A stretch of 36,812 bases of DNA from a virus, in IMG/VR virus record IMGVR_UViG_3300030106_001714, positions 1 through 36,812 of that record. The stretch is one strand, 5' to 3'. The translations under genes and the position numbers were made by a program. Of the stretch, positions 1-36,812 are shown one piece after another. The notes below the pieces were generated by a model. That model did not search any database, was not told the origin of the DNA, and saw nothing but the letters and a program-made list of their open reading frames with translations. Within the stretch, counting starts at the first letter, position 1; each line of letters begins with the position of its first letter.

Positions 1-1169
1 GCGTTGACCACTGCTTTCGGGCCAATCAATCCAGCGCCCTCATTGATAAGGTTCATCGCAAAAGTCAGCGGTGGCCCAATAAATTGCATGCTGTATAAGG
101 AAGTGTCGGTCCAGATTAAAACCTCTTGCCTGGATTTAATACCAGCGATGATTGATGAACCACTTGATAAGCGTAAAGAACCAGCAGAGTTCGTGCTTAA
201 CGGCTCAAACTCTAGTTCGTTTTCTTGGTCCGAGAAAGCCACCAACATGGGGTCTATGGCACCCGTCCTTGAGCCGCCACTTAAAGGGTCGGCGCCTAAA
301 ACAATTAAATGCCTATCTGTTTCTGAGGTAATTACTTGCAAGGCTTTTGTCGGCACTTTGTTGGCCCCAGAAATACCAGATAATTCTACTGCCCTAGTTG
401 TTAGGCCATCGCTTTCATCCCACTTAAATATGCCGCCAGCTCTTGGATTTATTATTAAATCTTCACCAAAATTATCGTGTGTCCAAAGTCTTAAGTTGTT
501 TGTATCGCTCAAGGCTGTAGCGGCTCCCCAGGCTCCAGCACCCCATGTTCCAACGCCCCAACCCGTGCTAGGCACAAACACATCTAAACCAGAGTTGATT
601 TGATAAACTGCGTCGGTTGCCGAACCACCATTACCCGAATCACTAGCATTAGCTGTCACAGTAGCACCAGAGGTATCTTTTGCAGTAATTTCGTAGGTGT
701 TTGCCCCCGTTACTAGGGTTATTTGATACTCTTGATTTAAGACCGTTGCAGTAATATTACCACCTAAACTTACAGCGCTCGAAAAGGTTACGAAATCTCC
801 GTTTACTGCGCCATGACTTGTTTCGGTAACGGTTATAGTTGAGGAACCATTTGTGGCCCCGAACGTTGTCGAATTGGTTGAGGACCTACGAATTGGTGTT
901 ACATCGTAATATACATTACCATTTTCAACGTAATATTTGTTAGTGGTGCCAACACCAAGATATTGAGATCCATCTAGTGCAATCCAGGCATGTAAAGCTC
1001 TCGGAGAACCGATGACAGTAGAATCTATGTATTTTTCCCAGCCACCAATTTTTTCAACACGACCCTTTCTGAATCGAATAAAATTACCATCGACCCAACC
1101 ACCCTCATTAGAATAGTCGGTTTCCTCTTTATTGATTCCTGGTCTGAAATTAACTTTTGTTAGCGGCAT
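1..1169 (-). CDS. P22 gp10-like packaged-DNA stabilisation / tail hub protein, partial
   Basis: The frame opens at an ATG at 1169, preceded in frame by a TAG, and stays open to the left edge, so about 389 codons are visible and the C-terminus is missing. The N-terminus (MPLTKVNFRPGINKEET, then GGWVDGNFIRFRKGRVEKIG) is of the type I know from P22 gp10-like head-closure proteins of marine podoviruses. That family plugs the portal channel and forms the hub for tail parts. A Gly/Trp motif (GWGVGTWGAGAWG) lies near residue 205 and also occurs in the protein at 29705-30256. It is the last visible gene of the leftward run, following two small virion proteins and near gp4-like connectors, which fits a connector role. 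The ribosome site is weak. Family assignment is by recalled pattern, not by search. Confidence 0.6.
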   Translation of the reverse strand, partial: MPLTKVNFRPGINKEETDYSNEGGWVDGNFIRFRKGRVEKIGGWEKYIDSTVIGSPRALHAWIALDGSQYLGVGTTNKYYVENGNVYYDVTPIRRSSTNSTTFGATNGSSTITVTETSHGAVNGDFVTFSSAVSLGGNITATVLNQEYQITLVTGANTYEITAKDTSGATVTANASDSGNGGSATDAVYQINSGLDVFVPSTGWGVGTWGAGAWGAATALSDTNNLRLWTHDNFGEDLIINPRAGGIFKWDESDGLTTRAVELSGISGANKVPTKALQVITSETDRHLIVLGADPLSGGSRTGAIDPMLVAFSDQENELEFEPLSTNSAGSLRLSSGSSIIAGIKSRQEVLIWTDTSLYSMQFIGPPLTFAMNLINEGAGLIGPKAVVN

Positions 1170-1198
1170 ATCTAAATTCTACCATTTTAAAAATAGAA

Positions 1199-1627
1199 TT
1201 AAGCCAATCTGATAATCGCACCTGTGGCTGTTGCACTTGGAAATACAATCGTAAAGTCACCAGCTGTGCTAGTTTTATCTCCACCAAAGTCAATAGCACA
1301 AACAGCTTTATCACTATTGGTGTCGTTATAGATTAAACAACCTCTAGCTGTCACAGTTGCATTAGTAAAAGTTAAATCTGCAAAATCACATACAGCGGTT
1401 GTTCCAGATGTAGCAGGTGTTACGTTGGTTAATGCTGATCCTGCGGCTGTATAGTTAGTTCCAGAGGCCTCTCCAGTAGTAACATAAGCTGTTGTGCCAG
1501 CACCCAAAGTAGCAGAGGATGTGTATAACGCTAATTTAAACGAGTTACCGCTACTGTTAGTAAAATTATGTGTTCCAACCAAAAGCTCTTGTTTGAAACT
1601 TGTGCATATTGCCGATGTAATAGCCAT
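1199..1627 (-). CDS. Small virion structural protein, function unknown
   Basis: This 142-residue protein has no signal peptide or membrane segment. It is rich in Thr, Ala, Ser and Gly with alternating hydrophobic residues, typical of an all-beta capsid- or tail-surface protein. It opens MAITSAICTSFKQELLVGTHNF and contains a GTTAYVTTGEASGTNYTAAG stretch. I recall similar proteins next to connector genes in uncultured marine phages, always without an assigned function. It is abutted by the 95-aa gene upstream (stop at 1628) and followed by the gp10-like gene. Decoration or tail-surface protein is the most likely role, but this is inference. Confidence 0.6.
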   Translation of the reverse strand: MAITSAICTSFKQELLVGTHNFTNSSGNSFKLALYTSSATLGAGTTAYVTTGEASGTNYTAAGSALTNVTPATSGTTAVCDFADLTFTNATVTARGCLIYNDTNSDKAVCAIDFGGDKTSTAGDFTIVFPSATATGAIIRLA

Positions 1628-1915
1628 TTAAAGCTCCTTAATAATATCGGCCATGTCACTGTGGCCTTGTTTTTTTAACAAATTTACATAAGTCGTATTC
1701 TTTGACTTAATTGCATTTTTAATACTATGTAAGATTACATTATAAACTTGAGTTTGGAAAGCGTGGGCCTGTTGTTTTATATGCTCTGGTGCCTCGTTAG
1801 AATAATCGCAAATTTTCTTAGTAGCTTGTTCGGCCCAAAATTCTGGTGAGTGTCCTTCATTCTGCGTCGCATGAACAGATATGTTTCCAAGTTTAAATTG
1901 ACTATCTACACTCAT
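1628..1915 (-). CDS. Conserved small phage protein near the connector genes
   Basis: A 95-residue, probably helical protein with the pattern HSPEFWAEQATKKICDYS followed by APEHIKQQAHAFQ. I recognise this pattern from small uncharacterised proteins in many podovirus structural modules, where the residues around APxxIRxQAxAF are conserved. It overlaps the upstream 247-aa gene by four bases (ATGA), so the two are translationally coupled. No catalytic motif is visible. Position between connector and tail genes suggests a virion or assembly role, not proven. Confidence 0.6.
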   Translation of the reverse strand: MSVDSQFKLGNISVHATQNEGHSPEFWAEQATKKICDYSNEAPEHIKQQAHAFQTQVYNVILHSIKNAIKSKNTTYVNLLKKQGHSDMADIIKEL

Positions 1916-2655
1916 CCTTTGTACGGTTCTGGTGGCGCAACATCTTCGTTTATTTTCAATCCCACTTTTTCTAATCTTTCGTTAATTTCATTATAAGGAC
2001 CAATGATAAACTTACCCTCATGTGGTATGGCAACCAATGGTTTATCTAGTCTATGAAAACCATATAGCTTTTCGGTAGCTGGAACATTTGAATCTAACAC
2101 TGTAGATCTACCGCTCATTCCTACGAGTATGTCATTTTCCATACATTTGCTAATCCAAAACTCGACGCAAGCGCGTCCAGCCTCGGCAAAGTGCATGTTT
2201 TCCTTATAAGAAAAATCAATACCAAATAAATCTATTCTACCAACCTGGTTCCACAACGCAAAAGCTATGGCATAAGCTACCGTGTTGTTTAAATATGCAC
2301 ATTTAGTAGCGTTACACACCTCTTCAACGGGAAATACTATTGGATTTTTTAACCTTTCATCCAGCTCGCATGTGTAAATGGGTGTTGTGGTTTTTGATAA
2401 CAAACGTTGCATGACATTGGTTTGCTTACCTGCATCTTCTGTGTCAAAAAATCTGCTGGCAGGATCCAACATAAATATTTTATGACATGGATAGGTTGCA
2501 CCAGCTGAATTAATGCACCAAACCTCGTCCCATGTTCTGCCATTTTGCAAACCGATAGCAAAGTCCACCTGGCTTATACCCAAACCAACAATAGCTACTC
2601 GTTTACCTTTTAGATTTTCGTCTGGTGTTTTTTGATTACTTTCTACTTCATTCAC
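1912..2655 (-). CDS. Rossmann-fold protein, DUF115/MptE-like, function unknown
   Basis: A 247-residue protein that begins, after a short polar leader, with a nucleotide-binding-like strand and glycine loop (GKRVAIVGLGISQVDFA, residues 17-33). Later conserved blocks include FMLDPASRFFDTEDAG, YLNNTVAYAIAFALWNQ and GIDFSY followed by HFAEAGRACVEFWI. I recall this set of blocks from phage proteins in podovirus structural modules. The fold resembles DUF115/6-hydroxymethylpterin pyrophosphokinase MptE-like proteins, some of which act in surface-polysaccharide pathways. Here it sits between connector genes and small virion genes with one-base and four-base overlaps. Its substrate is unknown. A virion role or a host-surface modifying role are both possible. 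Confidence 0.55.
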   Translation of the reverse strand: MNEVESNQKTPDENLKGKRVAIVGLGISQVDFAIGLQNGRTWDEVWCINSAGATYPCHKIFMLDPASRFFDTEDAGKQTNVMQRLLSKTTTPIYTCELDERLKNPIVFPVEEVCNATKCAYLNNTVAYAIAFALWNQVGRIDLFGIDFSYKENMHFAEAGRACVEFWISKCMENDILVGMSGRSTVLDSNVPATEKLYGFHRLDKPLVAIPHEGKFIIGPYNEINERLEKVGLKINEDVAPPEPYKG

Positions 2656-3302
2656 TAACTCACGCCAGTGCGTAATAGATCATATCTGTACTCATCCCTG
2701 GTACCTCTACCTTCGGATATGTTTTTGATCCTCGCCACTGCCTCCTTGAAACGCCCCTCAAACTGGGTAACGACATCAAGTGGCTCTTTTAAGAATATGG
2801 CCCCCTCTACTAACGTGCCATACAACAATGCGTCTGGATAATCTGTAGACAAAAATGTTGTACCGCTGTCACTACCGCTCGTTAAAGATGCTGGTTTATG
2901 TAAATAATGCAACTCTACCGTATAGTTAGCGTTGGGTACAGGTGCAACCTCAAAAGCTGTGTCATCAAATAAAGAGTAGTATTTTGGCTGTCCTGTTGAT
3001 GTCGAGCCAGGTGCATACTCTTTAATAAAAGATGAGTGTTTAAAATCTAAATAATCGTATGTGTCTGAGCTAATAATAGCCAAACTAAATGGTGCATAAA
3101 AATCTGTCGGTGTCGCTAAAAATCTATTACTTGAAGTGAGCGTCCCTTGGACATTTTTTCTTTGTTTAGGTAACTGGACCAAACTAAATATTCGGTCCTC
3201 TGCCTCTGTAATAAATGTATTTAATTGTGAGGTAAACGTAGATTCAGAAACTTGTAAATAGTCTTGAACCGCTGTTTTTAATGTTGCTAGTGTAAAACTC
3301 AT
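2655..3302 (-). CDS. Head-tail connector / tail tubular-like structural protein
   Basis: A 215-residue protein with an N-terminal helix pair (LKTAVQDYLQVSES, then LNTFITEAEDRIFSLVQLP) and a beta-rich middle with the pattern RFLATPTDFYAPFSL. This layout matches the phage adaptor family typified by T7 gp11-like and related tail tubular A proteins, in which N-terminal helices pack under the portal. It ends one base into the 247-aa gene and starts four bases inside the 104-aa gene upstream, so the connector block is tightly coupled. The exact place in the neck is inferred from position and pattern. Confidence 0.6.
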   Translation of the reverse strand: MSFTLATLKTAVQDYLQVSESTFTSQLNTFITEAEDRIFSLVQLPKQRKNVQGTLTSSNRFLATPTDFYAPFSLAIISSDTYDYLDFKHSSFIKEYAPGSTSTGQPKYYSLFDDTAFEVAPVPNANYTVELHYLHKPASLTSGSDSGTTFLSTDYPDALLYGTLVEGAIFLKEPLDVVTQFEGRFKEAVARIKNISEGRGTRDEYRYDLLRTGVS

Positions 3303-3613
3303 GTTATTGATACGGTTACTGTTCCAACGCTACTTGTTAGTCCAAACGTTGTTAATTCTTCGCCTAATTTTCCGTCACCTACGTTAGTGTAAACAACAAA
3401 AAAATTGTTGTCATCTTTTTGTTCTGGTCTAGCATTGCGTAACGCTTGTGGGTCTTGTGGTACTGGCCTTGGCATCAACTGTGGATGTTTTGGGTCAAAT
3501 TGGTCTGGGCCGACCAATAAACCGTCCCAGGTTCTTTTCATGTCTTTTAATTTATAACGGAAACCTGTTATGTCGCAGATTCCGTAAGCAAATTTACCCG
3601 ATGCAAAAGCCAT
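3299..3613 (-). CDS. Small virion protein of the CDxTGFRY..WDGL type
   Basis: A 104-residue protein opening MAFASGKFAYGICDITGFRY, followed by TWDGLLVGPDQFDPKHPQL. I recall a family of phage neck-region proteins with this CD-x-T/C-G-F-x-Y ... WDGL-x-V ... HPQ pattern. Some relatives appear to hold a zinc-ribbon with paired cysteines. Here only one cysteine of the first pair remains, so metal binding is unlikely. Overlaps on both sides (four bases with the downstream gene, one with the upstream gene) tie it to the connector genes. Function unknown. Confidence 0.6.
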   Translation of the reverse strand: MAFASGKFAYGICDITGFRYKLKDMKRTWDGLLVGPDQFDPKHPQLMPRPVPQDPQALRNARPEQKDDNNFFVVYTNVGDGKLGEELTTFGLTSSVGTVTVSIT

Positions 3614-4308
3614 TATGCGTTGTTGTAACTGCGAATATCTGGAGATATTCTAAAAGAGGCCCTATCCTCATCTTGAGATAGCGCTCTTGTAAACTCCTCT
3701 TCGTACATGCTTTTCAACATAGCGGTTCTTTCGGGTGCTCTTTTCATAGATATGTAATAAGCAAGGCCAGCAGTCAAACATGGATAAAAACGAAATGGCA
3801 CTTCCATAGTATTGGTTGCTGAATCTGAATCATCCATCCTGGTTAAAACATTCATAACCACAGTGTAAGTGCTTGATTTATCTGGCGCTGGCCACACTGA
3901 AATTGTCGGTGTAATTTGTTTGTTGACAAAATATTGATTGGGTTTGCCTGTCGATGATTTATTAACGATATGTGAGTATTCTGCTCTGCTTAACCTGGTC
4001 ATAGGCAAATCTGTTGTTTCTGAGCTTACTGTTTCGCGTATAAAGACGTCTAATACATCTATGGGTGCTGTACCATTGGTACTATCAATGTTGTATTCTG
4101 TGGTGTCTTTGACCATGGTTACGGTTTTTTGTGCAATGGTCCACTGATTTAAGCCTCTGTTGGCCCACTCTGCTAACATTAGATTTAAACTTCTGTTAGC
4201 ACTTTTCAGATCGTAACCCGTACGCAATTCTAAACCACAACGCTCAAAAGCCTCTTCTATATATTCGGCTACGTCTGGCTCAAAATTTTTACTGTTAGAT
4301 GTCGCCAT
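3613..4308 (-). CDS. P22 gp4-like tail accessory / head-completion protein
   Basis: A 231-residue protein with a helical N-terminus containing YIEEAFERCGLELRTGYDL and LNLMLAEWANRGLNQWTI, then a beta-rich segment with a WPAPD turn and a helical C-terminal part. The pattern LMLAEWANRGLNLW is one I associate with gp4/adaptor proteins of marine podoviruses that bind the bottom of the portal ring and close the head. Length is slightly above P22 gp4 (about 166 residues). It lies three genes from the gp10-like gene, the expected neighbourhood. One-base overlaps on both sides indicate coupled translation. Confidence 0.6.
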   Translation of the reverse strand: MATSNSKNFEPDVAEYIEEAFERCGLELRTGYDLKSANRSLNLMLAEWANRGLNQWTIAQKTVTMVKDTTEYNIDSTNGTAPIDVLDVFIRETVSSETTDLPMTRLSRAEYSHIVNKSSTGKPNQYFVNKQITPTISVWPAPDKSSTYTVVMNVLTRMDDSDSATNTMEVPFRFYPCLTAGLAYYISMKRAPERTAMLKSMYEEEFTRALSQDEDRASFRISPDIRSYNNA

Positions 4309-4988
4309 TAATCCTCCGTGTCGTTATATAAGTTATCAAAAACTCGATTTACGTCTAAAGTATAGTCTAAATCAGATTTAGAATAATGTATATGTTGAGA
4401 GGGTCGGAAATCGGGTGCGCCCTCTCCATGCGTAAACCAAGCTGGGTGTGTAACTCGGACACGATTATTAGGTAAAGCCACAATGTTACCTGTCCATTGA
4501 CCAGCATCTAAAAGCTCCATAACGTGACTTTGTTTATGTTGTGCTGGGTCATCCGCAATCTCGCTCTCAGTGTAATCAACCGTAAACATGTATTTAGCTG
4601 GGTAAAACTCACCGTCTATTTTTGCTATCCAGGGACAAGGTGTTGCTCTGTCAATTACATAAACGGCATGATGATGGGATGAGCAATCCCAGGGTTGTGC
4701 ATCATGCACGGCCATAGGTTCTGGCCATTCTTCAAAAACTGAGTCACCGACTAGGCCTGTAATCGGCATCCTGGCCCACATAGCGCCACCATGAACCGTA
4801 TCTTCTGGTTCGCCGTCTGGAGCTATGCCTGTAAATATAACTTGGAAACTTAGACACCTGCATGGCATTGATGTAACACCAACTGCCATGGCATGTAGAA
4901 ACTCACCATGATATGCCTCATGGTTATGAGTGTATTCTTTTCTTACCCAACACTTAAAGTAGGGGATGTTTGAATGTAAGTACGCCAC
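4308..4988 (-). CDS. Conserved virion-module protein, His/Trp-rich, function unknown
   Basis: A 226-residue protein rich in His, Trp and Pro with no signal peptide or membrane helix. Blocks such as PCRCLSFQVIFTG, GGAMWARMPITGLVGD and DCSSHHHAVYVIDRATPCPW stand out. The HHH and nearby Cys and Asp residues could bind metal, but no known enzyme motif is recognised. I recall similar proteins in marine phage structural modules without annotation. It ends one base into the gp4-like gene and follows the Lys-rich cluster with a 20-base gap. A virion protein is the default reading. Confidence 0.5.
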   Translation of the reverse strand: MAYLHSNIPYFKCWVRKEYTHNHEAYHGEFLHAMAVGVTSMPCRCLSFQVIFTGIAPDGEPEDTVHGGAMWARMPITGLVGDSVFEEWPEPMAVHDAQPWDCSSHHHAVYVIDRATPCPWIAKIDGEFYPAKYMFTVDYTESEIADDPAQHKQSHVMELLDAGQWTGNIVALPNNRVRVTHPAWFTHGEGAPDFRPSQHIHYSKSDLDYTLDVNRVFDNLYNDTED

Positions 4989-5008
4989 AATACTTTTTTA
5001 GCTAAAAA

Positions 5009-5317
5009 CTACTTTCTGCCGTAAAGGCCCATGTTTTTCTTGCCATTCATTCTTCTTCTGCCGCCAGTAGCACCGCCTTTTGACATCATTTTGCCGCCTT
5101 TACGCATGCCTTTGGCCATCATCTTGCCGCCCTTTTTCATTTTTTGTGGCGCCATTTTTTGCATTTTATCTTTTGTTTTTTGTGGCCCTGTTGCTTTCTT
5201 TATTTTTTTTATGCCTGCACCAAGTTTCCCAATACCTGCCTTTCCACCTTTAGCATAACCTTTAGACTTCATTTTGCCGCCTTTTTTCATGCCTTTAGCT
5301 TTCATTTTATGTTTCAT
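5009..5317 (-). CDS. Lys/Gly/Met-rich low-complexity basic protein
   Basis: A 102-residue, extremely basic protein built from short repeats of the type KMxxKGMxKGGKM in both halves, with a central KKIKKATGPQKTKDKMQKMA. The last residues are NMGLYGRK, almost the same as the PNMGLFGRS end of the next gene upstream (5326-5634). The composition suggests nucleic-acid binding or charge neutralisation of packaged DNA, or a flexible internal virion protein. It is the last of five consecutive small basic proteins. No enzymatic motif is present. I recall comparable KGG-repeat proteins in uncultured marine phages, all of unknown function. Confidence 0.6.
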   Translation of the reverse strand: MKHKMKAKGMKKGGKMKSKGYAKGGKAGIGKLGAGIKKIKKATGPQKTKDKMQKMAPQKMKKGGKMMAKGMRKGGKMMSKGGATGGRRRMNGKKNMGLYGRK

Positions 5318-5325
5318 ATTTACTC

Positions 5326-5634
5326 CTATGATCTACCGAATAAACCCATATTCGGCTTGTTTGAAATTATACCGCCTTTTGCGGCAAAAGTTTTAACGTT
5401 TGTAGGCTTACCGCCTACGCCTTGTTTCTTAGCACGTTTTCTTCTAACCGCTGATTTGATTTCAGATTTACTCATACTTTTAGCTTTTGACCTGGGAACA
5501 CACTTTGGATATTTTCTTTTAGACCCTTTAGTCGAGGCCCTACCGCATTGTTGGAATTTGCCGTCTTTTTTTGGCGCACCGATATCAACCCAATCTCCTT
5601 TGGGGCCTTTACCGAACCATTCTTTTAACGACAT
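5326..5634 (-). CDS. Small basic protein with WVDIGAPKKDGKF..CGR motif
   Basis: A 102-residue basic protein opening MSLKEWFGKGPKGDWVDIG, followed by a CGRASTKGSKRKYPKC block, an RRKRAKKQGVGGKPTNVKTF block and the terminal PNMGLFGRS. The ordered blocks (WVDIG, CGR, KGSKRKYPKCVP, GGKPTNV) are conserved in small proteins I recall from marine phages, where they occur alone or fused to capsid-region proteins. Two Cys lie in the first half. It overlaps the upstream gene by one base and precedes the KGG-repeat protein by eight bases. Likely a virion internal or DNA-associated protein; function not known. Confidence 0.6.
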   Translation of the reverse strand: MSLKEWFGKGPKGDWVDIGAPKKDGKFQQCGRASTKGSKRKYPKCVPRSKAKSMSKSEIKSAVRRKRAKKQGVGGKPTNVKTFAAKGGIISNKPNMGLFGRS

Positions 5635-5966
5635 TATTTTTTCCTGGTTTTCCTAATTTGTTCTTTACCTTTTCTAAATATATTAGCGACGCCTTTTTTA
5701 CCCATAACTTTGGCTCTCTGTTCGCCAACCGTTAAGATTTGTATTTTTCTGGCAAAAGGTTTTTTAATTCTTTTAACCTTATTTACTGTGGCCGTAGCGT
5801 CTGCCATAGTCTTAAACTTAATGCTTACGGTATCTTTAGGGTTTTCGTCTGTGTATAAACGTCTACCAGAGCCTTTCGGTTTTTTACCAGTGCCGACTTT
5901 TGGATCTCTTTTCTTTTTAGACCCTTTACTTACAGATTTGCCAATGCTACTTCTGCTTATGGCCAT
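5634..5966 (-). CDS. Small basic protein with GSGRRLYTDENPKDTVSIKF motif
   Basis: A 110-residue basic protein. The N-terminal third is KKRDPKVGTGKKPKG, followed by the motif GSGRRLYTDENPKDTVSIKF near residues 32-51 and a basic helical C-terminal part (RKIQILTVGEQRAKVMGKK). The central motif is one I recall from unannotated proteins in marine phages. It is the third of five consecutive Lys-rich genes and overlaps the downstream one by one base. Composition suggests nucleic-acid contact. No other function can be read from it. Confidence 0.6.
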   Translation of the reverse strand: MAISRSSIGKSVSKGSKKKRDPKVGTGKKPKGSGRRLYTDENPKDTVSIKFKTMADATATVNKVKRIKKPFARKIQILTVGEQRAKVMGKKGVANIFRKGKEQIRKTRKK

Positions 5967-5971
5967 GGCTC

Positions 5972-6445
5972 TTAACTTCGAGGCACCCTAGTAGGCTTGC
6001 GTTTGCTATTCATAATTGCGCCACAACCTCTAGCTTGAACTGTTACAGGTCCACCGTCTCTCATAAAACCCATCTTATTTCTAACTTTTGTGGGTAGTTT
6101 TGATAGGCCTTTACCTTTATTACCTGCTGGTATTGGTTTTAGATTGTTGTTACTCACTTCTCCTCCTTCTGCTTTTTTTGCACCTTTATACTTACCGCCT
6201 CTTTTTTTGTAGGTTTTTACTAACCAGGCATTTGCGTAAGCAGACGGATAAACGTCAAACTTTCTTTTAGCCTCTGATTTAACTCTTTGATACAAAGAAG
6301 GGTTAGCTACGTTGCTTGGTGTTTTAGATTTAGCACTGCCGCCCTTGCCAAACTTAATACCTTTTAATGTTTTAGCCTGTTGCGCGTGTGTTTTACTTGC
6401 TTTTTCTAGGCCTTTAATTACTTTATTTACTTTTCTTTTTGTCAT
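5972..6445 (-). CDS. Lys-rich protein with SLYQRVKSEAKRKFDVYPSA module
   Basis: A 157-residue basic protein. A helical module at about residues 50-88 reads SLYQRVKSEAKRKFDVYPSA, then YANAWLVKTYKKRGGKYK. It is followed by a Gly/Lys/Asn linker and a C-terminal block (VTVQARGCGAIMNSKRK). The helical module recurs in phages and giant viruses (DUF5872/DUF6321-type modules as I recall; not checked), and the RGCGAxM ending also recurs in phage Lys-rich proteins. It stands between the 97-aa and 110-aa basic proteins with gaps of about five bases. Probably a virion or DNA-associated protein. Confidence 0.6.
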   Translation of the reverse strand: MTKRKVNKVIKGLEKASKTHAQQAKTLKGIKFGKGGSAKSKTPSNVANPSLYQRVKSEAKRKFDVYPSAYANAWLVKTYKKRGGKYKGAKKAEGGEVSNNNLKPIPAGNKGKGLSKLPTKVRNKMGFMRDGGPVTVQARGCGAIMNSKRKPTRVPRS

Positions 6446-6450
6446 AGTTA

Positions 6451-6744
6451 TTACCAGTTTTTACAAGACCAATAGCCAGCTGTAAAGACATCCTTCTTTT
6501 TTTGGACGGCATCGCAATTATGCCTGGCCCGAAAAGATTTTCGCCTTGCTGGTTGGTCTTTTTTGATTGACATTTTGGGGTCGCCGTATCTTACGATTTT
6601 AACTTGGTCGCCCTTTTTTGCTAATACGGCAAACTTTTTCTTGGCTCCAGGCGTTCTTTTTTGTTTGTTATAACCAGGAAAAGACTCGCCGCGGTAGGAA
6701 AGCCTACCGCTGGCTGATCTTTTGACATCTTTGGTCGTTGCCAT
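6451..6744 (-). CDS. Small basic protein with KSFRARHNC...YWSCKNW motif
   Basis: A 97-residue basic protein. The C-terminal half carries YGDPKMSIKKDQPARRKSFR, then ARHNCDAVQKKKD and AGYWSCKNW. This block is highly recognisable from small proteins and protein tails of many phages (DUF6321-type as far as I recall). The conserved His, two Cys and Trp residues could form a small metal site or a compact fold. It is the first of five basic genes and follows the 134-aa virion protein by three bases. Function is unknown; a structural or DNA-binding role is likely. Confidence 0.6.
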   Translation of the reverse strand: MATTKDVKRSASGRLSYRGESFPGYNKQKRTPGAKKKFAVLAKKGDQVKIVRYGDPKMSIKKDQPARRKSFRARHNCDAVQKKKDVFTAGYWSCKNW

Positions 6745-6747
6745 AGA

Positions 6748-7152
6748 TTAGTCGTATTTCTTGATTAACTCCAAAATAATCATGTAGCTGTCGCCACTAG
6801 AATGACCAGTAGTAGTAAAATCGAGGTCTCCCGTTTTACCAGAACCAGCATTATTTGGAATCGCGGTGAATGTATCGTAATATTCATCGCCAGTTGAATC
6901 GGCTGGTAAACCAATAGCTAATACGTTTGTACTTGCATCAAAATCTATTTTTACCGACATGCCAACACAAGACCACCATATTCTTTGAATATGGACTTCT
7001 GTGCATGCTTGCCCTTTTGTATTAGACCCTAATGCAGAAACGTCTACTTTCTTTACAGCAGATTCACCCGTGCCGTCTGATACGTTAGTGAACCGCAAAA
7101 CAGCAGTTCTTTCACCATCTTGAATGGTTTGAGAGGTTACTGCGTCTGCCAT
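6748..7152 (-). CDS. Virion structural protein, beta-rich, function unknown
   Basis: A 134-residue acidic protein. The pattern TQTIQDGERTAVLRFTNVSD-like opening (here SQTIQDGERTAVLRFTNVSD) and IQRIWWSCVGMSVKIDFDAS is typical of small beta-sandwich virion proteins. Trp-Trp and Gly/Asp-rich turns dominate and no export signal is present. It follows the 238-aa protein by one base and precedes the Lys-rich block. Capsid decoration is a reasonable guess from position. Confidence 0.55.
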   Translation of the reverse strand: MADAVTSQTIQDGERTAVLRFTNVSDGTGESAVKKVDVSALGSNTKGQACTEVHIQRIWWSCVGMSVKIDFDASTNVLAIGLPADSTGDEYYDTFTAIPNNAGSGKTGDLDFTTTGHSSGDSYMIILELIKKYD

Positions 7153-7153
7153 T

Positions 7154-7870
7154 TTATCTCTCTACGATAGCTGTAACGTAATCAATAGTCATGGTTTTGG
7201 CCGCGGCCTCACCGTTTTGAATACCGAATGATACAGTTAATTCTTCGTCGGTTGGTAGATTTGTGTTTACAACACCGACTGGCTCTGCGTTGTTTACAGA
7301 GTAATGAACTAATGATGTATCTGGGTCTATAAAAAAGGCTACAGTAACAAAAGTATCGTCTGCCATTGTGTGAATCGCAGTTGTATCGGTCGATGTCCCG
7401 TCTTTTTCAACGATAAAGTCAAGGTTTGTATCGCCGTCGTCTTTGATAAAGAAAATACCGTCTGAAACCGCTAATGGAGTGGTGTCAGTAATCTGTAGGC
7501 CCATAACAAAGTCAGATTGAGTTGCGTCACTAACTTTAAACCTAGCTGAAAAATAAGCTCTTTTTGAGCCAGTTATTAAAAAAGACTCGCCTTTTAGTTG
7601 TAAAAAGTCTAAGTCGTTATCGCCAGCCGCGTTAGTTAGCAAAAGTTGACCACCAGCACCAGAAGTGATTGCCTCTGTTGCGGACCCTGTTCCTGCCTCG
7701 GTTGTTGTAATTGTCCAATCACCACTGTTATAGGTCATAAAATCATTGAAATAACCATAGTGTGTTTGGTCGGAAGGTAAAGGCATAAACATCGGTTGAT
7801 CTTTTTTTGCCTTGGTTGCAACGGTATTACCCGCCCATTGGATTTGGTTTTGAAAATGTGGATTAGCCAT
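7154..7870 (-). CDS. Virion surface protein with concanavalin-like (jelly-roll) fold
   Basis: A 238-residue protein. Residues 45-235 read as a concanavalin/LamG-like jelly roll: GQLLLTNAAGDNDLDFLQLK, RAYFSARFKVSDATQSDFVM, TFVTVAFFIDPDTSLVHYSV and MTIDYVTAIVER at the end. The N-terminus (MANPHFQNQIQWAG) has no signal peptide. I recall proteins of this layout in marine phage head modules as candidate head fibres. It starts from a good AAAGGAG site after a 91-base gap that follows the accessory cassette, so it may be the first gene of a new late transcript. Confidence 0.55.
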   Translation of the reverse strand: MANPHFQNQIQWAGNTVATKAKKDQPMFMPLPSDQTHYGYFNDFMTYNSGDWTITTTEAGTGSATEAITSGAGGQLLLTNAAGDNDLDFLQLKGESFLITGSKRAYFSARFKVSDATQSDFVMGLQITDTTPLAVSDGIFFIKDDGDTNLDFIVEKDGTSTDTTAIHTMADDTFVTVAFFIDPDTSLVHYSVNNAEPVGVVNTNLPTDEELTVSFGIQNGEAAAKTMTIDYVTAIVER

Positions 7871-7961
7871 TATGAACTCCTTTGTTTGTATTAATGGAAA
7901 GCGGCAAGCCGCCCCTCATCAAGCTAATTAATATTGTTAATTAGATACTACACTCAAGGAA
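7871..7961 (-). promoter_or_regulatory. Intergenic region with inverted repeats and a possible late promoter
   Basis: This 91-base gap separates the accessory cassette from the 238-aa virion gene. It holds a perfect inverted repeat (CTAATTAA at 7924-7931, TTAATTAG at 7937-7944, five-base loop) and a short GC hairpin GCGGC-AA-GCCGC near 7904-7915. On the minus strand TTGAGT near 7951-7956, followed about 17 bases later by ATATTA, could be a weak sigma70-like promoter overlapping the repeat. Either a regulated restart of late transcription or a leaky terminator would fit; the sequence alone does not decide. Confidence 0.35.
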
Positions 7962-8450
7962 TTACTTTAGCAAGTGAAGAGAGTCTAAAATATCGAGCGT
8001 TTCTTTAGGGTCTTTGTGCAATATTCCAACACCGCCAGCCTCCTCCCAGTGCTCAATGTTAGACTTTTTATCGTCTATCAGAACATGGTTTGGCCTAGCA
8101 AATATCTTTTTGTCTTTACCTTTTAAAGTAGATGATACTACCACGCTTGGACAAACATATTGTCTTATCCACTCGGTCTTGTCTGCAACCACTAAAGGCC
8201 TGTTGATTAAACCAGAGCAAGTTAGGATTTCCCAGGGCAGGTTAGAATCTTTTACCCAGGCAATTAGATCTAACGCCCCTGGCATGTAAGGCAAGTTTCT
8301 AAATAACCTTTTGTTAGTAAACTCTACCTTGCGATGATCGTAAGTTTGCTCGTTCCACAGGGGCCCGTTAAGAAAGTCTGGGCCTTGGACGCCTGTAACG
8401 AAGTCAGCTAAAACTCCGTCCATGTCTAAATAAATTTTACCTAATGACAC
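7962..8450 (-). CDS. HAD-superfamily 5'(3')-deoxyribonucleotidase-like phosphatase
   Basis: The protein removes phosphate from (deoxy)nucleoside monophosphates if it acts like its family, feeding nucleotide salvage in the cytoplasm. HAD motif I is clear (IYLDMDGVLADF, nucleophile Asp near residue 9), motif II is in EILTCSG, and the C-terminal acidic motif is VLIDDKKSNIEHWEEAGG. Length (162 residues) fits the compact nucleotidase group. I choose a GTG start at 8450 with GAGAGG seven bases upstream. A longer ATG start at 8492 would overlap the upstream gene by 56 bases and add an unrelated Lys-rich tail. It is the last gene of the accessory cassette. Confidence 0.75.
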   Translation of the reverse strand: MSLGKIYLDMDGVLADFVTGVQGPDFLNGPLWNEQTYDHRKVEFTNKRLFRNLPYMPGALDLIAWVKDSNLPWEILTCSGLINRPLVVADKTEWIRQYVCPSVVVSSTLKGKDKKIFARPNHVLIDDKKSNIEHWEEAGGVGILHKDPKETLDILDSLHLLK

Positions 8451-8772
8451 TACGCAACCTCTCTTTTTTTTCGGGTATAAAACTTTGGTCAATCAACGCT
8501 TCAACCTCTTCATCCGTTAATCCTTGTTTTTTGTTCCAAGCATCTATTTTTACTTGGTCCCAGTTTGCATAATCGTTATTCTTAGAATCATTAAGAGATA
8601 TATAACCTCTCATGCTGGCTTTAGAAGAATCAGTAAGCGGAATATAACCTCTCATAAAATCAACCACGGCAACAGTGCCTTTTAAACCATACTCAGTGCC
8701 ATCGTAGATAGCGACTCTTTTGCCGTGCTTTTTTTTGGCGCCAGCAAACCAATCTAAATTTTTAATATCCAT
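8437..8772 (-). CDS. Accessory protein with a 14-residue internal duplication
   Basis: A 111-residue protein of unknown function. It contains two adjacent 14-residue units, MRGYIPLTDSSKAS and MRGYISLNDSKNND, supported by an exact 14-base DNA repeat (8600-8613 and 8642-8655, 42 bases apart). The segment HGKRVAIYDG ... VAVVDFMRGYIPLTD resembles EGKRVALVND ... FAVTDYEGGYIKLRD in the first rightward gene of the early side (32931-33275), so the two are probable paralogues. Start ATG at 8772 overlaps the previous stop (TAATGG) with AAGGAGGTG just upstream. The C-terminus overlaps the nucleotidase start by 14 bases. Confidence 0.6.
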   Translation of the reverse strand: MDIKNLDWFAGAKKKHGKRVAIYDGTEYGLKGTVAVVDFMRGYIPLTDSSKASMRGYISLNDSKNNDYANWDQVKIDAWNKKQGLTDEEVEALIDQSFIPEKKERLRSVIR

Positions 8773-8942
8773 TACGCCACCTCCTTTAAAATTAATTCTT
8801 CTTCATGGACACATACATCGCCAACATGTCTTTGGCCTCTCCAAAGTCTTACTTCAACCATTTTGTCTGTGTAGTATCTCAAAACATAAGACTCATGGTT
8901 TCCATTACAAATCACATTATCTCCACTTTTAAATTTAGCCAC
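8772..8942 (-). CDS. Small accessory protein ending in KEVA, GTG start
   Basis: A 56-residue protein beginning at a GTG that overlaps the previous stop (TAGTG). It reads MAKFKSGDNVICNGNHESYV, then KMVEVRLWRGQRHVGDVCVH and ends LILKEVA. FKSGDxVxCNGN and MVEVRLWxGxRHVGDVCV are blocks I recall from small plasmid- and phage-borne proteins of unknown function. The predicted fold is a small beta barrel. Its last codons AAG GAG GTG GCG carry the ribosome site for the next gene. It is one of four or five genes in a row built this way. Confidence 0.65.
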   Translation of the reverse strand: MAKFKSGDNVICNGNHESYVLRYYTDKMVEVRLWRGQRHVGDVCVHEEELILKEVA

Positions 8943-9217
8943 TACGCCACCTCCTTATATTCATAGTTTGGATAATATCTTATGTGACAATTCTCTTGAT
9001 ACTTTTGTTTGAACTTTGGCAACTTGCCGTATTTTTCTTTGTAAGCCAAGACAAAAACACCTAAGTCACAATCTTCTTCTAAGTAAGCCATGCCGCCACA
9101 CAAATAGCTGTAACCAGTAATCTTGTCAGCAATTCCTAGCTCAACCAAATTGCCTAAAGGCACGGCCAACCAGCCATGCCCAGGATCCTCGTAAAATGTG
9201 TAAGTTTTGTTTTCCAT
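8942..9217 (-). CDS. Plasmid/phage accessory protein of the DPGHGWLAV type
   Basis: A 91-residue protein with FYEDPGHGWLAVPLGNLVEL, GIADKITGYSYLCGG and YLEEDCDLGVFVLAYKEKYG, ending YKEVA. This set of blocks matches a small family I recall from plasmids and phages. It is often found beside antirestriction and other establishment genes and has no known function. The gene starts at a TAATGG overlap and ends in a TAGTGG overlap with the next gene. Probable role is an early accessory function in the host; inferred only from the company it keeps. Confidence 0.65.
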   Translation of the reverse strand: MENKTYTFYEDPGHGWLAVPLGNLVELGIADKITGYSYLCGGMAYLEEDCDLGVFVLAYKEKYGKLPKFKQKYQENCHIRYYPNYEYKEVA

Positions 9218-9636
9218 TACGCCACCTCCTTATCAGTTCCTTCAAAACCAAATATTGGGTCATTGACCTTTCTAATATCTTTCACAAACTCATCAAAGTC
9301 ATGCGCTTGTTGTTCTTTACCCTCAAAGAACTCTCTATCGACTATTTCCCAATCTCCACCTATAACGTAAACTCCGTTATCGTAATTATCAGTATCAAGT
9401 CTGCCGTATCTGCCAACACCCAATGATAAGGTCCCGCCAAAATAGTTACCTATTAATTGAGCCAACCTTGCAATTCCATAACTTGAATCACCTGCACATC
9501 TTATGCCGTATAACTTAGCTACATGAAGGAACGGCTCAACACTGTCCCTGCCACCGTTCCAATGTAAATATAAAGAGTCCCAATTCTCTTTTGGCACATT
9601 ATCTTGTTTGATTGTAATAACTGCTCTGTTACCCAT
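9217..9636 (-). CDS. Accessory protein of the MGNRAVI..HWNGG type
   Basis: A 139-residue protein opening MGNRAVITIKQDNVPKENWD and SLYLHWNGGRDSVEPFLHVA, later GVYVIGGDWEIVDREFF, and ending TDKEVA. I recall this family from plasmids and temperate phages as an uncharacterised conserved protein. The gene at 33272-33709 opens MSTRAVYTFK with HVYKHHDGYPKGG, a related layout, and may be a distant paralogue. Both junctions are TAATGG overlaps with AAGGAGGTG ribosome sites embedded in the upstream coding end. Confidence 0.65.
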   Translation of the reverse strand: MGNRAVITIKQDNVPKENWDSLYLHWNGGRDSVEPFLHVAKLYGIRCAGDSSYGIARLAQLIGNYFGGTLSLGVGRYGRLDTDNYDNGVYVIGGDWEIVDREFFEGKEQQAHDFDEFVKDIRKVNDPIFGFEGTDKEVA

Positions 9637-10118
9637 TACGCCACCTCCTTATTTTTTAAGATTTGTTTGAACCCGAAGTCGTCAACCAAGAAGTAATCTC
9701 CGTTAGGATCTTCAACAATGTCACCGACGCTCAAGCTATGAAAGTCAGCGTATTCTTTTGTGTTGCCCTCTTTGTCTTTGTAAGTTTTCATGCCGTAATC
9801 AAACACATGGTTTTCATAGACAATATCAGTTTCCTTATCTTCATCGTAGAAACCGTGATTTAAGACTCTGAACACATCCTCAAGATCTTGGATCTTGAAA
9901 GGCTTGTCACCTTCAACTAAGCCACCGTCTACTTTTACCTGGACTACTTGAGTATAGTATTTGAATTTGGCGTCGTCCCACTTTTCAAATCCTCTGTAAG
10001 CGTCTTGGCTTGCCTCATACTCTGGGTATTTTTTACCAGCCTCAATGTGGCCAACCTTGTTTACTAGATTTCTAATTTCTTTTGGAATCTTAATTTGATG
10101 CACTTTGTAAGTTTCCAT
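9636..10118 (-). CDS. Accessory protein with FHSLSVGDIV...YFLVDDFGFKQI motif
   Basis: A 160-residue protein. The C-terminal part has a block (DFHSLSVGDIVEDPNGDYFL, VDDFGFKQIL) of the type I recall at the ends of plasmid and phage accessory proteins (YodL-like and related small domains), where SLSVGDIV is followed by a strand and G-F/W. The N-terminal two thirds are charged, with METYKVHQIKIPKEIRNLVN. It ends KNKEVA over the shared 18-base junction. Function is unknown; membership in an establishment or anti-defence set is a guess from neighbours. Confidence 0.6.
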   Translation of the reverse strand: METYKVHQIKIPKEIRNLVNKVGHIEAGKKYPEYEASQDAYRGFEKWDDAKFKYYTQVVQVKVDGGLVEGDKPFKIQDLEDVFRVLNHGFYDEDKETDIVYENHVFDYGMKTYKDKEGNTKEYADFHSLSVGDIVEDPNGDYFLVDDFGFKQILKNKEVA

Positions 10119-10327
10119 TACGCCACCACCTCAATAATATCTTCAACATAAACACTACCTATTTCGTCAAACAACCCTATATCAGAGCCTTTTACATCAA
10201 CAAGCAAAGTTTTTTTAAAACCTTTACCTTGTTTTATACTTTCAAGTGCTGTCGCCCTTGTTGGAATACCTAACTGTTTAGTAATCAGCTTGGTCCCTTT
10301 TTTAATAGTTTCAAATCCTTTTATCAT
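10118..10327 (-). CDS. First gene of the accessory cassette, unknown function
   Basis: A 69-residue basic protein starting at the ATG at 10327 (MIKGFETIKKGTKLITKQLG). I prefer this over the upstream ATG at 10366 because AGGGAGGG lies just upstream and the bases between form a leader shared with two other promoters. The protein ends EDIIEVVA with the codons GAG GTG GTG GCG TAA, a variant of the KEVA junction. It probably forms a small beta-barrel (LLVDVKGSDIGLFDEIGSVY). It directly follows the promoter at 10373-10401. Confidence 0.6.
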   Translation of the reverse strand: MIKGFETIKKGTKLITKQLGIPTRATALESIKQGKGFKKTLLVDVKGSDIGLFDEIGSVYVEDIIEVVA

Positions 10328-10372
10328 TTTGCCCTCCCTGGCTTGTTTATTAATTTTACTTCCCACATGTCT

Positions 10373-10401
10373 AATATACTAAATATTGCACATATTTACA
10401 A
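10373..10401 (-). promoter_or_regulatory. Sigma70-like promoter A of the accessory cassette
   Basis: On the minus strand, TTGTAA (10396-10401) and TATATT (10373-10378) are 17 bases apart. The spacer begins ATATGTGC, and the following leader (GTGGGAAGTAAAATTAATAA, about 10349-10368) resembles those behind the promoters at 32793-32820 and 32855-32882. It lies directly downstream of the capsid-gene terminator, so it can start independent transcription of the cassette. Confidence 0.6.
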
Positions 10402-10436
10402 GTTTTTATACATATTATTTGTAATTAATTTAGGCC

Positions 10437-10462
10437 AAAAAAAAGGGCCCTGGTGGGCCCTT
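10437..10462 (-). terminator. Intrinsic terminator after the major capsid gene
   Basis: On the minus strand the perfect stem AAGGGCCC-ACCA-GGGCCCTT is followed by a T run (plus-strand A run 10437-10444). It lies 45 bases after the capsid stop codon and immediately before promoter A. This separates the head operon from the accessory cassette. Confidence 0.9.
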
Positions 10463-10506
10463 AATTTGAAATACTTGAGTTATAAACGGTATTTCAGTCG
10501 TTCTAT

Positions 10507-11424
10507 TTACGCACCTTGTGAACCAAAGATTCCTCTCCAATCAGAGAAACCAAATGAATATCTTTCACGCGCTTTGTAACGAATGTTACCAGTTGAGAAA
10601 TCTGGTTCCATGGATGTTTCCATGCCAGTTCTCTGGAACATTTTAAGGCCATCGCCCATTGCTGTTACAGAAGTTAAGATGAAGTATGCGTCTGGATCAT
10701 TCAGATAATGGTTTACTGAATAGCCGCCAGGAAGAACACCTGTGTTCTTAATAGCGTTCAAGTCATTATCAGAAGTTCCAGTTCTACCTGGTGAATTAAG
10801 AATCCTATCAGCAACAAATACTAATTGTGGTGGCACGATTAGTTTGTCAGCTTGAACAGAGATTGTTAATCCCTTGTCATCTGTGAAAGTTGAGATACTA
10901 ATTAAATCGTCCTCTAATGAAGTTTCATTAAGGTCGGCCATAGTTGTTTGTCTATTAGCCGCTGTTCCACCACCTGCAAGTGGGTGAGCAGTGTTAATTA
11001 ATGAAACACCGTCTCCTCCAGTAAAGCTGGATGAGAAAGCATTATTGAGAACGTCCGCACCTTTAACCTCTTTGGTATGAGCCATAGATTTTGCTAGTGC
11101 TTTAACGTATCTTTTCCCGAGTGAGTCGTAAAGGTTATCTTCAACAGCCTCTTCTGTTAGAGCAAACGCTAACGCCACTGTATCGTGGGTGTAACGTGCA
11201 CTGAAACTTTCAGACGCGTTGTCAAAGACTACTCCTTGACCTTCGGTTTTAGTCGGCGCAGATCCGAAGCCAGTAATTAATACTTCTTCTTCAAAGGCAC
11301 GGTTGGAATCTTCAATAGTGAAGATCTCTTCGTATTCACGATCGTATTCATCATAGTTAAGACCAAATAATGAATTCAGACCTGGTTCTAGCTCTTTAGC
11401 TAGTTGAGCTCTTGATATTGCCAT
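10507..11424 (-). CDS. Major capsid protein (HK97-fold type)
   Basis: A 305-residue protein with the features of an HK97-fold major head protein: an N-terminal arm (MAISRAQLAKELEPGLNSLF), an acidic E-loop-like region, SLINTAHPLAGGGTAANRQ in the middle, and a C-terminal RYSFGFSDWRGIFGSQG. It resembles the Mu gpT-like branch more than P22 coat. It follows the scaffold and a 195-aa decoration-like gene in the order typical of head operons and is followed by a strong terminator, expected for the most abundant protein. Start is set by AGGAG upstream of the ATG at 11424. Processing cannot be judged. Confidence 0.85.
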   Translation of the reverse strand: MAISRAQLAKELEPGLNSLFGLNYDEYDREYEEIFTIEDSNRAFEEEVLITGFGSAPTKTEGQGVVFDNASESFSARYTHDTVALAFALTEEAVEDNLYDSLGKRYVKALAKSMAHTKEVKGADVLNNAFSSSFTGGDGVSLINTAHPLAGGGTAANRQTTMADLNETSLEDDLISISTFTDDKGLTISVQADKLIVPPQLVFVADRILNSPGRTGTSDNDLNAIKNTGVLPGGYSVNHYLNDPDAYFILTSVTAMGDGLKMFQRTGMETSMEPDFSTGNIRYKARERYSFGFSDWRGIFGSQGA

Positions 11425-11434
11425 TATTTACTCC

Positions 11435-12022
11435 TTACGCTAGGCCAGCACCTTTCTGCCCCATGATGTGGTTTTGAATCACACAAAGAACATTGGTGTT
11501 GCTTGATGCTACGTCATCGTTATCGGGATCCTGGGAGATATCAATTGCCTTGAGAGGTAACGTTGCGGTCGTAGCACCAGTAGTTACGTCTAATTCAAGG
11601 TTTGACCTTCCAGACTTAGTATCGCCAACAGGTGAACCATCAACAATGTCGAAGTTACCGAACAGATCAGCTACAGGAAATGTATCGTCTGCTTGCACTT
11701 CAAACACCACGTTAGGGTCATCTATGACGCTTGCGATTATATCACTAGCAGAAATACTACCAGGATATGTGTTTTTGAAAACTTGCTCGCCTGTGGTTGG
11801 GTCAGTGTATTGAACACCGTTAAACACTCCGACAATCGGAACAGTACCAGTTGCGGTATGTCTGCCAATAACACCAGCTGTCAGTTGAGTTACCAAATCG
11901 CCTTGAAAAATTGGAGTTGTAGCTCCACTTGCGATTCTGTATCTTGATTGACCACCAGAGTATGGCGCTCCACCCATCATACGAACAGGTTTGCATCCAA
12001 ATGCGCTATCACTATTAGCCAT
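11435..12022 (-). CDS. Capsid-associated (decoration-like) structural protein
   Basis: A 195-residue beta-rich protein opening MANSDSAFGCKPVRMMGGAP, then FQGDLVTQLTAGVIG and TVPIVGVFNGVQYTDPTTGE. The GDLV ... GVFNGVQY pattern is one I recall in proteins encoded directly before major capsid genes of marine phages. They are likely decoration or minor head proteins. It lies 10 bases upstream of the capsid gene. No signal peptide, no membrane segment. Confidence 0.65.
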   Translation of the reverse strand: MANSDSAFGCKPVRMMGGAPYSGGQSRYRIASGATTPIFQGDLVTQLTAGVIGRHTATGTVPIVGVFNGVQYTDPTTGEQVFKNTYPGSISASDIIASVIDDPNVVFEVQADDTFPVADLFGNFDIVDGSPVGDTKSGRSNLELDVTTGATTATLPLKAIDISQDPDNDDVASSNTNVLCVIQNHIMGQKGAGLA

Positions 12023-12044
12023 TTTTCGCTCCTATTATATGTTG

Positions 12045-12518
12045 TTACTTTTTCCCAAAAGTAACATTAGACTCCCTTTTTGAATCATACTGCACATAAC
12101 GGCTATCTTTACGCGACTCATTGAACATGTTGTTATCCAGTGCCTCACGTTTTTTAGCTGTTTGACCCTCATAATAAGCATTACGCTCATTCTTGGTCTC
12201 CACAGGAATCTTCGCTAAAAGTAGTCCATCGTTATAAACTATGCCAGCGTGTCTGCCTTCTTCCATAGTAGGTAAGACAAATTCTGTAGGTAAATCAGTG
12301 CCTCTTACGAGTTCCCAACCTTCCCTTAGTCTTTTACTTACATTACTTCTATCCTCTTGGCCCAGCATGGATTCTCTTATCCAACGATATTCATATCCTT
12401 CTGGTGGTGTAGGGGTTTCTAGCTTTCTAACTGGCCTCCATGGTTGTCTACGAGTAGTATTAGCGTGACTCTCGGATTCACGGGATTGTCTGGTTGTAGT
12501 TACTTTTTCTTCGTTCAT
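12045..12518 (-). CDS. Conserved head-module protein between scaffold and capsid genes
   Basis: A 157-residue highly charged protein. After a disordered Arg/Thr-rich start comes PPEGYEYRWIRESMLGQEDR, then NVSKRLREGWELVRGTDLP, GIVYNDGLLLAKIP, and a basic tail ending in VTFGKK. I recall this layout (EGYEYRWVR ... RLREGWEPVR ... GLLLAKIPVE) from marine phages, always in this position and without a function. It overlaps the scaffold gene by four bases (ATGA). A head-assembly accessory role is likely. Confidence 0.6.
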   Translation of the reverse strand: MNEEKVTTTRQSRESESHANTTRRQPWRPVRKLETPTPPEGYEYRWIRESMLGQEDRSNVSKRLREGWELVRGTDLPTEFVLPTMEEGRHAGIVYNDGLLLAKIPVETKNERNAYYEGQTAKKREALDNNMFNESRKDSRYVQYDSKRESNVTFGKK

Positions 12519-13465
12519 TTTGCCTCCCTGTTGGCTATTTTTTGTTTTTCTTTAGCAACAGATTTCAACCACGCATCTTCCGTCATATTGTGTGGTTTTA
12601 ATCCTCTGAGACGCTCAACTTCTGATTTAGAGAAAGTTACACCGTTCTTTTTGCCTTGTGTTTTTTGTCGACCTCCCACAGAGGTTGAGGCGACTCTTTG
12701 CACAGCGGGTCTACCTTCTGATTGCTCGACATTATCACCAGATTGTTGAAGATCTGGATAAACTTTATAAACGCGACTATTAAGCTGGTCATAGTATTCT
12801 TGTGAGTCAGCCTCATAGCCTTCGTTAATTAAATTAAAATGAGTAAAGTACGCAAACTGCGTAGCTTGTTGATTGGTTGGGTCCGAATCATCACCGTACC
12901 AAGAGTTTTCTGAGTGCCATTCTTTGGCCTCTCTTGAAGGCTCTGGTTGCGATTGTGCTTGCGCTACTTGCTCTGGTTGTTGCACAGGCTGTGGATTTTG
13001 AAAATTTTGTTGTTCTGCTTGTTGTTTTGCGATTTTGAGTTTTTCTTTTTGAATACTTAAATCACTTTTTAAGGTGTCAGCCTTACTTATTAATTCAGCG
13101 TCATTAGATTGTATTGCTTTTTTATACAAATCATCGGCCTGTAATTGCTTGGCCTCTAAAGCCTCTTCTTCTTTAACTAAAAGTTGGGCCTTAGTTTCTT
13201 GTGCTTGTTTTAACACGCTTGCTGTTTCCATTTCTTTCTGGGCCAGCATGTGCTCTAACCTAGCCGCTTTTTCTTCTGCGGCCCTGTTACGCTCATTCAG
13301 TTTGTTAATTCTTTTTGATACACCTTTTGTGTAATTTTCTAACTCATCATCCGTAGAAACAGGTTCAGCTTTGGCCTCTGCGGTTTCTACTTGATCTACT
13401 ACCTCTACTTCTAACTCTTCGGCCTCTGGCTGAACAGCTTGAGCATTTTCTTGTTCATTCATCAT
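12515..13465 (-). CDS. Capsid scaffolding protein (putative)
   Basis: A 316-residue protein, very acidic at the N-terminus and strongly coiled-coil at about residues 50-165 (Lys, Glu, Ala and Gln heptads), then a Gln/Pro-rich linker, with a basic C-terminal helix ending near WLKSVAKEKQKIANREAK. An acidic coiled rod with a basic C-terminal end that contacts coat subunits is characteristic of T7 gp9- and P22-type scaffolds. Position two genes before the major capsid gene agrees. It overlaps both neighbours by four bases. Confidence 0.7.
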   Translation of the reverse strand: MMNEQENAQAVQPEAEELEVEVVDQVETAEAKAEPVSTDDELENYTKGVSKRINKLNERNRAAEEKAARLEHMLAQKEMETASVLKQAQETKAQLLVKEEEALEAKQLQADDLYKKAIQSNDAELISKADTLKSDLSIQKEKLKIAKQQAEQQNFQNPQPVQQPEQVAQAQSQPEPSREAKEWHSENSWYGDDSDPTNQQATQFAYFTHFNLINEGYEADSQEYYDQLNSRVYKVYPDLQQSGDNVEQSEGRPAVQRVASTSVGGRQKTQGKKNGVTFSKSEVERLRGLKPHNMTEDAWLKSVAKEKQKIANREAK

Positions 13466-13881
13466 AAACTCACTATGTCATCTGGGTTGAGAATGGTGGC
13501 TATAACCTCATCATCATTGATAATTCTAACCTCCGCACCATCTTCAAGTTTAAACCTAGAGCCAGAGTAGCGCCCTATTAAAACCCATTGTTTTTCTTCG
13601 CACCATGGCTTATCACCGTATCTTGCTTTATCGTTATAGCACTGCGGTCCCATTTTAACCACATAAGCCACGACGGTTGCCAGGGCCTCCCTATTTACTG
13701 TTTCTTTTGCTAATACTATACCGCCTTTGGTTTTTGCCTTACCTGCGTATGGTAATACCAACATTCTCCAACCCGTAGGTTGTGGCATGCGGTCTAAAAT
13801 TGATTTGTCTAAAAGTTCTGGATCCAAAATTCTTTCATCGGGGTCTATATATGCGTCTGCCACTTTTTTCGTTTCTGCCAT
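13462..13881 (-). CDS. GroES-like co-chaperonin (Cpn10 family)
   Basis: A 139-residue protein whose residues 35-139 follow the Cpn10 pattern: P-x-GWRMLVLP, then the mobile loop KTKGGIVLAKET, then ALATVVAYVVKMGPQ, VLIGRYSGSRFKLEDGAEV and INDDEVIATI. The loop keeps Gly-Gly-Ile-Val-Leu (IVL at 55-57), the residues by which GroES docks on GroEL. It is longer than cellular GroES (about 95 residues) through a 35-residue N-terminal extension and an insert around YNDKARYGDKPW. By analogy with T4 gp31 it would redirect host GroEL to fold the capsid protein. It is coupled to the scaffold gene by an ATGA overlap. Confidence 0.8.
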   Translation of the reverse strand: MAETKKVADAYIDPDERILDPELLDKSILDRMPQPTGWRMLVLPYAGKAKTKGGIVLAKETVNREALATVVAYVVKMGPQCYNDKARYGDKPWCEEKQWVLIGRYSGSRFKLEDGAEVRIINDDEVIATILNPDDIVSL

Positions 13882-13883
13882 TA

Positions 13884-14063
13884 TTAACCTTTATATATGT
13901 CGCTAAGTTCGTTTGCAATATAGTATAAAGCACTTAGCTCGCCTTGCAAATATTTATAATGTTCTATATCTTTTAAACCACCAGACATCAAAGTTTCTTG
14001 AATTTGCTTTTCGCGGTTTTCAATCAATTTTTTTACTCTATCGAGTAGGTCTATTTCATCCAT
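13884..14063 (-). CDS. Small helical head-module protein
   Basis: A 59-residue protein starting at the ATG at 14063, which overlaps the previous stop (TAATGG). It is a helical, charged protein with KKLIENREKQIQETLMSGGL, then KDIEHYKYLQGELSALYYI and ends IYKG. The middle (MSGGLKDxEHYKYLQGEL) is a pattern I recall from small phage proteins near capsid genes. Probably a two-helix assembly factor. Function not known. Confidence 0.65.
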   Translation of the reverse strand: MDEIDLLDRVKKLIENREKQIQETLMSGGLKDIEHYKYLQGELSALYYIANELSDIYKG

Positions 14064-14380
14064 TATTTTTTAGTTTTGGATTTTGCTGGTCTACCTCTTT
14101 TTTTTGCTGGCGCTTTTTTTGCTGTAGTTTTTTTGGGTGTTGCCTTTTTAACCTCTTTTTTCTTAGGTTCTGGCTTTGCCTCTACAACAGGTTTTGGGTT
14201 TGGAACAACGCCACCCGCATCAATTATTTTTTGTTTTGCGGCTATTCTTGCGTCACTGGCCTCTTTTTTTGCCTGCGCCGCCATAACAGCTTTTGCATTA
14301 TCCTGCATTTCTTGGGCCCGTTGTTTTGCTTTTTCATGTTTTAGCTTTGTTACAGCCTCAAGTTTATAAGATGTTGTCAT
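14063..14380 (-). CDS. Basic AT-hook / histone H1-like protein
   Basis: A 105-residue protein starting at the ATG at 14380 with AGGAGATAAT upstream; an upstream start at 14404 would run into the portal gene. Residues 1-60 are a charged helix rich in Lys, Ala and Gln. Residues 70-105 are a Lys/Pro/Ala tail of the histone H1 kind (KKATPKKTTAKKAPAKK) followed by an AT-hook core (KRGRPAKSK). This predicts binding in the minor groove of AT-rich DNA. It sits between the portal gene and the co-chaperonin gene, so it may act in packaging, genome condensation or head assembly. Confidence 0.65.
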   Translation of the reverse strand: MTTSYKLEAVTKLKHEKAKQRAQEMQDNAKAVMAAQAKKEASDARIAAKQKIIDAGGVVPNPKPVVEAKPEPKKKEVKKATPKKTTAKKAPAKKRGRPAKSKTKK

Positions 14381-14381
14381 A

Positions 14382-16865
14382 TTATCTCCTAAGTTTACTC
14401 TCAAGTTCTAGCAATTTTAAATCTGCATTTTGCTTTAATCTATCAATAGCTACTTCGAGTTTATCATCCGCAATTGATTTTTGCACATTGATACGCTCTT
14501 TTTGTATGTCTGCATCCATCAATTTTTCTTGCGCTCTTTGCTCTTGTTTTGCCACAAACTTATTAGCATCAAGGTCTAACTCTTTATCTTTGAGCGCTAA
14601 TTCTGTTTTTCTGATTTCCACAAGAGGATCTTCGCTTGAACCTTGACCTATGGACTGGAGAAAATCATTGGTAAGTTGGGCCATGATTGGAGCGCTAAAT
14701 TGGTCTAAAATCATCTGTATTTGTTGACCAATTTGTTGAGCCTCTTGTGGAGTAACTTGTTGCATCTGCGCTTGAATCTCTTGAATACGCATTTGCGTTT
14801 CTTCTGGTATCTGTTCTTGAGCTAACTGAGCAGATAAGAATTGTAAATGTTGCATGCAATGACTAATAATAATTGACTGAATTTGTGGGTTTTCTTGAAC
14901 GATGCTTGTTAGAAAAAGACTTTTATGTGCGTCTAAGTGAGCCGCGTGATTTTGTTGCTCAAAGGCTTGCGCTGGCTGTCCCATCAATAATCCAGAGTTT
15001 TCAATACCTGCATCAATCGGTTTTGGTGTCATATCGGGTGGAGGTTGTAACAATGAATCTACATTGTCCACGCCGAGCGCTGAATACATACGTCGATAAG
15101 CCTCATAAATACCCATAGGACCATGCACATCGGGCGCAGATTGAACCATCTGTAGTAATTCTTGTGCCAAGGTTACTCGTTGACTTTGTGAGAATATGTT
15201 TGGGTCTGATACGGGAATGACGTCTATACGGCCGTCAAAGTCCATGCTTTTGATTTCTTGTGACCCAGAACCAACAGCAAACTCATAAACTGGTGGCAGA
15301 TACTCTGCAAAAACCTTAGAAAGTATCTGAAACTCCATCTTTTGTGCGTAGTGTAATCTTTTGTGAATCGCAGACATAACCTTCGTACCGCGCTCTAATA
15401 AAGCCACTGTAGTGCCTACAGGCATCGCTTGGTTCATATCCCCAACGTTCATGTCAGCTATCGCCGCAAAGCGTTTACCAGAGTCTACTAATAATCCGAG
15501 TAATTGCATCAACACACTGCTTGGTTCTTTTATCGGTAAAGGTATTAGGTTTTCTCTAAGAGAACCACCTGTAGTGTCTATATCTCTAAACTCTCCTGGT
15601 TGCAGTGGCTCATCTTCATCTCTAATCCGCATACCTCTGGCTTTAAAACCAGCTGGTAAGTTAGCTAATGTACCGCTGTCGATAAGTTGTCTTAAAATTG
15701 ATGTAGAGGCTTTGGATAGGCCGCCAATCATGTGTGACAAGCCTAATCCATAAAAACCTAATCCTGGTAAAAACTTATATTGAACAAAGTAATTAATCTT
15801 ATTTTTAAGTGGGTCTGTTTCTAAATAGTTTCTTCTAATAGATAGAACAGTCGAAGAGTCCTCATCTATGGTTACAATATAAGGTAATTTAAGGCCAGTT
15901 GTTTGGCCCATTCCATCCATATCCTCAAAACCTGCAATGTCTAAAACGGTATGAATTTCGTAAATCGTTCTATTTCTGTCCTCTTTGTAGCTTGGTTCTA
16001 TACCTTGAATATCATCAATAGCCTTTTCTATTTCTGATTCAGTATCGTCATAAGTCTCTTCGTTAATTTCTACGTTTGCATAAAAACCAGTAAGTTGTTG
16101 TTTTCGTACCTCGTTTAGTGACATGCTAATTGCATGGGTAATCCTTTCAGCCGAAGTTATGTCTGAGGCCTCGTAAGGTACAATTAAATCTTCTGGAGGT
16201 ACAAACTTAGATACTGCTTTGCCTGTAACACTGTCGTAATAAATCTTTTTAAATGCAGACCCAGCCAACGGCAAGTAAAACAAAAGCATATCAAGCTCTG
16301 GGTCATAGTCACTCATTACATTCATAATGTAATAATTCATAAACTCCTGGACTCTTTCGGCTTGATCTTCCGTTTCTATGGTCCTGGCACCGATGATTTC
16401 CGTTTTTACAGGTCCTTTTGGTGGCAACATTTCTTTATAAGCCTGGGCCTGGAATTGTGTAACTGCCTCGGCAAGTATTGGGTGAATCACTCCAGAGCTA
16501 CCTTCAAACGGTTGAGATCTGGATTCATCAAACTTCATGCCTAAGTATTTAAGACCGTCTGTGTAGGTTTTTTCCCACTCTGATCTGGATTGTTTGTCTG
16601 TCTTAATCGAGCTAAGTAAATCGGACGCTATCTTTTGTAAAGTTGATTCATCTATAAAATCAACCAAATTTGCATCAAATGAAACTTGAGGCGTTGCAGG
16701 CTCAAGCATTTCATCTTCTAAAAGCACTTGTTCTTCATTTACAATTATTTGAGCGGCGTTAGCTATCTGTTCTTGTCTTGTTTCTTCTGGAAAAACCTCA
16801 ACTGTAGTAGATTGATTTTTTATATCGGGTGAGTTTTCAGCTTCTAATACTTTTTCTACTGCCAT
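14382..16865 (-). CDS. Portal protein (P22-like, large)
   Basis: An 827-residue protein of the podovirus portal type, forming the dodecameric ring through which DNA is packaged. Diagnostic blocks are LPLAGSAFKKIYYDSVTGKA, FVPPEDLIVPYEASDI, GLGFYGLGLSHMIGGLSKAS and ADMNVGDMNQAMPVGTTVAL. The C-terminal 150 residues are a Gln/Glu-rich coiled coil (EIQAQMQQVTPQEAQQIGQQ and onwards), comparable to the barrel helices of P22 portal. It is about 100 residues longer than P22 gp1. Terminase lies upstream and the scaffold and capsid genes downstream, the usual order. Confidence 0.85.
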   Translation of the reverse strand: MAVEKVLEAENSPDIKNQSTTVEVFPEETRQEQIANAAQIIVNEEQVLLEDEMLEPATPQVSFDANLVDFIDESTLQKIASDLLSSIKTDKQSRSEWEKTYTDGLKYLGMKFDESRSQPFEGSSGVIHPILAEAVTQFQAQAYKEMLPPKGPVKTEIIGARTIETEDQAERVQEFMNYYIMNVMSDYDPELDMLLFYLPLAGSAFKKIYYDSVTGKAVSKFVPPEDLIVPYEASDITSAERITHAISMSLNEVRKQQLTGFYANVEINEETYDDTESEIEKAIDDIQGIEPSYKEDRNRTIYEIHTVLDIAGFEDMDGMGQTTGLKLPYIVTIDEDSSTVLSIRRNYLETDPLKNKINYFVQYKFLPGLGFYGLGLSHMIGGLSKASTSILRQLIDSGTLANLPAGFKARGMRIRDEDEPLQPGEFRDIDTTGGSLRENLIPLPIKEPSSVLMQLLGLLVDSGKRFAAIADMNVGDMNQAMPVGTTVALLERGTKVMSAIHKRLHYAQKMEFQILSKVFAEYLPPVYEFAVGSGSQEIKSMDFDGRIDVIPVSDPNIFSQSQRVTLAQELLQMVQSAPDVHGPMGIYEAYRRMYSALGVDNVDSLLQPPPDMTPKPIDAGIENSGLLMGQPAQAFEQQNHAAHLDAHKSLFLTSIVQENPQIQSIIISHCMQHLQFLSAQLAQEQIPEETQMRIQEIQAQMQQVTPQEAQQIGQQIQMILDQFSAPIMAQLTNDFLQSIGQGSSEDPLVEIRKTELALKDKELDLDANKFVAKQEQRAQEKLMDADIQKERINVQKSIADDKLEVAIDRLKQNADLKLLELESKLRR

Positions 16866-16867
16866 AA

Positions 16868-17050
16868 TTAGTGTAATACCTTTGGCTCAAGTTCCATTTC
16901 ATGTGCCTGTATTAAGTCTTGTAATTCACCCATAACCACTAATCCTTGTGACTCAGCAATAAGTTCAGCATTATCCATATTTTCTGCATGAATGTTAGGT
17001 CCTGCAAATTCTTCGCCGTCATGGGTAAATTTAGTTATATATATCTTCAT
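16868..17050 (-). CDS. Small conserved protein between terminase and portal
   Basis: A 60-residue acidic protein (MKIYITKFTHDGEEFAGPNI, then HAENMDNAELIAESQGLVVM). The pattern MKIYxTKFxxxGxEYAGPxIxAxNxxxAExxA is one I recall from a gene placed between terminase and portal in marine podoviruses. It overlaps the terminase stop by one base and precedes the portal start by two. Function unknown; it is too small and unlike a terminase small subunit to be called so. Confidence 0.65.
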   Translation of the reverse strand: MKIYITKFTHDGEEFAGPNIHAENMDNAELIAESQGLVVMGELQDLIQAHEMELEPKVLH

Positions 17051-18534
17051 TAATAATATACTTGTCTGTTAGATTTTAAAAGTCTTACCTCGTCTTGATA
17101 ATCTTCTTCAAGTGAAACAAAACCGCCTTGTCTAAATCTCATCAAAGCCATTGTAGCACTATCGCAATAGTCATCATAATCGCCAAATGGAAATGATGCC
17201 ATTTCCTCAATCACTTCGTCGGCAAAATCGTGATCTGGGGCCCAGACCATACCCGACTCAAATATCGGCGCTACAGAATTCATCCTGGCTATTTTGTCTT
17301 GGCCGCGACTAGGACTGTAGGCCGTCACAGGAATACCCATACGCCTTAGTTCGTGGGTCAAAGGTGTTCCAGAGGCCTTTGCCTCTATCAAGACACAATC
17401 TGGATTCCAATATCTGTATTCTTCCATAGCAAGTCTTTTAAGCTCTGGAAAGTCCACTCTTACTCTTTTTGCATCTAAAAGAATGATTGCATCGGCCGTT
17501 TCATCGCCTGCGTTGAATATGGCCCAGGTTGTGATTGCAGAATAATCCGCAGTTTCTTTTTTAGAAAAGGCAGTATCGTAGCTTTGTATGACATACGAAT
17601 ACGGTGGTATATCCTCATATTCCCACCTTTTCCACCACTCTCTTTTAACAATCGACCCCTCTTCTGCTGTAGGGTTTTGCATCCATTGTGAGTTCCATTT
17701 ACTTATGGGAAGAGAGGCTTTTACACCTAATAATTCTTCTTTTTTCCAAAACTCTGGCCATAACGGTTTTTCGGACTCTGGCATAATCGCAGGAAATTCA
17801 ACAACATCCCATTGGTCGGCATTGTCATCGCCTTGTTTTTGCAAAACTTTACCAACCAGGTCTTTTGTTGACCATCTTGTCATTACTATGACGATAATGC
17901 CGCCTGGTTGTAAACGTTGCCTAGGTCCAGAGGTGTACCATTCATAAGCACTTTCTAGCGCTTTTGGTGAAAGCGCATCTTGTTCAGAGTGCGGGTCATC
18001 AATAACTAATAGGTCAGCACCACGACCTGTAATCGCACCACCCACACCAGCGGCAAAGAATTCACCGTCTTGGTTACTTGTCCACCTACCAGCTGATTTG
18101 TTATCTGCTTGTAGTTTGGTATCTGGAAAAATATGCTGATACTCTTCGCTATCTATAATATTTCTTACCTTACGACCAAACCGTACTGCTAATTCAGCTG
18201 TGTGAGTTGTTTGTATTATTTTAAGATTACCTCTACGGCCCATCATCCAAGCAGGAAAAAAAGTAGAGGCAAACTCAGATTTAGAGTGTCTTGGTGGTAA
18301 GCATACTATTAGCCTTTTTAATTTACCGTCTGCTATCTTGTTAAACTTATCAGCTATTATTTTATGGTGACGGCCTTCGATAAATTCTGGCCACATGTGT
18401 TTTACGAAACCAATAAAATCTTTTTGACAAGCATCCTGCTTATCTAGTTGTTCATATCGGTTTAAAAGAGCTACGGCCTCGGCTTTGTCTTGCTCAGACA
18501 ATATATCAAAATCTTTTAGGGAAACATCACTCAT
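17050..18534 (-). CDS. terL: Terminase large subunit
   Basis: The motor-nuclease that packages DNA. The 494-residue protein has the ATPase domain first: Walker A near residue 79 (CLPPRHSKSEFAS), Walker B near residue 175 (GADLLVIDDPHSEQDAL), a motif III-like VIVMTRW. The RNase H-like nuclease domain follows: YVIQSYDTAFSKKETADYSA, VLIEAKASGTPLTHEL and DYDDYCDSATMALMRF carry the expected acidic residues. Length and order are complete. A terminase small subunit was not found upstream, where the lysis genes lie. The 100-base gap upstream (18535-18634) may carry its promoter or a packaging site. Confidence 0.9.
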   Translation of the reverse strand: MSDVSLKDFDILSEQDKAEAVALLNRYEQLDKQDACQKDFIGFVKHMWPEFIEGRHHKIIADKFNKIADGKLKRLIVCLPPRHSKSEFASTFFPAWMMGRRGNLKIIQTTHTAELAVRFGRKVRNIIDSEEYQHIFPDTKLQADNKSAGRWTSNQDGEFFAAGVGGAITGRGADLLVIDDPHSEQDALSPKALESAYEWYTSGPRQRLQPGGIIVIVMTRWSTKDLVGKVLQKQGDDNADQWDVVEFPAIMPESEKPLWPEFWKKEELLGVKASLPISKWNSQWMQNPTAEEGSIVKREWWKRWEYEDIPPYSYVIQSYDTAFSKKETADYSAITTWAIFNAGDETADAIILLDAKRVRVDFPELKRLAMEEYRYWNPDCVLIEAKASGTPLTHELRRMGIPVTAYSPSRGQDKIARMNSVAPIFESGMVWAPDHDFADEVIEEMASFPFGDYDDYCDSATMALMRFRQGGFVSLEEDYQDEVRLLKSNRQVYY

Positions 18535-18558
18535 ATTTATAAAGGCGGGCCAGGTAAC

Positions 18559-18583
18559 TAGGTAGTGACATAGTAATCACCTA
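18559..18583. repeat. Imperfect inverted repeat upstream of terL
   Basis: The 25-base stretch from TAGGTAGTGACA to GTAATCACCTA forms nested inverted repeats (outer TAGGT/ACCTA, inner GTGA/TCAC with a small offset). It lies in the 100-base non-coding gap between the lysozyme gene and terL, one of few gaps in the window. An operator, a packaging recognition site or chance are all possible. Confidence 0.3.
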
Positions 18584-18634
18584 ACCCTAAACGCTCATGC
18601 GTCTAAGGAAAGTATAAAGTAATTTTGTTTTCTG

Positions 18635-19081
18635 TTATACCTCATGCCAGGCAGAATTGCCTTCAAATAACATAGACTCGGCAAGCCTTCTGCGCTCTAA
18701 TCCTTCTAAAACTTTACCACCTGCTTTGTTCCATCTTCGCATTTGTGCTGGCACTTCTTCCAAGTTATTTTCATTTAAAACTTTTAACATGGTTGAGTTA
18801 TTAAGATTTGTCGGTCCCAAGTTATAGGTCCAGGCCACCAACGCATCAAATTGATTTTGAGTCAATGGTACTTTTACAGCATCATTTACATAACCACCGT
18901 ATTCTTCTAATTCTTCCTCTAACCAAGCGTCTGCTTGTTCCTGTGTGCAGGTATCGCCAGGTTGCACATTTTTAGTTCGCCCGTAAGCTATTGTTGGAAC
19001 ATCTACCGCATCGTAATAAGCCTCTAGCTTACACCCTTCAAATTTCTTAATTAAAGATTTACCCTCTTCTGATATATTCAT
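18635..19081 (-). CDS. Endolysin: GH24 lysozyme (T4/P22 type)
   Basis: A 148-residue muramidase that cuts peptidoglycan at lysis. The catalytic signature of the family, Glu-8 residues-Asp/Cys-5 residues-Thr, is intact: E15, D24 and T30 in KKFEGCKLEAYYDAVDVPTI. The later blocks TQNQFDALVAWTYNLG and GLERRRLAE are also typical. There is no signal peptide or N-terminal membrane anchor, so it needs a holin to reach the wall. Its ATG overlaps the stop of the upstream lipoprotein gene (ATGA), placing it in the spanin/lysis block. Confidence 0.9.
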   Translation of the reverse strand: MNISEEGKSLIKKFEGCKLEAYYDAVDVPTIAYGRTKNVQPGDTCTQEQADAWLEEELEEYGGYVNDAVKVPLTQNQFDALVAWTYNLGPTNLNNSTMLKVLNENNLEEVPAQMRRWNKAGGKVLEGLERRRLAESMLFEGNSAWHEV

Positions 19082-19464
19082 TCTTTCTCCTCTGTTGTCG
19101 TAATTTTTCTATAATAAACAACTACTTGTTTTAGTTCATTGATGTACCTTTTTAATTCCTGCATGTTGTAGGCCATAAGCTCATAATCTGGTACTGACAT
19201 TGCAAAAAAAACAACACTGCCTTGATCTTTTTCTACTCTTAATAAAAATTCGTCTATATTTTTTTCAGATACAACATACCAGTAAGGTTCTTTTAGGTCA
19301 ATTTCCCGAGGCATAACGGGTTGTATGAAGGTTCGCTCAATGGGTTTAGAAACAACCTCTACTTGTTGTAGGCTAGGGATTAGACTGCAACTGCAAGCCA
19401 TTGTCGAGGCTATCAATATTACGACTGTCCTCTTCGATGCTTTCGAAAACTTTTTTGGTTCCAT
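19078..19464 (-). CDS. Membrane-anchored or lipoprotein lysis partner (o-spanin candidate)
   Basis: A 128-residue protein with a basic N-terminus, a hydrophobic stretch (VVILIASTMACSC) and cysteines suited to a lipid anchor, although the lipobox is not canonical. The rest contains VSKPIERTFIQPVMPREIDL and EPYWYVVSEKNIDEFLLRV, which I recall from marine phage proteins near lysozymes (PREIDLxxxxWYVVTxxN). Its first 92 bases overlap the end of the i-spanin gene in another frame, as in Rz/Rz1 pairs. An outer-membrane spanin subunit is the best guess, but the shorter lipoprotein at 19758-19952 competes for that role. Confidence 0.5.
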   Translation of the reverse strand: MEPKKFSKASKRTVVILIASTMACSCSLIPSLQQVEVVSKPIERTFIQPVMPREIDLKEPYWYVVSEKNIDEFLLRVEKDQGSVVFFAMSVPDYELMAYNMQELKRYINELKQVVVYYRKITTTEEKE

Positions 19465-19765
19465 TATTTACTCTCGGTTCTATTAGTCCAGGCTTTGCCG
19501 CGGCTAATTTTGTTAAATCATGTCTTTTGAAAATGTCTAGGTACCGATTCATTTCGGCTTGAATTTGTTGATTTTTTGATTGTAAGGTCAACAAACCTTC
19601 GGATTGCACTTTAAAATCGTTTTGCATGGTTTCTATTGTGGCTAATTGTTCTTGGTTTCTAATTTCAAAGGCTTGGTTTAATTGTGACAATCTTGAGTTT
19701 TCATTCCACAAAAAATATGTAAGTAAAGCCATAACACCAATTACACCTAGCAGTAATTTACTCAT
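19373..19765 (-). CDS. Inner-membrane spanin (i-spanin, Rz-like)
   Basis: A 130-residue protein starting at the ATG at 19765; a longer frame upstream lies inside the lipoprotein gene and is not used. Residues 1-20 form one transmembrane helix (SKLLLGVIGVMALLTYFLW) followed by a long coiled coil (residues 25-85) in the periplasm, then KRHDLTKLAAAKPGLIEPRV, a block I recall from marine phage spanin-like proteins. The topology matches i-spanins, which fuse the two membranes at the end of lysis. It overlaps genes on both sides (8 and 92 bases), typical of spanin loci. Confidence 0.65.
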   Translation of the reverse strand: MSKLLLGVIGVMALLTYFLWNENSRLSQLNQAFEIRNQEQLATIETMQNDFKVQSEGLLTLQSKNQQIQAEMNRYLDIFKRHDLTKLAAAKPGLIEPRVNNGTKKVFESIEEDSRNIDSLDNGLQLQSNP

Positions 19766-19952
19766 AGTCTCTGTCCATACATTCTGACCATTGATCTCTT
19801 TGCACTTCTTCTGGATAAGCGGTATATAACAAATCTCTACATTCTTCAAATTGTCTGCGCCAACTAGCAGGATCGTATTTATCATTCCATTCTTTTTCTA
19901 CTGGTGAGGACGCACAAGCAGTAAGAACTAGGCAAAAAATTAAAAGACGCAT
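19758..19952 (-). CDS. Short lipoprotein (alternative o-spanin)
   Basis: A 64-residue protein with a classical lipoprotein signal: MRLLIFCLVLTACASS, lipobox LTAC with Cys at residue 13. The mature part is about 50 residues, charged and aromatic (WNDKYDPASWRRQFEECRDL), with two further Cys. Size and lipobox are typical of outer-membrane spanin subunits. It ends eight bases inside the i-spanin gene and begins at a TAATG overlap with the upstream coiled-coil gene. It may be the true o-spanin or a separate envelope protein. Confidence 0.6.
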   Translation of the reverse strand: MRLLIFCLVLTACASSPVEKEWNDKYDPASWRRQFEECRDLLYTAYPEEVQRDQWSECMDRDYE

Positions 19953-20311
19953 TATCCGCTCAGTGGGTTACTATCTTTTTTTTCTAGTTTTGTTTCAAGT
20001 TTTTGTAAATCACTGTCTAGGCTTTCAAGATCAGCTTTTATTGTTGCTATGTCTGTTTTAATTTCTGTAACGTCTGGTATTGAAATGTTATCTACTTCTT
20101 TTTCTAAGAATTGAACAGAGGTTTCTATTGATGCAAACCTTTCTTCTATTGCTTGGACGTTATCTTCTGCCTCGCTGATACCACCAATTTTAGCCTCTAG
20201 GTTTTCTAACCTATTGACATACTCGGCTCCTTGATAACCAAAGCCAGCCAGGGTGCCAACAATTCCAACAAGAGCAATTAATTGTGTTGTTTTGTTTTGA
20301 AACCAGTCCAT
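19952..20311 (-). CDS. Membrane-anchored coiled-coil protein of the lysis block
   Basis: A 119-residue protein starting at the ATG at 20311 (GGAGATAAG eight bases upstream); an upstream start at 20344 would overlap the previous gene. Residues 8-28 form a transmembrane segment (TQLIALVGIVGTLAGFGYQG). From residue 30 to 110 there is a coiled coil with regular Ile/Leu/Val spacing (FASIETSVQFLEKEVDNI, TIKADLESLDSDLQKLETKL). One membrane helix plus coiled coil could be a pinholin- or spanin-like factor. It overlaps the lipoprotein gene by one base. Confidence 0.55.
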   Translation of the reverse strand: MDWFQNKTTQLIALVGIVGTLAGFGYQGAEYVNRLENLEAKIGGISEAEDNVQAIEERFASIETSVQFLEKEVDNISIPDVTEIKTDIATIKADLESLDSDLQKLETKLEKKDSNPLSG

Positions 20312-20315
20312 AAAC

Positions 20316-22565
20316 TTATCTCCAAATATTTGGTTGGTCCTCAATCATTTGGCCCAGACCTTTTAAATTTTCATTTACCAGGCCAAAAAAAGCCTCGGTA
20401 TTGTCATCTAGTTTAGCAGAAGTATAAATATTTGCACTAATATACCAATCTGTGTTGTCTACAATGGTTGTTTGTTGATAAGCATTAAAACCAGGAACAT
20501 ATCCTATTAAAGCAACTAATGTAGTTTCGTCACCATATTCTCCAGTTTCTTGTTGCTCTTGTTCAATTTCTTCTTGTTGCGCCTCAATGTTGGCTGCAAT
20601 AATTTTTTCTGCTATTTGATCTGCTTCTGAGGATGTCATAACACCAGAGGATGCAGTATCAATCTGTCCTTGCACGTTAGAAACTTGCACGTCCGCAATG
20701 GCCACTGACGCTTGATTGTCAAAAGTTGGTAATGGTGTAATAGAAATGTTTGCGCCACCAGATCCGCTCAAATTGTCTGACATTGATAGCACCTGGTTTG
20801 TTTGCTGGGTTGAGCTTGCAAATTGGTCTGAAACACTAGGACTATTACTTGTGCTTATACCTCCGCTAGAGCTGGCAACACTACCACTGTTAAGGTTAGA
20901 TGAAGATGAATTTACTGCGCTGTTATTTTGCGACGCTCCAGAGGTTTGAGAATAACTATTAGCGGCTGTTTGCACTCCTGCTCTAACCACGTTCAAAGCT
21001 ACCGTCATCAACTTGTTTTTGCCGCTTGGGTTTTCTCTTTCAACCACTTCAAATTCTTCTGCTACCTCTTCAATAATTTCGTCTCTAATTTCTTCTTCTC
21101 TTTCGGCGATTCTTTCCTCCTCCATTATTTCTTGCATTTCTTCTATTTCTTCAAAAACCTCTTCTACTGCCTCTTCTTCAAAAATTTCTTCTATAAACTC
21201 CTCTTCTGGCTCATCCAAGTATGCTAATCTTTCTTCATGTCTCTCTTCGTGGTGTTCATTAGTCTCTTCTTCAAACCATTCTTCTAAATCCTCTACGCTG
21301 TTAAATTCTATAAAGGTGTTAGGCTCGCTGTAATCCTCTATCAAAAAGGTTTCTTGAAAAACAAATTCATCCAAAAGCAATTCATCTTGGTTATGAAAAG
21401 GCTCATCGTGTCTTGGGCCAAAGTCATCTATAAATGGTAAAGGTTCTGGATCAAAAAAAATTACTAACTCCTCTGCTATCGGGCCGTCAAAATACTCAAT
21501 GGGGTTTTCAGAAAAATCATCGTAAGGTGTAAACATTTCTTCTTCGAATATTTCCACAATAAAAAACTGGTCTTGAAAATCATGTTCATGGTGTCCGTCA
21601 TTAAAGTTACCAGTAGCAAATTGTTCTTGCTCATCTACAAAACCATAATCTACGTTACTATCATCAAAAAAAGCTACCGATTGTTCTTGTCTGTAACCAG
21701 CACAAAAGGGTGCATATTGAGGGTCATCTGCGCATTGTTGGTCATCGTATGCGTCCCAATAGTTAGGACATGATTCACTATACAGCTGTGTTATGTTGCA
21801 TTGCTGTGTAAGTAGAGCATCAGCGTAGCCACTACAGCTAGAATCATTTAAGGGATTACTACAATCAATTGCATTTCCAGAACCTTCGCCAAACAAAGAG
21901 CCGCCGTTTTCTAGGGTTGTATTTATTGTCGTATTGTTCCAGTTAGTGTTTACGCAAGTAGAAGAATTTGTAGTTCCAGTGCTACATTCATCATGGTAAT
22001 AATAAGTATATGAATTATTTTTATTGGCACCAACTTCACCAATAAGCACATCATGGTTAATAATTTCTAATTCTCTATAGCGAATATCAAAAGAATTATT
22101 ATTCCAAAGTATTACTTCAAAACTGTTATCCGTTCCTGCTCGATTGTATTCCCTAAGACGATACCATCCAAAGACCATCTTTGAACTATCGCCCCAAGAC
22201 TTCATGCGTGAATTGTTGTCTCTTATTAAGTCAGTCCAGAAAGGGTATATTGTGTAGGTATGCTGACCGTTAATAGGATCTGGAGTGTAATCAGAGCAAT
22301 AGCTACCACTAGAACCAAAATGTAAACATCCGTTCGTGGCCATTCGTGCTTTCGTAAATGTAGAGCCGTAAAAAGTAAAATTAAAAGAAAGGTCAATTGC
22401 AGGAGATATGCCATCATCTGAAACCTCGTAAGCTAACTCGCCATTAAAGTTATTAGCATTATCATGTAAATCGTATAATGCTTGATTGCTTTCGTATATG
22501 TATTGACCATATACGTTAAATGATAGCAGACTAACTATTGCGTAGCATAAAACTCTTGCTTGCAT
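20316..22565 (-). CDS. Large exported protein: nidogen-like domain, acidic stalk, Ser/Asn-rich region
   Basis: A 749-residue protein with a signal peptide (MQARVLCYAIVSLLSFNVYG). Residues about 45-190 resemble a nidogen-like (NIDO) beta domain: FNFTFYGSTFTKARMATNGC, LHFGSSGSYC, YPFWTDLIRD and FGWYRLREYN. A Cys-rich segment (about 190-290) follows, then a very acidic stretch (about 300-545) with Glu-rich coiled-coil character, then a Ser/Asn/Gly-rich low-complexity region (about 560-640) and a final beta part. Export is unusual for a phage protein. It lies in the lysis block beside a second exported protein, so it may act at the host envelope or cell surface. NIDO assignment is by pattern only. 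Confidence 0.55.
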   Translation of the reverse strand: MQARVLCYAIVSLLSFNVYGQYIYESNQALYDLHDNANNFNGELAYEVSDDGISPAIDLSFNFTFYGSTFTKARMATNGCLHFGSSGSYCSDYTPDPINGQHTYTIYPFWTDLIRDNNSRMKSWGDSSKMVFGWYRLREYNRAGTDNSFEVILWNNNSFDIRYRELEIINHDVLIGEVGANKNNSYTYYYHDECSTGTTNSSTCVNTNWNNTTINTTLENGGSLFGEGSGNAIDCSNPLNDSSCSGYADALLTQQCNITQLYSESCPNYWDAYDDQQCADDPQYAPFCAGYRQEQSVAFFDDSNVDYGFVDEQEQFATGNFNDGHHEHDFQDQFFIVEIFEEEMFTPYDDFSENPIEYFDGPIAEELVIFFDPEPLPFIDDFGPRHDEPFHNQDELLLDEFVFQETFLIEDYSEPNTFIEFNSVEDLEEWFEEETNEHHEERHEERLAYLDEPEEEFIEEIFEEEAVEEVFEEIEEMQEIMEEERIAEREEEIRDEIIEEVAEEFEVVERENPSGKNKLMTVALNVVRAGVQTAANSYSQTSGASQNNSAVNSSSSNLNSGSVASSSGGISTSNSPSVSDQFASSTQQTNQVLSMSDNLSGSGGANISITPLPTFDNQASVAIADVQVSNVQGQIDTASSGVMTSSEADQIAEKIIAANIEAQQEEIEQEQQETGEYGDETTLVALIGYVPGFNAYQQTTIVDNTDWYISANIYTSAKLDDNTEAFFGLVNENLKGLGQMIEDQPNIWR

Positions 22566-23659
22566 TGTCTATCCGATTTAGTTTTTCTTGTATAAGTTTT
22601 TTTAACAAAGCCGACAACATCCTTATTAATACTAGATCTTTTTGGGTTTACCTCTTTTGTGCATTGTTTGATAAACTCTTTTTCTTTGTCTTTTGCGTCT
22701 GGCCTTTTAGATTGATTTTTGGCCCACATGGTAGATGCCTCTTTACCTATTTTACCTTGATATGGACAAGGAGTTCCTGCCATTTCCATGGCTTTAAATA
22801 CTCTTTCGTCCTGGCAAAGTAAAGCTACGCTGGCCACTTTCATTCCCATGTCATACAAATATTTAGAAAGTTTTAATCTTTCACAATTTTGATCCACTAT
22901 TGTTTTGCCTCCAGATAAACCAAAAACCTGGCCCTGGAAAGCGCCACTTACTCCTGTGGTACATAAGTCTTGGCTGTAGCTCATAATACTTGGAGCTATG
23001 GCAGACGCAGGCGGGGCCTCGCTTTTTACATTTTGGTTTATCGTTTGCACAGATTTTGACTCGTTAATATTTCTATTGGTGTTATCAGACTTAGTGTTGT
23101 TGTTGTTTTGATTAACGTTATTGGTCGTAACATTTGATTCAGACGTTGATTGATTTATGTTTGTGTTCTGATTGGTGTTATTACTGGTGCTATTATTTGT
23201 GTTATTAACATTCTGATTTACTGTCGAATTTACCGTAGAGGTAGAAGTCGAAGTATTAATATTATTATTAGTATTATTTGAGGTAGATGTAGCCGTTGAG
23301 GTGTTAACGTTAATATTATTATTGGTGCTAGTGTTGACGTTTGTATTCGAGTTTGTGGCCGTCGTGGTTGTATTGTTGGTGTTGACGTTAGTATTTGTAT
23401 TGGTGTTGGTCGCGGTCGAAGTCGAAGTGTTGGTGTTGGTGTTGGTATTTGTATTCGTATTTGTCGTAGTCGTAGTATTGACTGTATCTAAAGAATTATT
23501 TTCACAATATTGCGTACCGTTTACACAAGCGGTGCCAGATTGTTGTGAAGATTGCGCGTTTGCTGTTATAGAAAAACCAATTACAGCTGTAATTAAAAAC
23601 ATTACAGCTGACCATTTGACTAACTGGTCATGTTCAATTTGATCCTGTCTTTTTTTCAT
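22535..23659 (-). CDS. Exported Asn/Thr-repeat protein with a conserved C-terminal domain
   Basis: A 374-residue protein with an N-terminal membrane or signal segment (residues 15-36, ending ANA before QSSQQSG). Residues about 58-210 are almost only Asn, Thr and Ser in TNTNTN-type repeats. Residues 215-310 form a Cys-containing domain with CTTGVSGAFQGQVFGLSGGK, DQNCERLKLSKYLYDMGMKV and CQDERVFKAMEMAGTPCP. I recall that C-terminal domain (NCERLKLSKxLYDMGMKVAA) from marine myo- and podoviruses, always with a signal peptide and no known function. The gene overlaps the nuclease by 26 bases and the nidogen-like gene by 31 bases. Confidence 0.65.
   Translation of the reverse strand: MKKRQDQIEHDQLVKWSAVMFLITAVIGFSITANAQSSQQSGTACVNGTQYCENNSLDTVNTTTTTNTNTNTNTNTNTSTSTATNTNTNTNVNTNNTTTTATNSNTNVNTSTNNNINVNTSTATSTSNNTNNNINTSTSTSTVNSTVNQNVNNTNNSTSNNTNQNTNINQSTSESNVTTNNVNQNNNNTKSDNTNRNINESKSVQTINQNVKSEAPPASAIAPSIMSYSQDLCTTGVSGAFQGQVFGLSGGKTIVDQNCERLKLSKYLYDMGMKVASVALLCQDERVFKAMEMAGTPCPYQGKIGKEASTMWAKNQSKRPDAKDKEKEFIKQCTKEVNPKRSSINKDVVGFVKKTYTRKTKSDRQCKQEFYATQ
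23030..23480. repeat. Low-complexity repeat tract coding Asn/Thr/Ser
   Basis: On the coding (minus) strand the tract is built of AAYACN-type hexamers and related triplets, with the densest stretch around 23380-23480. It is a simple-sequence region within the exported 374-aa protein and is prone to expansion or contraction in steps that keep the frame. Confidence 0.7.
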
Positions 23660-24074
23660 CGGGTATGTAAACTCCTAATTCAATCAACTTTTCACGGTTA
23701 ATTAAATGTTCTGCCTCTACATCATCTTTGCTTTGACCGTAATATTTAACTGCTAAATATTTTTCAATCATAGCGACATTGATGTTGATGTCATCTACCA
23801 CTACCTCACCTAAAACTCTACCATACTTTCCCTTAGAATCTTTTAATTTTGAACGCAAAACTATGTTTTTTCCGTTATCTATAGATTCTTTGAGAAACTT
23901 TGCGGCTAATTTACCTCTAATTTTTTCGTCTTTATCTCTGGTTCTACTTTCGGGAGTATCAATGCCATAGAGTCTGACTCTGCATTTATGTAGGACAGAA
24001 AAGCCAAGGTCTAGTATGCAATCAATCGTGTCGCCATCTACCACGCGTGTAACCTGGCAACTGTATTCGTACAT
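23634..24074 (-). CDS. Thermonuclease-like protein (staphylococcal nuclease fold)
   Basis: A 146-residue protein with the SNase-fold and its active-site residues in place: D15 in VVDGDTIDC, R34 and D39-T40-E42 in RVRLYGIDTPES, and R86 in GKYGRVLGEV. The spacing matches staphylococcal nuclease (D21, R35, D40, E43, R87). Such enzymes cut DNA or RNA with calcium. No signal peptide is visible, so it would act in the cytoplasm unless exported otherwise. It lies between holin-like genes and exported proteins. Possible roles are host DNA or RNA breakdown for nucleotides or release of DNA at lysis. Length is typical of the domain alone. Confidence 0.85.
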   Translation of the reverse strand: MYEYSCQVTRVVDGDTIDCILDLGFSVLHKCRVRLYGIDTPESRTRDKDEKIRGKLAAKFLKESIDNGKNIVLRSKLKDSKGKYGRVLGEVVVDDININVAMIEKYLAVKYYGQSKDDVEAEHLINREKLIELGVYIPDEKKTGSN

Positions 24075-24454
24075 TAATCTTCGCCTTTAAAACCTTTAGA
24101 CGAATTTGAGGTCCCAGCATATAAACCAAACCATGCCGCCCCAGCACCAACTATTATTGATATAAGTCCAGATTGCTCTAGGCTAGGATCCTCTAAGGCC
24201 ATAAACCACATGGTTGAATAATAAAGTAAAAAAATGTAAACGCTTAAAAAAACCCTGGGGAATATGCGCCAGGAATCAACCGCTCTAGCTAAATGAATCC
24301 ATTTTTGATGTGGATTAACTTTGGAGTCAGATTCTAAATCTCTAATTTTGTCTTTGAGATCTGAAATCTCTTGAATCATGGCCATGAATTTATTGAGATC
24401 CATTTCGACCTCATTTCGATCCATGTCACCGCTAAATCTGTTTTGATCGTTCAT
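24074..24454 (-). CDS. Holin-like membrane protein
   Basis: A 126-residue protein with a charged N-terminal coiled region (residues 15-45), then two membrane segments: about 66-86 (RVFLSVYIFLLYYSTMWFMA) and 95-113 (GLISIIVGAGAAWFGLYAGT), and a short charged tail. I recall a family of marine phage proteins with this GLISxxVGAGAAWFGLYAGT segment beside lysis genes. Position next to XhlA-like and small membrane proteins supports a holin or antiholin. It overlaps its upstream neighbour by four bases. Confidence 0.6.
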   Translation of the reverse strand: MNDQNRFSGDMDRNEVEMDLNKFMAMIQEISDLKDKIRDLESDSKVNPHQKWIHLARAVDSWRIFPRVFLSVYIFLLYYSTMWFMALEDPSLEQSGLISIIVGAGAAWFGLYAGTSNSSKGFKGED

Positions 24455-24633
24455 ATAAATTTAGCTAATACTACGCTTATTACGATGAAAGGGTATACAC
24501 CCCATATCATGTTTTCCAATTTATCAAACCTTTTAGAGCCTGCCTCAAGCCGTTTATCTATGCTTTTATATAGTGCTCTGCACTCTCGTTCATGCGATTC
24601 TATAGCATTTAACGCGTCCTTTACAGATGCCAT
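24451..24633 (-). CDS. XhlA-like small membrane protein
   Basis: A 60-residue protein with an amphipathic, charged N-terminal helix (residues 1-42, SIDKRLEAGSKRFDKLENMI) and a C-terminal membrane helix (WGVYPFIVISVVLAKFI). This layout is that of haemolysin XhlA-type proteins that work with holins in phage lysis. It is coupled by an ATGA overlap to the holin-like gene that follows. Function as a holin regulator is inferred. Confidence 0.6.
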   Translation of the reverse strand: MASVKDALNAIESHERECRALYKSIDKRLEAGSKRFDKLENMIWGVYPFIVISVVLAKFI

Positions 24634-24798
24634 TTATTTTGCCTTTTTAGTTTTTTTGACTCTTTTAGTTGTGTAGGCCTCATTTACGTCTGGTGTAGAT
24701 TCATCGTCTGCAACGTATCTACCTTTTTTATTTCTGGATCTAACCTGTATTTCTTCCGTACCTGTAAAAAAATCCACTACCTTAGTCCACCAGCTCAT
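24634..24798 (-). CDS. Small basic protein in the lysis block
   Basis: A 54-residue protein from the ATG at 24798, with AAAGGAGAAATAGT upstream. It reads MSWWTKVVDFFTGTEEIQVR, RSRNKKGRYVADDESTPDV-like centre and ends TKRVKKTKKAK. The N-terminus is amphipathic and aromatic, possibly membrane-associated, and the tail is Lys-rich. It ends directly before the XhlA-like start. No family is certain. Confidence 0.55.
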   Translation of the reverse strand: MSWWTKVVDFFTGTEEIQVRSRNKKGRYVADDESTPDVNEAYTTKRVKKTKKAK

Positions 24799-24799
24799 A

Positions 24800-24964
24800 C
24801 TATTTCTCCTTTGCGCGACCTATGTTTAAAGCGGCCCAATCCACCAATTTATAGAGTTTACCAATCCAGGCGTCATCCTTTGGTGTGGGCGTTGAGGCGG
24901 CAATCAATGAGGCCACGGTTACTATGATTGTCACCCATGTCACTAAATTTACTATCATTTCCAT
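24800..24964 (-). CDS. Single-span small membrane protein, holin-like
   Basis: A 54-residue protein from the ATG at 24964 with TAGGAG upstream. It has one N-terminal membrane helix (MIVNLVTWVTIIVTVASLIA) followed by ASTPTPKDDAWIGKLYKLVD and WAALNIGRAKEK. The block TPTPKDDxxxxKxYKxxDWxALNIG is one I recall from small marine phage proteins near lysis genes. It may be a holin or a lysis regulator. Confidence 0.6.
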   Translation of the reverse strand: MEMIVNLVTWVTIIVTVASLIAASTPTPKDDAWIGKLYKLVDWAALNIGRAKEK

Positions 24965-24979
24965 TTTTTACTCCTAGTT

Positions 24980-25546
24980 TTAACTTGGTTTTGTAGGCCA
25001 CTCCCCAAGAGGCCTTGTTGGTGGGGTTTGATCGTTGTAAACATACAATGCCGCTAACGCGTCGACATCGCCTACGGCATCTATTTTGGTTATCATATCG
25101 TTAGCAGTCGTTCTAACTGCGGCCCTGTAAGTGGCCCAGTCGCTTGCAACAGAACCGCCTGTTTCTTGTGCTTTAATTACCATCCAATCGTTAGGTTGTA
25201 AGTAAGCATAAGCCTGTTTGTCAACGGTTTCTTTATGTAAGGTTTTAAGTCCTTTTACTAAGTCTGCTCCAGACCCAGTGTCGTTTAAAGGTTTTGCTGT
25301 AGCCGTGCCGTAACTGGCTGTAACTGTTCCACTCGAAAACGAAAAACTTTGTTCTGTATTTATGTAATATTCGCTATCTTTTTTATTAGTATCGTCTTGC
25401 ACGACTTCATAGATACCTATGGCTTGCAATTCAGATACGCTCCATAATGAAAATATGTTACGAGGATATTGAACATCGCCAATGGTCATAGATTTAGGTT
25501 GATTGATAACCTCGCTTACTTTATTTGATTTTACTAATGCCCACAT
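24980..25546 (-). CDS. Tail-fibre-associated protein, assembly factor-like
   Basis: A 188-residue protein opening MWALVKSNKVSEVINQPKSM, with DVQYPRNIFSLWSVSELQAI and a later segment with VKGLKTLHKETVDKQAYAYL, DWMVIKAQETGGSVASDWAT and YRAAVRTTANDMITKIDAVG. I recall this layout from proteins encoded immediately after tail-fibre genes in marine phages. The helical C-terminal half resembles tail-fibre assembly or DUF4376-type proteins. It follows the 357-aa adhesion protein by 19 bases. Role inferred from position. Confidence 0.55.
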   Translation of the reverse strand: MWALVKSNKVSEVINQPKSMTIGDVQYPRNIFSLWSVSELQAIGIYEVVQDDTNKKDSEYYINTEQSFSFSSGTVTASYGTATAKPLNDTGSGADLVKGLKTLHKETVDKQAYAYLQPNDWMVIKAQETGGSVASDWATYRAAVRTTANDMITKIDAVGDVDALAALYVYNDQTPPTRPLGEWPTKPS

Positions 25547-25565
25547 AATTAATTCCTATAATATA

Positions 25566-26639
25566 CTATTGTGCCGTTAATGGCACTCCGCCACTACTCA
25601 CTGTTGGTTTTTCTGCTATCGCCCAATAAATTAAATCACCGTTTAATTCACTGTCATTAGACCTCATTTTTACTCCATTACTTAAAAAATCTACATATAT
25701 ATCGTTAGCTCCACCAGTTGCAGAGCTTTCACCAGTTTGAGTATGTAATCTCAAAAATGGTTGTGCACCACCATTTTGTGTTTTTCTTTTACTGTCTATT
25801 AAAAAAGTACCATTGCCTGTTGTGTCGTATCTTCTAAACATAAACCATCTTGGTTTAAATCCTAAATATATAAAAGTGCCATCGTCGGCTTGATTATTGC
25901 CATGAGTTAAGCCTGCTCTTTGATAGCCTTGTTCATTACCAAAATGATATGCGGCATAAGATTTAGTACCATTTGGTCTAAAAACAGCACTTACATCTTT
26001 ACAATTAACGACCGAGGCAGTGGGCGCGGCATCAAAAAAAGTAGTGCCATAAGGGCCACCTGTGCTCATTTGTAAGGCGTTATCAAATCCTAACTTATTG
26101 TGTAAAAGTGTTAAAGGTGCATTACTACCAACTGTTTTAGATTTAATCATTGTAAATGCAGGTATTTCACCCAAACCATGTGAATACGAGCCAAAGCTAG
26201 ATGAACCTTGATACTCTGAAATAGTAATGTTTGCGGCTAAATTCTTTTGTACGGTTGATTCAGAGGGGTCAAAACTGGTTGAGCCTGCCGCTATCGTTTC
26301 CGTCGTGCCGCCGTTAATTTTCCAACACCAAGCAACATAAGTGTCGGAATTAGTATTGAATGATGCGTCTGCACCTAAACTAAAGCCATCGCTATCAAAA
26401 GCAGTAACACCTGTAGAAGAGCTTTGTTCTACAAACTCCCAATTTGATTCGCATTTAAAGTGTTTACCAGTTCCTCTGCTTGAATCTGTTATAACGTGTT
26501 CTCCTGTTGCATTTCTACTTTTAATCCAAATCATATCGGGTTGAAAGCCAACACCTGTGATTGATTGAGTCGAGCCGTTGCCCGTATAAGTTACCACGTT
26601 GAAATAAATGCTTGGATCGTCTACTGTTGTATAAGCCAT
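25566..26639 (-). CDS. Tail fibre / adhesion protein, DUF7483-like
   Basis: A 357-residue Gly/Ser/Thr-rich beta protein. The pattern VVTYTGNGSTQSITGVGFQP, DMIWIKSRNATGEHVITDSS and DSDGFSLGADASFNTNSDTY, VAWCWKINGG is a repeat-like domain I know from phage tail-fibre regions (DUF7483-type). A second similar unit follows from about residue 140 to the end. It is likely displayed on the virion for receptor binding. It follows the LamG+SPRY gene and precedes the assembly-like gene. Confidence 0.65.
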   Translation of the reverse strand: MAYTTVDDPSIYFNVVTYTGNGSTQSITGVGFQPDMIWIKSRNATGEHVITDSSRGTGKHFKCESNWEFVEQSSSTGVTAFDSDGFSLGADASFNTNSDTYVAWCWKINGGTTETIAAGSTSFDPSESTVQKNLAANITISEYQGSSSFGSYSHGLGEIPAFTMIKSKTVGSNAPLTLLHNKLGFDNALQMSTGGPYGTTFFDAAPTASVVNCKDVSAVFRPNGTKSYAAYHFGNEQGYQRAGLTHGNNQADDGTFIYLGFKPRWFMFRRYDTTGNGTFLIDSKRKTQNGGAQPFLRLHTQTGESSATGGANDIYVDFLSNGVKMRSNDSELNGDLIYWAIAEKPTVSSGGVPLTAQ

Positions 26640-26645
26640 AATTAA

Positions 26646-28049
26646 TTATCCGTATTCTGCCAAATTTTTCGAGCAGAGAGCAAAATAATTTACACCACTT
26701 AAAACTGGTGAATAAACAAATTTGCCTTGCCCGTCGGCATCACTAAAAGATCTGGTGTTGCTTATTAAAGTATAAGCACCAAAATTATATTGACCGCCAT
26801 CATTTTCGTGTTGCACATTACATGGAAAAATAAAATGTCCACTAAAGGCCGCGTTTAAACTTATGGGTTGAGATAATGAACCACTCAAAACTGAGCCATT
26901 TTTGGCCCAAGTTATTTCTTGGTCATCGGCGTTTAAAAATACACCAAATATGTCGTTGACAGCAGAGGTGCCAAAACCCGTAGATTCGTTAGATATTTGA
27001 GTGCCATCGATTCTTTGATAATAATGAGTGCTTGCGCCTTGTAAAACAGCAGATTGGTCAAATAAAAATTGAGTGGAGGTAGCATCGTCACTTGTGTCTG
27101 GGAAGGTGCTCCATCCATGTCCACCTATTTCTGTATTATCTACTTTGTACTCGTAATACCATTTACCTCTTTGCACACCCATACTGCCATAGGCATTATT
27201 CCAATTACCGCCACCGCCTACGACTTTCATAGCACCGTCACTGATTGTTGGTTTATTGTCAGTGTGAACTAATATGTTGAAAGTGCAAAAGTTGTTCGTG
27301 CAAGTGTCAATAGTTTGGTTAGTAGCTCCTACGTTATTTAAGTTAAAATTATTACTGTTTCCACTAGAATCTAATCCTAAATTAGAGCTGTCCTCAAATT
27401 TTAAATGGAATCCTTCGCTACCGTGGCCTCCTGTATATTTTTTAGGTTTCCATATGTTGCTATCAGAATCAAATTCACCAAATTCTGTTTGTGCTACTTG
27501 ACTGCCATCTACATAATGAACTTCTGCAAAATAACCGTTAAAACCATAACCGCCCTCCACAAAGAAACCAAGTTGCATGGTGGTAGCGCTAAAATTACCT
27601 AAGGTTAAGTCAGCGTTCTGAGTGGGGTAGGTTTCAGTTGTAAAGCTAGTTTCTTGAACACCATTCCAATATATTTTTACTCTGTTAGAGGCTGTGCTTT
27701 GTGTTGTGTCAATTGCAACGACGAGGTTGTACCATGCGTTAGAATCCCGAAACAACCTATTTTCATTTTCAATTTCAAAATTGGAACTGCCATCTGTAAG
27801 TCTTAAAGCAAAATAATTAGGTTTAAATCTGAACCTAATATTACTGCCTTGTGAAATAAATATTTGATCGTCGTCTATTTCTGTTCTTTTGAGCCACAAG
27901 GAAATAGTCATAGTTCTTCTACTTCCGTCACTACCCGACGCAGGTCTTTGTAAATATTCTGTATCGTCGTCCTCTAGCTTTACAGAATTGTTGATGTCGA
28001 ATCCTGTAGGTACATTTCCTCTATTGATAGCTCTTTGTAAAGTTTCCAT
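26646..28049 (-). CDS. Tail fibre / receptor-binding protein with LamG-like and SPRY-like domains
   Basis: A 467-residue protein. Residues about 40-190 form a LamG/concanavalin-like domain (TMTISLWLKRTEIDDDQIFI, NAWYNLVVAIDTTQST, RVKIYWNGVQETSF, FNGYFAEVHYVDG). Residues about 270-445 resemble a SPRY domain (GKWYYEYKVDNTEIGGHGWS, DIFGVFLNADDQEITWAKNG). Both folds bind glycans or proteins and are common in marine phage adhesins. The ATG at 28049 overlaps the stop of a 22-codon gene (TAATGG) with AGAGGA upstream. Confidence 0.7.
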   Translation of the reverse strand: METLQRAINRGNVPTGFDINNSVKLEDDDTEYLQRPASGSDGSRRTMTISLWLKRTEIDDDQIFISQGSNIRFRFKPNYFALRLTDGSSNFEIENENRLFRDSNAWYNLVVAIDTTQSTASNRVKIYWNGVQETSFTTETYPTQNADLTLGNFSATTMQLGFFVEGGYGFNGYFAEVHYVDGSQVAQTEFGEFDSDSNIWKPKKYTGGHGSEGFHLKFEDSSNLGLDSSGNSNNFNLNNVGATNQTIDTCTNNFCTFNILVHTDNKPTISDGAMKVVGGGGNWNNAYGSMGVQRGKWYYEYKVDNTEIGGHGWSTFPDTSDDATSTQFLFDQSAVLQGASTHYYQRIDGTQISNESTGFGTSAVNDIFGVFLNADDQEITWAKNGSVLSGSLSQPISLNAAFSGHFIFPCNVQHENDGGQYNFGAYTLISNTRSFSDADGQGKFVYSPVLSGVNYFALCSKNLAEYG

Positions 28050-28117
28050 TAAGAGTCCTCTGGGTTAGGCAGTATCATTCCCAATAATATCCAACAAGCC
28101 ACAATTATTTCCAACAT
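28049..28117 (-). CDS. 22-residue hydrophobic micro-protein between two fibre genes
   Basis: A 23-codon frame joined to the genes on both sides by TAATG overlaps: its ATG overlaps the stop of the 519-aa fibre gene and its TAA overlaps the start of the LamG+SPRY gene. The product begins MLEIIVACWILLGMIL and ends PNPEDS, so it is one short hydrophobic helix with an acidic tail. Its ribosome site is weak. It may be a real membrane peptide or chiefly a device to couple translation of the two fibre genes. Confidence 0.45.
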   Translation of the reverse strand: MLEIIVACWILLGMILPNPEDS

Positions 28118-29676
28118 TAGCTCTGCGATAAATTTTGACTTAGACCTACTGATTGCCACTTGGTCCCATTATAGCGAAAACTGTAAATATCGGTTTTGGC
28201 ATCTGTGGCTGTTTGCGTCGGAGTTTCTTCGCCTGGAAACTCAAATACAGCGTTCCATGCCAAAGTGTATGGGCCCGATGATGCGTGCTGGGCCACTTCT
28301 ATTTGTATAATTGCACCCTCTACGGAGTTGCTAGGGCTCGATATAGTAGAGTTTTCTTCTAGTAATAAAAAGGCATTTGCGGCCGCCCTGGCATCCCAAG
28401 ACACCGTGCCGTCGGTTAGTGCAACCTGTTTAATATTAGCAGAGGTTTCAGCTGTCACCACTTGGTTTTCATCAATGCTAAGAGCAACACTGGAACCGAC
28501 AGTGCTACCAACACCAACGAGTAAATCATCGGCGCTATCGTCTAAAGCAACATAAAAGTCTTGCGCGTTGCCGTCGAAAACTATTGATGTGTCAACAGCG
28601 GCGCCGTCACCTAAAGTCACAGTATCATCTGTAATCGTGAGAATATTGTTTGTCCCTACGGTTGAGCCTTCACCGATAACTAGCTTATCAGCTGAGTCAT
28701 CTAGAGCTACATAAAAGTCTTTTGCGTTACCGTCAAATACTAAAGCTGTATCTGCGGCCGCGCCGTCGCCTAATGTGACTGTATCGTCGGTGATAGTAAG
28801 TATGTTGTTGGTGCCGACAGTTGACCCTTCACCAATAACCAATTTATCGGCTGAGTCATCGTTAGCAATATAGAAATCTTTTACGCCGTTAAACTTAATA
28901 GCTACATCTTCTTCGCCACCGTCACCTAAAGTAAGTGTAGGTGTTGTGCCTAATAAAGACATGGTTTGCGCGGCAATATCACCTGTGGTTGATGATGCCG
29001 CTTGACCAACACCTATGGATTGAGCAAATTTAATATCTTGGTTTTCATCAATTTCAATAGCAGGCGTTGTTCCTACTGCTGAACCAAGACCGATAACTAA
29101 ATCATCCGCTGAGTCGTCCAAACCCATGTAGAAATCTTGAGCATTACCGTCAAACACGATTTTAGTATCTTCTGCTCCAGCGTCACCAATTGTTAGAGTC
29201 GGTGTAGAGCCAGATATGGTTACTGAATCCGTTAAGTTCAAATCTGTTAAGGCCTCGACCATCGCACCGCCAGACCCAGCGCCGTCTGAGTAAATTGCTT
29301 TAACGTGGCTGTTTGGTACGGTTACGGTTGCGCCAGTGCCTTGTTTGATAATAATGTTGTAGGGTCCAGAAGAACCGCTATCTGTTGTTGCGTTTTCAAT
29401 GAACCAAAGTTTCGATACAGTGTTTGGGCCTATTGTAATCGTGCAATCGGAATCTAATGCCCCTGTATATTTTAAAAATATAGACCTACCTGGGTCGGTA
29501 GAGCCGTCTGCTATGGTTGTGGTATGAGTGTTCGCATTTGTAGTTATGGCCTCGGTGCCAAAACTAAAAGCCTCCGCAATAAGTTCTAGGTTAGTATTGG
29601 TTTCAGAACCCCAGGTACCCGAGCTCTCACCTGTACCTATTTCTTTTAATCTTAAATCATTTACATAAGTTGCCAT
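28117..29676 (-). CDS. Tail fibre with four tandem repeat units
   Basis: A 519-residue fibre protein. The N-terminus (MATYVNDLRLKEIGTGESSG) is the virion-binding end seen in marine phage fibres. Repeats of about 50 residues start near 161, 249, 301 and 354, each of the form TLGDGxxxDTxIVFDGNAQD followed by FYxALDDSADxLVIGEGS. The third and fourth start 53 residues apart. The C-terminal 110 residues (TVSWDARAAANAFLLLEENS, then PYTLAWNAVFEFPGEE) form a non-repeated tip. The repeats suggest a trimeric beta shaft. It is the first large adhesin after the 183-aa protein. Confidence 0.75.
   Translation of the reverse strand: MATYVNDLRLKEIGTGESSGTWGSETNTNLELIAEAFSFGTEAITTNANTHTTTIADGSTDPGRSIFLKYTGALDSDCTITIGPNTVSKLWFIENATTDSGSSGPYNIIIKQGTGATVTVPNSHVKAIYSDGAGSGGAMVEALTDLNLTDSVTISGSTPTLTIGDAGAEDTKIVFDGNAQDFYMGLDDSADDLVIGLGSAVGTTPAIEIDENQDIKFAQSIGVGQAASSTTGDIAAQTMSLLGTTPTLTLGDGGEEDVAIKFNGVKDFYIANDDSADKLVIGEGSTVGTNNILTITDDTVTLGDGAAADTALVFDGNAKDFYVALDDSADKLVIGEGSTVGTNNILTITDDTVTLGDGAAVDTSIVFDGNAQDFYVALDDSADDLLVGVGSTVGSSVALSIDENQVVTAETSANIKQVALTDGTVSWDARAAANAFLLLEENSTISSPSNSVEGAIIQIEVAQHASSGPYTLAWNAVFEFPGEETPTQTATDAKTDIYSFRYNGTKWQSVGLSQNLSQS
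28447..29202. repeat. Tandem coding repeats in the tail fibre gene
   Basis: Four units of roughly 150-160 bases (the first followed by a longer spacer) encode the TLGDG ... FDGNAQDFYVALDDSAD ... GEGSTVGT repeat. Units two and three are nearly identical in their last 25 residues, which favours unequal recombination. Confidence 0.7.
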
Positions 29677-29704
29677 GTTGGTCCTCTTTTAAATATTCTA
29701 AACG

Positions 29705-30256
29705 TTATGCCGCATCGCGGCCCGCGTCAATCTCAGTATAAGACGGAGTTTGACTTGTTGCAACGGCGGAATAGCCAGGAGATTGGTCCGTGTCTATTTC
29801 GCCATAAACTAAAATAAATCCTGTCGATGCAGTAAATTGCACCCCTGTCGGTGATACGTCTGCATTAGCTTGTGTGGTGACAGCTCCAATACCCGAGGCT
29901 ACCTGGAACCCAGTTAAATTTATAACCTCGTTTTCGTGGACTATGACAGAGCCAATAGCCGAGGTTGTGACCAAGGTTGTAACAGTCACGTTTGCCTTTG
30001 CGACTTGAGTGGTCGTGCCTAGGCCCGACGTTATTGCTAACGTTCCTAATGTTTGATTGGCTTTACCGCTTTGTGTGGTTGTTCCTTGGCCAGAAGTTAT
30101 GGCCAAAGTACCTACCGATACGTCGGCCGCGGCGGCTACGGTTACGGTTCCTAGGCCAGCTGTGATTGCTCCAACACTGGTAAGAGTTACAGGTAATGCG
30201 GTGCCCCAAGCACCTTCATCCCAGGTGCCTCTACCCCAACCGTTAATAATAGCCAT
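29705..30256 (-). CDS. Repeat-rich virion/fibre protein with WGRGTWDEGAWG start
   Basis: A 183-residue protein opening MAIINGWGRGTWDEGAWGTA. This Gly/Trp motif resembles GWGVGTWGAGAWG in the gp10-like protein at the left edge. The middle has four to five short beta repeats of the type VGTLAITSGQGTTTQSGKAN. The C-terminal part reads STGFILVYGEIDTDQSPGYS. It has no signal peptide. I recall similar proteins before the main fibre in marine phages. Likely a tail or fibre-base protein. Confidence 0.6.
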   Translation of the reverse strand: MAIINGWGRGTWDEGAWGTALPVTLTSVGAITAGLGTVTVAAAADVSVGTLAITSGQGTTTQSGKANQTLGTLAITSGLGTTTQVAKANVTVTTLVTTSAIGSVIVHENEVINLTGFQVASGIGAVTTQANADVSPTGVQFTASTGFILVYGEIDTDQSPGYSAVATSQTPSYTEIDAGRDAA

Positions 30257-30399
30257 TAGTTAGTCATTGAATCGCGCACTTCTTCAAGTTGCGATTTAAG
30301 TTGTGTTAGGTCAGACCTAACGGGTTCTGTCATAAAATCCAGGAGCAACATCGACTCGATTGTGGTTATGCACCAGATTACTTTTTCTAGGTCACTCAT
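30256..30399 (-). CDS. Small helical protein between zeta-like and fibre genes
   Basis: A 47-residue protein from the ATG at 30399, reading MSDLEKVIWCITTIESMLLL, then DFMTEPVRSDLTQLKSQLEE and VRDSMTN. Its stop overlaps the next ATG (TAATGG), and it starts two bases after the stop of the zeta-like gene. A short hydrophobic helix is followed by a charged coiled-coil helix. Coupled overlaps make it likely real. It would be worth testing as a partner of its neighbour. Function unknown. Confidence 0.55.
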   Translation of the reverse strand: MSDLEKVIWCITTIESMLLLDFMTEPVRSDLTQLKSQLEEVRDSMTN

Positions 30400-30401
30400 G
30401 G

Positions 30402-31715
30402 TTAGTCTACAAAGACTTCTATGAGTTTATCTTTTGGACGACTTTCGACACGATATTCTGGAAACTCGGTGTTTTTGCGTATTGCTCCGCCATAGTTTCT
30501 TCCTTTTCGTAATCGAATTGTAGTGTCTTGGAAGATGCCTGCGGTGTCCTCATAGACTTGTTTAGGCTCTCCAATCCCTGTGGTTGTGTCGATTTTTCCA
30601 TATCCATCTGCTATACCCTCCTCTCTAAGTTTGTTGTAAGTTATTTCTGGCTTACCTCTATAAGCATCCGCCGCATCGGTGTTTATGAGTCTGCCTTTTC
30701 TTAGGAATCTGTCATTCATGCGGACAAACGCCAAATCTGGATCTATGTCTGTCAATACTAGATTAACTTTATAGCCTTTGTTTTGCAATGTTTTGATTTC
30801 ATTCCTAATTTTGTCTATTTGGCCGCCCACCTTAGGTAAAACCAGGTTGTCGCCTCTTTGAATCGCAATATCTTTAACGGCTTCACTTAAAATTTTTGAC
30901 TCGCGGTGAACGGCATTTCCACCTATTCCTCTAGCAAACTCTGGCAACACTTTTTTTGCCTCGTCTGGGTCTACAATAGTTGCATTGTATTTAACTGCTA
31001 GTGGGTTTGCTATAGCGCTTTTACCAGCGGCAGGTGGGCCTATGTTGATAACTGCGACCTTAGTTTGATCTTTAGCGGCCCTGCCCATAACGTTAATGGG
31101 TATTGGTAAATTCATTTCCTTATAAGCTAATTTTCTTCCACCCTTATACAATTCTTCAATTCCTTCCTCGTAGCCTTTTAATGTTTTGCCTGGAAAATTA
31201 AACTGCCTGTTTGCAACAAATTCTTTAGATCCAAAATTAGGCATATCTACGGTCGGTGTTATTTCAGCCATTTCTTTTTCTGCTCTAATAATTGCTGGGT
31301 GGTTTCTAATCTGTTGGGTTTTTTGTTCTGCACTAAGTTTCGGGTCATCAATTATTTTTTTTAGGTCATTCTTGTCGGCTTTAGCTAATGATGACTCCGA
31401 CATAAAAGTTCTTTTAATCGCAGACTTACCGCCTGCTTTTAGTAAATCTCCAACCACTGGTATCAAACCTATCGCTGACAAAGCCGCTATGCCTGTGTTT
31501 GCAAAACCTGGGCCTAAACGACCTTGACTAAAATCTCTGTAAGCATCACGTCCATATTTGGTTGTTTCTGCCAAATCCACACCAAGACCAGCGGGAGTGA
31601 GGCCAACACCAATCTGTCCTAAAAGGGGGACGTTTTCTTCATAAGCAATGACACCTCTATCGAGGAGATCTTGTTGAGGTGCAAAAATATCTATGCTGTC
31701 GACTTCACTCGCCAT
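30402..31715 (-). CDS. Zeta-toxin-like P-loop kinase fused to an N-terminal virion-like region
   Basis: A 437-residue protein. Residues 218-380 follow the zeta toxin/UNAG-kinase pattern: Walker A KVAVINIGPPAAGKSAIANP (GPPAAGKS at 226-233), VDPDEAKKVLPEF (Asp 249 and 251), HRESKILSEAV, VNLVLTDIDPDLAFVRMNDR with Arg 332 and 336, and a final GYGKID. Zeta toxins phosphorylate UDP-GlcNAc or related substrates. The N-terminal 200 residues are unlike classical zeta proteins and contain a Gly/Ala-rich hydrophobic stretch (IAALSAIGLIPVVGDLLKAG) seen in some pre-toxin or virion internal proteins. No epsilon-like antitoxin gene precedes it. Its place at the head of the fibre region suggests a virion-linked or late effector kinase. 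Confidence 0.6.
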   Translation of the reverse strand: MASEVDSIDIFAPQQDLLDRGVIAYEENVPLLGQIGVGLTPAGLGVDLAETTKYGRDAYRDFSQGRLGPGFANTGIAALSAIGLIPVVGDLLKAGGKSAIKRTFMSESSLAKADKNDLKKIIDDPKLSAEQKTQQIRNHPAIIRAEKEMAEITPTVDMPNFGSKEFVANRQFNFPGKTLKGYEEGIEELYKGGRKLAYKEMNLPIPINVMGRAAKDQTKVAVINIGPPAAGKSAIANPLAVKYNATIVDPDEAKKVLPEFARGIGGNAVHRESKILSEAVKDIAIQRGDNLVLPKVGGQIDKIRNEIKTLQNKGYKVNLVLTDIDPDLAFVRMNDRFLRKGRLINTDAADAYRGKPEITYNKLREEGIADGYGKIDTTTGIGEPKQVYEDTAGIFQDTTIRLRKGRNYGGAIRKNTEFPEYRVESRPKDKLIEVFVD

Positions 31716-31752
31716 AGCATAAATTATATGCCCTAGATTTAGATTTTGCTAA

Positions 31753-32544
31753 TCAACTGGCCTGGTTTAATCCCTGGAACTTTCTGTTTAGGATTTTGTG
31801 GACTTTGTGGTAGGGAAAGTCCTCATAGCCTTTGTGTAAATTTTGCACCTGTTTGGCAATCCTTCTAGCACCTAGGCCACGCTTTTTGCAGGCGTAAATC
31901 GTTTTTAGAACCTCTTGCTCTTCGGGTATGGGAACCAATTTAGTATGACGTTTGGCTCCGTGGTCTTCGTATTCTTTTTTGTAACCAAAAGGAACATGGC
32001 CGCCGATTGAATAACCTTTCTCGGCCCAGGCAATCTTACCAGCTGATAATCTGGACTTAATCATGTCGCGCTCAAACTCTGCAAACTGGGCCAGAGTTGC
32101 CACCAGGTTACGGTTGTTAATTCTGGCCATATCTAGTTTAGCCTCTAGGCCTGTGGATTCCTGGTCCTTCGGTAAGACCACGGGGATGTCACCAAACATT
32201 TCACAAAAGTAAAGCGTGATACCCGTCTCTTCTAGCATGGGTATCATGTTGACCATTTCAACAAAAGACCTGGCCAGCCTGTCTAGTTTGGTGGTAACTA
32301 TCACGTCATGCCTATCCATGATGTCAGTTAAATCTCTGGAACCTGGTCGATCGACTAAGTCCTTCATACCACTAACGCCAGCGTCAATAAAGAATTTATC
32401 AACGGGCCTATTAAACTTAGCCTGGACAAATTCTTCAATGGTTCTTTTTTGCTCGTCCAGAGACGAGCCGTCTTTGACTTGTTGCTCCGAAGAAACACGG
32501 ACATAGCCGTAAATGTTATTTATTTGTTTGCGCGGTTGTATCAT
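31753..32544 (-). CDS. Serine recombinase (resolvase/invertase family)
   Basis: A 263-residue protein starting at the ATG at 32544, which overlaps the upstream stop (ATGA) with GGGAGG five bases before; a TTG further up is less likely. The catalytic domain has the nucleophile Ser in YVRVSSEQQ (residue 18), DAGVSGMKD and the KLDRLARS motif, and RDMIKSRLSAGK of the long helix. The C-terminal part (SIGGHVPFGYKKEYEDHGAK, EQEVLKTIYACKKRGLGARR) is a recombinase-type DNA-binding segment, shorter than in large phage integrases. It could integrate or resolve the phage genome or invert a segment. No att site was identified. Confidence 0.8.
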   Translation of the reverse strand: MIQPRKQINNIYGYVRVSSEQQVKDGSSLDEQKRTIEEFVQAKFNRPVDKFFIDAGVSGMKDLVDRPGSRDLTDIMDRHDVIVTTKLDRLARSFVEMVNMIPMLEETGITLYFCEMFGDIPVVLPKDQESTGLEAKLDMARINNRNLVATLAQFAEFERDMIKSRLSAGKIAWAEKGYSIGGHVPFGYKKEYEDHGAKRHTKLVPIPEEQEVLKTIYACKKRGLGARRIAKQVQNLHKGYEDFPYHKVHKILNRKFQGLNQAS

Positions 32545-32744
32545 GCGGCCTCCCAAACGTTTTGACCGTTAATATTAACATTTACATTTTGTTTCCAAAG
32601 GCTAACGTGTGTTATCCACTGCTTTGGAACATCGTAAGTGTCCATGACTATTTGCTGGGCCTGGGTATCATTTGCGGCAAATATGAAAACCCTAGCAGGG
32701 TGAGCAAATTTATCGGAACGATATAAGATTCTGTATTTATTCAT
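32541..32744 (-). CDS. Small early protein in front of the recombinase gene
   Basis: A 67-residue protein starting at the ATG at 32744 with CCAGGAGGGG just upstream; an earlier start would consume the promoter leader. It reads MNKYRILYRSDKFAHPARVF, then AANDTQAQQIVMDTYDVPKQ, and ends NGQNVWEAA. The last codons GAG GCC GCA TGA carry the GGGAGG site and the overlapping ATG of the recombinase. It could be a small regulator, but no helix-turn-helix is evident. Confidence 0.6.
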   Translation of the reverse strand: MNKYRILYRSDKFAHPARVFIFAANDTQAQQIVMDTYDVPKQWITHVSLWKQNVNVNINGQNVWEAA

Positions 32745-32792
32745 AACCCCTCCTGGTTTGTTTTTGTTTTTAATTTCATTTCCCATATACCT

Positions 32793-32820
32793 ATGATAGC
32801 AAATAAGCACATAATTACAA
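32793..32820 (-). promoter_or_regulatory. Sigma70-like promoter B (leftward, recombinase side)
   Basis: On the minus strand TTGTAA (32815-32820) and TATCAT (32793-32798) are 16 bases apart. The spacer opens TTATGTGC, close to ATATGTGC in promoter A. The leader (TATGGGAAATGAAATTAAAA, then ACCAGGAGGGG) is related to those of promoters A and C. Confidence 0.6.
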
Positions 32821-32837
32821 GTCTTTATACAAAAAAA

Positions 32838-32853
32838 TATTTATTAATAAATA
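32838..32853. promoter_or_regulatory. 16-bp perfect palindrome in the divergent early region
   Basis: TATTTATTAATAAATA is a perfect palindrome. It lies between the two divergent promoters and abuts the -35 box of promoter C (32855). A repressor or other regulator acting on both sides would sit well here. AT-richness makes chance palindromes more common, so the call is moderate. Confidence 0.4.
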
Positions 32854-32854
32854 G

Positions 32855-32882
32855 TTGCATATTTGTGTAAAAAGTGCATAAT
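32855..32882 (+). promoter_or_regulatory. Sigma70-like promoter C (rightward, early genes)
   Basis: TTGCAT (32855-32860) and CATAAT (32877-32882) are 16 bases apart. The spacer has ATTTGTGT, similar to the ATGTGC of promoters A and B. The leader (ATGTGGAAAGTAAAAATAAC, then ACCTGGAGG) is related to the other two. It precedes the rightward run of genes from 32931. Confidence 0.55.
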
Positions 32883-32930
32883 AGATATGTGGAAAGTAAA
32901 AATAACAAAAAACCTGGAGGTAATAACGTT

Positions 32931-33275
32931 ATGGAATATGAAGTAATAAAAAAAGAACCTTGTGTCTTTGTCAATTTGACACGATATAAGACGCTTGCTG
33001 ACTACATGGCTGAAAAGGCCAAGGAAGGCAAACGTGTGGCCCTGGTTAATGATCCAGATGTTTTCGATTTCACTTTTGCGGTGACTGACTACGAGGGTGG
33101 ATATATCAAGTTGCGAGACGTTGGGATCTGCAAAGAGCAAGAGGGTCCTTACACTATCGACCTTACTAAAATGACCGATGCTGAGGTTGACGCGTTCAAC
33201 GAGGCCAACGGTATCAACAAGCAATCAGCCAAGTTAATTTATGGCAAATCTTATTTCGTCAAGGAGGCACTATGA
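32931..33275 (+). CDS. Early protein, paralogue-like to the cassette protein at 8437-8772
   Basis: A 114-residue protein starting at the ATG at 32931; a start at 32874 would lie in the promoter and leader. It reads MEYEVIKKEPCVFVNLTRYK, and contains EGKRVALVNDPDVFDFTFAV, TDYEGGYIKLRD and KMTDAEVDAFNEANGI. This order is shared with HGKRVAIYDG ... VAVVDFMRGYIPLTD and LTDEEVEALID of the protein at 8437-8772. Its ribosome site is TGGAGG. The end (AAG GAG GCA CTA TGA) carries the ribosome site for the next gene with an ATGA overlap. Function unknown. Confidence 0.6.
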   Translation: MEYEVIKKEPCVFVNLTRYKTLADYMAEKAKEGKRVALVNDPDVFDFTFAVTDYEGGYIKLRDVGICKEQEGPYTIDLTKMTDAEVDAFNEANGINKQSAKLIYGKSYFVKEAL

Positions 33276-33709
33276 GCACAAGAGCAGTATATACATTCAA
33301 AACACTTTCTGATTGGGACCAATCAGAGGTGCATGTTTATAAACACCATGACGGCTACCCCAAAGGTGGTCTCACATTCATTAAGGATGCGGTTGAATAT
33401 TATTATGATAATTACGAGACAATGAAAAATCTTGTAGATAGGGACGCTTTATTAACCTCTTTTCTTTTGTCAGTTAATAAAGGCGCAAAATATGTTAACT
33501 GTGATATTACAGAACACCACGACAAACATGGTGATTTGGAATATAGATACGAAATTACTCCACTAGAAGGATTCAGTGATGCCAGCTGTTTAACGAATAC
33601 AGGAATTAAAATTTATTCTTGTGCGTCTTGGGAAGGAGAAGAGAAAGTTATTTTTGACGGAGACCTTCATCAAGCCGTATCAAAATTTAAAACCTTGGAT
33701 GTGGCGTAA
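33272..33709 (+). CDS. Early accessory protein of the MSTRAVYTF..HHDGYP type
   Basis: A 145-residue protein opening MSTRAVYTFKTLSDWDQSEV, then HVYKHHDGYPKGGLTFIKDA and VEYYYDN. I recall this STRAxYTF ... YKHxDGYPxG layout from phage and plasmid proteins of unknown function. The gene at 9217-9636 has the related MGNRAVI ... HWNGG layout. It ends TLDVA in GTGGCGTAATGG, the same 12 bases as the cassette junctions, and so is coupled to the next gene. Confidence 0.65.
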   Translation: MSTRAVYTFKTLSDWDQSEVHVYKHHDGYPKGGLTFIKDAVEYYYDNYETMKNLVDRDALLTSFLLSVNKGAKYVNCDITEHHDKHGDLEYRYEITPLEGFSDASCLTNTGIKIYSCASWEGEEKVIFDGDLHQAVSKFKTLDVA

Positions 33710-35181
33710 TGGCCAGAGCAAAAAACGCTGAAAAACTATCAAGTGGGTTCTACAGGGCCCACGACTTTTTGCGCTTTGGTGACGTGATTGGCAGTATCAA
33801 TGCTGGCAAAAAAGGCGACTGGAGAAACCAAGCAACGCAAATGGCAAAACTACAATCTGTTAATAAACTTGGTTTTCCGTTTCCAGAAATATACCAAGAG
33901 GAGCAGGCCGAGGAGTCTTTAAGAGCTATTCATGGGTACGGAGTGTACTGTAATCAAGAGTATGATGCTTGGATTAACTCGCTTAAGTTCCAATTTGAAT
34001 CTGGTTTGTTACACAAAGTTATTCCACCAAAAGCAGTTTTAAATAATTTTTTTGCAGACCTTGAGGTTCGCATGCCGCATGAGCAAACTTTATTAATTGA
34101 AAATCATCCAGATGGGATAACTTTTTGTGTTCGAGTGGAGGAAACCACTATAAGGGCCTGGGTAAGAAAATATATGGACGTGGCTAAAATAACAGAAAGT
34201 TTAGATTACAAAAATGAAAAAGATTTTTGGGACCAGCTAGACTCTACGTTTAACACTCGTAATCCTGTAAATGAGGACGGCAAAATTACAAAAACATACG
34301 AATGGTACGAAGGTTTGGATCAAGAGGTTGCGGCTATAAGATTAACAATTAATTGTAACGTAAGCGAAAACAGTATTATTGCTCCAGAAACTTTTGACAA
34401 AGAGCAATTAGATGTTATGACAAGCAATCTAACTACGATGATACCGACAATTTATTTTGCGCCATTGGGTAAAACTGTTGGGTTTTATGACAGACAGCCT
34501 GCAATATTTTTTCACCATAATTTTATCGGTAATAACGTTGGACATAATGAATTAATAAAATCACACCATCATCTTGCTTGTGCGTTCACACAACCTTTTA
34601 CAACCCCAGGGTTTCCTGTTAGCAAAAGTTTGTTTCAAAAACTATTTCAAGGGTCTAATTTGAACAATCCATTTTTATTATATCCATGGGTTGAAAATGT
34701 AAGAAAAGTCAAACACCCCAACAATCGACACATCAATGGCGAGGATTTATCAGACGCACCGTTAGCACATTGGGAACTGGCCAGACAAGTTTTCTTACAC
34801 ATGGGTATTATGAATCACCCAGAGTTTAAAAGTCTTTGCGTAGAAAAACTCAAGATGAATGGTATTCAGCCAAAAAAATCGCCTTTTAGTGCGGCCAGGC
34901 CTTACAAAACAAGACCAGGCTGGAGGCCACCGTTTGAACACTATGTGGTGACAATCAATATTCCAGATGAGGTTAGCAACGAATCTAATGCAAGCACTCA
35001 CAAGAAAAGACACCACCTGGTTCGCGGCCATTATATGAGAACGGCCACCAAAGGTTTTGTCTGGAGAAAGTCTCACTGGCGCGGCAACAGGGAAATGGGT
35101 GTAGTGACTAAAGACTATGTCATGGACCTGGAAGAAGAATTACAAAAAACCGAGGATGTTATACATGAAAAAGCTGGCTGA
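33709..35181 (+). CDS. Large early protein with RGHYMR...VWRKSHWRG...DYV C-terminal motif, unknown function
   Basis: A 490-residue protein, the largest rightward gene. It is soluble, with no signal peptide. The only block I recognise is at the C-terminus: KKRHHLVRGHYMRTATKGFV, WRKSHWRGNREMGVV and TKDYVM. A comparable HHxRRGHxRR ... VWVRPHxxGDxxxGxVxxDY pattern occurs in phage and plasmid proteins of unknown role. The basic, His- and Arg-rich motif could bind nucleic acid. The middle part shows no recognised enzyme motif. It starts at a TAATGG overlap, and its end overlaps the next gene by 17 bases. Confidence 0.6.
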   Translation: MARAKNAEKLSSGFYRAHDFLRFGDVIGSINAGKKGDWRNQATQMAKLQSVNKLGFPFPEIYQEEQAEESLRAIHGYGVYCNQEYDAWINSLKFQFESGLLHKVIPPKAVLNNFFADLEVRMPHEQTLLIENHPDGITFCVRVEETTIRAWVRKYMDVAKITESLDYKNEKDFWDQLDSTFNTRNPVNEDGKITKTYEWYEGLDQEVAAIRLTINCNVSENSIIAPETFDKEQLDVMTSNLTTMIPTIYFAPLGKTVGFYDRQPAIFFHHNFIGNNVGHNELIKSHHHLACAFTQPFTTPGFPVSKSLFQKLFQGSNLNNPFLLYPWVENVRKVKHPNNRHINGEDLSDAPLAHWELARQVFLHMGIMNHPEFKSLCVEKLKMNGIQPKKSPFSAARPYKTRPGWRPPFEHYVVTINIPDEVSNESNASTHKKRHHLVRGHYMRTATKGFVWRKSHWRGNREMGVVTKDYVMDLEEELQKTEDVIHEKAG

Positions 35182-35374
35182 TACTGCTTACCTAGTTTTT
35201 ATGGACACGTTTACTAAATACCTGGAGAAAAAACACGATTTACCTTTTGACCAGATTGAGCTTAAAGACATAGACCCAGAGGATCTAATGACCTGGAGAG
35301 AAATCGAAAACATGCGCGGCGTTAAAATTGGATTTACAATTAAAGATAGGCCAGAAAAAAAGGTACTACACTAA
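35165..35374 (+). CDS. Small early protein, unknown function
   Basis: A 69-residue protein from the ATG at 35165 (MKKLADTAYLVFMDTFTKYL), with GAGGATG upstream. An earlier start at 35117 would overlap the upstream gene further. It contains EKKHDLPFDQIELKDIDPED and ends EKKVLH. It is acidic and probably helical. It overlaps the next ATG by one base (TAATG). No family recognised. Confidence 0.55.
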   Translation: MKKLADTAYLVFMDTFTKYLEKKHDLPFDQIELKDIDPEDLMTWREIENMRGVKIGFTIKDRPEKKVLH

Positions 35375-35607
35375 TGAATGATAAAGAAAAAGATACAGAG
35401 ATTAAACAGGTGGCCCAGCGTTTCAAAGTTATCTGCAACGAGCAGATTGAGGAAATTGAGGACCGCTTGCCAAAGGTTGTAGACCCACTGGAACGCGATA
35501 GCTTGCTCAAAAGAATTGATGCCCTGGAACAAATTGCAGACGAGGCAAACGCCAGGGCCGAAGAAATGATTAACGCTTATTACAAGAAAAAATACAGTTT
35601 AGATTAG
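35374..35607 (+). CDS. Small coiled-coil early protein
   Basis: A 77-residue charged helical protein. From residue 10 to 70 it shows heptad-like spacing (QVAQRFKVICNEQIEEIEDR, then DALEQIADEANARAEEMINA). It starts at a TAATG overlap with the preceding gene. A dimerising or regulatory function is possible. No family recognised. Confidence 0.55.
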   Translation: MNDKEKDTEIKQVAQRFKVICNEQIEEIEDRLPKVVDPLERDSLLKRIDALEQIADEANARAEEMINAYYKKKYSLD

Positions 35608-35617
35608 GGGGACAACT

Positions 35618-35758
35618 ATGATTGATATTTTACTGTGGGTCCTGGCACTGTTTGTGCTATGGAATGTTTCGAGTGTTGTGTTTCTTTATTCCAGGCGTTG
35701 GGTGGATAGAAATAAATACAACGAAGATATTATTAAATGTAGGTGGGGTAAAAAATGA
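35618..35758 (+). CDS. Small single-span membrane protein
   Basis: A 46-residue protein from the ATG at 35618, 10 bases after the previous stop, with GGGGGAC upstream. Residues 4-25 form a membrane helix (ILLWVLALFVLWNVSSVVFL) and a basic tail (SRRWVDRNKYNED) follows. Its stop overlaps the next ATG (ATGA). Confidence 0.55.
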   Translation: MIDILLWVLALFVLWNVSSVVFLYSRRWVDRNKYNEDIIKCRWGKK

Positions 35759-35892
35759 CAAATTTCGTTAAAGCTTTTTTATTGGTTTCTGCTCTATTAC
35801 TTGTTCTTTGCGGTTTTACTTTTTTAGCAATACATCAATTAATTATTTCAGATATGGAAATTGAAAAATTTATAAATCAAGTAAGGAGATAA
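35755..35892 (+). CDS. Small single-span membrane protein, second of a pair
   Basis: A 45-residue protein from the ATG at 35755 (ATGA overlap). Residues 4-30 form a membrane helix (VKAFLLVSALLLVLCGFTFL) with a Cys in a weak lipobox-like setting (LLVLC). The tail MEIEKFINQVRR is charged. Its last codons AAG GAG ATAA also carry the ribosome site of the next gene. Confidence 0.5.
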   Translation: MTNFVKAFLLVSALLLVLCGFTFLAIHQLIISDMEIEKFINQVRR

Positions 35893-35893
35893 A

Positions 35894-36100
35894 ATGGATA
35901 AATACTTTTGGACTTTAGATTTACTGTTTAGGTCTAACTGGCAGGACTGCAAACCTGGACAGCTTAGAAATATGATGAAAAAATATTTAAAACGCGATCA
36001 CGATGTGTTTGATGGCGCTGATTACATAATTGGTATTTACAAAACCGATTACGCGCATCAATATCAAGGTGACGCTTTGGAGGCATTAGACGCATTATGA
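35894..36100 (+). CDS. Small early protein, unknown function
   Basis: A 68-residue protein (MDKYFWTLDLLFRSNWQDCK, then PGQLRNMMKKYLKRDHDVFD) starting after AAGGAGATAA. It has an aromatic N-terminus and a helical middle. It ends in an ATGA overlap with the next gene. No family recognised. Confidence 0.5.
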   Translation: MDKYFWTLDLLFRSNWQDCKPGQLRNMMKKYLKRDHDVFDGADYIIGIYKTDYAHQYQGDALEALDAL

Positions 36101-36255
36101 GTGAAGTTTATACTGTGGAGGATGAAAAGTTTTACACCGTCCAGGTTGACGGTATCGAGGTTCCAGAACACCTTAGATATCTGCCAGCTGATACTATAAG
36201 GATGTTAAGACAGCTGTGGAATCACAGCTGGGGAATACCAGCTAAGACCGATTAG
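36097..36255 (+). CDS. Small early protein, unknown function
   Basis: A 52-residue protein from the ATG at 36097, overlapping the previous stop (ATGA). It reads MSEVYTVEDEKFYTVQVDGI, then EVPEHLRYLPADTIRMLRQL and WNHSWGIPAKTD. Charged and soluble. No family recognised. Confidence 0.5.
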   Translation: MSEVYTVEDEKFYTVQVDGIEVPEHLRYLPADTIRMLRQLWNHSWGIPAKTD

Positions 36256-36258
36256 TGA

Positions 36259-36606
36259 ATGGACCAGAATCAAAGTTCTCTCTGCAAGACTGTATATATG
36301 ATTCTGGTCTCATTCCTTGATTTAAAAAGCGTCAAGTCTTTAGAAGATTATTGGCTCTCAAATGTTGAGGCCATTGATATTATTAAAAACAATGATAAAG
36401 AGTTATACGAAAAACTAATATCTAAATTTAAGGAAAAGAAAGATGAGATTAACCTTATTGCTAACAGAAAGACAGAAGGCCTTGATGATAAGAGTGTTGA
36501 GCGATTACGCGACGCCCAAGCTAGACTCGAAAAACAAGGACGACAAAGACGAGGTGGCCGATATTCAGAACATCATCCAAATGCTCGCTTTTGGAAGAAA
36601 CCATGA
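36259..36606 (+). CDS. Early protein with basic tail, unknown function
   Basis: A 115-residue helical, charged protein (KSVKSLEDYWLSNVEAIDII, NDKELYEKLISKFKEKKDEI) with a basic C-terminus (LEKQGRQRRGGRYSEHHPNA, ending FWKKP). The ATG at 36259 follows the previous stop by three bases. The ribosome site is weak and a later start near 36298 cannot be excluded. Confidence 0.5.
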   Translation: MDQNQSSLCKTVYMILVSFLDLKSVKSLEDYWLSNVEAIDIIKNNDKELYEKLISKFKEKKDEINLIANRKTEGLDDKSVERLRDAQARLEKQGRQRRGGRYSEHHPNARFWKKP

Positions 36607-36782
36607 ATAAAAAAAGGCCCTACGAGGTGAAGGCCGTTTTATCAATAGACGATGCGCCGAACATAACGCAAGAAAAACTCTATGAAATATTTTTTGAGGC
36701 CCTTAAAAACAAAAAGTTAAATCATTTCGAGATTACTGGCGGTGGTTTTCGTAGCGCTCCAGATCACTGGAGAAAAGACTAA
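36603..36782 (+). CDS. Small early protein at the right edge
   Basis: A 59-residue protein from the ATG at 36603, overlapping the previous stop (ATGA) with GGAAGA upstream. A TTG at 36591 would add four residues. It reads MNKKRPYEVKAVLSIDDAPN, then ITQEKLYEIFFEALKNKKLN and ends SAPDHWRKD. Probable small alpha/beta protein. No family recognised. Confidence 0.5.
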   Translation: MNKKRPYEVKAVLSIDDAPNITQEKLYEIFFEALKNKKLNHFEITGGGFRSAPDHWRKD

Positions 36783-36812
36783 AGAGACCCGATTCCCTGG
36801 TCTTGGCTATCA

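What the first reader, a model, noticed from the sequence alone, without database searches (positions are those of the whole stretch)
30402..31715. Zeta-toxin-like kinase domain in a protein of the tail-fibre region
Seen: a Walker A (GPPAAGKS) and zeta-like motifs in residues 218-380, after a 200-residue N-terminal part with a hydrophobic Gly/Ala stretch; no epsilon-like antitoxin before it. Known: zeta/PezT toxins phosphorylate UDP-GlcNAc-type precursors of the cell wall. Inferred: it may be a late or virion-delivered effector that blocks wall synthesis or excludes competitors, or it may modify a virion or host factor. The 47-aa coiled protein downstream could be its partner.
Basis: partly seen in the sequence, partly recalled or inferred. 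Interest (0 to 1): 0.65.

Follow-up and report, generated by a model that had tools for sequence, protein, structure and literature searches.

The report
Swappable phage effector with zeta-type kinase
A marine bacterial virus carries a gene whose back half is a toxin-like kinase and whose front half is a shared module that, in close relatives, carries a different enzyme (an alarmone synthetase) or is missing altogether, which suggests a slot for interchangeable weapons that may be injected into the host cell.

Summary
The ORF (minus strand, 31715→30402, 437 aa) has a real, apparently active zeta-fold kinase at residues ~111-405: Pfam Zeta_toxin E 5e-16, zeta 1GVN Z 16.6, catalytic residues invariant in 48 aligned sequences. 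The interpretation changes in three ways. (1) Most contacts zeta uses to hold UDP-GlcNAc are gone; Thr118 is Val, a change that detoxifies PezT. The wall-precursor target is not supported. (2) The 47-aa gene is not a partner: a similar ORF precedes the next gene in 47 of 49 distinct loci, whatever the neighbour encodes. (3) Residues 1-106 are a separate module. At the same locus (serine recombinase → X → 47-aa → tail-fibre genes) in 49 marine viral loci, X is this module plus the kinase (11), the module plus a RelA/SpoT-type alarmone synthetase (21), nothing (15), a stub (1) or other genes (1). On the recombinase tree the content changes at least 12 times. Kinase relatives are fused to MuF, LPD38, ART and ddrB-ParB domains or sit next to DNA-ejection genes. 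Best reading: an exchangeable, probably virion-delivered effector, like MuF polymorphic toxins and polyvalent proteins but on a different N-terminal module and without an immunity gene. Substrate and delivery remain unproven.

The parts
30402..31715 (-). effector gene, 437 aa: N-terminal module plus zeta-fold kinase
31398..31715 (-). N-terminal module (residues 1-106): 'SIDIF' start, then 'YEENVPLLGQ' and a hydrophobic Gly/Ala stretch; shared with proteins that have other C-terminal domains; fold not resolved
30501..31385 (-). zeta-fold kinase domain (residues ~111-405)
31017..31040 (-). Walker A GPPAAGKS (226-233); K232 = zeta K46
30963..30965 (-). D251 = catalytic base (zeta D67, PezT D66); invariant
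   Evidence: PMC3062530
30825..30836 (-). P294-K-V-G297 in place of zeta E116-G-T118-G: substrate loop altered; V296 replaces T118
30690..30722 (-). R332, R336 (zeta R158), R342 (zeta R171); all invariant
31723..31752 (-). promoter-like TTAGCA-18-TATAAT between recombinase and effector start; TATAAT recurs just after the recombinase stop in 36 of 49 loci
31753..32556 (-). serine recombinase (Resolvase E 6e-27); constant upstream border of the locus
30256..30399 (-). 47-aa gene; constant downstream border, not kinase-specific
29705..30256 (-). 183-aa gene used as the downstream anchor; function unknown
28117..29676 (-). 519-aa protein with conserved first ~150 residues; probable tail fibre (inferred from the flanking lectin-like and DUF7483 genes)

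Best explanation
The gene encodes an exchangeable phage effector. A ~106-residue N-terminal module, shared across the locus, probably takes the protein into the virion or across the host membrane (inferred). The C-terminal zeta-fold kinase then uses ATP to phosphorylate a small nucleotide-like host metabolite (fold and catalytic residues shown; substrate inferred). That substrate is probably not UDP-GlcNAc, or not bound through zeta's contacts. The effect would be to change host physiology at infection or to disable host defences and rivals (inferred). The locus between the recombinase and the 47-aa gene is a slot whose content is repeatedly swapped between this kinase, RelA/SpoT-type alarmone synthetases and nothing (shown).
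For: Kinase. K232, D251, R336 and R342 are invariant in 48 sequences, as are family-specific K254, H270, S273, N290, Y315 and R332; dN/dS about 0.2 against a close relative. Substrate site: V in 45 of 48 at T118, P in 47 of 48 at E116, mostly non-basic at R120; T118V makes PezT nontoxic (PMC3062530). Swapping: the same N-module carries the kinase or RelA/SpoT-like domains. Alarmone synthetase fold by Foldseek (2BE3 E 7e-7, RelP, SAS1, Tas1). L122 shares 95/89/93% recombinase/183-aa/519-aa identity with the window but carries a RelA/SpoT effector. L135 has lost codons ~41 to stop. At least 12 changes on the recombinase tree. Delivery: relatives fused to MuF (L083), ART and LPD38 (L006), ddrB-ParB (L075); head-morphogenesis and portal-associated PHROG matches; L018, whose kinase region is 61% identical, directly follows two DNA-ejection-protein-like genes in its cluster.
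Against: No proteomics or activity data. The N-module has low pLDDT in both models and matches no known family, so delivery rests on context. The virion-linked relatives (MuF, LPD38, ejection neighbours) do not carry this N-module. The window gene lies by tail-fibre genes, not head or ejection genes. E278 (zeta E100, a ribose contact) is kept in the window protein, so some UDP-sugar binding cannot be excluded.
Confidence: 0.55

Rival explanations
1. Same protein, but made and acting inside the infected cell (late expression), for example to exclude competing phages or reprogramme metabolism, and never packaged.
For: It has its own promoter-like site just before its start codon; it lies beside tail-fibre genes rather than ejection genes.
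Against: Relatives of the kinase are repeatedly fused to or adjacent to virion or injected components. The hydrophobic N-module is kept across unrelated effector domains, as expected for a delivery module.
Confidence: 0.22
2. Lysogenic-conversion gene: the serine recombinase is an integrase and the effector is expressed from the prophage to protect the lysogen.
For: Always directly downstream of a serine recombinase; PHROG 'integrase' match; present/absent polymorphism typical of morons.
Against: The N-module was not seen in any kinase locus fetched from bacterial genomes, although no direct genome search with the N-module was made. The recombinase stays when the effector is absent. The virion core resembles HTVC023P-type phages. 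An antitoxin or immunity gene would be expected, and none is linked.
Confidence: 0.12
3. Classical zeta/PezT effector that phosphorylates UDP-GlcNAc and blocks peptidoglycan synthesis (first reader; also proposed for zeta-like kinases fused to MuF and in polyvalent proteins by Iyer et al. 2017).
For: Same fold and catalytic residues; E278 matches zeta E100.
Against: T118→V, R120→G, T121→Q, T128→E in the window protein. Same T→V in a virus of haloarchaea, whose walls lack murein (wall chemistry from general knowledge). No epsilon or PezA-type gene.
Confidence: 0.2
4. The kinase modifies a virion or tail-fibre protein during assembly.
For: Position in the tail-fibre run.
Against: Deleted or absent in 16 of 49 loci with the same fibre genes and swapped with alarmone synthetases, which act on nucleotides.
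Confidence: 0.03

Closest known systems
Zeta toxins / PezT (PF06414; 1GVN, 3Q8X, 2P5T)
   Same: Fold (Z 15-17), Walker A, catalytic Asp, two lid arginines
   Different: UDP-GlcNAc-contact residues replaced; family-specific N-terminal extension (T155, R170); no epsilon/PezA antitoxin; fused to an N-terminal module
Polyvalent proteins of phages and conjugative elements (Iyer et al. 2017, PMC5512222)
   Same: Zeta-like kinase, RelA/SpoT, ART, ParB domains in phage proteins near late genes; zeta-like kinase fused to MuF already reported there
   Different: This protein has two parts, not many; it sits in a dedicated swap slot; the N-module was not matched by Pfam, PHROGs or cultured phages
MuF polymorphic toxins, incl. 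Apk2 (Jamet et al. 2017, PMC5576092; Paulet et al. 2025, PMC12226406)
   Same: Constant N-terminal part plus variable C-terminal toxin, incl. RelA-like and ART domains, in phages
   Different: N-module is not MuF; no linked immunity gene; beside tail-fibre genes; the window phage has an HTVC023P-like virion core, lysogeny not shown
AvrRxo1 (zeta-fold type III effector; 4Z8T/4Z8U)
   Same: Zeta fold at Z 14.4; an injected effector kinase
   Different: Different host and delivery route; substrate of the phage kinase unknown
Tas1 and small alarmone synthetases (for the alternative C-terminus)
   Same: Foldseek E 7e-7 to 2e-5; conserved R..K..K, D..R, E and H positions
   Different: Sequence identity about 12-18%; nucleotide product unknown

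Membership tests
Zeta-fold kinases (PF06414 superfamily) | Significant profile and structure match | tested here: met
   E 5.2e-16; Z 16.6
Zeta-fold kinases (PF06414 superfamily) | Walker A Lys, catalytic Asp, two lid Arg | tested here: met
   K232, D251, R336, R342 invariant
Zeta/PezT UDP-GlcNAc kinase toxins | Residues that bind UDP-GlcNAc (E100, T118, R120, T121, T128) | tested here: not met
   Only E100 kept (E278); T118→V, R120→G, T121→Q, T128→E (PMC3062530)
Zeta/PezT UDP-GlcNAc kinase toxins | Cognate epsilon/PezA antitoxin gene | tested here: not met
   Upstream gene is a recombinase; the 47-aa gene is not kinase-linked
Zeta/PezT UDP-GlcNAc kinase toxins | Phosphorylates UDP-GlcNAc | not testable with these tools
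   needs an enzyme assay
Polymorphic toxins (general plan) | Constant N-terminal part with variable C-terminal toxin domains | tested here: met
   Same N-module with kinase or RelA/SpoT (+ART-like, +ParB-like)
Polymorphic toxins (general plan) | Cognate immunity gene next to the toxin | tested here: not met
   Only the constant 47-aa gene lies between effector and the 183-aa gene
MuF polymorphic toxins | MuF domain at the N-terminus | tested here: not met
   No Pfam or PHROG match in residues 1-106; a MuF fusion exists in relative L083
Polyvalent proteins | Domain vocabulary (zeta-like kinase, RelA/SpoT, ART, ParB) in late-gene context | tested here: met
Polyvalent proteins | Packaged in virion or transferred with DNA | not testable with these tools
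   needs proteomics or a transfer assay

The most novel reading that the evidence does not exclude
A phage effector-delivery module unrelated to MuF: a ~106-residue N-terminal domain that loads exchangeable enzymes (zeta-fold kinase, alarmone synthetase, ADP-ribosyltransferase-like) into marine phage virions, with no immunity genes because infection kills the host, and with the kinase acting on a host metabolite not previously known as a target of zeta-family enzymes.
Probability: 0.35. Interest if true: 0.78.

Novelty: new variant of a known kind. Interest (0 to 1): 0.62.

Why it matters
It shows a defined locus in marine phages where unrelated metabolite-modifying enzymes replace each other behind one constant module. 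That gives a natural experiment: phages with nearly identical flanks but different or no effectors. It also points to a zeta-fold kinase group, seen in viruses of bacteria and, more distantly, archaea, whose substrate is unlikely to be bound as zeta binds UDP-GlcNAc. Finding it would identify a host metabolite worth attacking at infection.

Tried and rejected
The 47-aa gene as antitoxin or partner: rejected, present in 47 of 49 loci regardless of content. An initial count of the 47-aa gene by phmmer undercounted it; direct inspection of the DNA before the 183-aa gene corrected this. N-module against cultured phages: no match; RelA/SpoT effector L124 against cultured phages: no match. The second structure job did not resolve the N-module. 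RelA/SpoT by sequence alone was weak (Pfam E 0.003, below cut-off; Tas1 E 0.023) and accepted only after the fold search. A shared late-promoter sequence in the window: TATAAT before the capsid-region gene (12034) has different flanks and a ribosome-binding site, so no common promoter is claimed. No Rfam match or tRNA. The one HTVC023P-type genome paper read mentions no zeta, recombinase, integrase or toxin. No structure-library match covers the N-module, but because it is poorly modelled this is inconclusive.

Full report
Observation. The span 30402-31715 encodes a 437-aa protein on the minus strand. Residues 215-366 match Pfam Zeta_toxin at E 5.2e-16, well above the cut-off. The window is itself a virus record. 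The left half, with terminase 59-63%, portal 49-51% and capsid 59-62% identical to Pelagibacter phage HTVC027P and phage 023Pt_psg01, marks an HTVC023P-like virion core; the right half, with this gene, has no homologue in either.

Kinase. Relatives were collected from viral contigs. These searches used motif patterns around DPDEAKK and GPPAAGK, so conservation of those motifs is partly by selection; the other invariant positions are not. In 49 aligned proteins the invariant residues include G226, G231, K232, S233, D249, D251, K254, G263, G265, H270, S273, N290, G297, Y315, R332, R336 and R342. The AlphaFold2 model is confident over the kinase and poor over residues 1-106. Foldseek and VIA-align rank zeta first (1GVN_B Z 16.6), then PezT and AvrRxo1, then polynucleotide kinases. 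A profile alignment to zeta 1GVN maps K46=K232, D67=D251, R158=R336, R171=R342. Against a 97% identical relative dN is 0.017 and dS 0.087 (a single pair).

Substrate. Mutschler et al. (PMC3062530) report UDP-GlcNAc contacts of zeta: T118, R120, T128, E100 and the catalytic base (PezT D66), with T121 nearby; T118V in PezT is nontoxic. In the window protein these are V296, G298, E306, E278, D251 and Q299. Across 48 sequences the T118 position is V 45, I 2, T 1; E116 is P in 47; R120 is mostly G, H, A or D; E100 is E in only 16. More distant viral relatives vary: DKV in Bacteroides phage DAC16 and halovirus HCTV-5, and a zeta-like DGTG in cyanophage PSS2. So catalysis is preserved, but the known acceptor contacts are not. 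This argues against UDP-GlcNAc bound in the zeta manner; it does not identify the substrate.

N-terminal module. A search with the first 113 residues found the same module in proteins without the kinase. Their C-terminal part matches RelA_SpoT weakly by sequence, but a model of L124 aligns to small alarmone synthetases and Tas1 (Foldseek E 7e-7 to 2e-5), with conserved residues in the expected order. Some carry a further ART-like domain (ART-PolyVal E 0.009 in L124, below that family's cut-off) or a ParB-like segment by inspection (L122).

The slot. Anchoring on the 183-aa gene downstream, which does not depend on the effector, gave 80 loci. By distinct flanks (loci found with the N-module are included) there are 49 loci with recombinase and 183-aa gene: kinase 11, RelA/SpoT 21, empty 15, stub 1, other 1. 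By contig: 13, 24, 15, 1, 1 of 54. In L122 the flanking proteins are 89-95% identical to the window's, but homology is lost inside the module and returns exactly at the 47-aa gene. In L135 the effector is cut from about codon 41 to its end. On a tree of 48 recombinases the content needs 12 changes, with starred branches alone forcing at least 6 for the kinase label; some recombinases almost identical in sequence carry different effectors (L205 kinase, L129/L188 RelA/SpoT).

The 47-aa gene. An ORF of this family ending at the 183-aa gene is present in 47 of 49 loci with every kind of content, including empty ones. It is part of the backbone.

Delivery. Kinase relatives occur fused to MuF (L083), ddrB-ParB (L075), and LPD38 plus ART-PolyVal (L006); L083 also matches head-morphogenesis families and L009 a portal-associated family. 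In L018 the kinase gene overlaps the end of a DNA-ejection-protein-like gene, and a second lies two genes further upstream. Iyer et al. [quoted passage not shown] The window's own N-module is helical, hydrophobic in its middle, and unresolved. Virion delivery is thus an inference from relatives and context.

Conclusion. The kinase is a known superfamily with an altered acceptor site. The arrangement, one constant N-module with unrelated nucleotide-acting enzymes exchanged in a fixed slot, resembles MuF polymorphic toxins in plan but fails the MuF and immunity-gene criteria. I file it as a new variant of a known kind.

Noticed in passing
L183:589-4837: In this contig the same slot holds other genes instead: two DNA-methylase-like proteins (437 and 624 aa) and a PAPS-reductase-like protein (305 aa); identified by eye only.
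   Followed up: no
L180:1206-2585: A 459-aa protein with a weak match to the N-module (E 5e-8, begins 'KDIDIF' after a short leader) lies upstream of the recombinase in a contig whose slot is empty; C-terminal part unknown.
   Followed up: no
L124:4989-6842 and other RelA/SpoT-type effectors: They share a C-terminal tail ending '...NPNDVDIFEVE', echoing the 'DIDIF' at the N-terminus; possible targeting or packaging motif.
   Followed up: no
window 24980-28049: Against L002 the DNA is 89% identical up to 27945, then the lectin-like and DUF7483 proteins fall to 39% and 31% identity: the fibre end is also exchanged.
   Followed up: partly
window 28117-29676: The 519-aa probable fibre protein contains several copies of a ~40-residue repeat (TLGDGAAxDTxxVFDGNAxDFYVALDDSAD).
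   Followed up: no
window 19000-36812: This half has no homologue in HTVC027P or 023Pt_psg01, while the other half does: the genome is a mosaic.
   Followed up: partly
window 31753-32556: The serine recombinase borders the slot in nearly all loci; its target sites and role are unknown, and whether it drives the swapping was not tested.
   Followed up: no
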